From positions 1 to 64,000 of the forward strand of contig NZ_JADKYP010000026.1 in assembly GCF_015354405.1 (NCBI RefSeq): 64,000 nucleotides of DNA, written 5' to 3'. The DNA comes from Nocardia sp. BSTN01. Its GTDB lineage: Bacteria; Actinomycetota; Actinomycetes; Mycobacteriales; Mycobacteriaceae. Under the pieces are notes generated by a model, which searched no databases, was not told where the DNA came from, and was given only the letters and a program-made list of their open reading frames with translations. Positions 1 to 64,000 of the stretch are shown here, piece by piece (the first letter of the stretch is position 1; each line of letters opens with the position of its first letter). The position numbers and the translations under genes were made by a program.

Positions 1-6
1 CACATC

Positions 7-264
7 ATGACCATCACCATCGATACCCTGCGCCGAATTCTCGTGGCCTGCGCCGGCGGCGACGAGGACGCCCCCGAACTCGCCGGTGACATCGCCGAGG
101 TCGAGTTCGAGGAACTCGGCTACGACTCGCTGGCCCTGATCGAAACCGCCTCGCGCATCCAGCGCGAGTTCGGGGTGACGGTCCCCGAGGAACAGCTCAT
201 CGACGTCAAGACCCCGCAGGAGCTGATCGACATCGTCAACCAGCAGCTGGCGGGTGTGGCATGA
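7..264 (+). CDS. Type II polyketide synthase acyl carrier protein (ActI-ORF3-like)
   Basis: An 85-residue ACP that would carry the growing poly-beta-ketone chain of an aromatic (type II) PKS. The phosphopantetheine attachment site is Ser41 in the Asp-Ser-Leu-Ala-Leu motif after Gly-Tyr, as in actinorhodin-type ACPs, and the length is normal for the family. The stop overlaps the start of the next gene in ATGA at 261-264, so the two are translationally coupled. The ketosynthase pair expected upstream lies outside the window. Only six bases precede the ATG, so no ribosome site can be judged. Confidence 0.93.
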   Translation: MTITIDTLRRILVACAGGDEDAPELAGDIAEVEFEELGYDSLALIETASRIQREFGVTVPEEQLIDVKTPQELIDIVNQQLAGVA

Positions 265-1211
265 CGATCCGCACAACGCACACCCGGGTCGTCGAGGCGC
301 CCGCGGACGAGGTCTACGGGCTGGTCGCCGACGTCGGCCGCTGGCCGGTGATCTTCGAACCGTCGGTGCTGGTGCGGCATCTGCACCGCGGCGCCGACGA
401 GGAGCGGTTCCGGCTGTGGGCGACGGTGAACGGTCAGGTCACCGACTGGACCTCGCGCCGGACCCTGGACCCCGCCGGCCGGCGCATCACCTTCGAGCAG
501 GAACGCAGCCGGGCGCCGATCGCCTCCATGGGCGGGCAGTGGAGTTTCGACGAAACCGGCCCGCGCACAACGACTGTCACACTCGATCACCACTTCACCG
601 TGGCCGACGGTGTGGATCCGGACGTGATCACCGGCGCGGTCGACCGCAACAGCGTCACCGAACTGGCCGCGCTGGCACGGATCGCCGAGCTGGGGCATCC
701 GGTCGACGACATCATCGTCACCTTCGAGGACCGCGTGACGCTGGATGCGACGGCCGCCGAACTCTACGACTTCGTCTACCACAGCGACCGCTGGCCCGAC
801 CACGTTCCGCACGTCGGCCGGGTGGATCTCACCGAGGATGCCGACGGGGTGCAGCTGATGGAGATGGACACCGTCACCGAGGGCAGTATCCCGCACACCA
901 CCCGCTCGATCCGGATCTGTGTCCCGGCCGAACGCATCGACTACAAACAGCAGCTGCCGCCCGCGATGCTGTTCGGGCACAGTGGCGCATGGGAATTCGC
1001 CGACGATCCCGCCGGCGTAGTGGTCCTCGCCCGGCACACGGTGGCGATCAACCCCGCCGCCGCGCGCGAAATCCTCGGCGCCGGAACCGGACTCGCCGAG
1101 GCCCGCGCGTATCTCGGTGCGGCCCTGGGTACCAACAGCCGCAACACCCTGCTGTGCGCGGCGCAGTACATCGCGGCCCGCCGCGCCGAATCCGCGAAAT
1201 CGCCCTCATGA
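261..1211 (+). CDS. Didomain polyketide aromatase/cyclase (ActVII-like)
   Basis: A 316-residue protein with two tandem SRPBCC/START-type helix-grip domains (about 1-150 and 160-316). This is the didomain architecture of first-ring aromatase/cyclases that act on C9-reduced polyketides, such as ActVII. Both halves begin with the strand typical of the fold (TRVVEAPADEVYGLV near 8; TFEDRVTLDATAAELYDFV near 155). It is coupled by ATGA to the ACP before it and to the MBL-fold gene after it. A didomain enzyme fits the ActIII-type ketoreductase present at 6092-6874, because this subclass cyclises reduced intermediates. Confidence 0.9.
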   Translation: MTIRTTHTRVVEAPADEVYGLVADVGRWPVIFEPSVLVRHLHRGADEERFRLWATVNGQVTDWTSRRTLDPAGRRITFEQERSRAPIASMGGQWSFDETGPRTTTVTLDHHFTVADGVDPDVITGAVDRNSVTELAALARIAELGHPVDDIIVTFEDRVTLDATAAELYDFVYHSDRWPDHVPHVGRVDLTEDADGVQLMEMDTVTEGSIPHTTRSIRICVPAERIDYKQQLPPAMLFGHSGAWEFADDPAGVVVLARHTVAINPAAAREILGAGTGLAEARAYLGAALGTNSRNTLLCAAQYIAARRAESAKSPS

Positions 1212-2140
1212 CCGCGACCGGAAGTCCGCGCCTGGCCGAGCCGGTGGTGCGGGAAGTCGCCGACGGGGTCTTCGCCTACACCCACGGCCACGGCGGCTGG
1301 TGCGTCAGCAACGCCGGCGTCGTCGCCGGACCCGACGGTGCGCTGGTGATCGATACGCTCGCCACCGAAGACCGCACGCGCGGCCTGATCGAGCACGTCG
1401 ATCGGGTCGCGGGCGGGCCGGCGCGCACCGTGGTCAACACCCATCACCATGGCGACCACAATTTCGGCAATCATCTGTTCGGGCCGGCCGCGGTACTCGT
1501 CGGGCACGATCGGATCCGCGCCGAGATGATCGAGACCGGGCTGGCTCTGACCCAGCTGTGGCCGCAGGTCCGGTGGGGTGACGTGCGCGTCACGCCACCC
1601 ACCGTCACCTTCTCGGACCGGCTGACCCTCCACGTCGGCGAGCGGCGCGTGGAGCTGATCCACCTGGGCCCGGCGGCGCACACCACCAACGACGTGGTGG
1701 CGTGGCTGCCCGCGGAGAAGGTGCTGTTCGCCGGGGACCTGGTGATGTCGGGTGCGGCGCCGTTCTGCTTGTTCGGTTCGGTCGAGGGCACCGTCGCCGC
1801 GGTCCGGACGCTGGGCGAGCTGGGCGCGGAAACCGTTGTGGCAGGCCATGGTCCCGTCACCGGGCCGGAGATCTTCGATCACACCACCCGATATCTGGAG
1901 TGGATCGGCAGGTTGGCGCTCGACGGCCGGGCGTTGGGGCTGACTCCGCTCGGCATCGCCCTCGAGGCCGATCCCGGCGAGTTCGCGGATCTGGTGGATG
2001 CCGAGCGGGTGGTCGGCAATCTCCATCGCGCCTATGCCGAGGCCGACGGTGCGGCACCGGGCGCCCCGCTGGACGTGCTCGCCATCTTCGAGGAGATGGT
2101 CGGCTACAACGACGGCCGGGTACCGACGTGCCTGGCATGA
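1208..2140 (+). CDS. Metallo-beta-lactamase-fold polyketide cyclase/thioesterase (ActIV-like)
   Basis: A 310-residue metallo-beta-lactamase-fold protein with the metal-binding HxHxDH motif at His79, His81, Asp83 and His84, a Gly-Asp metal ligand region (FAGDLVMS) near 180 and a C-terminal AGHGP motif. Its place directly after ACP and the ActVII-like aromatase matches actIV, which encodes an MBL-fold second-ring cyclase that also releases the polyketide from the ACP. That role is inferred from fold and order. The ATG at 1208 overlaps the upstream stop in ATGA. A longer open frame extends upstream but only shadows the aromatase gene. Confidence 0.82.
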   Translation: MTATGSPRLAEPVVREVADGVFAYTHGHGGWCVSNAGVVAGPDGALVIDTLATEDRTRGLIEHVDRVAGGPARTVVNTHHHGDHNFGNHLFGPAAVLVGHDRIRAEMIETGLALTQLWPQVRWGDVRVTPPTVTFSDRLTLHVGERRVELIHLGPAAHTTNDVVAWLPAEKVLFAGDLVMSGAAPFCLFGSVEGTVAAVRTLGELGAETVVAGHGPVTGPEIFDHTTRYLEWIGRLALDGRALGLTPLGIALEADPGEFADLVDAERVVGNLHRAYAEADGAAPGAPLDVLAIFEEMVGYNDGRVPTCLA

Positions 2141-3420
2141 GCGAGCACAGCGAGCGAGAGGTCGGCACAGCCGAGCGAGAAACGGGCACAGCCGAGACCG
2201 TCGATGTGTGCGTGGTGGGCGGCGGACCGGCGGGACTGGTCGCCGGTGTGCTGCTGGCCCGGTCCGGGGCGAAAGTCCTCGTGCTGGAGAAACATCCGGA
2301 CTTCCTGCGCGACTTCCGCGGTGACACCGTGCACCCGTCGACGCTGACGGTGATGGACGAACTGGGGCTCGCCGACGAATTTCTCCGGCTGCCGCATGTG
2401 CGTGCACCGCGGCTGCCGATGGCGACCGCGCTGGGGCCGGTCGTGTTCGCCGACTTCGGCCGGCTGCCCGGCCGGTTTCCGTTCGTGGCGTTCATGCCGC
2501 AGTGGGACGTGCTGAACTTCCTCGCCGAAGCCGGTCGCCGGTATCCGGGATTCGGTCTGCTGCAGCGGGCGGAGGTCACGGAACTGCTCGAGTCCGGCGG
2601 CGCGGTCGTCGGCGTGCGCGCTGCCACCCCGGACGGTCCGCTGGAGGTGCGGGCACGTCTCGTGATCGCCGCCGACGGACGGAATTCGTTGGTGCGCAGC
2701 ACCGGTTCGCTCACGGTGGCGGCGAGCCGGGCGCCGATGGACGTGTTGTGGTTACGGGTAGGCAAACCCGACGGCGAGAGCCTGCCGACCGTGCGCAGCG
2801 GCAAGGGTTTCTTCATCGTCTGCATCGATCGCGGCGACTACCTGCAGGTCGCCTACATGATCCCCAAGGGTGGTTTCGAGACGATCCGCGCCGCGGGCCT
2901 GCCCGCGTTCCGGGCGCAACTCGCGGCGATCTATCCGGCACTGGCGCCGGGGCTCGAGACCGCGATCGGCGACTGGGACGATGTGAAACCGCTCGACGTG
3001 CGGGTGGACCGGCTGCGGCACTGGTGTCGTCCCGGCCTGCTGGCCATCGGCGACGCCGCGCACGCGATGTCGCCGGCGGGCGGTGTCGGTATCAATCTGG
3101 CGGTCCAGGACGCGGTCGCCGCCGCGCGGCTGCTGGCGCCGACCCTGGCCGCCGGCGGTACACCGAGTCTCGCGCAGTTGCGCGCGGTGCAGCGCCGCCG
3201 CGAATTCCCCATGCGGATCGTGCAATTCGCGCAGTTGCGCCTGCTCGCCGACCTGTATCCGAACGCGGGGGGACCCAACACCGACAAGCCGTTGCTGGCC
3301 CGGCTGCTGCGTCGCTTCCCCGGACTCTCGCACGTGGTGGCACGGGTCATCGGCCGCGGGATCCGGCCCGAGCACGTCCCGCCCGCACACGGCGGCCATC
3401 TCATCGTTTCCCGCACCTGA
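2137..3420 (+). CDS. FAD-dependent aromatic polyketide monooxygenase
   Basis: A 427-residue class A flavoprotein hydroxylase. It has the dinucleotide-binding GGGPAG at 28-33, the DG motif (AADGRNS) near 180 and the GD motif (GDAAHAMSPAGG) from 305 that binds the FAD ribityl chain. Such enzymes hydroxylate or oxidatively rearrange aromatic polyketides. The ATG at 2137 overlaps the MBL gene stop in ATGA, making four coupled genes in a row. The first 20 residues are an unusual Glu/Thr-rich leader with a repeated GTAERE-like segment before the Rossmann strand, absent from most homologues, so a later start is possible though none is better placed. Confidence 0.9.
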   Translation: MSEHSEREVGTAERETGTAETVDVCVVGGGPAGLVAGVLLARSGAKVLVLEKHPDFLRDFRGDTVHPSTLTVMDELGLADEFLRLPHVRAPRLPMATALGPVVFADFGRLPGRFPFVAFMPQWDVLNFLAEAGRRYPGFGLLQRAEVTELLESGGAVVGVRAATPDGPLEVRARLVIAADGRNSLVRSTGSLTVAASRAPMDVLWLRVGKPDGESLPTVRSGKGFFIVCIDRGDYLQVAYMIPKGGFETIRAAGLPAFRAQLAAIYPALAPGLETAIGDWDDVKPLDVRVDRLRHWCRPGLLAIGDAAHAMSPAGGVGINLAVQDAVAAARLLAPTLAAGGTPSLAQLRAVQRRREFPMRIVQFAQLRLLADLYPNAGGPNTDKPLLARLLRRFPGLSHVVARVIGRGIRPEHVPPAHGGHLIVSRT

Positions 3421-3459
3421 TTTCAGCACCCGATTCTTCAGTCCTCAGGAGGACCGATC

Positions 3460-4221
3460 GTGTCGACCTATCTTCTCGTTCACGGCGCGTTCCACGGCGG
3501 CTGGGCGTGGCAGCGGGTGACCCCGCTGCTCACCGCGGCCGGCCACCGTGTCTTCGCGCCCTCACTCGCCGGCATGGGCGAACGCGCCGGCGAACTCACC
3601 CCCGACGTGGGACTCGACACCCACGTCGACGATCTCGCCGAGCTGATCGTCGCCGAGGATCTGCGGGAGCTGATCCTGGTGGGCCACAGCTACGCCGCAA
3701 TCGTCGTCACCGCGCTCGCGGACCGGTTCCCGGACCGCATCGCCGAGCTGATCTACGTGGATACCTTCGTGCCACGAGACGGCGAAGCCGTCGCCGACAT
3801 CATGCCGGAAATGGTCGAGGCGTTCACCACCGCGGCCGCGGCCGTCGGGGACGGCTGGCGGGTGCCCCCGCCCACGGAGCCGATGGGCGACAGCGGCATC
3901 AACGGCGTCACCGCGGAACCCGACCTGAGCTGGGTGGCCTCGATGCTGACGGCCCAGTCGCTGAAGACTTTTCACCAGCCGCTGTTGCTGCGCAATCCGG
4001 ACGATCTGGCGCGCGTTCCCGTCACCCACATCCACTGCAGCGAGGGCGGCGAGGCCTTCAAGGCGATGCGCGCGGCGATGCCGCGGACCCTTCCCCCGGC
4101 GGATCTGCCGGCCGGCCGGCTCGAGGTGCTGCCGACCGGGCACGACTGCATGATCACCATGCCGCGTGAATTCGCCGCGCTGCTGCTGGAGTCGGCGGCT
4201 CAGCGCACGTCGGCGTCGTAG
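3460..4221 (+). CDS. Alpha/beta hydrolase (salicylate-esterase-like)
   Basis: A 253-residue alpha/beta hydrolase of the short MenH/SABP2-like type. HGAFHGGW gives the oxyanion-hole region, Ser77 sits in the GHSYA nucleophile elbow and His228 in TGHDCM completes the triad. The GTG start at 3460 has a strong AGGAGG ribosome site 7 nt upstream. Similar genes in aromatic polyketide clusters act on esters or lactones, but no substrate can be read here. Its 3' end overlaps the convergent HxlR gene by 22 bp (4200-4221). Confidence 0.87.
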   Translation: MSTYLLVHGAFHGGWAWQRVTPLLTAAGHRVFAPSLAGMGERAGELTPDVGLDTHVDDLAELIVAEDLRELILVGHSYAAIVVTALADRFPDRIAELIYVDTFVPRDGEAVADIMPEMVEAFTTAAAAVGDGWRVPPPTEPMGDSGINGVTAEPDLSWVASMLTAQSLKTFHQPLLLRNPDDLARVPVTHIHCSEGGEAFKAMRAAMPRTLPPADLPAGRLEVLPTGHDCMITMPREFAALLLESAAQRTSAS

Positions 4222-4571
4222 GCTGCGCGGGCCGCCAGCACCTGCGCCAGGTGCTCGTTCGACCACCGCGCGAGACCGTCGAACAACGGGGTCAGGGTGG
4301 CGGCCAGCGCGGTGGCCGCGTACTCGACGCGCGGGGGGACCTCGGGATGGTAGGTGCGCTGCACCAAGCCGTCGCGTTCGAGCTGACGCAGCCGCTGGGT
4401 CAGTACCTTGGGCGTGACCCCCGGAATGCGTTGCTGCACTTCGTTGAAACGCATCCGGCCGTCGTGGATCAGTACCCACAGCACCTGGGTGGACCAGCGG
4501 CCGAAGAACAGGTCGACCACCGGGGAGATCGGGCACGGATCCGCGACGGGTGGGGGCGTGACGGGCGTCAT
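4200..4571 (-). CDS. HxlR-family winged-helix regulator
   Basis: A 123-residue HxlR (DUF24) regulator: a winged helix from about 15 to 105 with the family pattern CPISPVVDLFFGRWS, then RFNEVQQRIPGVTPKVLTQRLRQLERDGLV. The ATG at 4571 is preferred to a GTG six bases upstream because AGGAG lies 5 nt before the ATG and would overlap the GTG. It is transcribed divergently from the luciferase-like gene at 4665. A direct repeat at 4594-4623 in the shared promoter region is the likely operator. Members often sense redox or reactive small molecules; the ligand is unknown. Confidence 0.88.
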   Translation of the reverse strand: MTPVTPPPVADPCPISPVVDLFFGRWSTQVLWVLIHDGRMRFNEVQQRIPGVTPKVLTQRLRQLERDGLVQRTYHPEVPPRVEYAATALAATLTPLFDGLARWSNEHLAQVLAARAAYDADVR

Positions 4572-4593
4572 GAGCACTCCTGGGCACTTTCCA

Positions 4594-4623
4594 TTTGGTA
4601 ACTACTATACTTTGGAAACTACT
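4594..4623. promoter_or_regulatory. Direct-repeat operator candidate between HxlR and luciferase-like genes
   Basis: Two 13-bp copies, TTTGGTAACTACT (4594-4606) and TTTGGAAACTACT (4611-4623), differ by one base and start 17 bp apart. They lie in an AT-rich island inside the divergent promoter region. TATAC between the copies resembles a -10 element for the rightward gene. An HxlR operator is the natural reading; binding is inferred. Confidence 0.6.
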
Positions 4624-4664
4624 GTGTGACCAGAAGCCTTCACCGGCGCGAGAGGAGCACAGTG

Positions 4665-5159
4665 ATGACCGCTACCGCACCCCACGGAGATCTGCGCCTG
4701 CCCCGGCGGCGGGGCGAACGCCCGCTCACCCGGCCACACAATCCACATCAGCAGCTCACCCAGAATCCGGACGTCCGGCTCCAGGAGGCGCTCTGGACGC
4801 GCATGGTCGCACTCGACGGCGTGCTGGCCGCCCGCAGCGCGGTCTCACTCCCCGACACCCGCGCCCTGCATCTGCGCCCCGAGCTCGCCCACGGTCCCGA
4901 GGACGCCTTCCTGGCCGGCACCGAATTCGCGCATCTGCACGGGCACGCCGACGGCAGCCTGCATCTGCGCCTGCCGGAAACCGCTGCCGCCGGGGCCGTT
5001 TCGGCCGGCTGGGCCGAACAGCATCCGATGGCCCGCGCCGGCGTCCTGCCGGCGACACTGCTGATGGTGTACGGCCCCCGCGATGCCGACGAACTGGAAC
5101 AGGTCTGGCAGCTGGTGCGCGCCTCCTACGACTACGCCCGCGGGAACGCTCGAGCATGA
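4665..5159 (+). CDS. Luciferase-domain protein (fungal Luz-like, DUF5519 family)
   Basis: A 164-residue protein resembling the family named after fungal luciferase (Pfam Luciferase/DUF5519). The C-terminal core has the conserved pattern FAHLHGHADGSLHL, then GWAEQHPMA, then VYGPRDADELEQVW. Bacterial members have no proven light-emitting role, so I call only the domain. The ATG at 4665 has GAGAGGAG about 8 nt upstream; a GTG-initiated extension from 4626 would cross the operator region and is rejected. It starts a rightward pair with the lipocalin-like gene (ATGA overlap at 5156) and is divergent from the HxlR gene. Confidence 0.75.
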   Translation: MTATAPHGDLRLPRRRGERPLTRPHNPHQQLTQNPDVRLQEALWTRMVALDGVLAARSAVSLPDTRALHLRPELAHGPEDAFLAGTEFAHLHGHADGSLHLRLPETAAAGAVSAGWAEQHPMARAGVLPATLLMVYGPRDADELEQVWQLVRASYDYARGNARA

Positions 5160-5575
5160 TTCGAGCGACGGCACGCATCGTGAGGCCCATGACTGCGACT
5201 GATCTCGTCGGCACCTGGGAACTGGTGTCCTACTACGACATCGACGATGCGGACGTGCGCAGCGAAGGGCCGCTCGGCCCGGCGCCGCGCGGTCTGCTGA
5301 TCTACACCGCACAGGGCTCGGTCTCGGTGAGCATGATGCGCACCGGCGACACCACCGCGGCGCCCCCGTTCATGGGCTACGCCGGAACCTGGCGCACAAC
5401 GGGAATGGCGGTGGTGCACGCGATCAGCGTGTGCTCGAATCCGGCCTGGGCCGGCACCGAGCAGGTACGCCAGATGTCGCTCGACGGCGACGTGCTGACG
5501 CTGATCGGCGCCGCACAGGTGGACGGGCGGACCCAGCGCCGCATTCTCACCTGGCGCAGGTCCGCCCGACCGTGA
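5156..5575 (+). CDS. Lipocalin-like domain protein
   Basis: A 139-residue protein matching the lipocalin-like (Lipocalin_5) pattern: LVGTWELVSYY near the start, PLGPAPRGLLIYTAQGSVSVSMM in the middle, then FMGYAGTWRTTG. Small beta-barrels of this type occur in aromatic polyketide clusters and may bind or cyclise hydrophobic intermediates; no function is proven here. The ATG at 5156 overlaps the upstream stop. A second ATG at 5189 lies just before the conserved domain and could be the real start. The stop abuts the convergent biotin-carrier gene with no spacer (TGATCA at 5573-5578). Confidence 0.75.
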   Translation: MIRATARIVRPMTATDLVGTWELVSYYDIDDADVRSEGPLGPAPRGLLIYTAQGSVSVSMMRTGDTTAAPPFMGYAGTWRTTGMAVVHAISVCSNPAWAGTEQVRQMSLDGDVLTLIGAAQVDGRTQRRILTWRRSARP

Positions 5576-6076
5576 TCACTCCGGCGAGTACGAGAACAGA
5601 GGTTCGTCGAATTGCACGGATTCACCGTCCTGTTTGAGGATCGCGGTGACGACCCCGCCCGCCTCGGCCGTCACCGGGATCATCAGCTTCATCGCCTCGA
5701 CGATGCCGACCTGACGTCCCGGCGACACCCGGTCGCCGACCGCCACGAACGGCTCGGCACCGGGCTGCGGGCTGCGATAGAACACGCCGACACTGGGTGC
5801 GCGGATCACCGGATCGGTCACCGGCACCTCGGTCGCGGCGTCGGCCGTGAGTGCCGGTGCGGCGCCGGCACTCACGGCCGCCTCCCCCGGGCCCTGCGGC
5901 CACTGCGCCTCCACGGTCACCTCACCGACCTGGATCCGCAGGCCGCTGGGCTGTGCGGGAAAGCCGGCCAGCAGCCGCAGCGCGCCCGACTGGATGGCGT
6001 CGAGTATCTGCAGGTAATCGTGCTGTGCGGCATCGAGTTCCGGTGCAGGCGAGACGTTTTCGTCCATTGTCGTCAT
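5576..6076 (-). CDS. Biotin carboxyl carrier protein (AccB-like)
   Basis: A 166-residue biotin carrier with the biotinylation motif EAMKLM (Lys130), an Ala/Pro-rich linker at about 65-90 and a C-terminal biotinyl/lipoyl domain from about 90. The N-terminal acidic region fits AccB of acetyl-CoA carboxylase. It would carry carboxybiotin for malonyl-CoA synthesis, feeding the PKS. It lies 15 bp downstream of the ketoreductase on the same strand, probably in one operon. No carboxylase or carboxyltransferase subunits are in the window, so partners must lie elsewhere. Confidence 0.9.
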   Translation of the reverse strand: MTTMDENVSPAPELDAAQHDYLQILDAIQSGALRLLAGFPAQPSGLRIQVGEVTVEAQWPQGPGEAAVSAGAAPALTADAATEVPVTDPVIRAPSVGVFYRSPQPGAEPFVAVGDRVSPGRQVGIVEAMKLMIPVTAEAGGVVTAILKQDGESVQFDEPLFSYSPE

Positions 6077-6091
6077 GATGGCGCTCCGCGG

Positions 6092-6874
6092 TCAGTAGTT
6101 GCCCAGGCCGCCACAGACATTCAATGCCTGTGCGGTCACGGCGGCGGCGGCCGGCGAGATCAGGTAGTCGACCATCGCGGCCACCTCATCGACCTGGACA
6201 TAGCGGCCGATCGGCACCCGGGCGCTCACGCGCGCGTGCACCTCCTCGGTGTCGACACCCCACAGACCCGAGTACACCTCCCGAACCCGTTCGGCCATCG
6301 GCGTTTCCACGAATCCGGGGCAGACCGCGTTGACCGTGATCCCGGTCTTGGCCAGCTCCAGCCCCAGCGCCTTGGTGAAGCCGACGACCCCGTGCTTGGA
6401 GGCCGAATACGGCGCGCCGTGCAGCACACCCTGTTTACCGCCGGTCGAGGCGATGTTGACGATCCGGCCGCTGCCCCGCTCGAGCATGCCGCCGGCGGTG
6501 AGCGCGGCCTTGGTGGCGTAGAAGACGCTGTGCAGGTTCGTCTCGACGACGTCGAGCCACAGGTGGTCCTCGATCTGCGCGGTCACGCCGCCGCCGCTGC
6601 GCCCGGCATTGTTGACCAGGATGTCGACCGGGCCGAACCGCCGGACCCCGGCATCGACGTACTCGCGGACCTGGGCGGCGTCGCGGACATCGCAACCCAC
6701 CCCGTCGACCGCGAATCCGTCGTCCTGCAACCGCTTGGCCGTATCGGCCACCCGCTGCTCGTCCCGGGCACAGATGAACACCGCAACACCCTGTGCCGCC
6801 AGGTTTTTCGTGATCTGCAAGCCCATTCCGCTGGTCGCTCCGCTGACCAGCGCCACGCGCTGACTGTCCGCCAT
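6092..6874 (-). CDS. Type II PKS ketoreductase (ActIII-like C9 ketoreductase)
   Basis: A 260-residue SDR, essentially the length of ActIII (261). It has the NADPH motif SGATSGMG at 11-18, NNAGRSGGG at 88-96 (the RSGGG extension is typical of aromatic-polyketide ketoreductases), Ser143, Tyr156 and Lys160. It should reduce the C9 carbonyl of the nascent polyketide before first-ring cyclisation. The ATG at 6874 has GGAGGA just upstream. Longer frames to 7501 are shadows of the next gene. It is divergent from the NTF2-like gene at 7061 and is followed by the biotin carrier gene. Confidence 0.93.
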   Translation of the reverse strand: MADSQRVALVSGATSGMGLQITKNLAAQGVAVFICARDEQRVADTAKRLQDDGFAVDGVGCDVRDAAQVREYVDAGVRRFGPVDILVNNAGRSGGGVTAQIEDHLWLDVVETNLHSVFYATKAALTAGGMLERGSGRIVNIASTGGKQGVLHGAPYSASKHGVVGFTKALGLELAKTGITVNAVCPGFVETPMAERVREVYSGLWGVDTEEVHARVSARVPIGRYVQVDEVAAMVDYLISPAAAAVTAQALNVCGGLGNY

Positions 6875-6946
6875 ATCTCCTCCATCGGTGCTGGATCCGG
6901 TTACGCCGGCCCGTCCGGCCACCAGCGTCGCGAAAAGCCCTATAAG

Positions 6947-6961
6947 ACCGGTCAAACCGGT
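6947..6961. promoter_or_regulatory. Paired ACCGGT sites in the divergent ketoreductase/NTF2 promoter
   Basis: ACCGGT occurs twice (6947-6952 and 6956-6961) separated by three bases, next to an AT-rich TATAAG at 6941-6946. Each copy is self-complementary, so the block is both a direct and an inverted repeat. It sits in the divergent promoter region and could be an operator or core promoter. Confidence 0.4.
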
Positions 6962-7060
6962 GCGGGCTCGACCGAATCTCGAGCGCCGTCGGCGACCGTG
7001 GAGCGCGATCGAGGTCCGCCCGGAATACCGGCGGCCACACCGTCTTCCGAGGAGCCGTCC

Positions 7061-7480
7061 ATGACCACTGTCGCCAGCCGCGCCGAGCTGTACGCCGAGG
7101 TGCAGCAGTTCTACGCCGATCAGATGCAGCGCCTGGACAACCGCGACATCACCGGATACGCCGAAACCTTCACCGAGGACGCGGAATTCGAGCACACCCC
7201 GGGCCGCCCGCCCGCGCGCACCCGCGCCGGGATCGTGTCGGATCTGGTGGAGTTCCACAAGCGCTTCGACAGCGATCCGATGCAGCGCCGGCACTGGTTC
7301 AACATGATCAACCTCTCCCCGCGCGACGACGGCAGCATCGGCGCCACGATGTACTGCCTGGTGGTCAAGATCCGGCCCGGCGCGGCGCCGGAGATCGCGC
7401 CGAGCTGCGTGGTCCACGACGTGCTCGTCCGCATCGACGGTGAACTGCGCACCCAGTCCCGGCGAGTTACCCACGACTGA
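7061..7480 (+). CDS. NTF2/SnoaL-like polyketide tailoring protein
   Basis: A 139-residue alpha+beta barrel protein of the NTF2/SnoaL superfamily: YADQMQRLDNRDITGYAETFTEDAEFEH opens the cone and VVHDVLVRIDGELRTQSRRV closes it. Related proteins in aromatic polyketide clusters act in cyclisation or hydroxylation, but family members vary too much to assign a reaction. The ATG at 7061 has GAGGAG 6 nt upstream. It is followed 32 bp later by the nitroreductase on the same strand, probably as one unit divergent from the ketoreductase. Confidence 0.8.
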   Translation: MTTVASRAELYAEVQQFYADQMQRLDNRDITGYAETFTEDAEFEHTPGRPPARTRAGIVSDLVEFHKRFDSDPMQRRHWFNMINLSPRDDGSIGATMYCLVVKIRPGAAPEIAPSCVVHDVLVRIDGELRTQSRRVTHD

Positions 7481-7512
7481 CCGAAACCACCACCCCGACA
7501 AGGAGTTACGCT

Positions 7513-8124
7513 GTGAGCACCGCTCAGCCCACCACGCACCTGACCCTCGCGGCCGAAGCCCAGGACCTGCTGTTCCGCGAGGCCCGCACCGCCAACACCT
7601 TCACCGACGAACCGGTGAGCGACGAGCAGATCCGCGACATCTACGACCTGGTCAAATACGCGCCCACCTCGATGAATCAGCAGCCGCTGCGCATCGTGCT
7701 GGTTCGCGGCGCCGAGGCCCGCGCCGCCCTGGTCGAGCACATGCTCGACAACAACAAGCCCAAGACCGAGAAGGCGCCGCTCACCGCGATTCTGGCCGCC
7801 GACCTCAATTTCCACGACCACCTGCCGAAGGTCTTCCCGCACGCCCCCGACGCCAAGGACTACTTCGCCGCCGACGACTACCGGGCCGAATCGGCGCGAT
7901 TCAACGCACTGATCCAGGTCGGCTACTTCATCCTCGGCATCCGCGCCGCGGGCCTGGCCGCCGGCCCGATGAACGGGTTCGACGCCGCCGGTGTCGACAA
8001 GGAGTTCTTCCCCGAGGGCACCCACAGCGCGCTGGTCGTGGTCAACATCGGCAAGCCGGGCCCCGACGCCTGGTACCCGCGCTCACCGCGGCTGGACTAC
8101 GACGAGGTCGTCACGACCGTCTGA
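7513..8124 (+). CDS. Nitroreductase-family flavoprotein (RutE/HadB-like)
   Basis: A 203-residue FMN-dependent nitroreductase-fold protein of the malonic-semialdehyde-reductase branch: ARTANTFTDEPVSDEQIRDIYDLVKYAPTSMN at the N-terminus, the phosphate-binding APTSMNQQP region near 55, and a C-terminal VVVNIGKPGPDAWYPRSPRL. In a polyketide cluster it could reduce a quinone or enone. The GTG at 7513 has AAGGAG about 7 nt upstream. It is probably co-transcribed with the NTF2-like gene and ends the left gene cluster; a strong hairpin follows at 8141. Confidence 0.88.
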   Translation: MSTAQPTTHLTLAAEAQDLLFREARTANTFTDEPVSDEQIRDIYDLVKYAPTSMNQQPLRIVLVRGAEARAALVEHMLDNNKPKTEKAPLTAILAADLNFHDHLPKVFPHAPDAKDYFAADDYRAESARFNALIQVGYFILGIRAAGLAAGPMNGFDAAGVDKEFFPEGTHSALVVVNIGKPGPDAWYPRSPRLDYDEVVTTV

Positions 8125-8140
8125 CCTCCGCCCGCCCGAA

Positions 8141-8165
8141 GCCCGATCGGAATGTCCGATCGGGC
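8141..8165 (+). terminator. Rho-independent-like terminator after the nitroreductase
   Basis: GCCCGATCGGA (8141-8151) and TCCGATCGGGC (8155-8165) form a perfect 11-bp stem with a 3-nt loop, followed by ATTTCG. It begins 17 bp after the nitroreductase stop and marks the end of the polyketide transcript. Confidence 0.8.
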
Positions 8166-8271
8166 ATTTCGTGGTTCATCGAAGGGACTTTCGCCTCTTG
8201 GGCGCCGCCCCGCGCCTCGGCACAGTTGTCGTGCGTCGAAACGGGTCGGGTGAGCGAGAGAGGTCGATCGG

Positions 8272-9030
8272 GTGGTGCGGGAATCTCAGGGATGGTCGTC
8301 GACAGCGTTCCCGGACATCGTCCTCTTCGCCCGCGGGCCGGTGCCCGCACTCGAGGCCGAACGCGTGGCCGGGGCGGTGGGCCGGCTGCTGGCGCGCCAC
8401 TGCGTCACCGGCGGCGCCCGGGTGCGCATCACCGCCGCCCCCGGCGATACGGAACCTCTTCTGGTGCAAGTGAATCTCGCCGATCGCCCGGTCCGGATGC
8501 AGGTGCGCACCCGCGGGCCCAACGAGGTGCTGTCGGTGGTGGTCCGTCTGGAACGCCAACTCACCGGCGGAATCGTCCGGGACTGGCCGGATCCGGCACG
8601 ACCGGCATTGACGGAGCCAGGTGCCGGAAAGATCGTGCGCCGCAAGGTGTTCGCGCTCGACACCCTCCGCCCGAAGTCGGCCGCCGCGGTGATGGACGCG
8701 CTCGACTTCGACGTTCACCTGTTCGTCGACGCCGAAACCGGTGAGGATGCCGTCGTCTACCGGGCCGGCCCGTCGGGGCTGCGGCTGGCGCGCCGAACCC
8801 GGATGCATCCCCCGTCCGATACCGGCGGCCGGATCTTCACGGTGCACTCACGCCCGACCCCGGTCCTCACCGAATCCGCCGCGGTGGAGCGGCTGTGCGA
8901 GCACGGCCTGCCGTTCCTGTTCCACCTCGACGCCTTCACCGGGCGCGGACATCTGCTGTATCGCCGCTACGACACGGACCTCACCCTCGTCACACCCTGT
9001 GCCGAGGTCGAATTCGACACGGAAAGGTAG
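8272..9030 (+). CDS. Ribosome hibernation factor with two S30AE C-terminal-like domains (RafH/Rv0079-like)
   Basis: A 252-residue protein. Residues 120-175 match the C-terminal domain of long hibernation-promoting factors (IVRRKVFALD, then AETGEDAVVYR), and residues 195-245 are a second, weaker copy (TPVLTESAAVERL, then FHLDAFTGRGHLLYRRYD). The N-terminal 110 residues would be the ribosome-binding part but are divergent. Length and duplicated C-terminal domain recall mycobacterial hypoxia/dormancy factors RafH and Rv0079. The GTG at 8272 lacks a clear ribosome site. The desaturase starts 10 bp after its stop, so the two are likely co-transcribed. Confidence 0.75.
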   Translation: MVRESQGWSSTAFPDIVLFARGPVPALEAERVAGAVGRLLARHCVTGGARVRITAAPGDTEPLLVQVNLADRPVRMQVRTRGPNEVLSVVVRLERQLTGGIVRDWPDPARPALTEPGAGKIVRRKVFALDTLRPKSAAAVMDALDFDVHLFVDAETGEDAVVYRAGPSGLRLARRTRMHPPSDTGGRIFTVHSRPTPVLTESAAVERLCEHGLPFLFHLDAFTGRGHLLYRRYDTDLTLVTPCAEVEFDTER

Positions 9031-9039
9031 ATCACCAGC

Positions 9040-9996
9040 GTGGCACGAGAGTTGACGCAACGGGAAATTCTCACCGAACTCGAACCGGTCGCCGCCACGG
9101 CGCTGAACCGGCATCTGTCGATGGTCAAGGAGTGGCATCCGCACGACTACGTCCCCTGGGACGCCGGCCGCAACTTCGCGATGCTCGGCGGAACCGATTG
9201 GGAGCCCGGGCAATCCACGCTCAGCGACGTGGCGAAGGCCGCGCTGGTGACCAATCTGCTCACCGAGGACAACCTGCCTTCCTACCACCGCGAGATCGCC
9301 GAGAACTTCTCCCAGGACGGCGCCTGGGGCACCTGGGTGGGCCGCTGGACCGCCGAGGAGAACCGCCACTCCGTCGTGCTGCGCGACTATCTCGTGGTGA
9401 CCCGCGGCGTCGACCCGGTCGCGCTCGAGAACACCCGCATGACCCATATGACCAACGGCTTCACCCCGGGGGTGGCCCGGCTCCTCGACGGCGAAGCGGG
9501 ATTCCTGTATTCGGTTGCGTACGTGAGCTTTCAGGAACTCGCCACCCGCGTCAGCCACCGCAACACCGCCAAGGTGTGCGACGATCCGATCGCCGACCGC
9601 ATGCTGCAGCGCGTCGCGCTCGACGAGAACCTGCACATGATCTTCTACCGCACCATGTGCGCGGCCGCGTTGGATCTCGTTCCCGACCAGGCGATGACGG
9701 CCGTCGACACCATCGTCGAGAACTTCCGGATGCCCGGCGCCGGAATGCCCGACTTCCGCCGCAACGGCGTGCTGATGGCCAAACACGGCGTCTACGATCT
9801 GCGCCAGCACTACGAGGAAGTGCTCGAACCGGTGATCCGGCAATGGAACATCTTCGGCCGCACCGACTTCGGGCCCCGCGGCGAACAGGCCCGGGAACGA
9901 CTGGGCGCCTTCCTCGAGAATATGGAACTGGTGCAGATCCCCCGTTTCGAGGAACACCGCGACCGATCGCTGGCCCGCGAGCGCGCCCGCACCTGA
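9040..9996 (+). CDS. Acyl-[acyl-carrier-protein] desaturase (DesA-like)
   Basis: A 318-residue soluble di-iron desaturase of the mycobacterial DesA1/DesA2 type. The two metal-binding motifs are EENRH (106-110) and DENLH (195-199) on the ferritin-like four-helix bundle. It should introduce a double bond into an ACP-bound fatty or meromycolic chain. The GTG at 9040 has GGAAAGG upstream, within the end of the previous gene. It directly follows the hibernation-factor gene. Its stop lies one base from the convergent PAS-ANTAR gene. Confidence 0.92.
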   Translation: MARELTQREILTELEPVAATALNRHLSMVKEWHPHDYVPWDAGRNFAMLGGTDWEPGQSTLSDVAKAALVTNLLTEDNLPSYHREIAENFSQDGAWGTWVGRWTAEENRHSVVLRDYLVVTRGVDPVALENTRMTHMTNGFTPGVARLLDGEAGFLYSVAYVSFQELATRVSHRNTAKVCDDPIADRMLQRVALDENLHMIFYRTMCAAALDLVPDQAMTAVDTIVENFRMPGAGMPDFRRNGVLMAKHGVYDLRQHYEEVLEPVIRQWNIFGRTDFGPRGEQARERLGAFLENMELVQIPRFEEHRDRSLARERART

Positions 9997-9997
9997 T

Positions 9998-10690
9998 TCA
10001 GCGGGGCCGGCCCGGTATGCGGGTGTGGACGGTGAGCAGCAGATGGTCGAAGGCGGTGAGCGTCTGCGGCGCCGCGTCCGGAAGGGTCGGCAGTTCGGCG
10101 ATCAGCTGAGCGGCCAGGTCGCGAAGTTTGGTGTTGGTCTCCTGGGAGCGCCAGGACAGGATCTTGAACGCCTGCTCGGCACTGACCCGATACATCCGCA
10201 TCAGCACCCCCTTGGCCTGTTCGATCACCGCGCGATGCTCGATCACGTCGGGCAGGGCCGCCGACAGCGTCTCGCGTTCGCTCTCCGCGAGGGTCTCGGT
10301 CAGGTCGATGTAGAAGCCGGCGGTGCCGGTGACGGCTCCGGCCTCGTCGTAGAGACGGTCGGCGACCACCATCACGTTGTGCACCGTGCCCGCGGTGTCG
10401 ATGAACCGATGCCGGCTGGAGAACGATTCCCCCATGTCGACCGCGCGGGCGATGCGCGCGGCGACATCGTCGCGGTCGTCGGGATGTTTGTGCGACAGCA
10501 GCAGCTCGGTGGTCGGCACCACGCTGCCGGGGCTGTAGCCGTGCATCCGGTACACCTCTTCCGACCACTCCCAGCGTCGTGTCGCGAACCAGAACCGGAA
10601 GGATCCGACCCGCGGCACGCTGGTCGGATCGGCCGGTGCCGTTTCTGCTGCCGGGTGACCGTGTTCGTTGTCCATGCCGTTGCGCCGCAC
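9998..10690 (-). CDS. PAS and ANTAR domain regulator
   Basis: A 230-residue protein with a PAS_3-type sensor (about 28-135, FRFWFATRRWEWSEEVYRMHGY) and an ANTAR RNA-binding domain (about 140-200, IEQAKGVLMRMYRVSAEQAFKIL). ANTAR proteins bind dual hairpins in nascent RNA and prevent termination; the PAS domain would sense a signal. Two starts are possible: GTG at 10690 or ATG at 10675, neither with a clear ribosome site. It is the first of several stress-regulation genes in this part of the window. Confidence 0.9.
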   Translation of the reverse strand: MRRNGMDNEHGHPAAETAPADPTSVPRVGSFRFWFATRRWEWSEEVYRMHGYSPGSVVPTTELLLSHKHPDDRDDVAARIARAVDMGESFSSRHRFIDTAGTVHNVMVVADRLYDEAGAVTGTAGFYIDLTETLAESERETLSAALPDVIEHRAVIEQAKGVLMRMYRVSAEQAFKILSWRSQETNTKLRDLAAQLIAELPTLPDAAPQTLTAFDHLLLTVHTRIPGRPR

Positions 10691-10777
10691 GACACGATTA
10701 TGGCCGGTGGAGACGGTGCGGGTAACGGAGTCCGGGACGGCAGTGCCGAAAACCGCGCGTCGTGGCGCGGGTGCGGC

Positions 10778-11212
10778 TCACATGAAGGGCCACAGGTCCG
10801 CGTCGCGGTGACTGCACTGCGCCAAGCGGGGGTCGTCGGCGGGACGCAGCCACCGCACCGGCACCCGGATCGGTTCGATCGAGGGCAGGCACGCCACGCG
10901 GCCGGTGCGGTCCACGAGCGATCCCATGACGCGATATCCCTGTTTCGGGGCCAAGCCCAGCGCCGCGGCCTGGTTGTCGGTGAGCGTGACCTCGGTGTGC
11001 GAGCGTTCGATGAGGCGGAGTCCCTCGACCGTCACCGGATCGGTGCCGTAGTCGACGTTGGAGGCCGTGAGCCGGAAACGCGCGCCCATCAACAGGCTCG
11101 CCACCCACATCGAGGTACCCAGTCGCTCGCGATCGGGATAGCGGGCGACCGGCAGTCGATGCGGGACCAGCACTACATACGTATGCCCGATCTCCACGTC
11201 ACGGGCGCGCAT
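10778..11212 (-). CDS. Hypothetical protein
   Basis: A 144-residue protein I do not recognise. It starts with MRARDVEIGHTYVVLVPHR and contains TSMWVASLLMGARFRLT, LTDNQAAALGLAPKQGYRVMG and a C-terminal IRVPVRWLRPADD. There is no signal peptide or membrane segment. The conserved-looking opening suggests a small beta-rich binding domain, but this is a guess. The ATG at 11212 is the best-supported start; the open frame continues upstream without support. It is divergent from the coiled-coil gene at 11291. Confidence 0.6.
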   Translation of the reverse strand: MRARDVEIGHTYVVLVPHRLPVARYPDRERLGTSMWVASLLMGARFRLTASNVDYGTDPVTVEGLRLIERSHTEVTLTDNQAAALGLAPKQGYRVMGSLVDRTGRVACLPSIEPIRVPVRWLRPADDPRLAQCSHRDADLWPFM

Positions 11213-11290
11213 GCATCCAGAGTCGTCCTCCCTGCGGACCCGCGCAACGTTGCCGGTACAAGGTCGTCGCGCAGGCATAGGGTGTGGTGC

Positions 11291-11752
11291 ATGACCGAGT
11301 CTGCCGCCCGGCGCGCGGGCGAGCGTGCCGCGCAGGCGGCCGAGCGGGCCGAGGAACTGGCCGCACGGCAGGCGGAGCTGAGCGCGGGACGACCGATCAC
11401 ACGCAAGGACGTCGACTTGGCGGCCGAGCGAGCTCGACAGGCACTCGAGCATGCCGAAAGCGCGCATCGGGCGGCGGCGGATCGGCACGAGGCCGCCGCA
11501 CGTGCCCACGAACGCGCAGCCGCCGCCTATGAGAAGGCCGCTGCGCACGACCAGACTTCTGTGCACGACCAGACTTCTACGCCCGGCAAGAACTCGGCGT
11601 CCGGCACGGGCTCGACGCCCGCAGCCGATCGCGCGGACCGGTCCCGCCGGGACGCCGACTTCCACCGCGCGGCGGCGGAACACGATCGCGCCGCCGCCCG
11701 CGAACAGCGAATCGAGGCGGCGCGCGAGTTCGGGAACGACCCCACCGAATAG
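11291..11752 (+). CDS. Alanine-rich coiled-coil protein
   Basis: A 153-residue hydrophilic protein dominated by Ala, Glu, Arg and His in heptad-like runs (AARRAGERAAQAAERAEEL, then ERARQALEHAESAHRAAAD), predicting long amphipathic helices. A flexible Ser/Thr/Gly/Pro segment at about 86-118 separates two helical parts. That linker holds a duplicated hexapeptide (HDQTSx) encoded by a 16-bp exact repeat at 11545 and 11563. The function is unknown; similar Ala-rich proteins are common in nocardiae and mycobacteria. The ATG at 11291 follows a poor upstream region. Confidence 0.6.
   Translation: MTESAARRAGERAAQAAERAEELAARQAELSAGRPITRKDVDLAAERARQALEHAESAHRAAADRHEAAARAHERAAAAYEKAAAHDQTSVHDQTSTPGKNSASGTGSTPAADRADRSRRDADFHRAAAEHDRAAAREQRIEAAREFGNDPTE
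11545..11578. repeat. In-frame 18-bp-period duplication in the coiled-coil gene
   Basis: GCACGACCAGACTTCT occurs at 11545-11560 and again at 11563-11578. The period is 18 bp, exactly six codons, so the duplication keeps the frame and repeats His-Asp-Gln-Thr-Ser. It looks like recent slippage in the linker between two coiled-coil parts. Confidence 0.85.
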
Positions 11753-11958
11753 CCCGTCGACGCTGGTGGGTCACGTCACACGCCGGGACGGAAATAGCGC
11801 GCCGGGTATCTCGGTTGAACCCACTGTCGGCGTCCGGACAGCCCCGGGCCGCACCCTTCAGTCGCTACGAGCGACCACTCGCCGAGAGGCGCTTGTGGGA
11901 CGTCGACCACATACGGGACGCCGCCGGGAACTCCACCCGGCGGCGTTCTGCTGTCACC

Positions 11959-12345
11959 TCACCGAGCGGCCACACCGGCGCTGGGCAGATCGTCGTACAC
12001 CGAGACCATCCGATCCAGGCCGGTGACCTGGATGACGCGTTTGGCCGCCCCCGATGCCACCACGCGCAACCGGCGGGGCGTCACCGTGGTGGCCGCCGCG
12101 TGCAGCACGCTCAGCCCGGCCGATCCCAGGAAACCCACCCCGGACAGATCGATCACCGGCGCGGCCTGATCGGCGTCCTCGAAAGCCTCGCTCATCCGGT
12201 CCAGCACACTCTGCAATTGGTCGGCCGTCATCGCGTCGACATCGCCGTGCGCCGATATGACGAGCGCGCCGCCGGTCCGGTCGACCTCGACGCTCAAGCC
12301 GCTGTCATCCACCAAGACACTCATCTCCTCGTCACCGCCGTACAT
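11959..12345 (-). CDS. STAS-domain anti-sigma-factor antagonist
   Basis: A 128-residue single STAS domain. The phosphorylatable-serine loop is in VIDLSGVGFLGSAGLSVLHAA. Such proteins bind anti-sigma kinases of the RsbW type and free stress sigma factors. The ATG at 12345 is chosen; a GTG at 12348, a TTG at 12360 or an ATG at 12324 are alternatives, the last with GAGGAG too close to use. It fits the nearby RsbA/MEDS genes at 18308-19988, and together they suggest a partner-switching stress module. Confidence 0.85.
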   Translation of the reverse strand: MYGGDEEMSVLVDDSGLSVEVDRTGGALVISAHGDVDAMTADQLQSVLDRMSEAFEDADQAAPVIDLSGVGFLGSAGLSVLHAAATTVTPRRLRVVASGAAKRVIQVTGLDRMVSVYDDLPSAGVAAR

Positions 12346-12578
12346 CACACTCGTATACAACCCCCCTCGCGCGGGCCCAAACCTCTTTTTTCGCAGCGCC
12401 CGTCCGCGGTCTGTGTGCTGTTCCGACTTCGGCGGCGCATTTTCGTGATATTCACGCGAGTGCAGCCGGACGGCCGAACACTCACGGGCGGGCCGGTAGC
12501 TTGGCCTCGCCTCGCCCCCACATCCGGTCCGGCGCGGTGAGTGGCACGCGCCAGGTCCGAACCGATGGAGGTCGAGCA

Positions 12579-13958
12579 GTGAGCAACCGGGTCCCCCACG
12601 GCCGCATCTCGCGCGGCAGCACGATGGGCCGGCTCGCCGCGGGACAGGCGCTGCGCGGGGTCGGCACCCGACTGTCGATGGTGGGCCGCACCGAAGAGGC
12701 GCGCCGCCGCTTGAGTGAACGCTCGGCGATGCAGGCCGCCCAGCAACTGGTCACCGTGCTCGGCAGCATGAAGGGTGCCGCGATGAAGCTCGGGCAGATG
12801 CTGTCGGTCCTCGACCTCGACCTGCTGCCGGAAGAACAACGCGAGATGTTCCGCGACAAACTCGCGCAACTGCGCGACCAGGCGCCGGCGTTCCCGTTCT
12901 CCGCCATGCGCACGGTGATCGAGAACGACCTCGGCGCGATGGCGCGGATCTTCGCCGATTTCGACGAGACCCCGATCGCCGCCGCCTCCATCGGACAGGT
13001 CTACCGCGCGCGGCTGCGCGACGGACGAGCGGTCGCGGTCAAGGTCAAATATCCCGGCGTCGACCGCGCGGTCGAAGCCGATATGCGCAATCTGATGATG
13101 ATCAGCCGCCTCTGGAAGGCGATCCTGCCCAGCGCCGCCGACGAAGAGGTGCTCGCCGAGGTCGCCCGCAACATCGGCAGTGAACTCGACTATCCGCGCG
13201 AGGCCCGCACCCAGCATCATGTGGCGACCCGCTATCGCGGCCACCCCTGTATCAGCGTGCCCGACAGCATCGAATCCTGCTGCGGCCCCAACGTTCTGGT
13301 CACCGAACTGGTCGACGGCGAGCCGTTCGGGCACATGCGAACCCTGTCCGACGCCGACCGCACCCGCATCGGGGAGCTGATCTACCGCTTCTACATCACC
13401 TCGCTGTTCACCGACCACGAGTTCTGCGGCGACCCGCATCCGGGCAACATCATGCTCGCCTCCGACGGGCGGCTCGCCTTCGTCGACTTCGGGCTCTACA
13501 CCGCGATGAGTCCCGCCGACGTCGAACTCGAACGCGACATCATCTGCGCCGCAGGCGAATACCGTGCCGAGGACATCTACCGCGCCTGGGTGGCACAGGG
13601 CATCGTCGATCCCGACGCCGGAGTCACACCCGACGAATGCCTCGGCTACATCTGGGCCGCGACCGGCTGGCATCTGATCGACGAGGACATCACTGTCACA
13701 CCCGAATTGGCCACCAGCGCAGTGGTACTCGCCGTCGACCCACGCGCCGCCGAATTCAGCGGCATGCGCCATCAGCGCCTTCCACCCGAGCATGTGTTCT
13801 CCCGCCGCGCCGACCTGTTCACCTACGCCGTGCTCGGACAGCTGCACACCACCAACAACTGGCACCGCCTCGCCCGCGAATGGCTCTACCACGAACCCCC
13901 GGCCACCGACATCGGCGCCGATATCGCCCGCTGGCGGCTCACGGCACGATCGTCGTGA
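12579..13958 (+). CDS. ABC1/UbiB/AarF-family atypical kinase
   Basis: A 459-residue ABC1-family protein-kinase-like ATPase. The family's KxGQ motif appears as MKLGQMLSV near 70, the Ala-rich loop as AAASIGQVYRA near 140, the lysine region as VAVKVKYPGV, the catalytic loop as HPGNIML and the metal motif as FVDFGLY. Members support quinone or isoprenoid-lipid metabolism. The GTG at 12579 with GGAGG 7 nt upstream is clearly better than the open frame from 12501. No quinone-biosynthesis genes are adjacent. Confidence 0.92.
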   Translation: MSNRVPHGRISRGSTMGRLAAGQALRGVGTRLSMVGRTEEARRRLSERSAMQAAQQLVTVLGSMKGAAMKLGQMLSVLDLDLLPEEQREMFRDKLAQLRDQAPAFPFSAMRTVIENDLGAMARIFADFDETPIAAASIGQVYRARLRDGRAVAVKVKYPGVDRAVEADMRNLMMISRLWKAILPSAADEEVLAEVARNIGSELDYPREARTQHHVATRYRGHPCISVPDSIESCCGPNVLVTELVDGEPFGHMRTLSDADRTRIGELIYRFYITSLFTDHEFCGDPHPGNIMLASDGRLAFVDFGLYTAMSPADVELERDIICAAGEYRAEDIYRAWVAQGIVDPDAGVTPDECLGYIWAATGWHLIDEDITVTPELATSAVVLAVDPRAAEFSGMRHQRLPPEHVFSRRADLFTYAVLGQLHTTNNWHRLAREWLYHEPPATDIGADIARWRLTARSS

Positions 13959-14012
13959 TCGGCACCGCGCCGGGATAGCCCCGGTCGCGGGCATACCAGC
14001 ACAGGACCCGTC

Positions 14013-14044
14013 GCTGTGGGCCGACAGGTCGGTCACCCACCAGC
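14013..14044. other. Imperfect hairpin upstream of the SMR transporter
   Basis: GCTG-TGGG-CCGA pairs with TCGG-CCCA-CAGC around a four-base loop, with small bulges on the right arm. It lies 44 bp before the SMR start. I looked for a guanidine-riboswitch consensus because SugE-like SMR genes are often under one, and did not see it. It may be a leader structure or a terminator for the upstream kinase, without a T run. Confidence 0.3.
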
Positions 14045-14087
14045 GTTCCATCCCGTCACACAGATCCATATACGTGCAGCAGTCGAA

Positions 14088-14408
14088 ATGAACTGGCTCG
14101 TCCTGGGTTTGGCCGGTGTGGTGGAGATCGCGCGGTCCCAGTCCATCAAGCCGACCCAGAATTTCACCAAACCGCTGCCCACCCTGCTGTGCTTCGTGCT
14201 CGCGGCGGTCGCGGTGTATCTGCTGTCCCACGCCATGCAGTCACTGCCGGTGGGCACCGCGTACGCCATCTTCACCGGCATCGGCGCGGCAGGCGCGATC
14301 GCCCTCGGCATCGTCGTGCAGAAGGACCCGGTGAACGCGGGCCGGATGCTGGCGCTGGCCATGATCATCGGCGGCATCATCCTGGCTCGGGTCACCAATC
14401 CCGAGTGA
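14088..14408 (+). CDS. Small multidrug resistance (SMR) family exporter
   Basis: A 106-residue, four-helix SMR protein. The key membrane carboxylate is Glu13 in LAGVVEIARSQSIK, and the fourth helix is MLALAMIIGGIILARV. Family members are dual-topology dimers exporting quaternary ammonium compounds or guanidinium; WLVLGLAGVVEI followed by a SQSIK-type loop recalls the SugE/Gdx branch, though the identification is not firm. It stands alone, with no paired SMR gene, so it would function as a homodimer. No clear ribosome site precedes the ATG. Confidence 0.88.
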   Translation: MNWLVLGLAGVVEIARSQSIKPTQNFTKPLPTLLCFVLAAVAVYLLSHAMQSLPVGTAYAIFTGIGAAGAIALGIVVQKDPVNAGRMLALAMIIGGIILARVTNPE

Positions 14409-14750
14409 GCACGAGCCGGGAGCGAATCATCCAGCCGGCTCGATCTCGGACCGAGCGGATATCGACGCGCCGTTGCGCCGGCATCCGCCGCGACTTCGTT
14501 GTCGTTCAGGTCCGAGAAGACAACTGTCGCGCCGCCCCGGTCGGGCGAAGTAGGTAATGCGGTACCCCATTCGGACCGTCATGGCCGCCCATCGTGAAGT
14601 CGATGCGGGGTGCGTGGAGCCGGCAGCCGATTGGGGTAGTCGAGTACGTCTGGGCCCGCTGACATCCGCCCCGACACTCGAACTCGACCGGCAATCGCCG
14701 GCTACCGCGACTGGGGGCGATTTCCCAGAACTCAGGGCAGGAGAAATATC
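14409..14750. other. Intergenic region upstream of the secreted protein
   Basis: No convincing gene. It carries ATTGGGGTAG at 14630-14639, a ten-base string that recurs at 15250-15259 before the sigma-like mini-gene and may be part of a shared promoter type. The ribosome site of the secreted-protein gene (AGGAG near 14738) lies at its right end. Confidence 0.5.
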
Positions 14751-15182
14751 ATGCGACGCAATATCATTCGGGTAGGACTGGCCTCGCTGGTGGCGGCCGG
14801 GGCGGTCGCGGCATTGCCGGGGCTGGCATCGGCCACCACCGATGCGACACCGGCTCCGGTCGGCGGGCGGGAACGGGTGAAGGTGTCCGTCGACTCCACG
14901 GAAGCGAAGCCGTTGAACTGCACAGCCTCGGCCAACGGCGCAGCGCCGGTCGGGTTCCACGTCGGCGTTGGTGGAAAACAGAGCGTCGTGATCGGGCAGG
15001 TGGTGCCCGGGCCCGGGACGGTGCACGTGCACTGCGACTCCGAAGAGGTCATGCCGCAGGTGAAGCTCGACCGGACCCTTCCGGTCACTGTGGCTTTGGC
15101 GAATCCCGCGTTGGATGCCATCGATTCGGTGTTCATCGGCGCGGGCAGCAGTGCGTTCGCCACCGACGCCGCCTTGCGGTGA
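14751..15182 (+). CDS. Secreted hypothetical protein
   Basis: A 143-residue protein with a clear signal peptide: MRRNIIRVGL, a hydrophobic core AALPGLA, and likely cleavage after ASA near 28. The mature part is short and beta-rich with two cysteines (in LNCTAS and HCDSEE) that could form a disulfide. I do not recognise the family. The ATG has AGGAG 8 nt upstream. A GC-rich hairpin at 15208-15244 follows. Confidence 0.75.
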   Translation: MRRNIIRVGLASLVAAGAVAALPGLASATTDATPAPVGGRERVKVSVDSTEAKPLNCTASANGAAPVGFHVGVGGKQSVVIGQVVPGPGTVHVHCDSEEVMPQVKLDRTLPVTVALANPALDAIDSVFIGAGSSAFATDAALR

Positions 15183-15207
15183 TCCCGCCGCGCTATCGCA
15201 CTCGGAC

Positions 15208-15244
15208 GTCCGGGCGGGGTGCCCGCACACCACTTCGCCCGGAC
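15208..15244. terminator. Hairpin after the secreted-protein gene
   Basis: GTCCGGGCG (15208-15216) and CGCCCGGAC (15236-15244) are perfect complements around a 19-nt loop. It lies 25 bp beyond the secreted-protein stop. There is no T run, so it may be a weak intrinsic terminator or RNA-stabilising hairpin. Confidence 0.45.
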
Positions 15245-15305
15245 ACCGAATTGGGGTAGCGGATTACTCCAGTTCTTCGGGCGCCGATGAGGAACGGTCG
15301 ATGGC

Positions 15306-15503
15306 GTGAGTGATGACGAGCAGTGGCAACTGGCGGTGGATCGGTTGCCGTTCCCCTATGCGGAGGCGCTGCGGTTGCGCGCCGCCGAGGTCACCGACGA
15401 GGTGATCGCGGAAATCCTCGGCATCGACGTCGATGCGGTGGGACCGTTGCTGCGGATGGCGGCAGCCAAGCTGGCCACGATCCGGGACGGCGACCGGCGA
15501 TGA
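15306..15503 (+). CDS. Sigma-70 region-4-like mini-protein
   Basis: A 65-residue protein that is almost wholly a sigma-region-4-like helix-turn-helix: LPFPYAEALRLRAAEVTDEVIAEILGIDVDAVGPLLRMAAAKLATI follows the usual LP...R..L.LR......EIA..L......V...L..A...L pattern. No region 2 is present, so it cannot be a full sigma factor. It starts with GTG and overlaps the LuxR ATPase gene in ATGA at 15500-15503. The coupling suggests it works with that regulator. It could also be a degenerate HTH with a protein-binding role. Confidence 0.6.
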   Translation: MSDDEQWQLAVDRLPFPYAEALRLRAAEVTDEVIAEILGIDVDAVGPLLRMAAAKLATIRDGDRR

Positions 15504-18175
15504 CCACGCGGTTGCTCGGACCGATGCCTTCCCGGGCTCCCGTCGCCAGCTATTCTGGAGCAATGGTGGCCGTGTGGCCGCTGGTTGGCCGGGAGGAAGA
15601 ACTGGACTGGGTGTCGGACTCGACGACACCCCCACACCTCGGCGTGGTGCTGGCCGGCCCGGCGGGGGTCGGGAAGACACGACTCGTCACCGAAATCCTC
15701 GCGCTGTGGCGTACTCGCGGCCGCGACTGCCGCTGGTTCGGAGCCACCCGCTCGGCGCAGTCGGTGCCCTTGGGGGTTTTCGCGGCAATCGCCGAAACCA
15801 GCGCGATCGATCCGCTGCGCCGGATCCGGGACGTGATCACCACGCTGACGACGAGCACCTCGGCACAACCGGTACTGCTGGCGATCGACGACGCGCATCT
15901 GCTGGACGAGCAGTCCGCACTGGTTCTGAATCAGATAGTGCGCCACCGCCGGGCGAGCGTACTGATCACCGTGCGCGGCGGCGCACCCTCGCCCGACGCG
16001 ATCCGCGGCCTGTGGAAAGACCAGCTGCTCGACCGTCTGGACCTGCAACCTCTCTCCACGGAGGAAACCACCGATCTGGTCACCCGCGTTCTGGGCGGCC
16101 CGATCGAATCCTCGGCCGCGGCAGCGCTGTGGCGGTATACCCGTGGCAACGTCTTGCACCTGCGCCATCTGGTCGACGGCGAACGATCCGCCCACCGGCT
16201 CGCGCTGCGGTCGGGGGTATGGGTGTGGCGGGGCCGCCCGCAGGTGTCGGCGCCGTTGGCCGAACTCGTCGAGGCCGGCATCGCCCGCCAACCCGCGCCC
16301 GTGCTCGAGGTGGTGGACATGCTGTCGGTCGCCGATCCGCTCGAGGTCGACGTACTGACCGCACTGACCGACACCGACGCCGTCGAGTCCGCCGTCCAGG
16401 CGGGGCTGATCGGCGTCGACACCGCATCCGTCCCGCCGGTGGCGCGGTTGGTCCATCCGCTGCTCGGGGAAGTGCGCCGGGCCAACACCCTCCCCTCGCG
16501 GTTGCAGACGTTGCGCGGCACGGTCGCCGGCGCGCTCGAAACCCGTTGCCCGGAGACCGGTCTCATCCAGCGCGTGCGCCGTGCCGTGCTGGTGTGTGAA
16601 TCGGATCTGGCCCCGAATGCCCAGCTGTGCCGGGATGCGGCGGTAGCGGCGTTGAAGCTTGCCGACCCGGTGACCGCCGAACGGCTCGCTCGCCGAGCTG
16701 TCGAGGCCGGCGGAGGCCGCGGCGCGCTGCTGCTGCACGCCGGCACACTCACGCACTGCATTCGACTGGATGAAGCCCTCGCGGTGAATACGGCACTGCA
16801 ACGCGGTGACTGTTCCGAACGCGAGCGCGTCTTCCTCACGCTGAACCGAGCGGCGATATGGACAGGCAAACCGGACCTGCCGGCTGCGAATCGCGAACTG
16901 GCCGAGATCGAAACAGCTTCCGCCGCTTGTGGTTTGCGACGCCCGTTCGACGCGCTCAAAGGGTGGGTCGCCAGTTTCGACACCCCGGCCCTCGCGGTCG
17001 ACGCGGCGAACGCGGCCCTGACCGCACCGGGCTGGTTCAGCGAATTCTTCGAACTGTTCGCCCTGACCGCACTGGTCAGAGCCCATATGGCCGTGGGACG
17101 TTACAGCGAGATGTCCGCGGCCGCCGACCGGGGCTACGCGATTGCCCGAGAATCGGTCAACACGGCCACCTTCCACGTCAACATCGGACTCCATCATCTC
17201 GACGGATACCACCGGGGCGGCTACCTGGATGCCGCCACCCGGCTGACCGACGACCTGCACCAAGCGCCCGGAGATTTTCCCATCGCCTTCGCCTTTCGCG
17301 CCCTGTCGGTGGCCATGACGGCCTTGGCCTGCGGCGATCTACTCACAGCGAGAACCCGCTCGCGCGAGACGCTCGCGATCGCCCTTCCCCGCGACTCCAA
17401 CTGGCTGCCCCGCACCGCGCACCTGATCCTGGCCACTGCCACCGCGATGAGCGGTGACGCGACAGCCGCGTCGGCGCTGCTCGACGATCTCGAACCGCGC
17501 AGCACCGAATCCGCCGGCATCATCCTGACCCAGACGCATGCGCTGGCCCGCGCCTGGACCGACGCCGCAGCGGGAGTCACCAGCCACGCCATCGCCGTGG
17601 CGACCGACGCCGCCACGATCGCACAAGAGCACAACAGACCGGCCTATGAAGTCGTGGCGCGGCAAACCGCGACGCAGTTCGGCGACCGCAGCCACGCCGA
17701 TCGCCTCACCGAACTCACCGCGCTCGTGCAAGGCCCTCGCGTCGGCGCCGCCGCCGCGCACGCGACCGCACTGCGCGACAACGATCCCGACGGCCTGTGT
17801 GAGGCGGCACGCGCGTACGAGGCGTTCGGCGACCTCATCGCCGCCGCCGACACCGCAGCCCAAGGCGCTGACCTGTTCCGCCGCAATGGATTTCGTGGCG
17901 CCGCACTCACCGCCGCCGCGACCGCTCGCCGGCTCGCCGCTCGTACCGGCGCGGACACACCCGCGCTGCGCGCCGACACCACCCCCAGCCCGCTCACTCG
18001 CCGGCAACGCGAAGTCATCGCCCTCGTCGCAGCCGGATTGACCAACCGGCAGATCGCCGACCGCCTGGTCATGTCCGTGCGCACCGTCGAGGGTCACCTC
18101 TTCCGCGCCTCACAGAAGACCGGGATCAACACCCGAGAGGGACTCGCCGCCGCCCTCGACCCGTCACGAGACTGA
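15500..18175 (+). CDS. Large LuxR-family ATPase regulator (LAL/MalT-like)
   Basis: An 891-residue regulator. The N-terminal AAA/NACHT-like ATPase has Walker A GPAGVGKT at 53-60 and Walker B LLAIDDAHLL near 130. A long alpha-helical, TPR-like middle follows from about 330 to 810. The C-terminal LuxR helix-turn-helix is LTRRQREVIALVAAGLTNRQIADRLVMSVRTVEGHLFRAS. Such proteins activate transcription when a ligand frees the ATPase. The start overlaps the mini-sigma-like gene in ATGA; a later ATG at 15563 has GGAG too close to be better. No obvious target operon adjoins it. Confidence 0.9.
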   Translation: MTTRLLGPMPSRAPVASYSGAMVAVWPLVGREEELDWVSDSTTPPHLGVVLAGPAGVGKTRLVTEILALWRTRGRDCRWFGATRSAQSVPLGVFAAIAETSAIDPLRRIRDVITTLTTSTSAQPVLLAIDDAHLLDEQSALVLNQIVRHRRASVLITVRGGAPSPDAIRGLWKDQLLDRLDLQPLSTEETTDLVTRVLGGPIESSAAAALWRYTRGNVLHLRHLVDGERSAHRLALRSGVWVWRGRPQVSAPLAELVEAGIARQPAPVLEVVDMLSVADPLEVDVLTALTDTDAVESAVQAGLIGVDTASVPPVARLVHPLLGEVRRANTLPSRLQTLRGTVAGALETRCPETGLIQRVRRAVLVCESDLAPNAQLCRDAAVAALKLADPVTAERLARRAVEAGGGRGALLLHAGTLTHCIRLDEALAVNTALQRGDCSERERVFLTLNRAAIWTGKPDLPAANRELAEIETASAACGLRRPFDALKGWVASFDTPALAVDAANAALTAPGWFSEFFELFALTALVRAHMAVGRYSEMSAAADRGYAIARESVNTATFHVNIGLHHLDGYHRGGYLDAATRLTDDLHQAPGDFPIAFAFRALSVAMTALACGDLLTARTRSRETLAIALPRDSNWLPRTAHLILATATAMSGDATAASALLDDLEPRSTESAGIILTQTHALARAWTDAAAGVTSHAIAVATDAATIAQEHNRPAYEVVARQTATQFGDRSHADRLTELTALVQGPRVGAAAAHATALRDNDPDGLCEAARAYEAFGDLIAAADTAAQGADLFRRNGFRGAALTAAATARRLAARTGADTPALRADTTPSPLTRRQREVIALVAAGLTNRQIADRLVMSVRTVEGHLFRASQKTGINTREGLAAALDPSRD

Positions 18176-18218
18176 ACCGCGACCACGCGCTCGAACAGGC
18201 TGCGGCCGAGGAGGTCCG

Positions 18219-18258
18219 AGCTCTCCGGCGGGTATTCACGTCGCCGAGTCGGAGAGCT
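18219..18258. terminator. Hairpin between convergent LuxR and MEDS genes
   Basis: AGCTCTCCG (18219-18227) pairs perfectly with CGGAGAGCT (18250-18258) in the gap between two convergent genes. A bidirectional terminator is likely, although no T run is visible. Confidence 0.45.
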
Positions 18259-18307
18259 TGCCGGAATCCGCGGCACCCACTGCGAACAGGCTTGCCCGGT
18301 CGACGAG

Positions 18308-19258
18308 TCAGCGTGAATCGACGTGCAGCAGAACACGCCATGTGGTGCCCTCGGCGGATAGGTGGATGCGGACCAAGTCGGCGAGCTCGTTGACCAGGAA
18401 CAGGCCACGTCCCCCGAATCGGTCGCGATCCGGGGGACGGCGTCCGATCAAGGGATCGGTCACATGCCCGGAATCCCGCAGATCGAAGACGATGTCGTCG
18501 TCCTCGCGCCACAGCCGCCACCGGCACGGTCCGGCGGTATGGACGAGACTGTTGGTAATCAACTCCGTCACGATCAGTTCGAAGTCGGCGACGCGCTCTT
18601 CGGCCAGCCCGAGGCGGCGGACTTCAGCGGTGGCGACGCGGCGGGCGGCCGATATCTCGGTTGTCGTCGTCATGTGGTGCTCCGCCGTCGCGGTCGGCAC
18701 CGTCAACGCCTGGTTGTACCGGCTGACCACACTGTCGGGATCGTATCGCTCGCTGCGGTACCGGCGGTGCGGCTCCCACAGCAGCGGGTGGGTCAGACGA
18801 GCGTCGGCGAGTGCGTCCGCGCCGAGCCGCGTCGCATCGTAGGGGCAGACGATCGTGACATCGCGCCCGGCGAAGGCCGCGTTGATCAATGCCTCGTGCT
18901 GAGCGCAGGCGGGATACTCGGTGGCCGTGCGCCCCGGCCAGATCGGTTCGCCGATGATGCGCACGTGCCGGTCCGGATGTGCGTCGGCGAAACGCCGCAA
19001 CACCCCGGGGATGATCCGGCCCGGATTCCGGCCGGCCTCCGCCATATCGATCCACCGCACCCGGTCTCCCGCTGCTCCGACGGCCTCGCGCAGTACGCGC
19101 AGCCGCGGCGCGGGGACTGCGACCGCGACCGGATGTTGCTGGGCCAGCCCCTCGGTGATGAACGGCGCCAGCGCATCCAGATAGTCCGCGTCGGAGTGAT
19201 AGAAGACAGCGGGATGAACGAATTCACCTGGTCGCGGCTCCGTGGAAGATGTCGTCAT
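18308..19258 (-). CDS. RsbA-like regulator: MEDS sensor plus anti-sigma histidine-kinase-like ATPase
   Basis: A 316-residue protein. Residues 15-180 form a MEDS sensory domain (FVHPAVFYHSDADYLDALAPFI and PYDATRL), and residues 200-315 an HATPase_c anti-sigma kinase domain with VTELITNSLVH (N box) and GGRGLFLVNELADLV (G box). It should bind or phosphorylate STAS partners and control a stress sigma factor. Its ATG overlaps the stop of the upstream STAS gene in ATGA (19255-19258), so the antagonist and anti-sigma gene are coupled. HDHVCWAY, typical of MEDS openings, is replaced here by HPAVFYHS. Confidence 0.88.
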   Translation of the reverse strand: MTTSSTEPRPGEFVHPAVFYHSDADYLDALAPFITEGLAQQHPVAVAVPAPRLRVLREAVGAAGDRVRWIDMAEAGRNPGRIIPGVLRRFADAHPDRHVRIIGEPIWPGRTATEYPACAQHEALINAAFAGRDVTIVCPYDATRLGADALADARLTHPLLWEPHRRYRSERYDPDSVVSRYNQALTVPTATAEHHMTTTTEISAARRVATAEVRRLGLAEERVADFELIVTELITNSLVHTAGPCRWRLWREDDDIVFDLRDSGHVTDPLIGRRPPDRDRFGGRGLFLVNELADLVRIHLSAEGTTWRVLLHVDSR

Positions 19259-19680
19259 GGCAGCTGCTCCGCTCGGACGTCGGGAATATCGAGTAGCCGA
19301 AGCACTCGGGCGACACCGGACCAGCGCGTGCGGATGAGAAGATGCGCATTCTGCGCCGCGGCCCAATCGCCGAGCCGTGCCAGGCTGACATGGTCCATGA
19401 ACTCCACATCGGCGGCGTCGAGGACCACCTCGCCGCCCTCGGGGCGCAGCTCGATGCGCTCCAGTGCCGGCGCGAGAACCGCACGGGAGGACACGTCGAG
19501 TTCACCGGCCACCGCGGCGATATGCCTCGCCGACTCCGGAGCGTAGATTCGAAAACCTGCCGTGCGGGCGTCTGTGCACGGGTGCAAGCAGGCCAGCTGA
19601 GCCAGCGCCTCCGCGTCGACCGCCGACCGGTCGTAGGCGCACAACGCCGAAAACGGATGTCCGGCCATATAGCGGTCCAT
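19255..19680 (-). CDS. C-terminal part of a split MEDS-STAS protein
   Basis: A 141-residue frame beginning MDRYMAGHPFSALCAYDRSA, which is normally the interior of a MEDS domain, followed by a STAS domain (about 55-140; VVLDAADVEFMDHVSLARLGDWA). Its ATG overlaps the stop of the upstream MEDS fragment in TGATG (19678-19682). Intact homologues carry about 30 extra residues between the two pieces, so a deletion with a frame change is inferred. Re-initiation at TGATG could still yield two polypeptides. The STAS part is complete and may work alone. Confidence 0.75.
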   Translation of the reverse strand: MDRYMAGHPFSALCAYDRSAVDAEALAQLACLHPCTDARTAGFRIYAPESARHIAAVAGELDVSSRAVLAPALERIELRPEGGEVVLDAADVEFMDHVSLARLGDWAAAQNAHLLIRTRWSGVARVLRLLDIPDVRAEQLP

Positions 19681-19988
19681 CAGTCCGCCACGGCACGCTC
19701 GGTCGCGTCGGCGTGGGCCCGGACTCGGCGAGCCGGGTCGACAACGTCGTCTCCGTAGAGTTCGGACAGCGACCCGACCTCGGCGGCGCCCTCGCGCAGG
19801 GCCTGGCTCCAGCCCGCGAGTCCGCGCAAATCGTCGGCGATGTCGCCGACATTCCCGGGCCGCAGAGAGCAGACGCGAAAACCGGCGGCCAGACCGTCGG
19901 CGAGGAACTCCCCGGCACGGGTGGTGAACTCGGCGGTTTCGCTGTACGCCCAGCACACATGATCGTGTGGTCCCAAGACCACGCACAT
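19680..19988 (-). CDS. N-terminal fragment of a split MEDS domain
   Basis: A 102-residue frame with the hallmark MEDS opening LGPHDHVCWAYSETAEFTTRAGEFL and a run to RVRAHADATERAVAD, where it stops. Family members continue with a DxTxLVRTPEQ-like segment that is absent here. The following gene resumes at the downstream MEDS motif DRYMxxHPFSALCAYD. MEDS domains sense small signals upstream of partner-switch modules. As a separate protein it lacks the last strands of its fold and may be unstable. Confidence 0.7.
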   Translation of the reverse strand: MCVVLGPHDHVCWAYSETAEFTTRAGEFLADGLAAGFRVCSLRPGNVGDIADDLRGLAGWSQALREGAAEVGSLSELYGDDVVDPARRVRAHADATERAVAD

Positions 19989-20143
19989 GCAGCAAACGGG
20001 CAGACCGTCTCATCGAGGGCAGTCTACTGCGCCACGTTCCTCCCCCACCGGGAGCCGCCGGGTCGTCGGGCGCTGAACGGGCTCGCTCGTCGACGGTGCC
20101 GGCGCTCGTGTCACAGCATGCCATCCCTCATTCCGCCACCGCG

Positions 20144-20596
20144 CTATTCCGACGCGGAGACATGGTGTTCGAGGCCGACCGCGGCGGTCAGTTCGGCGCG
20201 GTGCCGGCACAGTCGGGGATGTTCGTCGCCGAGTTCGCCCATCAGATCCGCCAGCGCGTCGGCGACGGCGTTGAGTTTGTGCTGCACCGCCGCGTTCGCG
20301 CGGGCCTGCGTATTCTGCAGCAGCGCAACCAGGATGAAGGTGATGATCGTGGTCACGGTGTTGATCACCAGCTGCCAGGAATCCAGGCTCGGCAACCACA
20401 CGAAACTGGGCACCCACACCACCACCAGCAGCACGCAGAAGGCGAAAAACGTTGCCCGCGAAGCCACCCCGCACACGACGGTGGCAAAACGATCGAAGCC
20501 CGATAAACGGCCCACGACCTGCGACGGTCTCTTCGCTGTCGGCGGCGCCACTCTCGGAGTGCGCCCGTCGTCGATTGTCACTGTCGATCCTTTCAT
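20144..20596 (-). CDS. Low-affinity iron permease family membrane protein
   Basis: A 150-residue membrane protein matching the low-affinity iron permease family: FDRFATVVCGVASRATFFAFCVLLVVVWVPSF (helix 1) and SWQLVINTVTTIITFILVALLQNTQARANAAVQHKL (helix 2 with the family's typical end). The bacterial members' transport role is unproven. The ATG at 20596 is chosen; in-frame starts further upstream to 20635 have no better ribosome site. Confidence 0.82.
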   Translation of the reverse strand: MKGSTVTIDDGRTPRVAPPTAKRPSQVVGRLSGFDRFATVVCGVASRATFFAFCVLLVVVWVPSFVWLPSLDSWQLVINTVTTIITFILVALLQNTQARANAAVQHKLNAVADALADLMGELGDEHPRLCRHRAELTAAVGLEHHVSASE

Positions 20597-21006
20597 CGCC
20601 ACGAGCCCCGCCATCGCCGATGCCGCGGCCGGCACAAGGGGGAAGGGCAGGTGGTGGTGTCCTCACCCTGAAACGTCGGATTCGGTGTCGGCGGCGAGGA
20701 CACGACCTGCGAGACGCCGGCACCCGCCACCGGCCGCCCTGTACGCACGCATACCCGCGCGACGGCGACGCAACCGACCAACCGATCACGAGAACAGATG
20801 GCGCCTCACCGAGTTGCGGCGAGCCGGGACGATCTCGTCGCCGATATCGCTTGCGACGGAGGACGATAACCGCTGCGGCACCGAATCGAATTCTGCGACA
20901 GCGATATTCGATTCGCCCCCCGCGATACGGTGCGCACTACGACCGCTACCGCACCGCTGCTCCCGCCTGGCTGCCGCCGTGGGAGTCCACCGCGCCCGGC
21001 CGGCGG
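20597..21006. other. Gene-poor stretch beside decayed genes
   Basis: No gene supported. The open frames here lack any recognisable motif. To its right are the remnants of a sugar kinase and an MFS transporter, and I read this stretch as flanking non-coding or eroded sequence. Confidence 0.5.
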
Positions 21007-21168
21007 TCAGCGTCCGACGTCGGCCGATCCTTCCGCGACGAGTGCCTCGACCTCGGCGAGCGAGGCCATGGACGCATCCCCCGGTGTCGTCATGACAAGC
21101 GCACCGTGGGCCGTGCCGTAGGCAAGGGCACGTTCGAGGGAGGCACCGGTGAGCAGACCGTTCGTCAT
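21007..21168 (-). pseudogene. C-terminal remnant of a PfkB-family sugar kinase
   Basis: On the minus strand this encodes GLLTGASLERALAYGTAHG, then ALVMTTPGDASMASLAEVEALV, ending at TGA (21007-21009). This is the C-terminus of a PfkB-type carbohydrate kinase: the helix after the GAGD motif, then the GALxxTxPGD-like turn. The first 250 or so residues, including the catalytic GAGD motif, are missing. The homology ends near 21155-21168, exactly where the oppositely oriented MFS remnant begins. Only 53 codons remain, so it is a pseudogene. Confidence 0.7.
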
Positions 21169-21480
21169 CGTGGGCCTGGCCCTATGGGACTGAGCTACGG
21201 GCCGATGGGGTCGCTGCTGCCGGAACTGTTTCCGGCCGACGTCCGGTACACCTGGTCCGCGGTCGTCGACAACCTCGCGGGCGTACTCGGCGCCTCACTG
21301 GCACCGATCATCGCGGTCGCGTTATGGCGGCCCGACGGCAACATCGCCACAGTCGGCCTGTGTCTGTCGGCGGCCGGTCTGCTGTCACTGGTCGCACAGC
21401 TGGGTGTCCGCGAGACCCGCGACATGGACTATGCCGCTCGAACTCCGCCTTCCGAGCATCCGCCGGTGCCTGTCGGCTGA
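21158..21480 (+). pseudogene. C-terminal remnant of an MFS transporter
   Basis: The frame from 21184 encodes MGLSYGPMGSLLPELFPADVRYT, then NLAGVLGASLAPIIAVALW and SAAGLLSLVAQLGVRETRD, the last two or three helices of a metabolite:H+ symporter. Just upstream, a different frame reads PFVIVGLAL, the start of that helix, so one base has also been lost near 21183. The N-terminal nine or ten helices are missing. There is no ribosome site. It abuts the minus-strand kinase remnant, consistent with one deletion through a divergent gene pair. Confidence 0.72.
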
Positions 21481-21571
21481 CGAACCCACTCGCCGTCGGA
21501 CACCACGACAGCGCCGGTCGACCGGCCGTTCACCGCAATTCGATCAGCACTGTCAGCGCCCCCGCGCCGCG

Positions 21572-21808
21572 TCAATCGACAGGGCCTCGAGCAATCAAGA
21601 CAGTCCTGAGCACGTGCTCAACCGCCGACTCGAACACCGCTCCCCGCAACTCGTCTCGTGCGGCGAGGTTACGGGTCGCGAGGTCGAGCCTCTGGTCATC
21701 TGTCAGGCGGCGCACCACAACGGCGGCGACATCTTCCAGATCGAAGTCGCCGTTCCTGTTGTCCAACCTGGCCAGGGCGAACTCGACGACGATCTCCTCA
21801 TCGGTCAT
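21572..21808 (-). CDS. Small hypothetical protein
   Basis: A 78-residue acidic helical protein (MTDEEIVVEFALARLDNRNGDFDLEDVAAVVVRRL). It has no membrane segment or signal. The ATG at 21808 has GGAGG about 5 nt upstream, which decides the start over longer frames to 21898. The pattern suggests a small DNA- or partner-binding helical domain, but I do not recognise it. It seems intact amid decayed neighbours. Confidence 0.55.
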   Translation of the reverse strand: MTDEEIVVEFALARLDNRNGDFDLEDVAAVVVRRLTDDQRLDLATRNLAARDELRGAVFESAVEHVLRTVLIARGPVD

Positions 21809-21961
21809 ACTTCGCCTCCACCGTCTGCTCGTGCGGCCACCGACCGCCTGACTCAACTCTACGGCGTTCGTCGATCGGCTTACCGTCCGATCGGTCACGG
21901 CCCGGCGCGATGCGTCTCACACGAGCCGGAGGTCTGCCTCGATTGCGTGTCCGATACTCCT

Positions 21962-22042
21962 CGGAAACTGACGTTCGGCATGAATCCGAGCGTGGACGGC
22001 TACATCGCCGCACCAGGCGACGACCTCGGCTGGAGTGTGCCG
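21962..22042 (+). pseudogene. N-terminal remnant of a dihydrofolate-reductase/RibD-C-like gene
   Basis: RKLTFGMNPSVDGYIAAPGD followed by DLGWSVP is the N-terminus of the RibD C-terminal (dihydrofolate reductase-like) family, usually written RKLxxxMNxSLDGYIAxPxxDxxW. About 27 codons are recognisable before similarity is lost; the remaining 150 or so residues are absent. There is no usable start or ribosome site. It is another remnant in the 20.6-23.8 kb decay zone. Confidence 0.6.
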
Positions 22043-22086
22043 TGGCGAGCACACCACCTCACCGACCGGACGCCCGAACAGTGCTG

Positions 22087-22516
22087 TCAGAGATCACCCG
22101 AGTAGTCCTGGCTGATCCAGCGGTCGGGACGGATGGTGAACAGTACGGAATCGTTGCCGTCCATCCGGTCCGCGAAAACGCGGCCTTCCTCCGGACCGAG
22201 ATAGCGGCTGGCGATACTCACCCGCGCGTCCCGGGGCGAGGGGGTCTCGGCATCGACGACCGTGCCCTCGACGATGACGTACTGATAGGGCAACTCTTCG
22301 CGCTGCACCGTCAGTGTCACCACCGGCTTCCCGCACCAGCCTGGCCTTGCGGCGTGCCGCGCCGGTATTGATGCGAATATCGCCGCCCGGGGTGTAGTCG
22401 TACCAGATCGGTGCGGCGGCGGGCGGACGCCCGTCGGTAGCGGCGACCGACAGCACTCCGATGTGCTTGCCCGCCAGGAACTCTTGACGCTCGGCTTCCG
22501 AGAAAGGTTTCGGCAT
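22087..22516 (-). pseudogene. Frameshifted pyridoxamine-5'-phosphate-oxidase-fold (F420/FMN-binding) gene
   Basis: One frame from ATG 22516 reads MPKPFSEAERQEFLAGKHIG, then GRPPAAAPIWYDYTPGGDIRINT and RKARLVREAG. From about 22330 the homology continues in the next frame as VTLTVQREELPYQYVIVEGTVV to the stop at 22087. Together they make a complete PPOX-class protein of about 140 residues. The net shift is one base near 22324-22335. Unless programmed slippage restores it, the product is truncated. The strands after the break form the flavin-binding dimer interface, so activity is unlikely. Confidence 0.75.
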
Positions 22517-22544
22517 AAGACGTCGAACGGAGCGGGCTACGCCG

Positions 22545-23444
22545 TTATTCCGGTCCAACGCGCGAATCCCACTCGGCGAGGACGGTCCGCAAGGTCGCCA
22601 CCAGAGCAAGCGGTTGATCCATCATCGGGTGATGACCGGCCTCGGCCAATTCGACCACCGTCGCGGGTCGCCCGAACAGGCTCGCGATTTCCAGCGCCCG
22701 CTCCCGGGTCACCAACCCGCGTTCGCATCGGATGTAGAGCACGGATGCGTCCACGGCCCGCAGCGAGCCCAGCGGTGGGATACGCCCGTCTTCGAGGCGC
22801 TTGCGCAACATTTCGGGATCGAACTTCCAGCCCCACCCGGCACCAGTGTCTCGCACCGATTCCTCCGCCACGTGCCGCGCGACGTAAGGAAGCAGAACCG
22901 CCTGGCCCGGGACGGTTCGAAACCGGCCACAGATCTCATCCCGCGTCGGGTACGTCGTCGGCCGGCGGAGCAACTGCCCGACGATGGACTCTTCCGACGG
23001 CTCCTGAAACGGAGAATCGATGACGACCAGACCCGCGAGCGATTCCCGATGCCGCGCAGCCGCCACAGCGCTCACTCGCCCACCCATGCTGTGCCCGATG
23101 ACGTACGGCCGTCCGGCTATCCCACCGGCCTCGGCAGCGGCCATCACCTCGTCCGCCCAGCCCTCGATCGGATACCGGGATCGCACGGCACTGTCACCGT
23201 GACCGGACAAATCCAGCGCCACCACACGATGCGTACCCGCCAACAGCGGAGCGATATGGTCCCACCAGCCCGAATGCGCCGATCCGCCGTGCACCAGCAC
23301 CACACCGGCCGTCCCCGCCCGGCCCCAGCACCGCAGATGAACGACACCGCCCGCGACGTCGACCTCGCGATGTTCGGGCAGTTCCGCAATGGCCCGCCCA
23401 AACCATTCCGGTGCCACGACACCCGCCTCCGCCGTCCCTACCAT
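22545..23444 (-). CDS. Alpha/beta hydrolase
   Basis: A 299-residue alpha/beta hydrolase. VHGGSAHSGWWD gives the oxyanion loop, GHSMGG holds the nucleophile, and AGHHPMMDQPLALV the C-terminal His region. The ATG at 23444 has AAGGAGG 7 nt upstream; a longer frame to 23480 lacks support. The substrate is unknown. A truncated TetR remnant on the opposite strand begins about 45 bp away and may be the relic of its divergent regulator. Confidence 0.88.
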   Translation of the reverse strand: MVGTAEAGVVAPEWFGRAIAELPEHREVDVAGGVVHLRCWGRAGTAGVVLVHGGSAHSGWWDHIAPLLAGTHRVVALDLSGHGDSAVRSRYPIEGWADEVMAAAEAGGIAGRPYVIGHSMGGRVSAVAAARHRESLAGLVVIDSPFQEPSEESIVGQLLRRPTTYPTRDEICGRFRTVPGQAVLLPYVARHVAEESVRDTGAGWGWKFDPEMLRKRLEDGRIPPLGSLRAVDASVLYIRCERGLVTRERALEIASLFGRPATVVELAEAGHHPMMDQPLALVATLRTVLAEWDSRVGPE

Positions 23445-23488
23445 CGCCGCCTCCTTCACCCGAGCCCGTCTTCGGACCATATCGGCAG

Positions 23489-23689
23489 GCGTACGAAGCG
23501 GTGGCGCCCGGTTCGGTGCGCGCAGCCGGTCTGCCCCGCGGTGCGCTCTACCACCACTTCGGCGACAAGAAGGGCCCGTTCGAGGCAGTCATCGAAGTCC
23601 TGGAACCCCAAGCTGCCCAACCTATTCGAGTGGCGATGAACTCTTCCACCGACCCGGTCGAGCGCGTCGAGCGTGCGATGGACACCTTT
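23489..23689 (+). pseudogene. TetR-family regulator fragment
   Basis: AYEAVAPGSVRAAGLPRGALYHHFGDKKGPFEAVIEVLE is the second half of a TetR helix-turn-helix, followed by about 25 residues of the ligand domain before the reading frame loses similarity. The first HTH helix and most of the ligand domain are gone. There is no start or ribosome site of its own. It lies divergent to the alpha/beta hydrolase gene. Confidence 0.75.
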
Positions 23690-23742
23690 CGACATCCGCA
23701 CCGAACCCGTGTGCCCGCCGCTCTCCGGGCACCTCGACGGGT

Positions 23743-23796
23743 GAGTGGTACATCGCGGAGGCCGAGCCGGAATGGGATTGCCGCGATGTACCACTC
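23743..23796. repeat. 16-bp perfect inverted repeat, 22-nt spacer
   Basis: GAGTGGTACATCGCGG (23743-23758) and CCGCGATGTACCACTC (23781-23796) are exact complements. The structure sits just beyond the 3' end of the leftward P450 gene (stop at 23815) and after the TetR fragment. It could terminate the P450 transcript or be a scar of a lost mobile element. No T run follows on either strand. Confidence 0.65.
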
Positions 23797-23814
23797 GTCG
23801 TGTCGACGGCGGGG

Positions 23815-25122
23815 TCAGGCCATGACGGAGACGCGGTCCGTGTCGGTGAGGGGCCCGGTGCGAGAATCCGTGCGTGCGGCAAGCCGGACGGGCAGGCTGG
23901 TCAAGCCGTGAATCAACAGGCTCTTTCGCCACGTCAGATCGCTGAATTCGCCGTCGAGCGACAGATCCGGGAAAGTGGCCAGCAGCCTCGAGATCGCGGT
24001 CGTGGCCTCCATGCGTGCCAGGGCGGCACCGAGACAGTGATGGATGCCGTGCCCGAAGGCGATGTGCCGGTTCCCGGGTCGTTCGAGGTCGATGCGGTCC
24101 GGCTCGGCGAACCGGGCGGGGTCGCGGTTGGCGGCGGCGAGCGAGATGAGGATGAATTCGTCCGCGTCGATGTCCTTATCGCCCAACGTGATCGGAGCGG
24201 TGGTGTAGCGAGCCGTGGCCAAGTTCAGCGACCCCTGGCAGCGGAGGATCTCCTCGACGTAGGCGGGGATGGCTTCGGGGTCTGTCCGCAATCGCTGAGC
24301 GATTGCGGAATCGCGCAGTAGCTCGAGTACCGAGTTGCCGATCAGGTTGACCGTGGTCTCATGCCCCGCTATCAGCAGCAGGAGCAGCATGGCGATGAGT
24401 TCCTGCTGGTCCAGCCGGTCTTCGTGGTCTTTCGCGATAATCAGTTGGGAGAGCAGGTCGTCGCGGGGGTCGTCGGTGCGTTCGGCGATCAACTTCGTCA
24501 GGTAGGTGAAGTATTTCACCCCGGCGGCGGCGCGTTCCTCGTTCGTGGCCGTGTCGCTGACGACGACGGCGGTCCACGAGCGGAAGTCGGCCTTGTCGTC
24601 GTCGGGCACCCCGAGCAACTCGCAGATCACCGCGATCGGCAGCCGGAACGCGTAGCTGTCGATGAGGTCGACAGTCGTTCGCGCGCTGATACCGTCGAGC
24701 AGGGTGTCGGCGATCGAGGTGATTCTCGGTTGCAGATCGCGGATGGCGGGCCCCGCGAACGCCTTCGCCACCAGACGGCGCAAACGCGTGTGCTGTGGCG
24801 GATCGGCGAACAACATGTTGTCGCTGATGGCGGTGTTGAACATCTCGGCCGCACCGTTTTTGGCCAGCACCGCTTGTCCTTCGGGCGAACCGATGCGCTT
24901 GCTGATGGTCGGCTCCGCCAAGGCTTGCTTGGCCACGTCGTGATCGACGATCAACCAGCCGACCACACCGTCCAATCGAATGCGATGGAGGGGACCGCGC
25001 TCGCGCAGCGTCCGATAGGTCGCATGCGGATCCTGGTAGAACTCGTCTGTCAGTTCGAGGATCTCCATCTCGGCTGTCACCGGCCACCACCGGCCGACGA
25101 AACCACGGCCGAGCTCGAACAT
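23815..25122 (-). CDS. Cytochrome P450
   Basis: A 435-residue bacterial class I P450. It has the oxygen-binding I-helix motif AGHETT, the K-helix EEILRCQGS region, and the heme-binding FGHGIHHCLG with Cys363. The catalytic core is complete. The start is uncertain: ATG at 25122 gives a 20-residue leader, while GTG at 25080 or ATG at 25068 begins just before the conserved EFYQDPHATY. A ferredoxin or reductase partner is not adjacent. A second P450 follows in the opposite orientation at 26017. Confidence 0.93.
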   Translation of the reverse strand: MFELGRGFVGRWWPVTAEMEILELTDEFYQDPHATYRTLRERGPLHRIRLDGVVGWLIVDHDVAKQALAEPTISKRIGSPEGQAVLAKNGAAEMFNTAISDNMLFADPPQHTRLRRLVAKAFAGPAIRDLQPRITSIADTLLDGISARTTVDLIDSYAFRLPIAVICELLGVPDDDKADFRSWTAVVVSDTATNEERAAAGVKYFTYLTKLIAERTDDPRDDLLSQLIIAKDHEDRLDQQELIAMLLLLLIAGHETTVNLIGNSVLELLRDSAIAQRLRTDPEAIPAYVEEILRCQGSLNLATARYTTAPITLGDKDIDADEFILISLAAANRDPARFAEPDRIDLERPGNRHIAFGHGIHHCLGAALARMEATTAISRLLATFPDLSLDGEFSDLTWRKSLLIHGLTSLPVRLAARTDSRTGPLTDTDRVSVMA

Positions 25123-26016
25123 AGGTGATGCACTGTCCCTCAGTCCTTTCGACGAACATTCTGACTTGCGGCCGATGCGGTCCGGAACGAGTAATCGATC
25201 AGGGGCGCATCGGCGAGAGGTCGAGCAGTTTCGATCGGGTGAAACAGGGAGGCCCCGGCCACGGATTAGCCATGGCTACCGTCCAGTAAACATCTGAGCG
25301 CCCGAGCGGCTTCCGCGTGACCATCGCATCGAAATGCGCTGCTCACACGCCAGGGCGGCTCGGAAGTCGTTGAAGCGGAGTTTTATTGGGAGCCAGCGAG
25401 CGAAACCGATGGTAGCTCAGCGTCATCGGCGAATGGTTCCTTGCCGCTACCTTCGATCAGCACGGTGTGATCACGGCTTCGTCGCGAAACATCACGACGC
25501 ACGCAGTCCCCGGCGTTCGACACTGTGGACGACGGCGATATGCGGGCGTCGGCGAATTCGGCGGCGATAGTACTGTCGGACAGCTTGATTCGCTTGGCCG
25601 AGTTCTCCAGCCCGGCGGCAAGATTCATGTGGCCGGCCACCGAATTCCCGGGGCGGCATCGCGGAGCGGGATGGTGATGACACCGACGGCTGCCAGCCGA
25701 CGAACACCACCGGGTGCCGCCCGCACATGGGAACAGTCCCGCTGATTGTCGATACCGAAACAGCCTCGCTAGTACGGCGTTTCGCGGGGTCGACCACGGG
25801 CACGCCCTTTCGCGAGTCCGATGATCAACATCACGTTCAGACCGCTTGTTGTTCAACTTGTTGACCTTTGTGATCGTCATCACTACAGTGAGGTCCGGTA
25901 TTTAATACACGCGATCGAATATTCGAACGGGCGGCCCTGTTGCCGCCGACTCCGGTCTCCCTGACATCCGGCCCGCGCGACGCGATACCCCGGTGCCCCA
26001 CAGAGAGTGAAGTTTC
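25123..26016. other. Long divergent intergenic region between two P450 genes
   Basis: About 890 bp without a supported gene. Near 25840-25900 there is an AT-rich stretch (TTGTTCAACTTGTTGACC) with TTG-rich motifs that may hold the promoter of the rightward P450. On the minus strand at about 25560-25760 two frames give weak similarity to an IclR-type effector domain (VGVITIPLRDA, then MNLAAGLENSAKRI); a frameshifted relic is possible but unproven. There is no clear terminator or repeat. Confidence 0.45.
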
Positions 26017-27225
26017 ATGACGAACACCGATGACGCTGTCAGCTCCCCTCCCCGATCCACCTGGGCCGAGTTCGATCATCTCGCCGCCGCGGCGCTGCCC
26101 GATCCCCACACGATGCTGCGGGAATTGCGCGAATCATGTCCGGTAGGCCGCAGTGAGCGGCACGGAGGATTCTGGACCGTCACCACGCATGCCGGAGTGC
26201 TCGACGCCGCGATGCGCCCCGACGAGTTGAGTTCGGCGCGTCCGGGTCCCGGGTTTCCGGTCTTCGCGGGCGGACCGCCGCTGATCTCCAGCGACCCGCC
26301 GTTGCACCGCGATTACCGGGTGCCGTTGCAGAAATTCTTGACGCCGAAACGGGCGGAGGCGCTGCGCCCCGCGATCAGGGATATCGTCACCGAGCTGATC
26401 GACGGGTTCATCGAGCGTGGTTCGGCGGACTTTGCCGGTGAACTGTGTATTCCACTGCCCGCGATGGTGACGAGCGAATTGCTCGATTTTCCGGCCGAAG
26501 GCCGGGAACTGCTGCCCGGCTGGACCGCCTCGATCGTGGCCGAAGGGCCGGCCTCGCCGGTGTTCGGTGATCTGACGGCCTATGTCGAGCACCTTTACGA
26601 GCTGCGTTCGGTATCCCCGGGTGACGACATCACCAGCCAGGCCTTGTCATTCACTGTGGAGGGGCGGCCGATCACTCGTGAGGAGTGGGTCGGGCTGGTA
26701 TTCCTGCTGATCATCGCCGGACTGGACACGACATCGAACGGCGGCGCGCTGATGCTGCACTATCTGGCGTCCCATCCGGATCTCCGGGCGGAACTGGCCA
26801 CGGAGCCGGAACACACCAAATCGGCTGTGGAGGAACTACTTCGGCTCGTCTCGCCGGTGCCACAGCATTCCCGGGGCGCGACCAGCGCCTGCACGGTCGC
26901 GGGGCAGCCGGTCGCCGAGGGGGATGTGGTGCTGCTGCACTGGCTGGCGGCCAACCGCGATCCCGCCGAGTTCCCGGATCCGGATTCCATGATCATCGGC
27001 CGATCCCCGAACCGCCACGTCGCCTTCGGCTACGGCGCTCATCGCTGCCTGGGCTCGCACCTGGCGAAGGTCGAACTTCAGGTTCTCGTCGAAGAGGTGC
27101 TGGGCCGGATTCCGGACTACCGGGTCGTGGAGGACGAGGTGGTGCGGTATCCCGGGCTGAACCGTGGCATGTCGGCACTCGGCGTGCGATTCACTCCGGG
27201 CCGGCGGATCGGAGTACCGCAGTGA
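26017..27225 (+). CDS. Cytochrome P450
   Basis: A 402-residue class I P450. It has I-helix AGLDTTS, with Asp replacing the more usual His/Glu before the Thr pair, K-helix EELLRLVSPVPQHSR and heme loop FGYGAHRCLG with Cys344. The C-terminus is complete. The stop overlaps the GTG of the SDR (27222-27225), so the two are translationally coupled and probably act on the same substrate in oxidation and dehydrogenation. The ATG at 26017 is preceded by a modest GAGAGTGAAG site. Confidence 0.93.
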   Translation: MTNTDDAVSSPPRSTWAEFDHLAAAALPDPHTMLRELRESCPVGRSERHGGFWTVTTHAGVLDAAMRPDELSSARPGPGFPVFAGGPPLISSDPPLHRDYRVPLQKFLTPKRAEALRPAIRDIVTELIDGFIERGSADFAGELCIPLPAMVTSELLDFPAEGRELLPGWTASIVAEGPASPVFGDLTAYVEHLYELRSVSPGDDITSQALSFTVEGRPITREEWVGLVFLLIIAGLDTTSNGGALMLHYLASHPDLRAELATEPEHTKSAVEELLRLVSPVPQHSRGATSACTVAGQPVAEGDVVLLHWLAANRDPAEFPDPDSMIIGRSPNRHVAFGYGAHRCLGSHLAKVELQVLVEEVLGRIPDYRVVEDEVVRYPGLNRGMSALGVRFTPGRRIGVPQ

Positions 27226-27995
27226 CCACAGGTTTGCTCGCGGGCAAGGTGGCTCTCGTTACCGGGGCGTCCAAGGGAATCGGCCGGGCCATCGCGCTCG
27301 CCTTCGCCGAACAGGGAGCGGCGGCGGTCGTCTTGGCCGATCTCGCGCCCGACGGTGAGCCCGGCGAGCCGACGACCGCCGATCTCATCGCCGAGACTGC
27401 GACGAAAGCGCTGTTCGTGCCGTGCGATGTGAGTTGCTCCGCGGAGGTGGATCGCGCGGTGGCCGCCGCGGAAGAGCTGGGCGGACTGGACGTGATCGTC
27501 AACAACGCCGGTATCTCTCCGCCGGTTCCGCCGTTCCCCGACATGGACGACGCCACCTTCGCCCGCATCATGGAGGTCAATCTTTACGGCACCTTCTACG
27601 GTTGCCGGGCCGCCGCCAGAGTCATGCGCCCGCGTGGAGCCGGCTCGATCATCAACATGTCGAGCATTGCGGGTCTGGTCGGCGCCGCCGGCAACTGCGC
27701 CTATGCCAGTTCCAAGGGAGGAATCCGTCTGCTCACCTACGCGCTGGCGGTAGAGCTGGGTGCGCTCGGGATCCGGGTCAATGCCCTGCACCCCGGCGTC
27801 ATCGATACCGATATGTCGCGGCGGGCGTTCGCTGATCCCGCGGTGCGCGAGGCCATCGAGGCGCATATTCCGTCCGCCCGTGTCGGTGGTGCCGAGGAGG
27901 TCGCGCGCGCCGCGGTCTTCCTCGCCAGCGACCTGTCCAGCTATGTCAACGGGGCATCGCAGACCGTCGACGGCGGCCTCGCGATCGCCTTCTGA
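27222..27995 (+). CDS. SDR-family oxidoreductase
   Basis: A 257-residue classical SDR: NAD(P) motif TGASKGIG near 13, VNNAG near 95, catalytic Ser in INMSSIAG, Tyr and Lys in YASSKGG, and a PG motif in ALHPGVIDTDM. It is coupled by a GTGA overlap to the P450 upstream, and an ABM-domain protein follows after 46 bp. It likely oxidises an alcohol formed by the P450 or reduces its product. Confidence 0.92.
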   Translation: MTTGLLAGKVALVTGASKGIGRAIALAFAEQGAAAVVLADLAPDGEPGEPTTADLIAETATKALFVPCDVSCSAEVDRAVAAAEELGGLDVIVNNAGISPPVPPFPDMDDATFARIMEVNLYGTFYGCRAAARVMRPRGAGSIINMSSIAGLVGAAGNCAYASSKGGIRLLTYALAVELGALGIRVNALHPGVIDTDMSRRAFADPAVREAIEAHIPSARVGGAEEVARAAVFLASDLSSYVNGASQTVDGGLAIAF

Positions 27996-28041
27996 ATCCC
28001 GTTGTGAGCCTTCGACTTCCAGCCGTAGATCAGGAAGATTC

Positions 28042-28380
28042 ATGCCGAAAACCATTGCTGTCGCCTCGATGACCCCGCGTCCGGGAACCTTCTCCGAATT
28101 CGGCGCGGGGCTGGAGGACCTTCGCCGGATCTCGCTCGCCGAACCGGGAACCCGCGAATTCTCCGTCGCCACCGTGGACGGCGAGCAGCCCCGGTTTCTC
28201 GTGGTCGAGGTGTTCGATGACCACGACGCCTATCTCGCCCACGAGGAGAACCCGGATGTACTCACTGTCGCCGAGGTGCTTCAGGAACTGCTCGCCGCTG
28301 CCGATATTCAAGTGGGTTCCGTAGTGGAGCCCGCGCCCGCCCGAGGCGACGGCGGGATGGTCGGTGACTCGCGGCGGTAA
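28042..28380 (+). CDS. Antibiotic biosynthesis monooxygenase (ABM) domain protein
   Basis: A 112-residue ferredoxin-like alpha+beta protein of the ABM/YgiN family. GTREFSVATVDGEQPRFLVVEVFDDHDAYLAHEENP fits the dimeric fold used by cofactor-free quinol monooxygenases. The ATG at 28042 has AGGAAG upstream. It is the fourth gene of a P450-SDR-ABM unit. The last 20 residues are low-complexity and probably disordered. ABM proteins often oxidise polyphenols, but no substrate is evident. Confidence 0.8.
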   Translation: MPKTIAVASMTPRPGTFSEFGAGLEDLRRISLAEPGTREFSVATVDGEQPRFLVVEVFDDHDAYLAHEENPDVLTVAEVLQELLAAADIQVGSVVEPAPARGDGGMVGDSRR

Positions 28381-28442
28381 GTTCAGGCGCCGCTGTCCAG
28401 CGCAGTCCGAGGTGGCCGAGCCGGTCGGATAAGCTCGGCGGC

Positions 28443-29033
28443 ATGGACCCTGCGGATCGTCCGCCGAGCGAGATAGCGGCGCGGACCGCTTACAGCGCGA
28501 CCAAGCTGCGTACGATCGAGGCCGCGCTGCGGTTGTTCGCCGAGCACGGGATCAGCGGGACTTCGTTGCAGATGATCGCCGATGCACTCGGTGTCACCAA
28601 GGCTGCGATCTACTACCAGTTCCGGACCAAGGACGACATCGTCCTCGCGGTTGCGGAGTCGGAGCTCGCTTGGCTGGACGAGGCGGTGTCGGTAGCCGAG
28701 TCGGAACCCGATGCTGTCCGCGGCCGCCGAGTGCTGCTCGAGCAGGTGATCGCACTGGCGGTGCGGCGACGCCGGTTGGTCGGGCTGCTGCAGACCGATC
28801 CGGTGATGGTTCGGTTTCTCGCGGAGTACAAGCCGTTCCAGCGGGTGATCGAGCGCCTGTTCGCGATGCTGATCGGCGATACCGCCGCCCCGGACATCCG
28901 GGTGAAAGCGGCGATGATGTCGGCGGCCATCGGCGGCGCGGCGATTCATCCGCTGGTTACCGATCTCGATGATGAGGTGCTGTACCAGTATCTTCTCGAT
29001 ATCGCTCATCGACTGTTCCAGCTCCCCGGCTGA
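28443..29033 (+). CDS. TetR-family regulator
   Basis: A 196-residue TetR regulator: an N-terminal HTH at about 15-62 (KLRTIEAALRLFAEHGISGTSLQMIADALGVTKAAIYYQFRTKDDIV) and a helical ligand domain. It lies 62 bp after the ABM gene on the same strand, so it may control the P450-SDR-ABM unit. It is also the TetR gene closest to the palindromic sites at 29162-29206 and a candidate for the protein that binds all three sets of sites. That link is inference. Confidence 0.9.
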   Translation: MDPADRPPSEIAARTAYSATKLRTIEAALRLFAEHGISGTSLQMIADALGVTKAAIYYQFRTKDDIVLAVAESELAWLDEAVSVAESEPDAVRGRRVLLEQVIALAVRRRRLVGLLQTDPVMVRFLAEYKPFQRVIERLFAMLIGDTAAPDIRVKAAMMSAAIGGAAIHPLVTDLDDEVLYQYLLDIAHRLFQLPG

Positions 29034-29582
29034 GATCTCCTCCTGGACAAGCGGTTCGGCTCCGCCGGATGGCTCTCGTCGGCGGCGGCTCGACACATGT
29101 GGACCGGCAACTCTGCCCGCAGGGCTCGATCACGTGCCGACCGCCCGGCCCTTGTGGCGACCTAGTCGATCGGCTATATTCAATCAGGTCCTAGCCGATC
29201 GGCTAGATGATGGTCTCGTAGGCGCGCCGCGGGGTGAGCCTGCCCGGACGAGGGATGCGATGGCAGAGGGCACCGAGGTTGGCATTATGCGCACACGACG
29301 ATTGGTCGCGGGTTGCGTCACGTTGCCAGCCGGCTGCCGTCCGGCGAAGGGAAATTCCCAGTGATCGAATCCCATGGAGCGAGACGCCCGTGCCGGGCGG
29401 CGGCATCAGCGTCGATCGCGCCTGCTGCGCCAGAATCTTCTGCCATGCAACATATTTGACTTATCCGTGCGCGATTCGTCGTGGTTGTGCGCGGAAAGAA
29501 ACCCCCGATCCTTCAGTGTTGTCGCCGACCATGGCTGCCGGTGCCCCGTGATCCGATGCTTCTTCGAGGTGGTGGAGAGCCG
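29034..29582. other. Intergenic region with paired palindromes
   Basis: About 550 bp between the TetR and PucR genes. It contains the operator pair at 29162-29206. The small open frames on either strand have no recognised motif. The ribosome site of the PucR gene (GGAG near 29574) lies at the right end. Confidence 0.5.
29162..29206. promoter_or_regulatory. Palindromic operator pair, CTAGCCGATCGGCTAG type
   Basis: The perfect 16-bp palindrome CTAGCCGATCGGCTAG is at 29191-29206. CTAGTCGATCGGCTAT, two bases off, is at 29162-29177. The centres are 29 bp apart. The same motif appears upstream of the GMC oxidase operon (35162-35201) and between the MFS and esterase genes (37068-37083). Two-fold symmetry and length suit a TetR-type dimer. 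Confidence 0.75.
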
Positions 29583-30635
29583 ATGAGCGCAACAGTTGTC
29601 ACCACTTCCGGCGGTGTCGATCACGCGGTAGTGCGGGCATGCCAGGAGCTGGCGGAGGCGCTGGTGGCCGGGACGCCGGTGCACGACAGAACCGGCCGAC
29701 TCGAAGCGGCCGCGGCGCGGTGGGCGAGAGCTGGAGTCCCGCTGGAGTGGGTCCACGAACAGTTGGGTAAGAGTCTGAACTACCCCAAGCGACCTGGCGC
29801 CGGGGCCCAAGACGTCGAGGAGCGGGAGTTCGCCGTATTCACCGCCCGGCTCACCGCTGTCCTGGCGACCGTGTCGAAGGCGTATCTGACCGAGAAACAC
29901 AGTTGCCTTCCGTCGCGTTCGCGCTTGGTGTCGGCTCTGCTCACCGGAGACGACGGGACCGCATTGGCTCGCGAGTGCGCGGTAGTACTCGCGCCGAGAT
30001 ACGCAGTGATCGCCGTGGCGCTCCCCGGTTATGGCGAGCCGCACGCGTCGGGAACGCGCGTCGCAACGCGGATCGAGATGGAATTGGCGCGCCGCTGCGG
30101 ATCCGCCGGATTGTCTCGCCTGTCCGGTTCCGACGGGACGATTTTGGTACCGGAACCCCTCGAGGAGTCGGTACTGGACCGGCTTCTCGAGGACCTGTCG
30201 GCGGCGGCGCGGGTACCGCTCACGGCGGCGACCGTCTCGGCGGCACGGCCGGAGCTTGCCGACGCCGCCTGCCGCGCACACGACCTACTGGAGATCGCGG
30301 TATTGCTGGGCCAGCCGGGCACACTGCACCGTTTCCGCGATCTTGCCGCGGAGTATCAGCTCACCCGTCCCGGTCCCGCCCGCGACCAGCTCGCCGGCGT
30401 ACTCGATCCGCTCGACGGCGCTCCGCATCTGATGCTCACCTTGCGGCTTCATCTGTGCGGCACCTATGGCCGCCGGGCCATAGCCCGACGCCTCGGCATC
30501 CATGCCAACACCGTCGAGTATCGACTCAAACGTATCGCCAGTCTCACCGGGCTGGACCCCTTCACCGTGCCCGGGCAGTGGAAGCTTCGCTGCGCGCTGA
30601 CAGCTCGCTCACGCCCGGCAATACCATCGGCCTGA
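29583..30635 (+). CDS. PucR/CdaR-family transcriptional regulator
   Basis: A 350-residue regulator. An N-terminal helical domain contains WVHEQLGKSLNYPKR, and a GGDEF-like middle follows. The C-terminal PucR helix-turn-helix reads LTLRLHLCGTYGRRAIARRLGIHANTVEYRLKRIASLTGLDP. Members activate catabolic operons on binding a metabolite. The ATG at 29583 has GGAG upstream; frames opening earlier cross the palindrome region. It is convergent with the COX-like operon ending at 30688, with 52 bp between stops. Confidence 0.85.
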   Translation: MSATVVTTSGGVDHAVVRACQELAEALVAGTPVHDRTGRLEAAAARWARAGVPLEWVHEQLGKSLNYPKRPGAGAQDVEEREFAVFTARLTAVLATVSKAYLTEKHSCLPSRSRLVSALLTGDDGTALARECAVVLAPRYAVIAVALPGYGEPHASGTRVATRIEMELARRCGSAGLSRLSGSDGTILVPEPLEESVLDRLLEDLSAAARVPLTAATVSAARPELADAACRAHDLLEIAVLLGQPGTLHRFRDLAAEYQLTRPGPARDQLAGVLDPLDGAPHLMLTLRLHLCGTYGRRAIARRLGIHANTVEYRLKRIASLTGLDPFTVPGQWKLRCALTARSRPAIPSA

Positions 30636-30687
30636 CCAGTTCACTCCCGCAAAAGCCGGCGACAGAGCGCCATATCGTCGCACTCGC

Positions 30688-30987
30688 CTATGCCGCAGCC
30701 AGCCAGGTGCCGAGTAGTTGGCTGCCGATCAGACATACGGCGACAATCGCGATCCAAGCATCGGTGAGCCGCCCCAGCAGGACGGGGGCCCGGCGAACGT
30801 CCATGAACTGGCGGGCGATGAGGCGCACTTTGACCAGGGCGATAACGATCGCGGTGACGGTGACCGCAGTACTGGGAAGCACCACATGGTCGCGGTCGAC
30901 GGAGTCGTCGAGGACCAGATAAACCAACGTCAGCACAGTCAGCACCAGCCATGTCGCCGGCAGGCGGAGTTTCGATCCGAGATCCAC
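30688..30987 (-). CDS. Cytochrome-c-oxidase subunit IV-like (prokaryotic COX4/NorF-like) protein
   Basis: A 99-residue, three-helix membrane protein matching the prokaryotic COX4 family: TWLVLTVLTLVYLVLDD, AIVIALVKVRLIARQFMDVRRAPV and WIAIVAVCLIGSQLLGTWL. The VRLIARQFMDVR stretch between helices is the family signature. It starts with GTG at 30987, three bases after the stop of the COX-III-like gene. It is the last gene of the operon. No subunit I is present in the window. Confidence 0.85.
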   Translation of the reverse strand: MDLGSKLRLPATWLVLTVLTLVYLVLDDSVDRDHVVLPSTAVTVTAIVIALVKVRLIARQFMDVRRAPVLLGRLTDAWIAIVAVCLIGSQLLGTWLAAA

Positions 30988-30990
30988 GAG

Positions 30991-31623
30991 TCACCTCACG
31001 ATATAGAGCAGGGCGAAGATGAGCACCCACAACACGTCGACGGTGTGCCAGTACGTGGCGGCCGTTTCCACGATCTTCTGGGAGCGGCGAGCGGGGCTGT
31101 AGAGCTGATACATCACCACCCCCATAGCGACGAACCCGATGAGCAGGTGCACGCAGTGGATCGAGGTCAGGAAGTAGTAGTGGGAGAAGAAATCGGTCGA
31201 GGCGACGGTGTTCCCGGCCTGGATTTGGCGCACCCACTCGAACACCTTCAACGCGAGGAATACCAGCCCCAGTCCGATTGTGGCCGCCGCGCCGGCCATC
31301 GCGGTGGAGTACCGGCCGGCGCGGGCAGCGTGCACACAGCGAGCGACCGACCACGAACTGGTCAGTAGCACAACGGTGTTGAGCACGCCTGTCGTCAGGC
31401 CGAGCTCGGCTTGCGAACGCAGGTACAGCTGCGGATTCTGCGCTCTGCAGAACAGATACACCGAGAAGTAGGCGGTGAAAACCAGCGTTTCGAAGGCCAC
31501 GAACGCCCACATGTCCGGCTGCCCCGGCACGAGCCCGGCATGCGTGCCGTTCTCGCCGGCGGTGGAGTCACCGCCGGCGACCTGCGATGACCGGGAACCG
31601 TTGTCGGTGGATTCGGCGGTCAT
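30991..31623 (-). CDS. Cytochrome-c-oxidase subunit III-like (CtaE/NorE-like) protein
   Basis: A 210-residue, five-helix protein of the heme-copper oxidase subunit III family: PDMWAFVAFETLVFTAYFSVYL opens the fold, and TSIHCVHLLIGFVAMG and ETAATYWHTVDVLWVLIFALLYI close it. The short five-helix form resembles NorE and CyoC rather than seven-helix CtaE. The ATG at 31623 overlaps the upstream stop in ATGA. With its COX4-like neighbour it would form the accessory pair of an oxidase or NO reductase, yet no catalytic subunit is encoded here. Confidence 0.87.
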   Translation of the reverse strand: MTAESTDNGSRSSQVAGGDSTAGENGTHAGLVPGQPDMWAFVAFETLVFTAYFSVYLFCRAQNPQLYLRSQAELGLTTGVLNTVVLLTSSWSVARCVHAARAGRYSTAMAGAAATIGLGLVFLALKVFEWVRQIQAGNTVASTDFFSHYYFLTSIHCVHLLIGFVAMGVVMYQLYSPARRSQKIVETAATYWHTVDVLWVLIFALLYIVR

Positions 31624-32459
31624 GACGTCCTCACCGGATTGGTCGTTGCGGATTTTTCCTGTGCCACCAGGTCGGGCAGCGGCCCGCTGCCGAAGTCCTC
31701 GCGCCGGATCAGAGTGCGGAGCAGGTGGATGAAGGCGCCGGTGTAGATGCCGAAGACGACCATGTTGATCCACCACGCAATCAGGCCGTTCCAGGCGAAT
31801 ACACCGCGATGGAACAGGCAGGCGGGGGCGACGACGACCTCGGTGAGCGCGTTGCACAGATTCAGGTAGGCGAACCACTTCGGAAACACCCGGTTACGGT
31901 CGAGCAGGATCGCCAGCATCCACACCAGCGACCCGATCAGGAATACGCCCATGGTCGCCACGAACGTCAGGAACGCGGTGTCGTACAGGCCGGCCAGCAA
32001 AGCCGGGTCCCGGTCGGGGCGCATCGCCCCGACGGTCAGCACAATGCACAGCAGCAGCATGCCGGGCACCGCGCTCAGCGAATACAACACCAGGTAGGAG
32101 TAGGCGAAGGCGCGGCTGACCGACATTCGAGTCATCGAGTACGCGATCAGCGCGTTGCACGGCGCGGTCATACCGGTGAGCGCGAACATGATCGCGAACC
32201 CGACGAGCACGCCGTTGCGGGTGCCGTTGAACCAGGCCGCTACTCCCACTGCGTCGCGGGCGGGACTCGGCGGCGGCTGCGTGCGGGTCATGACGAAGAA
32301 GACGGCCGCGAACACGTTGTAGAACGCGACCATCGTCCACCACGCAAACCACAACTCGCGCTTGGGATTATGACGGCAGTGCCACACGAAGCGGCCGACC
32401 AGCGACGCGGTGACGGGCACAGACGGTGGTGCCGCTCCCGGCTGGGCCTCGATGCTCAT
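31620..32459 (-). CDS. Multi-helix membrane protein, paralogue of the next gene
   Basis: A 279-residue membrane protein with about seven hydrophobic helices after a soluble N-terminus of some 35 residues. It is a paralogue of the 32456-33223 product: both have RPDRDP (here 147-152), a Phe-Leu-Ile helix after it, an Asp-Arg...Trp-Phe segment and FAWNG (here 221-225), in the same order. I do not recognise the family. It is coupled by ATGA to the gene on each side, so its product is likely made in step with the COX-III-like subunit. Confidence 0.75.
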   Translation of the reverse strand: MSIEAQPGAAPPSVPVTASLVGRFVWHCRHNPKRELWFAWWTMVAFYNVFAAVFFVMTRTQPPPSPARDAVGVAAWFNGTRNGVLVGFAIMFALTGMTAPCNALIAYSMTRMSVSRAFAYSYLVLYSLSAVPGMLLLCIVLTVGAMRPDRDPALLAGLYDTAFLTFVATMGVFLIGSLVWMLAILLDRNRVFPKWFAYLNLCNALTEVVVAPACLFHRGVFAWNGLIAWWINMVVFGIYTGAFIHLLRTLIRREDFGSGPLPDLVAQEKSATTNPVRTS

Positions 32460-33223
32460 ACCGTCGCCTCGTCCCCGGGTACCGCCGAAGCGAGTCCTTC
32501 CGCCGTGGTCTCCGCGGGTGCGGTGTCGTCGCCGCGCCGACGGGAGACGGCGCGGACGAGCACGGCGGTCATGACGGCAATCCAGGCGGTGATCGCGATG
32601 TTCTTGACCCAGAACGACAGCACACCGTTCCACGCGAAGGGTCCGCTGTGGGCCAGCGCGGTGAACGCCGCCGGCACCAATGCTGCCGCGACAACGAGGT
32701 TGAAATGCGCCACCCATCGGCGAAACACCGGACGCGGCTGGCGGTCGGTGTAGATCGCGATCGCCACGAACACGCTCTGCGCGATGAGAAACGGCACTCC
32801 CGCGGTGAACGTCACCCACGCCAAATCGTTGAACATGCGGGTCAGCTCCGGGTCACGGTCGGGCCGGAACGCGGCGATGATCCAGAACAGATTCGCGGTC
32901 AGAAACAGCGTGGGTCCGCCTGCGGCGCAGCCGATTACGCAATAGGAGAAAATCGGCGTGCGGTGCGCCATGCGCCGCATCTGCACCGCGAGCACCATCA
33001 GGATCGGCACCAGGCCCACGCAAAACCAATTGAACAAGATCATGCTGTAGCGGATACGCGGCACGTTTCCAGGGTCACGATAGAACGCCGCCACCTCGTC
33101 GGCCGACATCGCCGGGGACATCGGATGGACGAATCCCGGAAAAAGGAAGAATGCAGATATCCACACGATCGCCACGACCGGCACCGTCCAGACGAGGATC
33201 AGCTCGCCATCTGTTCTTCTCAT
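32456..33223 (-). CDS. Multi-helix membrane protein, paralogue of the next gene
   Basis: A 255-residue membrane protein with about seven helices. It shares RPDRDP (120-125), the following ...GVPFLI helix, PVFRRWVAHFNL and FAWNG (196-200) with the downstream product, so the pair arose by tandem duplication. The extracytoplasmic loop PMSPAMSADEVAAFYRDPGNVPRIRYS is specific to this copy. The ATG at 33223 has GAGGAG 9 nt upstream, deciding against the TTG at 33232. It overlaps the next gene in ATGA. Function unknown. Confidence 0.78.
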   Translation of the reverse strand: MRRTDGELILVWTVPVVAIVWISAFFLFPGFVHPMSPAMSADEVAAFYRDPGNVPRIRYSMILFNWFCVGLVPILMVLAVQMRRMAHRTPIFSYCVIGCAAGGPTLFLTANLFWIIAAFRPDRDPELTRMFNDLAWVTFTAGVPFLIAQSVFVAIAIYTDRQPRPVFRRWVAHFNLVVAAALVPAAFTALAHSGPFAWNGVLSFWVKNIAITAWIAVMTAVLVRAVSRRRGDDTAPAETTAEGLASAVPGDEATV

Positions 33224-33356
33224 GTTTTTCAACTCCTCACGCGAATGCGCACCGAAGTACGCGTCCCGCGAAAGCTTCGACGCCCGGTACGAGATCGGCC
33301 GGTCGTTCTGCTGGATAGCGGGCGATGCAGTCGGCCCGGCATGTCGATGGGCTGGG

Positions 33357-35000
33357 TCAGAAGACGGTTCCGAGGTCTTTGGCGAGGATGTCGTCGAGAC
33401 AGCGCTCGGCGAGGGCGGCGATGGTCATCGACGGGTTGCAGGCACCGGTATTGCCGGGGATCAGGGCACCGTCGACAACGTAGAGCCCGCGCTGGCCGCT
33501 GACCCGGCCGTACGTGTCACACACCGCCCCCATCACCGCGCCCCCGAGAGGATGCCAGGTGGAAGTGTCGGTGACACCGGTGTCGATGACGGCGCCGCCG
33601 GGGTCGGGGCCGACGATGCGGCCGATTGTGGCGCGGATGCGACTGGTGAGATCGGCGCTGTAATCGGGTTTCCAGTGCAGGATCGCGTCGTCCAGCGCGG
33701 GGTCGAACACGAACTCGCCTTTGGCGTCGACCGATCCGAATCCCACCATGGACATGAGGTCGAGGTCGACCGGGAAGGGTGCCGGTCCGATGGCGATCGT
33801 GAACGGCCCGGCCGGGTCGTCCCAGAACTTCACCCCGACACACGCCGGACCGCCCTGCTGCGCACCCCAACTGCCGTGGGGTGCACGCACGAGATATATG
33901 CGGTCGCCGTTGCTGCCCCACCCCTGCCCGGTGGCGTCGGGTAGGTCCCCGATGAGATTCTTGGCTTTGGCCTTGCACAGCAGCCGCGTCGTGCCCGCCG
34001 AGCCGGCCGCCAAGAAGACGGCGTCGGCCATGATCTGCTTACGCTCGACCACCGCGCCGGTGGTGTCGATGCGGTCGGTGTGCAGCAACCACCGCCCGTC
34101 GGCGCGGCGTTCGACGTCACGGACGATGTGCAGGGTCTCCACCGTGACCCGGCCGGTACCCTCCGCGGCCTTGACGTAGGTGACATCGACTGTGCGTTTG
34201 CCGCCGTTGTTCACCCCGTAGGACAGGTCGCTGTTGGTGTAGCTGGGCTTGGCCTGCCCGCGCAGCTCCATGCGCGCGAACTCCCAGTCGATCGGCAGCG
34301 GCACCCGGAAGTGCTCCAGTCCGGCGGCACCGACCATCTCGGCGAACAGCCGGGTCCCCTGATAGGACGGCGAGTTCCACAGATCGTCGGGTAACGGTGC
34401 CGGGCGCAGCACCTGCGCCACCCGGCGATAGTAGATATCGCGCATCGGTGCGTAGTCCACGCCGGGGATGTCGCGAGTGAAGTTGGCCTCTGTCGGCTGC
34501 AGGGTCATGCCGTGATAGTTCAGCGACCCGCCCCCGACCCCGGCCGCGCACATGATGTCCATCCCCTCCCCCCGCACCCGTTCGAGGATTCCCGGGAACT
34601 TCTCGAAGGTCGCGGGCACCCCTGCTGCGGTGGTGTCGGCGAGGAATGTCGACCGCTTGTCCGGGGTCATCACATGCGAGAACGTCTCGGCATTCGGGCC
34701 GGTCCTCCAGCGCAGTCCGCGTTCGAGGACCAGCGTTTCCACCCCCGCGCGCGCCAGCCGCGCCGCGGCGACCCCGCCTCCGAACCCACTGCCGATCACG
34801 ACCACCCGACGGCGATCCTCGGTCACCTGGGCCCGCACCCGCGGGGTAGGCAGCACACTGAACCCCGCTCCGATCGCGGCCGCACCGGCGCCGGCCAGCA
34901 CCGTACGCCGGGATAGGCCTCTACGGCTCGGCCGAAATGCCACGGAGGACAGGCTGGAACTCACGCCCTGTGCGTCGAATCGATTGCCAGTCACCATCAT
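33357..35000 (-). CDS. Tat-exported GMC oxidoreductase (cholesterol-oxidase-like)
   Basis: A 547-residue GMC flavoprotein. The N-terminus has a twin-arginine motif (SRRTVLAGAGAAAIGAG, Arg31-Arg32), then the FAD fold VVVIGSGFGG (67-75). Features shared with class I cholesterol oxidases are the PDKRS segment, the AGVGGGSLNYHGM loop, GVNNGGKRTVDVTY and the C-terminal WHPLGG, GRV and LYVVDGALIPGNTG motifs. It should oxidise a sterol-like or other alcohol outside the membrane. Starts at 35000, 34997 or 34994 follow GAAAGGA. It heads the five-gene operon and lies below a palindrome pair. Confidence 0.87.
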   Translation of the reverse strand: MMVTGNRFDAQGVSSSLSSVAFRPSRRGLSRRTVLAGAGAAAIGAGFSVLPTPRVRAQVTEDRRRVVVIGSGFGGGVAAARLARAGVETLVLERGLRWRTGPNAETFSHVMTPDKRSTFLADTTAAGVPATFEKFPGILERVRGEGMDIMCAAGVGGGSLNYHGMTLQPTEANFTRDIPGVDYAPMRDIYYRRVAQVLRPAPLPDDLWNSPSYQGTRLFAEMVGAAGLEHFRVPLPIDWEFARMELRGQAKPSYTNSDLSYGVNNGGKRTVDVTYVKAAEGTGRVTVETLHIVRDVERRADGRWLLHTDRIDTTGAVVERKQIMADAVFLAAGSAGTTRLLCKAKAKNLIGDLPDATGQGWGSNGDRIYLVRAPHGSWGAQQGGPACVGVKFWDDPAGPFTIAIGPAPFPVDLDLMSMVGFGSVDAKGEFVFDPALDDAILHWKPDYSADLTSRIRATIGRIVGPDPGGAVIDTGVTDTSTWHPLGGAVMGAVCDTYGRVSGQRGLYVVDGALIPGNTGACNPSMTIAALAERCLDDILAKDLGTVF

Positions 35001-35348
35001 TCCTTTCGGGGACACCACCTGGGGCAGCAGGGATGGCGTGCGCACGGAACCACCGTGCCTGGGTGGAAGGGATGAGGGGCCATCCACCCAGGCCGCGGCC
35101 GCCGCAGTGATTCACGGCGTCGTCGAGGTGGTCACGCGACCGGCAGGTCCACGCTGCGAATCTAGCCGATCGACTAGATCGAAGGCTAGCCGAACGGCTA
35201 GAAGAGCGCAATAGGTACGGACGAACGTGCCGTCACGCCGTGGAGTGCTGGAACCCTTGCGAGACAACACTTTCTGCGGCCCTCCGCCCGGCGAAGTCAT
35301 GGCGAGCCATGCCCATCGCACTGCGCAGACGCTGACCACGGCAAGCGA
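35001..35348. other. Promoter region of the GMC oxidase operon
   Basis: About 350 bp between the MFS stop and the oxidase start, with no gene. It holds the palindrome pair at 35162-35201, about 160-200 bp upstream of the oxidase ATG. The AT-rich TAGATC and TAGAAG around the palindromes could contain -10 elements. Confidence 0.6.
35162..35201. promoter_or_regulatory. Palindromic operator pair upstream of the GMC oxidase operon
   Basis: CTAGCCGATCGACTAG (35162-35177) and CTAGCCGAACGGCTAG (35186-35201) each differ by one base from the perfect palindrome at 29191. Their centres are 24 bp apart, so two dimers could bind on nearby faces. The location suits repression of the five-gene operon. Confidence 0.75.
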
Positions 35349-37010
35349 TTACTGTGCCGGGTTATCGGCCGGCGCGGCACAGTGCGAGTCCTGCGAGCTG
35401 TCGGCGCCGCCGGTTGCCGGAGTGCGGCCATGGCGCATGAACACGGCCAGGACCAACGCGATGAGCGTCGTGGCGGTGACGAACCAGAATCCGAGGATGT
35501 AGCCGCGGTCTGTGAACACCTGAGGAATCGTCTGCACCGTAGTGTGGCCCATGACGTCGATGCGCGCGGTGAGCGGTGCGTTGTTGAGCAGCGCGGTGAC
35601 AACCGCCAGGCCGATCGCGGTTCCGATGTTGAGGGTGACACCGAGCATTCCGACACTGATGCCTTGCTGTTCGTCGGGGACGGCCTCGACGATCAGGTTC
35701 GGAAGGGCCGCATAGAAGAATCCGAACCCGATCCCGAAACCCACGCTCAAAATGAGAAACAGCGGCCAACTGTAGGAGGGGATCGCGACCGCGTAGCCGA
35801 CGCCGACGGCAGCCATGACGGCCAGGGCGATGAGGGTGGGAGTCCGCGGGCCGACACGGCGGGCGAGGTATCCGCCGAGCGGTCCGAAGATCAGGCTCAC
35901 CGCGCCGCTCCAAATACCGAGGTGCAGCGCATACTGCAACAGGGTGAACCCACTGCCGTAGCTGTAGCCCGGATCCAGCACCACATGCACGATCGACGTG
36001 GGGATGTTCACGCCCGCGACCTGGTGAGCCTGCTCGACAACACCCTGCGCCACAACATCTTTCAGCTGATCGGCGCTAGGGGTTTGCGTCATGTAGCCGA
36101 GTGCGTACGACTGGACGGCGAGGATGAACACGCCGAACAACGCGATCAGCAGCACCATGCTGACCCGCGGATGCAGGAGCAGCTTCATGTCCATGATCGG
36201 CCTGCGCACTCGCTGCTCGATGATGAAAAACCCGGCCAGCAGGACCAGCCCGGCAACCAGCCATGCCCACGCGCTGGGCCGCCCCCACCCCCAGTCCTGC
36301 CCTTTGTCCAGGTACAGCAGGGTGAACAGCACACCGGCCGCCAACAACAGCGCACCTATCGGGTCGAAGCGATCTTTGACACGCAGTTTCGACTCCGGCA
36401 CCACCAGCATGACGATGGGGGTCAGTACGATCACGAAGAGCGCCAGGAACCAGAACATCGCACGCCAGTCGTAATGGTCGACAAGCAATCCGCCGATCAC
36501 CGGGCCGAGGATCCCGGAGAACCCCAGTCCAGCACCGGTCAGACCCAAGCCGATCGGAACGTACTTGCGCGGCAGTAGATCCCGAATCAAACCGTAGGAG
36601 ATGATCTGGGTGGAGATGGCGAACGCCTGCAGGCCTCGTCCGATCAGAAACCAGGTCCAGTTGTCGGTCACCGCGTCGATCAGGCACCCCGCGACGAAAA
36701 ACAGTCCACTGATGACGAAAAGCCGTTTCTTGCCCCAGATGTCGCTCATCTTGCCCAAAAGCGGTGTGGCTGCCGCTCCGATCAGACCGAGCACGATGAT
36801 GACCCAGCTGAGGTTGGCGCCGACTCCGGGAAACGACGCACTGATTTTCTGCAGCGCCGGCGCGATCATGATGTACTGCAGCGGCGCCATCTCGGTGTAG
36901 AGCACGATCACCGCAAGCACCGTGTAGACGCGTAACCGCGACGCTCCCTCCAGCCGTCCGGTGTCGGGCTCGGCACCCGGGATGCGCGGGGCGATGGAAC
37001 TGGTGGACAT
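35349..37010 (-). CDS. MFS exporter, DHA2 family (14-helix)
   Basis: A 553-residue drug:H+ antiporter-2 type transporter with about 14 helices. It has the A-type motif LLGKMSDIWGKKR after helix 2 and motif C-like GLGFSGILGPVIGGLL in helix 5. An unusually long periplasmic loop (about 310-350, MTQTPSADQLKDVVAQGVVEQAH) lies between helices 9 and 10. It may export a product or take up a substrate of the oxidase system. The ATG at 37010 with GGAG is chosen over a start at 37031. It is divergent from the secreted esterase with one palindrome between. Confidence 0.9.
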   Translation of the reverse strand: MSTSSIAPRIPGAEPDTGRLEGASRLRVYTVLAVIVLYTEMAPLQYIMIAPALQKISASFPGVGANLSWVIIVLGLIGAAATPLLGKMSDIWGKKRLFVISGLFFVAGCLIDAVTDNWTWFLIGRGLQAFAISTQIISYGLIRDLLPRKYVPIGLGLTGAGLGFSGILGPVIGGLLVDHYDWRAMFWFLALFVIVLTPIVMLVVPESKLRVKDRFDPIGALLLAAGVLFTLLYLDKGQDWGWGRPSAWAWLVAGLVLLAGFFIIEQRVRRPIMDMKLLLHPRVSMVLLIALFGVFILAVQSYALGYMTQTPSADQLKDVVAQGVVEQAHQVAGVNIPTSIVHVVLDPGYSYGSGFTLLQYALHLGIWSGAVSLIFGPLGGYLARRVGPRTPTLIALAVMAAVGVGYAVAIPSYSWPLFLILSVGFGIGFGFFYAALPNLIVEAVPDEQQGISVGMLGVTLNIGTAIGLAVVTALLNNAPLTARIDVMGHTTVQTIPQVFTDRGYILGFWFVTATTLIALVLAVFMRHGRTPATGGADSSQDSHCAAPADNPAQ

Positions 37011-37067
37011 ACACACTCCAAGGTCGAACATGTGCGGCAGCCCAGCGTGGCCACCTCTTTACGCGAC

Positions 37068-37083
37068 CTAGCCATTCGGCTAG
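37068..37083. promoter_or_regulatory. Palindromic operator between MFS and esterase genes
   Basis: CTAGCCATTCGGCTAG keeps both CTAGCC and GGCTAG arms of the shared palindrome; only the four centre bases differ. It is 58 bp from the MFS start and 48 bp from the esterase start, so one bound dimer could control both directions. Confidence 0.7.
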
Positions 37084-37130
37084 TGTTGCGCATCACATGG
37101 TAACCGCGTTCCCGGAAAAGGAAAGACCGT

Positions 37131-38114
37131 ATGTTCCGCAGTCTGGCCACCCTCTGCGCCGCCGCATCGACGGCGTTCACACTGTGCGGGCTTCCCGTTG
37201 CGCAGGCCGAACCAACGCCCGTACCCGCGGCCGACACGGTGGCGTCGGCTGGATGCGGCCCCGCCGCAGCGCCGCCGGGCACGTCGATCGAAAGGTTCAC
37301 CGGCAGCGGCAAGTCCGGCGTCTACATCCGTGACATCCCGGACTTGCCCGCCGGGCGCCCGGCGCCGCTGGTTGTCGACCTGCACGGCTATCTCGAACCG
37401 GCGATGATCGAACACTCCGGCACGGGCATCGGCCGCTTCGGCCTCGAGCACGGCTTCGCCACCATCACCCCCGAACTCGACCAGCCCGGATTTCCCCGCT
37501 GGGACCCTGGCCCCGGTAGTCCCGACATCGCCTACCTGTCGGAATTGCTCACCCACATCGAGACCACTGCGTGCGTGGATCAGCGCCGGATCTACGTGAC
37601 CGGGCTGTCACTGGGCGCGGCCATGACCTCCTCGTTGGCCTGCCGGCTTGCCGATCGAATCGCTGCCGTCGCCCCGGTCGCCGGGCTACAGAACTACCCA
37701 TGGTGCATCCCGGCGCGGCCGATGCCGACCATCGCGTTCCACGGCACCGAAGATCCGTTCGTCTCCTACCACGGCGGCATGGGCCCCACCGGCGCACTGC
37801 TGCCGACCCTCGACGGGCCGCTGCCGTTCCAGCCGCAGCCCATCCCCGACCAAGCCGCCGCCTGGGCCACCCGCAACGGCTGCGCCGCCACACCGGCCCA
37901 GCAACAGATCGGCAGCGATATCACCGTCACCAGCTACCGCTGCCCGACCGCTGCGGAGGTCCGGCTGTACACCGTCGCCGGCGGCGGGCACACTTGGCCC
38001 GGCAGCACCTCGCCCGTCTATCCCGCCGCGATGGTCGGCGCCACCACAACCACGATCGACGCCAACATGGTCATCTGGGACTTCTTCCAGGCGCACCCCC
38101 TGCCCCGTCGATAA
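37131..38114 (+). CDS. Secreted esterase of the PHB-depolymerase/LpqC-like family
   Basis: A 327-residue exported alpha/beta hydrolase. The signal peptide MFRSLATLCAAASTAFTLCGLPVAQA is likely cleaved after AQA near 26. It has LVVDLHGYLE for the oxyanion loop, GLSLGA with the nucleophile Ser, GTEDPFVSY for the acid and GGGHTWPG for the His. Similar enzymes cleave polyhydroxyalkanoates or feruloyl esters. The ATG has AAGGAAAG upstream. It is divergent from the MFS gene across a shared palindrome, so it may release the alcohol substrate for the GMC oxidase. Confidence 0.87.
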   Translation: MFRSLATLCAAASTAFTLCGLPVAQAEPTPVPAADTVASAGCGPAAAPPGTSIERFTGSGKSGVYIRDIPDLPAGRPAPLVVDLHGYLEPAMIEHSGTGIGRFGLEHGFATITPELDQPGFPRWDPGPGSPDIAYLSELLTHIETTACVDQRRIYVTGLSLGAAMTSSLACRLADRIAAVAPVAGLQNYPWCIPARPMPTIAFHGTEDPFVSYHGGMGPTGALLPTLDGPLPFQPQPIPDQAAAWATRNGCAATPAQQQIGSDITVTSYRCPTAAEVRLYTVAGGGHTWPGSTSPVYPAAMVGATTTTIDANMVIWDFFQAHPLPRR

Positions 38115-38300
38115 CACCGTGACGCCGCAGCACAGCACCACAATGACCGGCACCGAGCGGCCACCGCGTTGGCGACCGGCGCGGAAACGGACAGGAACAG
38201 GGCAAGCCACAGCCGCGCATGCATCAACGACGGATTGGTGTACGCGTTGGTGAGATTCGCCAATCGAGTTGCCCCCGACGGGGCGGCGGCGAATCGTGCG

Positions 38301-39230
38301 CTACTCCGGCGCGGCCTCCGGTCGCCGCACAACCCCCGGGGCGCCGGTCAGCCCGAATCGGACGCCGGTCAGTTCTTCGGAAGCCTCCCAGAGCGTGTGC
38401 GCCAGTCCGAGATCACTCGCCGCGGCGGTGCGGCCGGCGAGGGCCGGATGACCCCGGTATTCGAGAAACCGATCGGGGCCGACATAACTTCCACCGGGGA
38501 GGTCCTGGCTGGCGGCGAACAACACGGGCCACGCACCGGCTTCCGCCGGCTGGGCGAGCAGCCGGTTACCGATTCGGCCGAACAGATCGAAAATGGCGTT
38601 GCCCGTTCGGGTTTGCAGATTCGTGGCGGCGTACCCGGGATGCGCCGCCAGGGAACGAACAGCGGACCCCGCCCGCGTGAGCCGCCGCTGCAGTTCCAGC
38701 GAGAACAGCAGATTGGCCAGTTTGGACTGATTGTATGCGGCGGTCCGGCTGTAGCGGCGGCGCTGCCAGTTCAGGTCGTCGAGGTCGATCGTGCCGGAGC
38801 GATGCATCACCGACGACATTGTGACGACTCGATCGGTGATATGCGGGAGTAGCAGATTGGTGAGCGCGAAGGTACCGAGATGGTTGGTGCCGAACTGGGT
38901 TTCGAATCCGTCCGCGGTGCGCCCCTCCGGCACGTTCATCACGCCGGCATTGTTGACCAGGACATCTATCTCCCCGGTCCACTCGTCGGCGAATCTGCGA
39001 ATCGAAGACAGATCGGCGAGATCGAGGACCCGCACTTCGGTCTCGCCGGTAATGGTCGCCGCAGCCTGCCTTCCCCGCGACGGGTCACGGACGGCCAGGA
39101 CGACGTGCGCACCGACTCCTGCGAGGTGGCGTGCGGCCACCAGCCCGAGCCCACTGTTTGCTCCGGTGACGACAACGGTGCGATGCGCGAAGCTGGGTAG
39201 ATCCGCCGAAGTCCAGGTAGCCTCAGTCAT
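38301..39230 (-). CDS. SDR-family oxidoreductase (retinol-dehydrogenase/POR-like)
   Basis: A 309-residue SDR of the extended 'WW-domain oxidoreductase-like' branch: TGANSGLGLVAARHLA (17-32), VNNAGVM (90s), SSVMHRSG with the catalytic Ser, YNQSKLANLLF with Tyr and Lys, and AAHPGYAATNL after it. It should act on a lipophilic alcohol or ketone. The ATG at 39230 is followed upstream by an AT-rich AAATGTAAGCGTTAATAACATT region that may hold the promoter. Confidence 0.9.
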   Translation of the reverse strand: MTEATWTSADLPSFAHRTVVVTGANSGLGLVAARHLAGVGAHVVLAVRDPSRGRQAAATITGETEVRVLDLADLSSIRRFADEWTGEIDVLVNNAGVMNVPEGRTADGFETQFGTNHLGTFALTNLLLPHITDRVVTMSSVMHRSGTIDLDDLNWQRRRYSRTAAYNQSKLANLLFSLELQRRLTRAGSAVRSLAAHPGYAATNLQTRTGNAIFDLFGRIGNRLLAQPAEAGAWPVLFAASQDLPGGSYVGPDRFLEYRGHPALAGRTAAASDLGLAHTLWEASEELTGVRFGLTGAPGVVRRPEAAPE

Positions 39231-39628
39231 AACCCAAATGTAAGCGTTAATAACATTGCTGTCAACGGCCTCGAATCAGCGGGCTCCACACGGACCCGGA
39301 GTCGCGCCGACGAGCGATCACCGGAGTCGGGATCGGTCGACAGGCAAGGTTGCGATGCGGTAGCCGGATGAGCACGCGTCGAAGTACCGCACACGTCGCG
39401 TCCGGTCAGCACCGAGATCGCCCGGGTTTTCGGCCCCACGGTCGCGGCTGCCCGAACTGGGTCACCAGCCTCGACAGCGACATCGACGCCGCCCGCACCA
39501 CCGCAGGCATGGCGAACGCCGACCGCGGTACCGACCCGGCGCTGCCGGTGGCCACGCCGCGCCCCCCTCGAGGTGCCGTCACTGCCGGGGATCAGCACGG
39601 GCGCGGGCGGACCCACCCGGCACGATCG
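39231..39628. other. Intergenic region before the quinone reductase 3' end
   Basis: About 400 bp with no gene I can support. The first 40 bp are AT-rich and probably hold the SDR promoter. The rest is GC-rich, with open frames that lack known motifs. Confidence 0.45.
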
Positions 39629-40621
39629 TCAGGGTTCACGGACGGTGAGCAGCACTTTGCCGACGGTCTCGGCCGAATCGAGCAGCGGGTGCGCCTGTGC
39701 GACGTCGGCGATCGGAATCGTCGCGGAGACGACCGGCGCGACCGCGCCGGCGGCGATCAGCGGCCACAGTTCGCGGCGCAACTCGCCCACGATCTCGCCT
39801 TTCGAACCGGGACCGGTCTCCGGGCGGCGGCGCAGATTGGTGACGTGGATCGAGCCGCGCTTACCCAGCAGCACACCGAGATTCACCTCCGCGACGGCAC
39901 CGCCCTGCAATCCGATGATCGTCAGGTCACCATCTTCCGCCAGAGCGTCGACATTGCGGGCCAGGTACCCGGCGCCCATGATGTCGAGAATCACATCGGC
40001 GCCGCCGTATTCGTCGGTCACGACCGACACGAAATCCTGTTCCCGATAGTTGATCAGCGTATTCGCGCCGAGATCGCGGCAGCGGTCGAGTTTGAACTGC
40101 GAGCCGGCCGTCACCGCGACGCGGGCGCCGAGCGCGCGGCCCACCTGGATCGCATGCGTGCCGATCCCACTGCCGCCACCGTGGATCAGCAACGTCTGTC
40201 CCTCACGGAGCCCACCGACCGTGACGATGTTCGACCAGACGGTCGCGGCCGCCTCCGGCAGTGCCGCGGCCTCGACGAGGCCGACGCCCTCCGGCACCGG
40301 GAGCACGCGCGTAATGGGCACGTTCACGCGTTCGGCGTAACCACCGCCCGGCAGCAGCGCACACACGGCGTCACCGGGCCGCCAGTCCTGCACACCGGCA
40401 CCGACCTCGGCGACAACGCCGGAAACCTCCAGGCCCAGAATTTCGCTCGCACCCGGCGGCGGCGGGTACACGCCCCAGCGCTGCATGACGTCGGCACGGT
40501 TGACGCCCGCCGCCACGACATCCACCGCCACTTCCCCGGGGCCGGGCGCGGGCAGGTCGTCGACCTGGCGCCACTTCATGACCTCCGGTCCGCCGAATCC
40601 GTCGAGTGCCACCGCGAACAT
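39629..40621 (-). CDS. NAD(P)H:quinone oxidoreductase, PIG3-like (zinc-free MDR)
   Basis: A 330-residue medium-chain reductase. It has AAGVNRADVMQRWGVYPPPPGASEILGLEVSG near the N-terminus, the nucleotide loop LLIHGGGSGIGTHAIQ near 145 and no zinc ligands, which fits the TP53I3/PIG3 quinone-oxidoreductase branch. It would reduce quinones or enones with NADPH. The ATG at 40621 is followed upstream by a direct repeat CGCTAACAT at 40656 and 40683. The PucR gene ends upstream on the same strand. Confidence 0.92.
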   Translation of the reverse strand: MFAVALDGFGGPEVMKWRQVDDLPAPGPGEVAVDVVAAGVNRADVMQRWGVYPPPPGASEILGLEVSGVVAEVGAGVQDWRPGDAVCALLPGGGYAERVNVPITRVLPVPEGVGLVEAAALPEAAATVWSNIVTVGGLREGQTLLIHGGGSGIGTHAIQVGRALGARVAVTAGSQFKLDRCRDLGANTLINYREQDFVSVVTDEYGGADVILDIMGAGYLARNVDALAEDGDLTIIGLQGGAVAEVNLGVLLGKRGSIHVTNLRRRPETGPGSKGEIVGELRRELWPLIAAGAVAPVVSATIPIADVAQAHPLLDSAETVGKVLLTVREP

Positions 40622-40655
40622 GTCGTCTCCTCATCGCTCGATCCCATGTAGACGG

Positions 40656-40691
40656 CGCTAACATAGCCTAGTAAATAAACGCCGCTAACAT
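40656..40691. promoter_or_regulatory. Direct repeat in the quinone reductase promoter
   Basis: CGCTAACAT occurs at 40656-40664 and 40683-40691, 27 bp apart, on either side of the AT-rich AGTAAATAAAC. The repeats lie 35-70 bp upstream of the quinone reductase start and could bind a regulator. Confidence 0.45.
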
Positions 40692-40703
40692 CAGGGTCGG
40701 CCG

Positions 40704-42050
40704 TTAGCCGGGGCGACCTCGGTTGTGCGCACCGGCGTCCCGGCGGGCGGGCTCCCGCCAATGCAACACCTCCAGCGCGGCGGCGACCGCAACGATGTTG
40801 TCCGCCAACGGCTTCGGCAGTAATTCGTCGGCGCGAGCCAGGCGCCGGATGATCGTGTTGCGGTGGATGTACAACCGCTGCGCCGTGCGTGAGGTGTTGC
40901 AGAGCTGCTGGATGTAGACCCGAAGAATCGTCAGCGTTTCCAGATCCGCGGTCAGCAACTCGCCCAGCGTCTCCTGAACGAACTCGTCGGCCGACGCCGG
41001 GTCCCGCGTCATCAGTGCGACCACCGCGATGTCGTCGTAGCGGGCCACCTGCTGCGGCGAGGTCAGGCGTGCCAGCATCTGCTGGGTGTTCGCCGCCTCG
41101 AGGTGACTGCGCCGGAATCCGTCGACACCCCGGCCCGGCCGCCCGATGGCGATGCGGATGGCTTCGTACTGCGCGATGTCCGACGTCAGCACCGCGGTGT
41201 CGACCGCGGCTGCGGTCGGCAACCAGACCCACAGCGCGTTGGCACTCGCGATGACCGTGAGCCGGTTGAGTACGCCCGTGTGCCGGGTCAGCGCCTCGGC
41301 AGCCGCGTCCAGCTGCCCGGCCGCCTCGGCCGACACATCCCAGACGATCGCGGCCGTATGGGGACCCGTCAACCGGTAACCGAGTTGGGTTTCCGCTCGC
41401 GCGGTGGTGATGGCCGTCCCTTCGAGGATCAGCGTCGCGGCGGCCAGCCGCTCGGCATGCGTACCTCGCGTCAGGGCGCGCCGCTCGCTGTCCATCGCCA
41501 CACCGACGGCGTCGGCGATATCGTCGACGTAGGTGCTGATCGATTGCGCCGACAGATCCAGCAGCTCCGGCAGGTCGGCAGGCTCGGATGCCAGCGAAAA
41601 GCAGGTCTGCATCCAGCGCCGCCACACCAGACTCTGACCGGTGCGATAGGCATTGAGAACCGACCTGTCCAGGCCGCGGCGGGCCATGTCCCGCGCACTG
41701 GCCAGCAGTTGCGGTGGCACGTCGGCGGGCACCCGCCGGCCCGGGTGCTGCATGTTGTGCACCGCCCATTGCCGCAGCACGGCCACGTTCCCGCGCCATA
41801 CCGCCTCGGCCAGCGCGGGGTCCTCGGCGATCGGGCGCAACTGCTCGCCGGTCAGCGTTTCGGCACCGGGTCCGAACCATGTCTCCCCCGAGGTGAACGC
41901 CACCTCGGCGGCGCGCCGCCAGATCCCGGCCACCCGGTCCGACGGACGCGGCCACTCCCGATCCATCTGAACACTATGCACCTCCGGAAGACGAATCAGT
42001 GGCGTTCCGACCTCGATTCGCGGGTTCGAACGGAGGATCGTCGTTTCCAT
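40704..42050 (-). CDS. PucR/CdaR-family transcriptional regulator
   Basis: A 448-residue regulator. It has an N-terminal helical domain to about 200, a middle GGDEF-like fold (about 220-340) and a C-terminal PucR HTH: LRVYIQQLCNTSRTAQRLYIHRNTIIRRLARADELL. The ATG at 42050 starts before ETTILRSNPRIEV; an internal GTG near VQMDREW is an alternative. It is divergent from the YhgE-like transporter at 42093 with only 42 bp between starts, and may control that gene. Confidence 0.88.
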   Translation of the reverse strand: METTILRSNPRIEVGTPLIRLPEVHSVQMDREWPRPSDRVAGIWRRAAEVAFTSGETWFGPGAETLTGEQLRPIAEDPALAEAVWRGNVAVLRQWAVHNMQHPGRRVPADVPPQLLASARDMARRGLDRSVLNAYRTGQSLVWRRWMQTCFSLASEPADLPELLDLSAQSISTYVDDIADAVGVAMDSERRALTRGTHAERLAAATLILEGTAITTARAETQLGYRLTGPHTAAIVWDVSAEAAGQLDAAAEALTRHTGVLNRLTVIASANALWVWLPTAAAVDTAVLTSDIAQYEAIRIAIGRPGRGVDGFRRSHLEAANTQQMLARLTSPQQVARYDDIAVVALMTRDPASADEFVQETLGELLTADLETLTILRVYIQQLCNTSRTAQRLYIHRNTIIRRLARADELLPKPLADNIVAVAAALEVLHWREPARRDAGAHNRGRPG

Positions 42051-42092
42051 TGCACAGCGACCCCTATCGAGAACCGTGACCAGGAGCATCAG

Positions 42093-43409
42093 ATGAGCGA
42101 CCGTCCCGACCACACCGAATCCGCGCCGGCCCCGCCGCGCTCGATAGGTTTGCGATGGATCACACCGGCTGTCGTGGTGACGGTGTTCGTATCCCTGCTC
42201 GGGCTCATGTACCTCGCCTATGTCGCAAAACCCGACCAGAACCTGCACCACTATCCGATCGCGATCGTCGACAGCGATGTCGGTGACACCATCGCGGGAT
42301 CGGGCGCACACGTGAACTACGGCCGCCAGGTTCTCGACGCCGTGACCACGCACACCTCACCCGAACGATTCGACCTTCGCGTGGTCGGCATCAACGAAGC
42401 CCAGCAGCTGATGCAGGACGGTAAGGTCTACGGCGCCTTGATCATTCCCGCCGATTTCACGAAGCGCCTCGGCAATCTCGGTGCCGGTTCCGTCCTGCCG
42501 GGAGATCTGCAGCGACCGACGATCACCATGCAGACCAATCCGCGCCTGGGCCCGTTCGCCACCTCGCTGTCCACCACGTTCGCGAATCAGACGGTGACGG
42601 CCGTCAACACCGCCCTGGGACCCGAACTCGTGGACCGGGTGCAACAGCAACTGGGCCCGGCCACCCAGCTCAGCGCGGCGACCCGGCTGACCTTGAACGA
42701 GCCCGTCCAGCCGGTCGTCGAGGCCTATCACGGTATGCCCGACGGATCCGGCAAGGGCCTGACCGCCTTCTTCTTCGCGCTGACCGTCCTGCTCGGCGGT
42801 ATGACCGGCGCGATGACCGTGCAGGGGCTCATCGACTCGTTCCTGGGCTTCGCGCCGACCGAATTCGGCCCGTTCTTCAGCCACGCGCCCGCCGCACCGA
42901 TCTCACGCCTGCGCACCTTGCTGATCAAGTGGGGCGTCATGGCCGCGGCAGCGACACTGAGCGCGGGCGCCCTGATCGGTATCGCCGCGGCATTGGGCGT
43001 ACACATGGACCGGCCGTTCGAGTTGTTCCTCTACAGCGCATTCGCGATGACCGCGGTCGGCGTCACCGCATTGACGATCATGGCCGCCGTGGGTTCGGTG
43101 GGAATCCTGATCAACCTCGTGTTGTTCGTCATCCTCGGAATGCCGTCGGCGGGTGGGACACTCCCGATCGAGGCAACGCCACGGGTTTTCGAACGGCTGG
43201 CCTTGTTCGAGCCGATGCGTCAGGTCTACCTGGCCGTTCGCTCGCTGATGTTCTTCGACGGCAGTGCCTCGGCAGGGCTGGAACGCGGGCTCTGGATGAC
43301 CATCGCCGGACTCGCCATCGGGCTCGTGTCCGGTGTCCTGGTGACCGCCTTCTACGACCGGAAGGGATTGATTCGCACCGCCCGCGTACCCGCCCCGCAG
43401 CCGGCATGA
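42093..43409 (+). CDS. YhgE/Pip/DUF3533-like membrane protein (ABC-2-type)
   Basis: A 438-residue membrane protein: one N-terminal helix (ITPAVVVTVFVSLLGLMYLAYV), a large extracytoplasmic domain (about 50-220, HHYPIAIVDSDVGDTIAGSG at the start), then five C-terminal helices. The pattern is that of the ABC-2 permease-like YhgE/DUF3533 group, whose members have roles in export or lipid transport. No ATPase gene is adjacent. The ATG at 42093 has CAGGAG 6-7 nt upstream. Confidence 0.82.
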   Translation: MSDRPDHTESAPAPPRSIGLRWITPAVVVTVFVSLLGLMYLAYVAKPDQNLHHYPIAIVDSDVGDTIAGSGAHVNYGRQVLDAVTTHTSPERFDLRVVGINEAQQLMQDGKVYGALIIPADFTKRLGNLGAGSVLPGDLQRPTITMQTNPRLGPFATSLSTTFANQTVTAVNTALGPELVDRVQQQLGPATQLSAATRLTLNEPVQPVVEAYHGMPDGSGKGLTAFFFALTVLLGGMTGAMTVQGLIDSFLGFAPTEFGPFFSHAPAAPISRLRTLLIKWGVMAAAATLSAGALIGIAAALGVHMDRPFELFLYSAFAMTAVGVTALTIMAAVGSVGILINLVLFVILGMPSAGGTLPIEATPRVFERLALFEPMRQVYLAVRSLMFFDGSASAGLERGLWMTIAGLAIGLVSGVLVTAFYDRKGLIRTARVPAPQPA

Positions 43410-43415
43410 TCGAGC

Positions 43416-43476
43416 AGGCCGAGCATCACGACAGGCCGAGCATCACGACAGGCCGAGCATCACGACAGGCCGAGCA
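43416..43476. repeat. 17-bp tandem repeat at convergent gene ends
   Basis: AGGCCGAGCATCACGAC is repeated at 43416, 43433 and 43450 without change, and a fourth copy begins at 43467 and diverges after ten bases. The array covers the gap between the YhgE-like and TetR genes, and the TetR stop codon (43460-43462) lies inside the third copy. The 17-bp period shifts frame by copy number, so expansion can change the TetR C-terminus. Confidence 0.9.
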
Positions 43477-44035
43477 CCGCCGACACGGCGGCGCGAACCC
43501 GAGCAGCGACGGCCTCCGTCGATGACGTGTCGAACTTTCCGTCCAGATGCAGCATCGCCAAGCCGTGCACCAGCGCCCACATCGCGGTCGCGGTCGGTTC
43601 CGGGTCCGCATCCGGAAATGCTTCTCGCACCAGCGATTCCACATAGTCGTGGATGGCCGCCACCGCGTCGACCCGGTCTCGATCGGTCGGATCGCAGGAT
43701 TCGGTGAACATCACCCGGAACATTCCCGGCCGCGTCAACGCGAACTGAACATAAGCGACCGCGACGTCGCCGAGACCTGCGGGAGACACCGGGCTCGGAT
43801 GCACCGCCACCAGATGGTCGACCAGGTCGCGGTACCCGACCGCGGCGACGGCGGACAGCAACGCATCGCGATCGGCGAAATGGCGGTACGGCGCCGCGGT
43901 GGAAACACCCGCGCGCCGTGCCGCCCCACGGAGTGACAGCTCCGCAGAGCCACCCTCCTCCAAAATCTCCACCGCCGCCCGCACCAGCGCATTGGGCAGA
44001 TCACCATGGTGATACGGCGTTGCCGACATTGTCAT
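43460..44035 (-). CDS. TetR-family regulator (WHG-type C-terminal domain)
   Basis: A 191-residue TetR regulator. The HTH lies at about 12-57 (LPNALVRAAVEILEEGGSAELSLRGAARRAGVSTAAPYRHFADRDALL), and the C-terminal domain has the WHG pattern (TATAMWALVHGLAMLHLDG). The ATG at 44035 or 44029 is the plausible start; longer frames to 44131 lack support. Its 3' end is built from a 17-bp tandem repeat. The target is unknown; the convergent YhgE-like gene is the nearest neighbour. Confidence 0.88.
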   Translation of the reverse strand: MTMSATPYHHGDLPNALVRAAVEILEEGGSAELSLRGAARRAGVSTAAPYRHFADRDALLSAVAAVGYRDLVDHLVAVHPSPVSPAGLGDVAVAYVQFALTRPGMFRVMFTESCDPTDRDRVDAVAAIHDYVESLVREAFPDADPEPTATAMWALVHGLAMLHLDGKFDTSSTEAVAARVRAAVSAVLGLS

Positions 44036-44324
44036 CAGAATCGACTCCAACAAGTTCCGTCCTCGACTACTCGATTCAACGGTAGCGCCGCGCCGGAATG
44101 CAGCTCGAACGCCGGTGCACGGACAGATCACGTCGAGTCCCTACTGCTTCGCACCGGGCGCGCTCGCCCGGACTTCCGACTGCGAGCGCGCCCGCGCCGA
44201 TGCCGTGGAGGCTTTCCGGCGGGTACTTCGCCGACCCCCATCACGCCCCGGTCGCGCACGGTGGCCACAGGATCGGATCGGTCATGTGCCGCGCAGACAC
44301 CGGCTCCAGGTCGGGGAATCCGGC

Positions 44325-45704
44325 CTACAGCACCGGCTGAAAACGTCGCTCGTACCCGGCGGCTCGCGCCGCCAATTGCGCAGCGCGCTCGGTGGCGGTC
44401 ACGGTTGCCATTCCCGGCGGCACGGCGGCGGCGAGTGAGGAGACGCTCACGACCTTGGCAGAGATGGCCGGCCCGCCTCGTTCCGGCAGCCGGTCGGACA
44501 ACACCTGCCAGCGAACGAAGAGGGTGCCGTTCGTCAGACCGTCCGGATCGATCCAATTGCGGTAGCCGGGATCTTCGAGAGAAAGCACGAGGGTGTAGGT
44601 GCCATCCGGGTTCGGGACGGCTTGCTCGTTGTTCAAACTGCTTGTGTGATGGGCGAAGTCGGGTGTGACCATCCACGTGTCGGTGACCGGGACGACGAAG
44701 TATCCGGCGCCGCCGGGATCGACCGTGATCACAACGGCGGTGTCGTCGTCGATGCGGAAATTCGCGAGCGATTGCTGCTGGGTGGTCAGCGTGCCGGGGA
44801 TCGTGTTCGGCGGCGGAGGGGCGGGGATGACGTTCGCCGGAGTGGACAGCGACTGGAGCAGATATGCCTGCCGCTTCGCCGCGCCGCGCATGAGCACCGA
44901 CGCGGCCAGGTTCGCCATCTCCTGTTCGGTCATCGGCGGCGGAGGGGGCGGACCCGCAATCCGTTGGACCTCGAGGGCGATCGGTGTCTGCCCCGCTGGG
45001 TCGGTGGTGGTGTTACGGACGAACAGCTGTGCCGTGTCCGGAGTACTTTGCAGATGATTGACCCGTCCGTCGGCCGGTCGGTTGTCTACCGTGATCGTGA
45101 AGGACCCGTCGGGCGCCACCTCGAGATCGTGAATGCCGATATTGCCGACGAGCCCGAAGTCCGTGACGTCGTCGACGAGCGAGAAGTTCCAATCGACCGG
45201 GCGTTGCGGAACGACCTTTCCGCGGATCACGTAGCTCGACGATCCGTCCATCGGAATGATGCGATAGGTCGTGTCCGGGTTGTCCCACGCATATCGGCTT
45301 CCGGGTACGTCGACTCCCAACCAGTTGTGTGGCGGCATGATCGTAGCGAGCACATGCGGTCGATACGGATCGGCATCGACCGCGATCTGAGCGGCACTGA
45401 AAGCCTCCTCCTCGTAGTCGCGATCCGCACGGGCGCGATCTGCCGCGCTGATCGGGCCGTGCGCGGCGGTCACGGCAGCGATCGCTTGCTGTTCGACGTC
45501 ATGCTTGGCTTGCCGCACAACGGGATTGCTCACGATCCGTTCGGCGAGTTGCTCGAGGAGAAGCTGATCGGGCGTGGTGAGCGGGTTGAACACGGGGCCC
45601 GCGACTCCGGCCGGTGAGGCTGTCGCGGCGCCGGCGAACGGAGTAAGGCATGTCAGTGTCAGGGCGCACACCACAGCACGTACAGACGGAGCGAAATGGC
45701 GCAT
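44325..45704 (-). CDS. Secreted DUF1214-like hypothetical protein
   Basis: A 459-residue exported protein: signal peptide MRHFAPSVRAVVCALTLTCLTPFAGAATA with cleavage after ATA/ASA near 29. The mature part contains WLGVDVPGSRYAWDNPDTTYRIIPMDGSSSYVIRG and later DPGGAGYFVVPVTDTWMV, resembling proteins with DUF1214-type beta-rich domains. A Pro-rich linker (GPPPPPPMTEQEM) lies near 255. The function is unknown. It is divergent from the TetR gene at 45823; the inverted repeat between them suggests common control. Confidence 0.72.
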   Translation of the reverse strand: MRHFAPSVRAVVCALTLTCLTPFAGAATASPAGVAGPVFNPLTTPDQLLLEQLAERIVSNPVVRQAKHDVEQQAIAAVTAAHGPISAADRARADRDYEEEAFSAAQIAVDADPYRPHVLATIMPPHNWLGVDVPGSRYAWDNPDTTYRIIPMDGSSSYVIRGKVVPQRPVDWNFSLVDDVTDFGLVGNIGIHDLEVAPDGSFTITVDNRPADGRVNHLQSTPDTAQLFVRNTTTDPAGQTPIALEVQRIAGPPPPPPMTEQEMANLAASVLMRGAAKRQAYLLQSLSTPANVIPAPPPPNTIPGTLTTQQQSLANFRIDDDTAVVITVDPGGAGYFVVPVTDTWMVTPDFAHHTSSLNNEQAVPNPDGTYTLVLSLEDPGYRNWIDPDGLTNGTLFVRWQVLSDRLPERGGPAISAKVVSVSSLAAAVPPGMATVTATERAAQLAARAAGYERRFQPVL

Positions 45705-45769
45705 GGATAGCCTTTGCGATCAAGAGTGGAAGTCTGCGTACCCGTGTCGTATGTCGACCACGCTGTACG

Positions 45770-45796
45770 ACAGGTGTATTAACTTACTACATCTGT
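45770..45796. promoter_or_regulatory. Inverted-repeat operator upstream of the 45.8-kb TetR gene
   Basis: ACAGGTGTA (45770-45778) and TACATCTGT (45788-45796) are 9-bp arms with one mismatch and a 9-nt spacer. They sit 27 bp before the TetR ATG and 66 bp from the divergent secreted-protein gene. Autoregulation and control of the neighbour are likely. Confidence 0.6.
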
Positions 45797-45822
45797 CTTA
45801 TTTGCATGTCAAGGAGGAGCGT

Positions 45823-46494
45823 ATGTCGTCGCCGGCTCGCCAGCGCACCCGCGAGCACCTACTGCAGACCGCGGAGCGATTGTTTGCCGAGGAGGGGATC
45901 GCGGCCGTTTCACTGCGCAGGGTGATCGCGGAGGCGGGGCACCGCAACCCCTCGGCAATCCGCTACCACTTCGGCGCCAAGGAGGATCTCCTCGAGGCCA
46001 TCATCGCTTCCCGGGCCGGCTCCATGAGCGCGCGGCGCCTCGAACTTCTCACGCACTTCGACCATCACGATCCCGACGCCGCGCCGCGCGGCGTGATGGA
46101 AGCCGTCGTTCGCCCCTTCCTCGAGGTGGGACCGTCGGAGAGGTACTACAGTCGGTTCCTCGCGCGGCTGAATGCCGAGCGCCAACTTGTGCCACTCTTC
46201 GAAGTCGTTGCGCGGCAGACCGATTCGATCGGGCAGGCAACCAGAACCATCACCGAGATCCTCGCCGACTGCACGGCGCACCTTCCCGCGCCCATCGCCG
46301 CGCAACGGCGGTCGATGGCGATGGGCCTGGCATTGTCGGCCATAGCCGACCGGCACGGTTCCGGTGACCATCTCGACCAGTTGACCGATGAGGCATTCCT
46401 GTTCAACATCGTCGACGCCGGGACCGCGATCCTGTCGAGTCCGGCGTCCGAGCAAACCCTCGGAGCGGTACTTCCGCCCGCTTCCGAAGCTTAG
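45823..46494 (+). CDS. TetR-family regulator
   Basis: A 223-residue TetR regulator: HTH at about 10-55 (TREHLLQTAERLFAEEGIAAVSLRRVIAEAGHRNPSAIRYHFGAKEDLL) and a long helical ligand domain. HRNPSAIRYHF resembles the TetR_C_7/RutR-like branch. The ATG at 45823 has an exceptionally strong AAGGAGGAG ribosome site, deciding the start over a longer frame. It is divergent from the secreted DUF1214-like gene. Confidence 0.9.
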   Translation: MSSPARQRTREHLLQTAERLFAEEGIAAVSLRRVIAEAGHRNPSAIRYHFGAKEDLLEAIIASRAGSMSARRLELLTHFDHHDPDAAPRGVMEAVVRPFLEVGPSERYYSRFLARLNAERQLVPLFEVVARQTDSIGQATRTITEILADCTAHLPAPIAAQRRSMAMGLALSAIADRHGSGDHLDQLTDEAFLFNIVDAGTAILSSPASEQTLGAVLPPASEA

Positions 46495-46700
46495 GTGGCC
46501 CGCGGCTGCACCGGAGGCAGGACATCGCCGTCGGCCCCGTTCGCATCCGAGAAGTGCAGCCCTGACCCGGACCGGCCTGCGCAATCCCGCCGCCGCCGCG
46601 CAACGGCCTAGGGGCGTGTCGCCTACCTAACACCCTAATAGTTTGTGCGTTAACTGTTACTGCACTAATCTAATAGGAGAGGCGATGATCAGGAGGGACC

Positions 46701-47168
46701 ATGACGGTCGAAACGGACGACCCGCTCCGGCTGGATCGGCAGGTGTGCTTCGCGCTGGCGGTGGCCAACCGGTCCGTTCTCGGGGTATACCGGCCGCTGC
46801 TGGAACCGCTGGGGCTGACGCATCCGCAATATCTCGTGATGCTGGCCCTGTGGGGAGAGGCGCCGATGTCGGTGCGAGACATCGCCGATGCGATCCAGCT
46901 CGATTCACCGACCCTGTCGCCACTGCTCAAACGGCTGGAAAACGCGGGCTTGATCACCCGACGCCGCGATCCGGTCAACGAACGCGCACTGGTCGTTGAT
47001 CTCACCGACGCCGGACGTGAACTGCGGCGGGCAGCCGAGCGAATTCCCGGGGCCGTCGTCGCGCGGCTGGGCGTGAGCCTGGACGATCTCGAAGAACTGC
47101 GCGAAGTGCTCACCCGAGTCAACGAAGCAGCCAAACATGCCACACTCAGAGGAGAAGGCAGTGACTGA
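46701..47168 (+). CDS. MarR-family regulator (OhrR-like)
   Basis: A 155-residue MarR winged-helix protein. LDRQVCFALAVANRSVLGVYRPLLEPLGLTHPQYLVML matches OhrR, including the reactive cysteine (Cys16) that senses organic peroxides. The wing and DNA helix are in SVRDIADAIQLDSPTLSPLLKRLENAGLI. No ohr gene is adjacent. The ATG at 46701 has AGGAGG upstream, after an AT-rich region with TAATAGTTTGTGC and GCACTAATCTA arms (46635-46670) as a likely operator. It overlaps the DUF5313 gene by 8 bp. Confidence 0.88.
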   Translation: MTVETDDPLRLDRQVCFALAVANRSVLGVYRPLLEPLGLTHPQYLVMLALWGEAPMSVRDIADAIQLDSPTLSPLLKRLENAGLITRRRDPVNERALVVDLTDAGRELRRAAERIPGAVVARLGVSLDDLEELREVLTRVNEAAKHATLRGEGSD

Positions 47169-47538
47169 ACAAACCCCGACCATCTCGCAACGCATCCGGT
47201 ACATCTGCGGAGCGACGCTGCCACCGTCGATGCGCGAGTGGGTGCTTCGCGACCAGACCGGGCCGGGCGCGGCCCGCCGCTATTTCACACGCTTCCTGGT
47301 TCCTCCCATTCCGCTGCTGTGCCTGTTCCTGCTGGTTCCGGGGCCCGTGTGGATGGGACCGGCGATGGCTTCGCTGGTGTATCTGCCGCTCGCCTTTTTC
47401 GCCATCGCGTTGATGTATGTCTACCGGCGCCACGTACTCCTCAAGCACGGCCTGGATCCGGAGCTGGCCAACGAGGAGGAACGCCGCCGCGCGGCCGAGG
47501 AGCGTGAGCGCTACCAGGTGCGCTACGGCCGCGGCTGA
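47161..47538 (+). CDS. DUF5313-family membrane protein
   Basis: A 125-residue protein with two helices (LVPPIPLLCLFLLVPGPVWMG and ASLVYLPLAFFAIALMYVYRRH) between a soluble N-terminus (PPSMREWVLRDQTGPGAARRYF) and a basic C-terminus (ELANEEERRRAAEERERYQ). This is the DUF5313 pattern found in mycolate actinomycetes. The GTG at 47161 has GAGGAGAAGG upstream, inside the MarR gene. The function is unknown; the overlap suggests it answers to the same redox signal. Confidence 0.82.
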   Translation: MTEQTPTISQRIRYICGATLPPSMREWVLRDQTGPGAARRYFTRFLVPPIPLLCLFLLVPGPVWMGPAMASLVYLPLAFFAIALMYVYRRHVLLKHGLDPELANEEERRRAAEERERYQVRYGRG

Positions 47539-47757
47539 GCCCAGCACCCCACCACTCCCCCGCGGCGCGAGCCCGCCCAGCAGGTGCCGCGACGCCCACG
47601 GTGGGCATTGTTCAGCCTCCGTTCATGTTTTCACCCGTCAACGATCACCCGGATCGGCTTCGATTCAAGAAATTGGTCGATTGTCCAGGATCTGGGTGGT
47701 TCGCCTGCTTGCGAGCGCCGGCGCCACCTGATTCCACAATGCTGGGAAGAGGTGGGT

Positions 47758-49287
47758 ATGGGTGCGTTCGACGGAATCAACCGGCGAGGGTTTCTCGCCA
47801 AAGCGATGGCCGCCGGCGGGGCAGCGGCAGTCGCCTCATGGGCTGGACCGATCATCGCCAAGGCACACGCCGCTGATCCGGCCGGGACGGGTGGGCTCGG
47901 TGATATCGAGCATTTCGTGTTGCTGATGCAGGAGAACCGGTCCTTCGATCACTACTTCGGAACCTATTCCGGCGTACGAGGTTTCGGCGACCCGTCACCG
48001 GCGTGGCAGCAGTTCGGCTATACACCGGGCGTGGGGCGCGACCCGGACGGGTTCCTGGTGCCCTTCCGGCTCGACACCACCCGCGGCCCCAGTCTCGACG
48101 GTGAGTGCATCAACGACCCTGATCACAGCTGGTCCGGCATGCACGAGGCGTGGAACGGCGGACGTAACGACAAGTGGATGCCGATGTCGATTTCCAAAGT
48201 CGGCGTGGGCAACGGTCCCGCGGCGATGGGTTATTACACCCGCGAGGACATTCCCGTGCACCACGATTTGGCGAATGCCTTCACGCTGTGCGACGGCTAC
48301 CACTGTTCGGTGCTCGGGCCCACCGATCCCAATCGGCTGTATTGGATCTCGGGGACCATCGACCCCGACGGTCACAACGGCGGACCGCACGTGATGACCA
48401 ATCCGCTCATCAGACAGAACACTTTCAGCTGGCGCACCATGCCCGACAACCTGCAAGAGGCCGGAGTCAGTTGGAAGATCTACAACAACAACGACGTCGG
48501 GCCGATCTCCCAGGTGTTCCTCGACGGAATGCTGAGCTCGTTCAAACAGGCTGCGGACCCGAATTCTCCACTGGCCCAACGTGGTAAGACGCCGGTGTTT
48601 CCACACGACTTCGCCGCCGATGTCGCCGCGGGTACCTTGCCCTCGGTGTCGTGGGTGATCCCGCCGCTGATCAACTGCGAACATCCGGCACTACCACCGG
48701 CTTTCGGCGCGGTAGGAATCATGCAGGTCCTCGACATCCTCACCTCCAACCCGGCCGTGTGGGAGAAGACCGCACTGATCGTGTCCTACGACGAGAATGG
48801 CGGCTTCTTCGATCACGTCACACCGCCCACCCCGCCGCCGGGCACGCCCGGCGAGTACCTCACCGTGGATCTGAACCGCGTGTGGGACGCGCGAGGCGTG
48901 GCCGGCCCGATAGGCCTGGGCTACCGGGTGCCGTGCCTGGTCATTTCTCCCTACTCCCGCGGCGGACTGGTGGCCTCGGATACTTTCGACCACACGTCCC
49001 AATTGCGTTTGCTGGAAACGCGTTTCGGTGTCGAGGTGCCCAACCTGACCCGCTGGCGCCGCTCTGTCACCGGCGATATGACCTCGGCATTCGACTTCGC
49101 CTCCGCCCCGGACGCCTCGGCGCCGCCGGTCACCGACCCCCACTCGCGCACCGATGCCGCCGCGGCTCAGTGCGGCCCCAACGTCGTCCTCGGCACAGCC
49201 ACCGTCGGCACCCCGTATCCGGTGCCGTCCAACTCGATGCCCGAGCAGCAGCCCGGCACCCGTCGTCGCCCCAGCGGCGTCCGCTGA
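47758..49287 (+). CDS. Tat-exported phospholipase C (PlcA/B-like phosphoesterase)
   Basis: A 509-residue phosphoesterase close in length to mycobacterial PlcA-C. It has a twin-arginine signal with RRGFLAK at 9-15, then [23 protein letters not shown], the metal-binding core shared with phospholipase C/acid phosphatase Acp[16 protein letters not shown] and the later [12 protein letters not shown] hold metal ligands. It would hydrolyse phosphatidylcholine or sphingomyelin. The ATG at 47758 has GGAAGAGG upstream. Pro-rich residues end the protein. Confidence 0.9.
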
Positions 49288-49429
49288 GCGCATTACGCAC
49301 AACCGTCACTCGAATAGCGATGTGCCCGACGGCGCGCGCATCGCCGGAACTTCCTCCACTTCGTCGATCGCTCTCTCGGCCGCGCCGCGGCCGTGTTCGA
49401 GCGTCACCGACAGAAAGACGTCCGATTTC

Positions 49430-50650
49430 ATGCGCTTCACAGCTTCGGCCCCGACGCTCGGGGCAATCGCCGTTACCGCGATCCTCGGCACAGCCGTCCT
49501 GATTCCCTGCGCCGCCCCGGCGAACGCCGAGGCCGGCGAAAGTCTCGCCGCGACGGCCGTCGTGGACGCGGGAGCGATCTGCGGCCATTCCTCCCCCACC
49601 GTCGACGACATCGCCACGGCGACCGCGACAGCCCTCCGCACCGTCGTGCCGGCACCCCAGCAGACGGACTTCGACCAGCGCGTCGAGGAATTCCGCGGTG
49701 CCATCGCCACGCTCCATGTCCATCCCGACCTACTCGCCGTCGGCCCGGTGAACGACCGCACGCAATTCCTCGACGATCCCATCGTCACCAATGTGGTCAA
49801 CGCGCTCGATGCCATCCGATCCGGGCGTATCGATCACACGATCCCGCTGTCGGCGTTGACGGTCAACGACGTGATCGAGATCTTCATCCTCGCTACCCGG
49901 GTGGTCAAGATCCCGGCACAGCTGGGTGCGAGCATGGTACCCACGGCGGGTTTCGTGCTCAGGCCGATCGTGGGCGCGCTGTTCAACGGAGTGAAGGCCC
50001 TGGCACGCGCCGTCCAGCGGCAACTGTCCACCACCGGATGCCCGTCACCCGGCAACTATTCGACACTGCAACCGGACCTCCCCGACGAGCACGTGGATGT
50101 CCCCCAGCCGCTGCTGGATCTGGCCGATCAGGTCGTCGTAGCCGACGGTCGTTGCACACCCATCGCCGAGCTCACCACCTCCGAAGTCGCCGAACGCACC
50201 CGCAATTTCCTCACCAGCACCCCCGGTCTGGTGTCCGACGTCGACGCGGTGAACGCGAATGCGGCTGTGCTGCAAGACTTCCTGCGCGAGAACCGGGTCG
50301 CGAAGCTCGCGGTCATGCGACGCACCGAGCAACTCGGACCTCTGGTCGACAGCGCCGACAACGGGGTGCTGACCTTCCTCGCGAATCTGGGCTTCGACAT
50401 CTACGAAGGTCACGCGCTCGACACGGTACCGCTTGCGCAGGTGCGGGTGGAAAACGTCCTCGCCCTCGTGACACTCGCATTGGACACCACCAGCCTGCTG
50501 CTGACCGCCGGCAATTCCGCGCTCGGACTCGCCGGTGTGCCGGTCACCGTGACGACTCCGTTGGGCATCGCACAAACGCTGGCCTTCGCGCCCACGACCT
50601 ACGGTGCGCCCATCCTGCGCGGCGTCCTGCAGTCGATGTGCGCGGTCTAG
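49430..50650 (+). CDS. Secreted hypothetical protein
   Basis: A 406-residue exported protein: signal MRFTASAPTLGAIAVTAILGTAVLIPCAAPANA, with likely cleavage after ANA near 33. The mature part is Ala/Val-rich with repeated VVNALDAIRSGRIDHTIPLSALTVNDVIEI and later GFDIYEGHALDTVPLAQVRVENVLAL patterns, suggesting two similar helical domains of about 150 residues. I do not recognise the family. Three cysteines could form disulfides. A strong hairpin follows at 50688. Confidence 0.7.
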   Translation: MRFTASAPTLGAIAVTAILGTAVLIPCAAPANAEAGESLAATAVVDAGAICGHSSPTVDDIATATATALRTVVPAPQQTDFDQRVEEFRGAIATLHVHPDLLAVGPVNDRTQFLDDPIVTNVVNALDAIRSGRIDHTIPLSALTVNDVIEIFILATRVVKIPAQLGASMVPTAGFVLRPIVGALFNGVKALARAVQRQLSTTGCPSPGNYSTLQPDLPDEHVDVPQPLLDLADQVVVADGRCTPIAELTTSEVAERTRNFLTSTPGLVSDVDAVNANAAVLQDFLRENRVAKLAVMRRTEQLGPLVDSADNGVLTFLANLGFDIYEGHALDTVPLAQVRVENVLALVTLALDTTSLLLTAGNSALGLAGVPVTVTTPLGIAQTLAFAPTTYGAPILRGVLQSMCAV

Positions 50651-50687
50651 GGCACGCGAAGATCAGCGGCGCGCCGGTCGACAAGAC

Positions 50688-50728
50688 GGCCGTTGCCCAC
50701 GTCGGTGAAATCGACATGGGCAACGGCC
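50688..50728. terminator. Bidirectional terminator between convergent genes
   Basis: GGCCGTTGCCCA (50688-50699) pairs exactly with TGGGCAACGGCC (50717-50728). Inside, GTCG and CGAC extend the stem past one mismatch, leaving a 7-nt loop. It sits between convergent stops at 50650 and 50746. There is no long T run. Confidence 0.7.
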
Positions 50729-50745
50729 ATCCTCGGCGGGCGACT

Positions 50746-51402
50746 TCACCGGTGCCGAGCGGCGATCGAACCGAACGTCCTCAACAACATGCGGAGCTCG
50801 ACTTCTTCGAGCTCGGCATTGTCCGGCTCCGCCGTGGTGCGCTCGTTCGGCGTCTGGGACCGGGCCGACGTGACGAATACCGAGCGAGCCAAAGCGGTTC
50901 CGATCAAGGTGAGGGCCATGATGCTGACTTCTGCCGCGTCCACACCCTCATCGAGCTCGTGGCGGCTCGCGGCGCGTGCGGTGAGATCTTCGAGGGTCTT
51001 TCGGGTGACGCGATAGACATTGTCGTGCAGGACCCGGCGCAGTCCGGCGTCGTGGGCGGCATGCCCCATCAGCGACAGCAATGCCGGCCCCGCGCTCGCG
51101 TCGATGATCCGCTGTTTTCGCCGTAGCAGTTCCCGCAGATCGCCTTCGAGACAACCGGTATCGATATCACCGAGTTCGGCGGCCGCGATATGGGACGCGA
51201 CCGCGGCGGTGAGCGCCTGTTTCGAAGGCCACCTTCGGTAGATGGAGGCGGTCGAGGCGCCTGCCCGCCGTGCGACTTCGGCCGTGGTGAATGCCGCATA
51301 CCCGACCTCGTTCAACACCTCGATCGCCGCCATGATCAGCGCTTCATCCAGACGAGGATCGTTGCTGCGCCCTCTGTTCGAAGGTCTCGGCGGGCCTGTC
51401 AT
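50746..51402 (-). CDS. TetR-family regulator
   Basis: A 218-residue TetR regulator: HTH at about 18-65 (LDEALIMAAIEVLNEVGYAAFTTAEVARRAGASTASIYRRWPSKQALT), with the IYRRWPSK signature of the TetR_C_11 branch. The ligand domain is helical. It lies 107 bp downstream of the aldehyde dehydrogenase on the same strand, probably in one unit, and is the likeliest reader of the palindrome at 52949-52972. Confidence 0.9.
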   Translation of the reverse strand: MTGPPRPSNRGRSNDPRLDEALIMAAIEVLNEVGYAAFTTAEVARRAGASTASIYRRWPSKQALTAAVASHIAAAELGDIDTGCLEGDLRELLRRKQRIIDASAGPALLSLMGHAAHDAGLRRVLHDNVYRVTRKTLEDLTARAASRHELDEGVDAAEVSIMALTLIGTALARSVFVTSARSQTPNERTTAEPDNAELEEVELRMLLRTFGSIAARHR

Positions 51403-51509
51403 AGCTGGAACTCCAAGTGTTGCGGTGGTTCATTTCGATGTCGAACGTGTTCCTCTCCTCTTTACCAGGATGATCGGCGGGCACCTGAGCCACGGGGATC
51501 CCGCGACAT

Positions 51510-52931
51510 TCAGCCTCGTCGCAACAGGGTCTGCGCGAATCGACGACCGAGCGCGGAGGTCGGCGGCTGGACAAGCCCCAGCGTGTCGGGCTTCAGAGGT
51601 TTTGTGAGAACCGGCTTGAGGTGTGTGAAAGTTCGCCACGAGTGGATGCCGTGATAAGCGCCCATCCCGCTGGCACCGACACCTCCGAACGGTAGCCCGG
51701 TCGAGCCGGCGTGGATGATCCCCGCGTTGTGAACGATCGCGCCCGAGGAGGTGTTGCGTTCGAACAGATCGCGAGTCTCGGCCGAGGAACTGAAGACATA
51801 GAGGGCAAGCGGCTTGTCCCAGGCGTTGACGACCCGGACCGCTTCGTGGGCGGAGGCGACGGGCACGATGGGGAGAATCGGGCCGAAGATCTCTTCCCGT
51901 AACACCGGCACCGCCGCATCCGGCCCGACAGAGGCGGCACCGTCGGGCACCGTGACAACGGTCGGGGCGATGTAGCGCTCGCCGCGGTCGTGCTGCCCGC
52001 CCACATTCACCTGCACTCCGTCCAGCAAACCGATGAGCCGGTCGAATTGGCGCTCATTGATGATGCGGCCGTACTCGGCACCCACGCGCGGGTCACTGCC
52101 ATACAGCTCGCCGATCGCCTTGTCGAGCGCGGCAACCAGGGCCGGGGCCCGCTCGGGGGTGGTCATGACATAGTCCGGGGCGATGCACGTCTGACCGGCA
52201 TTGGTGAATTTCGCCCACGCCAACCGGCGTGCGACATCGGCCAGATTCGCGTCGTCATCGAACCAGACCGGAGACTTGCCGCCCAGTTCGAGGGTGACGG
52301 GCGTGAGATGTTCTGCGGCCGCGCGCATCACGATACGTCCCACAACCCCACCACCGGTGAAGACGATGTGATCGAACTTGCAGGTCAGGAGCTCCGTTGT
52401 CTCGGGGACACCGCCCTGCACGACACGAACGGCCCCGTCGGGGAAGTACTGCGGAACGAGGCGCGCGATCAATGCCGATGTGGCAGGGGCGAGTTCGCTC
52501 GGCTTGACCACTGCGGTGTTACCGGCCGCCAGCGCACCGGTCAGCGGGTCCAGCAGCAACTGCATGGGGTAGTTCCACGGAGCGATGATCAGCACCACTC
52601 CCAGCGGCTCACGAACGAGTCGAGCGCGGGCCGGAGACAGCGCCGGAGAGATCGGGCCGCGGCTGGGCCGAAGCCAGCGGCGGAGGTGGCGAAGCGCATG
52701 GTTGATCTCGCCGATCGTCACGCTGATCTCGGTGATCTGCGCTTCCGCCGGACTCTTGTGGAGATCCGTCCAGAGTGCGGCCTCGAATGCCGACTCGTTC
52801 TCGGTGAGCATGGCACGGAGCGCACGAAGGTGTCTGATGCGGCTGTCGACCGGCTTCGTCGCGCCCGAGTCGAACAGGATCCGCGAGGCGGCGACGATGT
52901 CAGCGATCGAAGCAGATGTCGAAGTGTCCAT
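51510..52931 (-). CDS. Aldehyde dehydrogenase (class 3-like)
   Basis: A 473-residue NAD(P)-dependent aldehyde dehydrogenase. It has [22 protein letters not shown] near 115-136, the catalytic Glu in ELGGKSP near 215 and the catalytic Cys in [12 protein letters not shown] near 248. The length and short N-terminus fit the class 3/AldH family that acts on medium- and long-chain aldehydes. The ATG at 52931 is chosen because the longer frame to 52982 would run through a perfect palindrome at 52949-52972. It precedes the TetR gene. Confidence 0.92.
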
Positions 52932-52948
52932 GAGTCGAGCGTACTCCA

Positions 52949-52972
52949 AAACGAAACGGAATAGTTTCGTTT
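52949..52972. promoter_or_regulatory. Perfect palindrome upstream of the aldehyde dehydrogenase
   Basis: AAACGAAAC (52949-52957) and GTTTCGTTT (52964-52972) are exact complements around GGAATA. It lies 18-41 bp before the dehydrogenase ATG, where a TetR dimer would block transcription. The TetR gene downstream of the dehydrogenase is the likely reader. Confidence 0.7.
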
Positions 52973-53277
52973 CCTTCGTCACGTGGATGCCGGCATTGGC
53001 GCAGACCCCCTACGTACGACGCGGAGCGGATCACCGGTCCACAGCGGAAGCCTCAGAAGCCGGCTCGGCAGATCCGTAAACTATGTGCAACGTTTCCACC
53101 TAGATGCCCCGGTTGGCCCTACAGAGAAACGGCTTCACTAGCCATTTCTCCCGACAGAAGTAAAGTTTGTGGCGCCGAGGATGGACGTGTGGTCCAAATT
53201 ATAGATATAGTTTTAGAAGGTTCGGCACGACTGTCCCCCAGATCGCGGGTGCTCACTCCCGAGCCGCAACGTATTCA

Positions 53278-53297
53278 GGCTGCCCGTCCGGGCAGCC
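53278..53297 (+). other. Leader hairpin before the amidohydrolase
   Basis: GGCTGCCC (53278-53285), loop GTCC, and GGGCAGCC (53290-53297) make a perfect 8-bp stem in the 5' untranslated region. It ends 6 nt before the TAGGAAGGA ribosome site, so it may affect translation or RNA stability. Confidence 0.55.
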
Positions 53298-53317
53298 GTC
53301 TCCTAGGAAGGACCACC

Positions 53318-54589
53318 ATGACGGCGACGTTGCCTGAAGGGGCTGCCACCGACATCGACGATCTCCGGATCGTGGACTGCGACGCCCACCTGACCGAGCC
53401 TGCCGATCTCTGGACCGCGCGGGTGCCCGAATCGCTGCGTGGACGGGTGCCGGTGCAGGAGACACGCAACGGTGTGACGGCTTGGTACGTCGACGGTGAG
53501 ATGTGGGCGAGTATCGGCGGCAACACCATCGGTCACGGCCCCAAGAAGGTGCTGGGAACCAACACCCTGCAGCCGTTCGAGGAGATCCATCACTCCGCCT
53601 GGTCTACCAAGGAGCGGCTCGATCTCCTCGACGACCAGGGCGTATGGGCGCAGGTGCTGTACCCGAACGGCGTCGGATTCTCCTCCAACCACATCTTCGC
53701 GGTCCCCGACCTGGAACAGCGAACGATGATCCTGCAGACCTACAACGACTTCCTGATCGAGGTGCAGCACGAATCCGGAGGGCGGCTGCTGCCACAGGGA
53801 ATGCTCCCGATCTGGGACATGGACCTGACGGTGAAGGAGATGACCCGCCTGATCGACAAGGGAATGACGGGCTTCACCCTGTCGGACAAGCCCGAGCTGC
53901 TCGACCTGCCGGAACTGCCCGAACCGTATTTCGAGCCGATGTGGGACATCTTCAACTCCACCGAGACGGTCGCCAATTTCCACATCGGCGCCGGCGGCAC
54001 CCGAGAGGAGTCGGAGGGCATCCGCCGCACCATGCGCGAGCAGCGGGAGGGAAAGACTCCGGTGTCGACCGGGGGCAAGAGGATCGCACCGCCGAGCTGG
54101 GGCAGCTTCGGCCCGCAGCGCTGGCTCGCGGTGATGGCTACGCAGATGTACATGAGCAATGTCCGTATCGTGACGAATCTGTGCATGAGCAATCTGTTCG
54201 ACCGCTACCCGAAGCTCAAGATCGTGTCCGCCGAAAGCGGCATCGGTTGGGTGCCGTTCCTGCTGGAGGCACTGGAGTATCAGCTCGATGAGATGGTCAC
54301 CACCCCGGCCGAGAAATCGCTGCAGCAGCGACGGCCCACGGAGTACTTCCGTGACCACCTGTACGTCATGTTCTGGTTCGAGTCCTCCGCGCCGCAGAAA
54401 CTGGTCGACGACATCGGCGTGAACAACATCCTGGTGGAAACCGACATCCCGCATCCGACGTGTCTGTATCCGAATGCCAAGGGGCACTTCGCCCGCGTGC
54501 TGTCGGGTCTCGACCCGGCCAGCCGCCGCCGCATTCTGCAGGACAACGCCGCCGAGCTGTACGGCATCGATATTCCGGCCGTCGTCTGA
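53318..54589 (+). CDS. Amidohydrolase-family (TIM-barrel metal-dependent) hydrolase/decarboxylase
   Basis: A 423-residue protein of the amidohydrolase_2 (PF04909) family. DCDAHLTEPADLW near 20 is the metal-binding strand-1 motif, and the ETDIPHPTCLYP segment near 375 gives the C-terminal Asp. The large insert with STKERLDLLDDQGVWAQVLYPNGVG is shared with ring-cleavage and steroid-related hydrolases of mycobacteria. It may act in CoA or ring-product hydrolysis. The ATG at 53318 has a TAGGAAGGA site. A terminator follows its stop. Confidence 0.88.
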   Translation: MTATLPEGAATDIDDLRIVDCDAHLTEPADLWTARVPESLRGRVPVQETRNGVTAWYVDGEMWASIGGNTIGHGPKKVLGTNTLQPFEEIHHSAWSTKERLDLLDDQGVWAQVLYPNGVGFSSNHIFAVPDLEQRTMILQTYNDFLIEVQHESGGRLLPQGMLPIWDMDLTVKEMTRLIDKGMTGFTLSDKPELLDLPELPEPYFEPMWDIFNSTETVANFHIGAGGTREESEGIRRTMREQREGKTPVSTGGKRIAPPSWGSFGPQRWLAVMATQMYMSNVRIVTNLCMSNLFDRYPKLKIVSAESGIGWVPFLLEALEYQLDEMVTTPAEKSLQQRRPTEYFRDHLYVMFWFESSAPQKLVDDIGVNNILVETDIPHPTCLYPNAKGHFARVLSGLDPASRRRILQDNAAELYGIDIPAVV

Positions 54590-54610
54590 TCGACTGCGCC
54601 GGATATGACG

Positions 54611-54652
54611 AAACCGCTGCGGGAGTCGAAAAGTCGACTCCCGCAGCGGTTT
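54611..54652. terminator. Bidirectional intrinsic terminator
   Basis: AAACCGCTGCGGGAGTCGA (54611-54629) pairs exactly with TCGACTCCCGCAGCGGTTT (54634-54652), a 19-bp perfect stem with a 4-nt loop and a T run on the plus strand (A run on the minus). It lies between convergent genes ending at 54589 and 54669. Confidence 0.92.
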
Positions 54653-54668
54653 TCTCGTCGGAGCGGAT

Positions 54669-55484
54669 TCAGATCCGGGTGCTGCCGTGGTCCACGGTGA
54701 ATTGCGCCGCGGTGATGGTGCGCGAATCGTCGCTCGCCAGGAACAGCACCGACTTCGCGATGTCCTCCGCGTCGGTGGCGGGCGGATCGAACAGGATCTG
54801 TCCCATCGCGTTCTGATAGGACGGATTGTCGGCGAAGACCTTCTCGCCCTCGGGTCCCAGCGCGCCCATCGGCGTCGACACCGCCCACGGGTGCAGGGAA
54901 TTGACCCGGATCCGATACGGCGCCAGCTCCTGCGCGGCGGATTTGACCAGCCCGACGACGCCGTGTTTGGCGGCCGAGTAATGTGCCTGCCCCGGAAGCG
55001 ATTTGATGCCGGCCGAGGAACTGGTCGCGATGATCGAGCCACCGTTTCCGGCCTCGATCATATACGGAACCGCGGCCCGCAAGGTGTGGAAGACCCCGGT
55101 GAGGTTGATGTCGATCATGCTGTGCCAGCGCTCGATGTCCATCTCCCAGAACCGGCCCCACGTCACGATTCCGGCATTCGCCACCACGACGTCCAGGCGG
55201 CCGCCCAACTCGGCGACACCCGACGTCACCACGTCCGACACCGCCTTCAGGTCCCGCACGTCGACCTGGGCCGAGACGATCCGGCGATCGGCCTTCTCGA
55301 CCAGGCGTACCGTTTCGGCCAGATCGTCCGGTGTTGCCGCCGGGTAATCGGTGCGGGTCGGTGAGGCGCAGACGTCGATCGCGATGATGTCAGCGCCTTC
55401 TTCGGCGAGGAGCACGGCCTCGGCCCGGCCCTGTCCGCGGGCCGCGCCGGTGACGAACGCGACCCGGCCATCCAGTTTTCCCAT
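54669..55484 (-). CDS. Mycofactocin-type SDR oxidoreductase
   Basis: A 271-residue SDR of the mycofactocin-coupled (carveol dehydrogenase-like) subfamily. It has GRVAFVTGAARGQGRAEAVLLAEEGADIIAIDVCA at the N-terminus, ANAGIVTWGRFWEM, catalytic Ser in ATSSSAGI, Tyr and Lys in HYSAAKHGVVG and HPWAVSTPM. This group holds tightly bound NAD and passes electrons to mycofactocin, which implies a mycofactocin system elsewhere in the genome. It faces the amidohydrolase gene across a terminator. Confidence 0.9.
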   Translation of the reverse strand: MGKLDGRVAFVTGAARGQGRAEAVLLAEEGADIIAIDVCASPTRTDYPAATPDDLAETVRLVEKADRRIVSAQVDVRDLKAVSDVVTSGVAELGGRLDVVVANAGIVTWGRFWEMDIERWHSMIDINLTGVFHTLRAAVPYMIEAGNGGSIIATSSSAGIKSLPGQAHYSAAKHGVVGLVKSAAQELAPYRIRVNSLHPWAVSTPMGALGPEGEKVFADNPSYQNAMGQILFDPPATDAEDIAKSVLFLASDDSRTITAAQFTVDHGSTRI

Positions 55485-55601
55485 GTGTTTTCCTTCCTGT
55501 GCCCGGAGCTCTCTCCGGTCGGATTCGCTACAGGGCGGTGCTCACGGCTCCATGAAGATGGACTGCGAGCACCGCCCTACTGCTGCCGAAGCGGTTGTCG
55601 T

Positions 55602-56798
55602 TCAGCCGGTCGCCGACGCTGCGACGCGTTCCGCCGCGTCGGCGCCGAGGATCTCGGACGAATGCTCCCCCCGGTCCGGGGCTCGCCGGATCGCCGGGAG
55701 TGGCGGTGTCACCCGCACCGGCAGGGCAGGGACGGCCGGACCGTCGTTCTCGTCCGCCAGCCACCGCGCCCGTTCCACGAAGTGCGGATCACCGAGCAGA
55801 TCGGCGCCCTCGTTGACGGGTGTCACCGGGATGTTGTGCTCGGTGGCCGCCCGAATCCAGTACGCGGCGGGCCGGCTCGCGAAGATTTCCGCGATCTCGG
55901 CGCGCAGATCGTCGCGGCCGCGCAGCCAGTCCGCCTCTCGATCCGCGGGAAAGGCATCCGATAGGTCCGGCCGGCCCACCAATGCGGCGAAACGCTCCAG
56001 GAATTTGGGTTCCATCGCCTGGAACAGGACGTGCCGCCCGTCGGCGGTGCGGTAGTACTGCACGAGAACCGAATCCTCGAACAGATCGCCCGCCATATCT
56101 CCTCCGGCGGCGTCGTTCGGTGCGGCCTGCTCGTCGTGGCGCCAGCGCACCACATCGGCCGCCCGCGCATAGGTGGCCGCATCCGCCTGGGCGATATCCA
56201 GGTAGGCCGGCCGGCCGGTCGCCCGCGCGTGCAGGACCGCGGAAACCGTGGCCAGCGCGGCGTGCAGCGGAGCCGTGAGGACACCGGCCGGCATCTGGTT
56301 CGGCTGCGGAATGCGAGGGCGACCCCGCGCGTCCGCAGCCGGGGGCAGCGCTCCGGCATACGCGTCGAATGCGGGGCCGTGACTCGGAAACGACCGGTAC
56401 GGTCCGGTGTCGCCGAACCCCGACAGGCAGGTGAAGACGAGCGCGGGGTTCACCCGCAACAAGTCCTCGTAGCCCAGACCGTGCCGGGCCAGATATCCCG
56501 GCCGGCGCCCTTCCACCACCACCTCGGCGTCGGCGACCAGATCGCGGAAGCGGGCCTGTCCGGCCTCGGTGTCCAGTTCGATCACGACGCTGCGCTTGCC
56601 CCGATTCCACAGCTGATGCAGGTCCGAGGTGCGCTGTCCGGCTCGCCGCCCGATCGAGCGCACATAATCGCCGCTGCCGGACTCGACCTTGATCACGTCG
56701 GCGCCCAGTTCCGCCAGATGCCCGCCCAGGGCGCTCGGCGACAGGATCGCCACCTCGATCACCCGGACCCCGGCGAGCAGGCCACCCTCAGCCGACAT
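55602..56798 (-). CDS. CaiB/BaiF (class III) CoA-transferase
   Basis: A 398-residue single-domain CoA-transferase. It has GVRVIEVAILSPSALGGHLAELGADVIKVE at the N-terminus, RGKRSVVIELD, and AYLDIAQADAATYARA, where the Asp of the A-Q-A-D position matches the catalytic Asp of formyl-CoA transferase. It should move CoA between acids in a catabolic pathway. The ATG at 56798 overlaps the double-length CoA-transferase gene by 11 bp. Longer frames to 56972 only shadow that gene. Confidence 0.9.
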   Translation of the reverse strand: MSAEGGLLAGVRVIEVAILSPSALGGHLAELGADVIKVESGSGDYVRSIGRRAGQRTSDLHQLWNRGKRSVVIELDTEAGQARFRDLVADAEVVVEGRRPGYLARHGLGYEDLLRVNPALVFTCLSGFGDTGPYRSFPSHGPAFDAYAGALPPAADARGRPRIPQPNQMPAGVLTAPLHAALATVSAVLHARATGRPAYLDIAQADAATYARAADVVRWRHDEQAAPNDAAGGDMAGDLFEDSVLVQYYRTADGRHVLFQAMEPKFLERFAALVGRPDLSDAFPADREADWLRGRDDLRAEIAEIFASRPAAYWIRAATEHNIPVTPVNEGADLLGDPHFVERARWLADENDGPAVPALPVRVTPPLPAIRRAPDRGEHSSEILGADAAERVAASATG

Positions 56799-59208
56799 GA
56801 CTGACCGCCGCATCCCGTGCGGCGACCGGCCGCGCGCCGGCGCCGATGCCGTCGGGATGCCTGCGCTCCGGCGGCGCCGACCGCGCGATACCCTCCCGTT
56901 CCAGTCGCTCGATCTCGGCATCGGTATAGCCGAGCGAGCGCAACACCGGCTCCGTGTGTTCACCGAGTTCACACGGCAGTCCCTCGACCGGTTCGGCGCC
57001 GGCCATGCGTACGCGCGGCTTCAATCGCCAATACGTTCCGAACGCGGGGTGTTCGGCACTGTCCACCAAACCCGCGTGGACCAGGAAATGCTCGAGCGTA
57101 TGGTCGGCGGCCGACACGATCGGCACCCGCTGCGCCACCGCCGCCGCCTCCCACTCCGCGGCGGTCCGGCTGACGAAGACGTCTTCGAGCAACCATTGCA
57201 GGACCCGATCGTGGGCGGCACGATCGTCTCGATCGGCGAAGCGCTCGTCATCGAGCCATTCCGGTTTGCCCAGCAGGTTCACCAGGCGCGGCCACTCGTC
57301 ATCACCCGAGGCGAGCATGACCCAGCCCTCGGCACATTGATAGAGCCGGTCGAGGGCAGAGAAACCGGTCTGCTCGGTGGTCAGCTCCAGCCGCGCCGGG
57401 CGCCCCTCGTACGACTCCATCCGCGCCGAATGCACCCACCCCGCGCTGACCAGCATGCTGGTCTCGAGGTACTGGCCGATGCCGTGCCGGTCGCGCGCAT
57501 AGAGCCCCAGCGCCAGTGCGACACCGGTCGCCAGACCCGAGCACGGATCGGCGTAGGAGTCGTTCACCGGAGGGTTTCCCTTCCCGGCCTGCGCGATACC
57601 GCCGCCGCAGAGGGCGTTCGGCGTCGAATGGAATGCCGCGCGGTGCGCTTCGGGGCCCTTGCTGCCGTAGGAGGCGCCGTAGAGATAGACGAGGTCCGGC
57701 CGAATCGCGCGCGCCTGCTCGTAACCGAAGCCGAGTTTCTCCGGCACCCCGGGACGGAAGTTGTGGATCAGGGCGTCCGACTGCTCGATCAGCCGATGCA
57801 ATACCTGCTTGCCTTCCGGCGATTTGAGATCGAGGGCGACGGATTCCTTGCCGTTCCCGATGTGGACGAATTCCAGCCCACTGCTGCGGAAGGGGTCACC
57901 GTCCAGCGGCTCCACCTTGATGACCCGGGCACCGAGTTCGGCGAGCAGAGTCGGTCCGAGGGGCGCCGCCAGGAAGGACGCGATCTCGAGAATCGTGTAC
58001 CCCTGCAGTGGCAGGCCGGCCGATTCGCCGGCACCCGCGGACGTGTCGGGCCGGGTCGCGGGCTCCCAGCCGGACCACGGCGCCGCGGAGTCCAGCGCGG
58101 GCGCCGAGGAAACGACCCGCCCCGGCGTCCGATCCGCGGTGACCAGCGGGCCGAGTTGAAGGATGGGCCCCACCTCCGGATCATCGACCGTGACCACGCG
58201 TTCGTTGGCTACCAGCTGGGGATGGCGCAGGAATTCCTCCTCGGTCAGGAACGGATCCGCCCCGATATCCAGGGTGCGGAACATGTCCATCCATTCCTCC
58301 TGGGTCCGCTCCAGCATCCGGTCGCGGACCCGCGCCTCCCACTCCTGCGCGTCCTCGAGACTCTGGACGCCGAGAGGGAGCCCGGCCCAGCGCGGCTGCT
58401 CCAGTTCATCCCCGAGCCCGATCGCATTCATCCAGTTCCGGTACAGGCGCGGTTGGCGGCAGCACATCTGGATATGGCGACCGTCGGCGGTTTCGACCGT
58501 CAGGAAGCACAGCCGGATACCGCGCAGCAGCAGGACCGAGTCGGCGCCGCGGGCCGCCACCGGAACCACCTCCTCACCACGGCGCTCGAAGGCCAGGCGC
58601 ATGGTCGCCGCTGATATGCCGTCCAGCAGACTGGTGGACACCGACCGGCCTCGTCCGGTCCGCTCCCGCTGCAACAACGCCGCCACGATGGCCTGCACGG
58701 CCAGCATGGCCGCGCCGTAGGTGCTCGCGGGCGAGGCCAGATACAGCGGCCGGTCGAGGTCGCCGTGGGCTCCGGAGAGCAGATCGTTGCCCATCAGCCG
58801 GCCGACCTTCGCGGTCACCATCTGTTCGCTGCGGCCGAAGTGTTCCAATTCGGCGGCTTCGCCGAACCCGGTGATCCCGCAGTGGACCAGGCGCGGATTG
58901 CGTGCGGTCGTCAACTCGGGAGTCAGGCCGTATCCGGTGGCCTCGGGCCCCAGCGATTCGACCAGAACATCGGCATCGGCCACCAGAGCGTGCAGCTCGG
59001 CACGTCCCCCCTCCGTGGTGAGATCCAGGACGAGGCTGCGCTTACCCCGGTTCCAGAAGCGAAAGCCCTGCTGCCCGCGCGCGCTGTCGCCTCCTGGGGG
59101 CTCGACCTTGACCACGTCCGCCCCGAAGTCGGCGAGGACCGCGGCGGTTACGGACAACATCCCCTCGGTCAGGTCCACGACGCGGAGACCCTCGAACAGG
59201 CTGACCAT
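56788..59208 (-). CDS. Double-length CaiB/BaiF CoA-transferase (tandem fusion)
   Basis: An 806-residue protein made of two CaiB/BaiF domains: about 1-385 (MVSLFEGLRVVDLTEGML) and about 405-790 (GYTILEIASFLAAPLGPTLLAELGARVIKVE). In the first domain the catalytic-Asp position is kept (TSLLDGIS, Asp196); in the second the same place reads TSMLVSAG, with Val. Class III CoA-transferases usually form interlocked homodimers, so the fusion may be a pseudo-heterodimer with one active site. It lies upstream of, and overlaps, the single-domain gene. The ATG at 59208 starts directly on the fold. Confidence 0.87.
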   Translation of the reverse strand: MVSLFEGLRVVDLTEGMLSVTAAVLADFGADVVKVEPPGGDSARGQQGFRFWNRGKRSLVLDLTTEGGRAELHALVADADVLVESLGPEATGYGLTPELTTARNPRLVHCGITGFGEAAELEHFGRSEQMVTAKVGRLMGNDLLSGAHGDLDRPLYLASPASTYGAAMLAVQAIVAALLQRERTGRGRSVSTSLLDGISAATMRLAFERRGEEVVPVAARGADSVLLLRGIRLCFLTVETADGRHIQMCCRQPRLYRNWMNAIGLGDELEQPRWAGLPLGVQSLEDAQEWEARVRDRMLERTQEEWMDMFRTLDIGADPFLTEEEFLRHPQLVANERVVTVDDPEVGPILQLGPLVTADRTPGRVVSSAPALDSAAPWSGWEPATRPDTSAGAGESAGLPLQGYTILEIASFLAAPLGPTLLAELGARVIKVEPLDGDPFRSSGLEFVHIGNGKESVALDLKSPEGKQVLHRLIEQSDALIHNFRPGVPEKLGFGYEQARAIRPDLVYLYGASYGSKGPEAHRAAFHSTPNALCGGGIAQAGKGNPPVNDSYADPCSGLATGVALALGLYARDRHGIGQYLETSMLVSAGWVHSARMESYEGRPARLELTTEQTGFSALDRLYQCAEGWVMLASGDDEWPRLVNLLGKPEWLDDERFADRDDRAAHDRVLQWLLEDVFVSRTAAEWEAAAVAQRVPIVSAADHTLEHFLVHAGLVDSAEHPAFGTYWRLKPRVRMAGAEPVEGLPCELGEHTEPVLRSLGYTDAEIERLEREGIARSAPPERRHPDGIGAGARPVAARDAAVSHVG

Positions 59209-59595
59209 GATCTTCCTTCCCGGCTGCGCTCAGCGCGCCGCCAAACCCACCGCCGGCGCGACGCGAACACGAGACGGATATGCCGTGGACGGGCAGTCGC
59301 CGAACCGACATGACCGCTGCTCAGGGCGTTGCCGACATCCATACGAATCGTTGTCGACTCACTATGTGACTCAAACTATATACATGGTTAACGGCCATAT
59401 TCAATGCCTACCGTGAGACATGCAGAGAGTTGACGTGACATGCCCATTGACACTGAACATGATTTACGTCATAGTTCAGGCCTGTCTCCATGGCGGCCCG
59501 TAGGGATGTCCCCATGCCGACGCGGTGTCCACCGCGATTCCGGTATCGAGTGCGGGCGTCGCCGAATATCGATTCACACAGAGCGGAATGGATCA
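59209..59595. other. Divergent promoter region of the CoA-transferase and NTF2 genes
   Basis: About 390 bp with no gene. It is AT-rich from 59355 to 59480 (AACTATATACATGGTTAACG) and contains the palindrome at 59453-59479. A shared regulator for the leftward CoA-transferase genes and the rightward NTF2/hydrolase pair is likely. Confidence 0.6.
59453..59479. promoter_or_regulatory. Imperfect palindrome in the divergent promoter
   Basis: CTGAACATGA (59453-59462) pairs with TCAT-A-GTTCAG (59469-59479); the arms are 10 bp with one extra A on the right and a 6-nt centre. It is the best operator candidate for the divergent catabolic genes. Confidence 0.55.
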
Positions 59596-60501
59596 ATGAC
59601 GACCACTATCGCCGATGATCAGCGACAGGAACCGGCCGAGCCGACGGCTGCCGACCACCTGCAGTTCACCGACCGTCTTCTCCTTGCTCAGCGCCAAGCC
59701 GAGAAGCATATCGAGATCGAGATCACCGAGGATATCGACGACCTCCTCGGGACGCTGGCCGACGACGGGCCGTACGCCTATACGTTGAATCCGGTGGTCG
59801 AGGAGGGGCGCGTCCGCCAGCACCTCATCCACACCCGCGACGAGATCCGCGACTGCTACGTGACCCTGCACAACAACATGGGCCTGCGAGGCTGGGAGTC
59901 CACGACCCAGGTGCTGTCCTCCTGGTACACCTTCCACGCCGGCTTCGCGACCGTCGAGGTGAAGGCGGACGGATCCCACCAGGATTACGAGGCGCTGGTT
60001 CTGTTCCCGACGATGGGCAGCCGGGGTATCACCGGTGAGATGTTCTGGGCGCGGATCACCCCCGGGCCGACCACGGAACCGGGCGAGTCGCTGTCGCAGA
60101 TGCGCGCGAGCCTGCGCGCCGAGCACGACGCATACCTGGAAGCCGTGCGCCGCTCGGATATCGAGGGAATGCTCACCGCGATGTCGGACGATGTCCAGGT
60201 CGGGATGCGCGATTACACACTCGGCGCCATCGACCCCTCGAAGTCGCTGGTCGAACTGGACGGCAAGGACGCCGTGCGCGCACACTTGGAGCGCATGTTC
60301 GCCAGCTTCGTCCCCGAACGCGTCGACGTCGTTCAGCGCAACGTGGACGATTGGTACATCTTCAGCGAACTCCGCTGGGTCGTCCGTTCCCGGCACGACG
60401 ATCAGCGCATCACCTTCCTGACCGCGGACTACGCGGAACTGGGCCCCGACCGCAAGATCGTCGCTCGCCTCGGGCACGGGACCGCGCCGGTGGCGGTCTG
60501 A
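59596..60501 (+). CDS. Tandem NTF2/SnoaL-like protein
   Basis: A 301-residue protein with two NTF2-like barrels: the first about 25-170 (LLLAQRQAEKHIEIEITEDIDDLLGTLADDGPYAYTLNP), the second about 175-300 (LRAEHDAYLEAVRRSDIEGMLTAMSDDVQVGMRDYT). Double-barrel proteins of this kind accompany steroid and aromatic catabolism genes, but the reaction is unknown. The ATG at 59596 is chosen over a longer frame crossing the promoter palindrome. The hydrolase follows after 8 bp. Confidence 0.8.
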   Translation: MTTTIADDQRQEPAEPTAADHLQFTDRLLLAQRQAEKHIEIEITEDIDDLLGTLADDGPYAYTLNPVVEEGRVRQHLIHTRDEIRDCYVTLHNNMGLRGWESTTQVLSSWYTFHAGFATVEVKADGSHQDYEALVLFPTMGSRGITGEMFWARITPGPTTEPGESLSQMRASLRAEHDAYLEAVRRSDIEGMLTAMSDDVQVGMRDYTLGAIDPSKSLVELDGKDAVRAHLERMFASFVPERVDVVQRNVDDWYIFSELRWVVRSRHDDQRITFLTADYAELGPDRKIVARLGHGTAPVAV

Positions 60502-60509
60502 GATCGTCG

Positions 60510-61382
60510 ATGAATCCTCCCGTGCGCACGGTACAACTGCGATGCACGACGGAGACCGGGGCCGGGGTGGCGGGAACAGCGTTCCTGCCACCCCGGCCCC
60601 GCGCCGCAGTGGTGTGTTTTCCCGGCGGCCGGTTCACCCGCGACTACTGGGATCTGCAGGTCTCGCCGGAAGCTCCCGACGACTACAGTTTCGCCCGGTT
60701 CGCCGCGGCCCGTGGAGTGGGTGTGGTGACCATCGACCATCTGGGTACCGGGCACAGTTCCCGGCCCGACCCCGAACCCACCGCCGAACAGGTCCGTGAC
60801 GCCAACGCGGCGGCGACGGCGGCCTTCCTGGAGCAGACCGGTCTACGTGGTCTGCCGACGACCGGCGTCGGTCATTCCATGGGCGCCGCCCTGCTCCTGC
60901 ATCAGCAATCCACATATCGCAGTTTCGACCGTCTGGCCGTGCTGGGGTATCCGAGCGGCCCGCTGACGATGTGGCGGCCCGACGGCACCCGCTGGCGGCT
61001 CACCGCCGGCAACGCCGCGCACCGGCAGCGCGACGTGCATTACACCAATCTGGGACCCGACCTGCCCGCGCCGGTGCGGGCGGCGGTACGGGCCGCGGCC
61101 ACCGTCGTTCCCGGTCCCGTCGCGGAATGGGTTTCCCGTCCCGGAGTCGTGGCCGCCGCGGCCGCCACGGTCGAGGTTCCGGTCCTGCTGGGATTCGGGG
61201 ACCGCGACGTCACCGCGGATCCCGCACTCGAACCTCGCGCGTATCCCCGGGCCGCCGAGCTGCGACTGGTCGTGATCGACGGCTCGTTCCACTGCCACAA
61301 CCTGGCGCCGACACGGCGTCGGCTGTGGGCCGCGGTGACCCGCTGGGCTGCCGCCGACGAGGTCGAGCCCACGACGCGATAA
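60510..61382 (+). CDS. Alpha/beta hydrolase
   Basis: A 290-residue alpha/beta hydrolase: oxyanion region CFPGGRFTRDYWDL, nucleophile elbow GVGHSMGAALLLHQ (Ser in GHSMG), acid GFGDRDVTADP and His in IDGSFHCHNLAP. It lies 8 bp after the NTF2 gene in the same unit. It may hydrolyse a ring-cleavage or ester intermediate. A long hairpin ends the transcript. Confidence 0.86.
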   Translation: MNPPVRTVQLRCTTETGAGVAGTAFLPPRPRAAVVCFPGGRFTRDYWDLQVSPEAPDDYSFARFAAARGVGVVTIDHLGTGHSSRPDPEPTAEQVRDANAAATAAFLEQTGLRGLPTTGVGHSMGAALLLHQQSTYRSFDRLAVLGYPSGPLTMWRPDGTRWRLTAGNAAHRQRDVHYTNLGPDLPAPVRAAVRAAATVVPGPVAEWVSRPGVVAAAAATVEVPVLLGFGDRDVTADPALEPRAYPRAAELRLVVIDGSFHCHNLAPTRRRLWAAVTRWAAADEVEPTTR

Positions 61383-61388
61383 CGCCGG

Positions 61389-61436
61389 AAGGGGCGCTAC
61401 GGGCGGCGTTGTCGCCGTTACCCGTAGCGCCCCTTT
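61389..61436. terminator. Bidirectional terminator between convergent genes
   Basis: AAGGGGCGCTACGGG (61389-61403) pairs with CCCGTAGCGCCCCTT (61421-61435), a 15-bp stem. Inside, CGGCG-TTGT-CGCCG extends it past three unpaired bases. T bases follow on the plus strand. The convergent stops are at 61382 and 61463. Confidence 0.85.
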
Positions 61437-61462
61437 CCCGTCCGAACCGGGCGCCGCGCCGC

Positions 61463-63760
61463 TCAGCGGTAGAGCGCGACCGAGAATTCGGTGAGCGGAC
61501 CGCCCTCCGCCACGACCCCGCGGCCGATGAGCTCGTCGATCGCCTCGTCGGCCAGTCCTACGCTGCGCAGCAGTTCCCGGGAGTGTTCTCCCAGCCCGGG
61601 CGCCCGCAAGGCACCACCGATCCGGCCCCGATCGAATCTCGCGTACCGGCCGGGCACGAAGAACTCCTTGCCGTCGGCGCGCGTGATCGGTTGCAGGTAC
61701 CCGCCCGAGAGCACATCGGGGTCCTGGGAGAGATCCTGATAGGTGACCGCCGCCACGGCGTCGCCCCCGGCATCGATGACGAGTTTGACGGCGTCGGCCG
61801 TATCCAGCTCGCGCAGACGCCCGGCCAGCTGGTCCTGCAGGTGCATCGGATCCGCCGGAATCGACTCGAGCAACCCACCCTCGGCGAGCAGCCGCGCCGA
61901 CGGCAGGTAGAGGCGCACAGCGCCGTCGGCGGTCTCGTAATACCGATCCAGAGGCGACGGTCCCCGATAGTCCGGAGCCCCGAACCGAACGGCGGGCCGT
62001 GCCTGGTAACGAGTGAGCTCGCCGCACTGCATGTAGGCCGCCACGGTGGTGAGCGAGACGTCGAACCGCTGCCCCTCGCCGGACCGAGCGCGGTGGTACA
62101 GCGCCAGGCACGAGCCGAGCGCCATCGCGCATGCCGCGGTCACGTCGTTCACGGCGATACTCGAGAAGACCGGATCACCGGTGCCGCCCTGCGCCGCCAT
62201 CATTCCCGACGCCGCCTGCAGAATCGGATCGAAACCGGGTTTGCCGGCGTAGGGCCCGATGTTGCCGAACCCGGTGATCGACCCGGTCACGATATCGGGA
62301 CGCACCCCGGCCAGCGCCTCGTGGTCGATGCCGAGCCGCTGCAGCACACCGGGCCGGAAGTTGTCGAGAACCACGTCGGACTCCGCGACAACTGTGCGAA
62401 ATACCTTGTTGCCCTCGCTGTTTCGAAGATCGACCGGGAAACTGCGCTGGCCGCGGTTGTAATGCCATCCGATGTGGCGGAAGCTGTCGGCAGCGCTCGG
62501 TTCGACCTTCACGACCTCCGCACCCAACTCCGCGAGCAGGGAGCCGGCGAACGGCCCGGCGAGCACCGCACCCAGATCGAGCACCCGGAAACCCGTGAGC
62601 GGACCACCGGCCGACATGTCGGCCGCGGTCCGCCCCACGGGTCCCCGAGCCGGACCGCGGTGCCTCGGCAGCCAGTCGACGTCGTTGTCGAAGCTGCGCG
62701 AGACCGGTTCCACGGCCGGGGTACCGATGAGTTCGACCGGGGTCCACGGCATTTCGACCGCGCCGAACTCGGGGTCGTCGACCACCTTGTGCTGGCCCAG
62801 GGCGACCATCTGGGGATGATCGAGGAATACGCCGGCTTCGGCGACGGCGCTGGCGGGACAATCCACCTCCTCGAGCAATACCAGCCACTCGTCACGGGGA
62901 CGGGCGGCGAAGGCAGCGGCGATGCGCGCACGTACCCAGTCGCGGTGTTCGACCGAGTACAGCTTCGCGTGATCGCCCGCGATTCTCGGGTCGGTCAGGA
63001 TGTCGGCCACGCCGAGCAGTTCGAACGCCGCGATCTGGAACTTCGGCAGCAATGCACCGAGCAGCAGCCATTTGCCGTCCGAGCCACGGTAGGTGGAATA
63101 CGCCGGATTGGGGCCGTGCGGCCCGACCGCCGTGTCGGGCGGCGCGACGAGGGGGTCGACCACCATCGTGGCCGCGGCGGTGATGAGTGCCGCGTGCATC
63201 CCGTCCACCACGACCTGCTGTCCGGTTCCGGTTCGCTCGCGCTCGATCAGCGCGGCAACCCCGCAGGTCGTGCCCCAGAGGGCCTGCTCATAGGTCACGT
63301 ACGGAAAGACCGGTTCGACCGGGCCACCGTCATACGACGACTGCCTGCGGGCGATGCCGGTCGCGGCCGTCATCAGGCCGTCGGCGCTGCGCGACGGAGT
63401 GTTCTCCCCCACCCGGAATCCGGGCAGCGACAGGTGTACCAGGCCGGTGTCAACGGCCCGCGCCCGTTCTGCCACATTCGCGGCAGCCGACCGGCTGGTG
63501 ATCACCAGGTCTGCCTGGGCCAGCAGCGCCGTGACGGTCTCGGCGTCGGGCGCACTGCGCACGACGCGCTTGTTGCGATCCCACATCGGCTCGCCGGGGT
63601 CGCTTTCGTGCCCATCGTGGGCGGACGGCGATACGATCCGGATCACATCCGCCCCGAAGTCGCCGAACAGCATTGCCGCGACCTGACCGGCGGTGCCGTC
63701 ACTCAGATCGAGTACGCGTATATCGCTCAGGGCCGATTTCGGCCGCCCCGGACGTTCCAC
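61463..63760 (-). CDS. Double-length CaiB-family protein with degenerate active sites
   Basis: A 765-residue tandem CaiB/BaiF fusion: a first domain of about 1-380 (IRVLDLSDGTAGQVAAMLFGDFGADVIRI) and a second of about 395-765 (FRVLDLGAVLAGPFAGSLLAELGAEVVKVE). The catalytic-Asp position reads QQVVVDGMHAAL in the first (His where Asp is expected) and DVSLTTVAAY in the second (Thr), so neither domain has it by eye. It may be a scaffold, a binding subunit or an unusual transferase. The GTG at 63760 has AGGAG 7 nt upstream and is preferred to a GTG at 63817. Confidence 0.82.
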   Translation of the reverse strand: MERPGRPKSALSDIRVLDLSDGTAGQVAAMLFGDFGADVIRIVSPSAHDGHESDPGEPMWDRNKRVVRSAPDAETVTALLAQADLVITSRSAAANVAERARAVDTGLVHLSLPGFRVGENTPSRSADGLMTAATGIARRQSSYDGGPVEPVFPYVTYEQALWGTTCGVAALIERERTGTGQQVVVDGMHAALITAAATMVVDPLVAPPDTAVGPHGPNPAYSTYRGSDGKWLLLGALLPKFQIAAFELLGVADILTDPRIAGDHAKLYSVEHRDWVRARIAAAFAARPRDEWLVLLEEVDCPASAVAEAGVFLDHPQMVALGQHKVVDDPEFGAVEMPWTPVELIGTPAVEPVSRSFDNDVDWLPRHRGPARGPVGRTAADMSAGGPLTGFRVLDLGAVLAGPFAGSLLAELGAEVVKVEPSAADSFRHIGWHYNRGQRSFPVDLRNSEGNKVFRTVVAESDVVLDNFRPGVLQRLGIDHEALAGVRPDIVTGSITGFGNIGPYAGKPGFDPILQAASGMMAAQGGTGDPVFSSIAVNDVTAACAMALGSCLALYHRARSGEGQRFDVSLTTVAAYMQCGELTRYQARPAVRFGAPDYRGPSPLDRYYETADGAVRLYLPSARLLAEGGLLESIPADPMHLQDQLAGRLRELDTADAVKLVIDAGGDAVAAVTYQDLSQDPDVLSGGYLQPITRADGKEFFVPGRYARFDRGRIGGALRAPGLGEHSRELLRSVGLADEAIDELIGRGVVAEGGPLTEFSVALYR

Positions 63761-63832
63761 GCTCGTCTCCTCTCCGGCGCGTCGCGCCAGATCTTCGCCG
63801 GCGCATCGTGCCGGCACCTCACTGCGCGAAGC

Positions 63833-64000
63833 TCAGCTCTTCTTCGCGCTCTCGACCAGGACCGGCGCCACGTCGACCAGCCAGATGTTGTCCACGTGCA
63901 GATGCTGTGTCAGGACATTCGCATCGCGGACCACGCGGCCCAGCACGCTCGGGTTGCGGAACGCCTGCGTACCACCCCACAGCCGGGCGAAGGCGACCAC
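63833..64000 (-). CDS. Acyl-CoA dehydrogenase-like protein, C-terminus (partial)
   Basis: The last 55 codons of a gene entering from the right edge, on the minus strand: FARLWGGTQAFRNPSVLGRV, then VRDANVLTQHLHVDN and VLVESAKKS before the TGA at 63833-63835. The R-D-x-x-x-L-T-Q-H pattern is that of the C-terminal helices of acyl-CoA dehydrogenase-fold flavoproteins, including the hydroxylase type used in aromatic and steroid catabolism. Most of the gene is outside the window. Confidence 0.7.
   Translation of the reverse strand: MVAFARLWGGTQAFRNPSVLGRVVRDANVLTQHLHVDNIWLVDVAPVLVESAKKS

What the first reader, a model, noticed from the sequence alone, without database searches (positions are those of the whole stretch)
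30688..35000. Five-gene oxidase operon with COX-III and COX-IV-like subunits but no catalytic subunit
An exported cholesterol-oxidase-like flavoprotein is followed by two paralogous seven-helix proteins, a NorE/CyoC-like subunit and a COX4-like subunit, the last four coupled by ATGA overlaps or a 3-bp gap. Subunit III and IV families normally accompany a heme-copper subunit I, which is absent. The two paralogues may take its place, making an undescribed membrane partner for an extracytoplasmic alcohol oxidase (inference).
Basis: partly seen in the sequence, partly recalled or inferred. Interest (0 to 1): 0.78.

Follow-up and report, generated by a model that had tools for sequence, protein, structure and literature searches.

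The report
NorE/NorF-like membrane cassette lacking catalytic subunit
This bacterium has a switchable set of four membrane proteins, two resembling helper parts of respiratory oxidases and two from an unnamed family, that recurs in other bacteria, often beside genes for breaking down fats, steroids or aromatic compounds and without the usual oxidase core gene, so it may be an undescribed membrane complex.

Summary
Genes A-E lie where stated; B/C and C/D overlap by ATGA and D/E are 3 bp apart. B and C are paralogues (30% identity) without a Pfam or NCBIfam family; AlphaFold gives B six transmembrane helices, not seven. D is COX3/NorE-type and E COX4-type. No subunit I lies in the window.

The conserved unit is B-C-D-E, not A-E. 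In the 80 best relatives B, C and D occur in 80, E in 79, a homologous TetR gene in 77, GMC gene A in 0. A one-copy form (6TM-COX3-COX4) occurs in other Actinomycetota and in Proteobacteria. B/C share no conserved histidine, so they are unlikely to replace a heme subunit.

A palindromic operator precedes B in 78 of 80 relatives. In the window it precedes A, so A was recruited into this regulon. In a congener it also precedes a divergent Mce import operon.

Best reading: an inducible, cofactor-free NorE/NorF-like membrane module serving catabolism of lipophilic compounds. The function is inferred. New variant of a known kind.

The parts
33357..35000 (-). A: exported (Tat-like signal) class I cholesterol-oxidase-like GMC flavoprotein, 547 aa; lineage-specific addition to the operon
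   Evidence: PF05199 51 bits; 287 bits to cholesterol oxidases such as 1b4v; His447 and Asn485 equivalents kept, Glu361 equivalent is Ala403; absent from the 80 best relatives
32456..33223 (-). B: first six-helix membrane paralogue (unnamed family), 255 aa
   Evidence: alignments A1-A3; AF2 model pLDDT 81.8, pTM 0.77
31620..32459 (-). C: second membrane paralogue of the same family, 279 aa
   Evidence: 30% identity to B, E 1e-21; 80 of 80 best relatives
30991..31623 (-). D: NorE/CyoC-type subunit-III-like membrane protein, 210 aa
   Evidence: PF00510 64.1 bits; alignment A4; tree
30688..30987 (-). E: COX4_pro-type protein in the NorF position, 99 aa
   Evidence: PF03626 39.9 bits; alignment A5
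35163..35200 (.). two operator palindromes (TAGCCGATCGGCTA type, 1 mismatch each) upstream of A
   Evidence: 5 matches in the window against 0.10 expected; same palindrome upstream of B in 78 of 80 relatives
28443..29033 (+). TetR-family regulator, homologue of the TetR beside the cassette in relatives; probable repressor of the operon (binding not shown)
   Evidence: PF00440 62 bits; homologue in 77 of 80 relatives at 46-57% identity
29163..29205 (.). two further operator palindromes between the TetR and PucR-like genes
   Evidence: 1 and 0 mismatches
29586..30635 (+). PucR-type helix-turn-helix regulator downstream of that operator pair; possible regulon member
   Evidence: PF13556 44 bits; operator
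37069..37082 (.). fifth operator palindrome (2 mismatches), between the MFS gene and the divergent gene 37131-38114
35349..37031 (-). MFS transporter; possible regulon member
   Evidence: PF07690 150 bits; operator 38 bp upstream of its first ATG

Best explanation
B-C-D-E is an inducible membrane module. Two copies of an unnamed six-helix protein stand with a NorE-like and a NorF/COX4-like protein. Shown: the gene order is conserved; a one-copy form (6TM-COX3-COX4) exists in other Actinomycetota and in Proteobacteria; no heme-copper subunit I is encoded with it in the loci searched, bar one COX1 about 8 kb away; a palindromic operator is tied to it; this genome has a cholesterol-oxidase-like gene, and a congener an Mce import operon, behind the same palindrome. 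Inferred: the four proteins form one complex without a redox centre of its own. The NorE/NorF-like pair acts as a lipid-embedded scaffold, and the six-helix proteins, whose conserved motifs are modelled to face outward, bind or hand over a lipophilic substrate (sterol, terpenoid, fatty or aromatic compound) to the catabolic oxidases and importers encoded nearby. The TetR protein releases the operon when the compound or its metabolite is present.
For: Unit: in the 80 best relatives B, C and D in 80, E in 79, TetR in 77. In a second set of 66 loci, five of which belong to the 80 or overlap members of it, and two of which are one locus, a six-helix gene and a COX3-like gene stand on one strand within 0.9 kb in 55. 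No subunit I: in 125 loci and the window a COX1 search hit only the own COX1 locus, fetched as such, and one COX1 in L085; NorB only in the nor operon fetched as such; none in the 23 short loci L156-L178. Single COX1 in G085. No redox ligands in the 6TM. Operator. Mce link in the congener L062. In 10 of 12 annotated plasmid neighbourhoods acyl-CoA, ring-hydroxylase, P450 or Mce genes lie nearby (the others are).
Against: No protein contact was tested. The substrate-handling role rests on neighbourhood and regulation; catabolic genes are abundant in these genomes and no genome-wide null was computed. Of 66 loci, 8 show a six-helix gene without a COX3-like gene in the stretch (some stretches are short) and 3 have it on the other strand, so the complex may not be obligatory. 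D keeps residues typical of true subunit III, which could mean that it still docks on a heme-copper subunit I; all genomes examined with the six-helix gene have a COX1 somewhere (21 of 21, 10 of 10). D proteins of cassettes do not form one clade in the tree.
Confidence: 0.4

Rival explanations
1. D and E are alternative subunits III/IV that swap into the housekeeping aa3 oxidase (or another heme-copper enzyme encoded elsewhere), and B/C are extra subunits that tune it during growth on particular substrates.
For: D keeps positions shared with the own CtaE (F49, F53, T83, S90, F122, E129, H156, H159, G163, W192, H193, D196). Every examined genome with the six-helix gene has at least one COX1 (21 of 21, 10 of 10). 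COX1 and the CtaE-type COX3 lie on different contigs in the own genome.
Against: D is nearer to a NorE (37% identity) than to the own CtaE (29%). Two COX3/COX4 cassettes against one COX1 in G244 and four against two COX1 fragments in G221, though these genomes may be incomplete. The annotated cassettes are not beside respiratory genes. The distance of D from aa3 rows in the tree is not safe because of long branches.
Confidence: 0.24
2. One reading: B/C/D/E are a dedicated electron-accepting membrane partner (heme or quinone) of the exported GMC oxidase.
For: A stands behind the cassette's operator in this genome and directly precedes B. A carries a Tat-like signal, and the conserved motifs of B lie in loops modelled as extracytoplasmic.
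Against: A-type GMC genes are absent from the 80 best relatives and from 125 loci at E 1e-5 (a more distant GMC, mftG, is annotated in L073). 0 of 29 nearest A homologues have the cassette or the operator within about 1.5 kb. No conserved heme ligand in B/C. Class I cholesterol oxidases pass electrons to O2 directly (established knowledge). A quinone site is not excluded.
Confidence: 0.14
3. The six-helix proteins are themselves a membrane enzyme or exporter acting on the lipophilic compound, and D/E only stabilise them.
For: A cluster of fixed residues in loops modelled as outward (P34, P37, R120, R123, W198, G200) looks like a functional site. The six-helix gene can stand alone, e.g. L073 beside mycofactocin genes.
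Against: No significant fold or sequence match to any solved protein. A COX3-like gene accompanies it on the same strand in 55 of 66 loci.
Confidence: 0.17
4. Chance neighbourhood or assembly artefact.
For: The assembly has 206 contigs.
Against: Conserved order in the close clade and in other phyla and a conserved operator.
Confidence: 0.01

Closest known systems
NorE/NorF of nitric oxide reductase operons (norCBQDEF)
   Same: D and E are COX3- and COX4-type proteins in the same order; plasmid hits of D include NorE genes next to NorD (VWA) genes. [quoted passage not shown]
   Different: No NorB homologue in the cassette loci searched. The first gene is of the six-helix family. A TetR gene and operator go with the close clade. 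Most cassette D proteins group apart from the NorE proteins of Thioclava, Roseibium and Aliiroseovarius.
CtaE/CoxC and prokaryotic subunit IV of aa3-type oxidases
   Same: Fold family and fixed residues of subunit III.
   Different: 27-29% identity to the own CtaE; below the NCBIfam cut-offs for CtaE, CyoC and QoxC; no subunit I gene with the module.
Class I cholesterol oxidase (e.g. PDB 1b4v)
   Same: A aligns over residues 66-543, with His447 and Asn485 equivalents kept (residue numbering and roles recalled).
   Different: The Glu361 equivalent is Ala in A; none of the 30 aligned sequences (A and 29 homologues) has Glu in the seven residues around it, so the steroid isomerase step is not expected.
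MftG-mycofactocin respiration link
   Same: A GMC flavoprotein reported to pass electrons to membrane components whose identity is open (PMC11778925, passages read).
   Different: A is not MftG (44.8 bits against a cut-off of 400), and 0 of 10 genomes of the Novosphingobium-MAG family with the six-helix gene have MftC over its cut-off.

Membership tests
Heme-copper oxidase complex | catalytic subunit I (COX1/NorB) encoded with the module | tested here: not met
   none in the window; among 125 loci one cassette locus (L085) has a COX1, about 8 kb beyond E; none in L156-L178
Heme-copper oxidase complex | histidine ligands for heme/CuB in the proposed replacement subunit | tested here: not met
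   no His column reaches 60% across B and C; above 80% only His87 in B (55 rows) and none in C (37 rows)
Heme-copper subunit III superfamily (PF00510) | COX3 profile over its gathering score | tested here: met
   D 64.1 bits, cut-off 23.8
Prokaryotic COX4 (PF03626) | profile over its gathering score | tested here: met
   E 39.9 bits, cut-off 28.9
NorE/NorF accessory pair | located with norB | tested here: not met
   no NorB homologue in the window or the cassette loci searched
NorE/NorF accessory pair | D groups inside the NorE proteins of nor operons | tested here: inconclusive
   seven rows (three NorE, four orphan pairs) are split off at 98/98, but the Azoarcus cassette groups with two NorE-type rows (99/97); cassette rows need 3 changes and are one clade in 0% of bootstrap trees; many open forks
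aa3-type CtaE (NF050119) | score over the curated cut-off | tested here: not met
   89.2 bits against 190
Class I cholesterol oxidase | catalytic His447, Asn485 and Glu361 equivalents | tested here: not met
   His and Asn present, Glu replaced by Ala; overall homology met
Class I cholesterol oxidase | oxidase activity on cholesterol | not testable with these tools
   needs an assay
Mycofactocin system | six-helix gene occurs only with mycofactocin biosynthesis | tested here: not met
   21 of 21 genomes with a C homologue in the own family have MftC over cut-off against 94 of 130 others, but 0 of 10 genomes of the Novosphingobium-MAG family

The most novel reading that the evidence does not exclude
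A class of membrane complex in which the subunit III/IV fold pair works outside heme-copper enzymes, built around an unnamed six-helix family that takes subunit I's place as partner, and used in lipophile catabolism in several phyla. It would give a first handle on what NorE/NorF-type proteins do in general.
Probability: 0.38. Interest if true: 0.8.

Novelty: new variant of a known kind. Interest (0 to 1): 0.57.

Why it matters
Subunit III and its NorE relatives are known to me only as helpers of heme-copper enzymes, and the function of NorE/NorF is stated in print to be not well defined (PMC8139620, passage). A conserved cassette, in several copies in some genomes, that keeps NorE/NorF-like proteins without a catalytic subunit beside it, and adds a six-helix family without a Pfam or NCBIfam model, makes that question testable outside denitrification. 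It also adds a regulated membrane component to catabolic loci, where it is annotated as a hypothetical protein followed by cytochrome c oxidase subunits.

Tried and rejected
Mycofactocin as the electron carrier of the module: suggested by L073, where the six-helix gene lies two genes after mftABCDEF, and by 21 of 21 genomes with a C homologue having MftC (one of them, G044, has only a weak match, and no cassette gene was found at it). Fisher p is 0.004 against 94 of 130, not corrected for kinship. Rejected as a general requirement because 0 of 10 genomes of the Novosphingobium-MAG family have MftC over the cut-off.

A distant subunit I partner: COX1 was counted in the own family and in ten genomes of the other. 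In the own genome one full COX1 is on C122 and another gene is split between contig ends C131 and C7, next to a SerB-like reading frame, read as the housekeeping ctaD from recall; a role of either with the cassette was not tested.

Fold of B: no match below E 0.18 in PDB (TM-scores up to 0.41 in the listed rows) or below E 0.2 among viral models (up to 0.47). PDB profile search: none. Viral contigs: none. AveC spirocyclase: the name was recalled and searched in print, not tested by sequence. Papers: searches listed none that seemed to describe the cassette; passages of three papers were read, otherwise only listings.

Mce neighbourhood: MlaE genes within 20 kb of cassettes were read off by eye in G022, G092, G045, G069, G124 and G136 (the list was cut off), plus annotated Mce genes in L071 and L075. 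No null was computed, so outside L062 it is only suggestive.

The tree labels L222 as an orphan pair; a later profile scan found six-helix matches beside it in two reading frames, so that label is wrong, and the L222 row is not used in the argument. L218, labelled norE, stands with norQ- and norD-like genes but no norB in the stretch shown.

Full report
WHAT IS THERE. The five genes are real and placed as described: A 35000-33357, B 33223-32456, C 32459-31620, D 31623-30991, E 30987-30688, all on the minus strand. B/C and C/D overlap by ATGA, D and E are 3 bp apart, A and B are 133 bp apart. A is a GMC flavoprotein with 287 bits to class I cholesterol oxidases and a Tat-like N-terminus (motif recalled; sequence). 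B and C are paralogues (30% identity over 227 aa) with no Pfam or NCBIfam family (B has one Pfam match at E 0.14, far under its cut-off). D scores 64.1 bits with COX3 and E 39.9 bits with COX4_pro, both over the gathering scores.

THE CONSERVED UNIT IS FOUR GENES, NOT FIVE. In these B, C and D are present in 80 of 80; E in 78 by blastp and in L148 by profile, while the contig of L150 ends before E; a TetR homologous to the window's TetR in 77, a P450 homologue in 59, the GMC gene A in 0 at E 1e-8. In the own family 21 of 151 genomes have a C homologue, 2 of the 10 of the own genus. The fetched regions show the same order. In a second set of 66 loci, which includes one-copy forms (L076 and L089 belong to the 80, L049, L051 and L052 overlap three of them, and L156 and L171 are one locus), a six-helix gene and a COX3-like gene stand on one strand within 0.9 kb in 55; in 8 no COX3-like gene is in the stretch and in 3 it lies on the other strand. 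Named plasmid records show the one-copy form (hypothetical protein, cytochrome c oxidase subunit 3, in most also subunit IV) in Novosphingobium, Diaphorobacter, Pseudonocardia, Rhodococcus and Mycobacterium; in Sphingobium the parts are 2.5 kb apart on opposite strands; Streptomyces has a full set and a six-helix gene without COX3 in the stretch. Ten of 199 genomes of the family of a Novosphingobium MAG have the six-helix gene.

NO LOCAL SUBUNIT I. A blastp of the own COX1 against 125 loci (2.30 Mb) and the window found only the own COX1 locus and one COX1 in L085, about 8 kb beyond its E gene; NorB found only the nor operon fetched as a comparison. The 23 short loci L156-L178 have neither. 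All 21 and 10 genomes counted have a COX1 somewhere, but G085 (one contig, complete) has a single one, so no dedicated copy exists there. G244 shows two COX3/COX4 cassettes against one COX1 and G221 four against two COX1 fragments, but how complete these genomes are was not told. Sharing the housekeeping subunit I is not excluded anywhere.

B AND C ARE NOT A DISGUISED HEME SUBUNIT. Across B and C no histidine column reaches 60%. In B one (His87, a cytoplasmic loop by the model) is fixed in 55 rows; in C (37 rows) none exceeds 80%. Residues fixed or nearly so in alignments of B and C are P34, P37, R120, R123, W170, G194, A197, W198, G200 and W205; with wider one-copy forms only W170, G194, P195 and G200 stay invariant. 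Eight of those ten lie in three loops that face outward if the N-terminus is inside, which loop charges favour moderately. Foldseek against PDB gave nothing below E 0.18, and a profile search of PDB sequences gave nothing.

D IS NORE-LIKE. Among plasmid hits of D are NorE genes in nor operons, the subunit III of a coxB-ctaD operon and COX3-COX4 pairs without a six-helix gene in the stretch (L210, L215, L216, L217). In a tree of 42 sequences three NorE proteins and those four pairs are split off from the cassettes at 98/98; one cassette, Azoarcus, joins two NorE-type rows (99/97). Cassette D proteins need 3 changes and are one clade in 0% of the bootstrap trees; many forks are unresolved and the bootstrap had not settled. 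Residues fixed between the cassettes and the own CtaE are kept.

REGULATION. The palindrome TAGCCGATCGGCTA (up to two mismatches) lies within 400 bp upstream of the B match in 78 of 80 relatives: 121 sites there against 5 elsewhere in 1.54 Mb. The window has 5 sites against 0.10 expected: two upstream of A, none between A and B, two between the TetR gene and the PucR-like gene, one upstream of the MFS gene. In the own-family regions the loci with a TetR of the window's type (L048, L049, L051, L052, L055, L062) carry a site at the cassette, while the eight with the other TetR type (L054, L056-L060, L063, L064) carry none there. None of 29 loci of the nearest A homologues has it. So A probably entered the operon between promoter and B in this lineage. 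In the only other genome of the own genus in the sample that has the cassette (L062), one site precedes B and another precedes a divergent MlaE/Mce operon. Binding by TetR is inferred, not shown.

THE OXIDASE. A keeps the His447 and Asn485 equivalents (30 of 30 aligned sequences) and has Ala403 at the Glu361 position; no Glu occurs within three residues of it in any of the 30. From established knowledge of class I cholesterol oxidases it may oxidise an alcohol with O2 but should not isomerise a steroid. GMC matches are common (141 of 151 genomes at E 0.001), and 0 of 29 nearest A homologues have cassette genes within about 1.5 kb.

HOW IT MOST LIKELY WORKS. Shown: an operator-linked membrane gene cassette found in several phyla. 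Inferred: B and C pair, D and E attach as NorE/NorF-like scaffold, and the complex binds or passes a lipophilic substrate at the outer face of the membrane to oxidases and importers that differ by lineage (GMC here, Mce in the congener, P450 in many mycobacteria, ring hydroxylases and acyl-CoA enzymes in others). The first two moved by 0.02 on recheck, because the genomes with more cassettes than COX1 may be incomplete.

NOVELTY. The searches listed no paper that seemed to describe the cassette; the library holds only open-licence papers. The parts D and E are of known kind; the six-helix family and its combination with them appear undescribed. I rate it a new variant of a known kind (NorE/NorF-type accessory modules).

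Noticed in passing
window 29163-29205, 37069-37082: The cassette's operator palindrome also lies between the TetR and PucR-like genes and upstream of an MFS gene, so the local regulon may include both.
   Followed up: partly
window 56788-59208 and 61463-63817: Two CaiB/BaiF-like proteins of 806 and 784 aa look like head-to-tail fusions of two CoA-transferase domains (by eye), in a region with further CoA-transferase and SDR-like frames and an amidohydrolase.
   Followed up: no
L085 20188-20706: A COX1 homologue (72% over 168 aa) lies about 8 kb beyond the cassette in Mycobacterium sp. DL99, the only such case seen.
   Followed up: no
L210, L215, L216, L217: COX3-COX4 pairs with no six-helix gene in the stretch, in Azospirillum, Skermanella and Chelatococcus plasmids: a further NorE/NorF-like arrangement without a local subunit I by annotation.
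   Followed up: partly
L073 8896-9642: A six-helix gene without COX3 or COX4 in the stretch lies two genes after a full mycofactocin locus in a Streptomyces plasmid.
   Followed up: partly
59 of 80 loci, e.g. L083, L123, L133: A cytochrome P450 gene lies downstream of the cassette, in the opposite orientation, in many mycobacteria.
   Followed up: partly
window 47584-49287: A Tat-like exported phosphoesterase resembling bacterial phospholipase C (by eye).
   Followed up: no
own genome C131:3-182 and C7:10380-10529: A second COX1 gene is split over two contig ends, one beside a SerB-like frame; probably the housekeeping ctaD (identity recalled).
   Followed up: partly
L222 7000-7769: Six-helix matches beside a COX3-COX4 pair in a Rhodococcus koreensis plasmid fall in two reading frames, so the gene may be broken there.
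   Followed up: no
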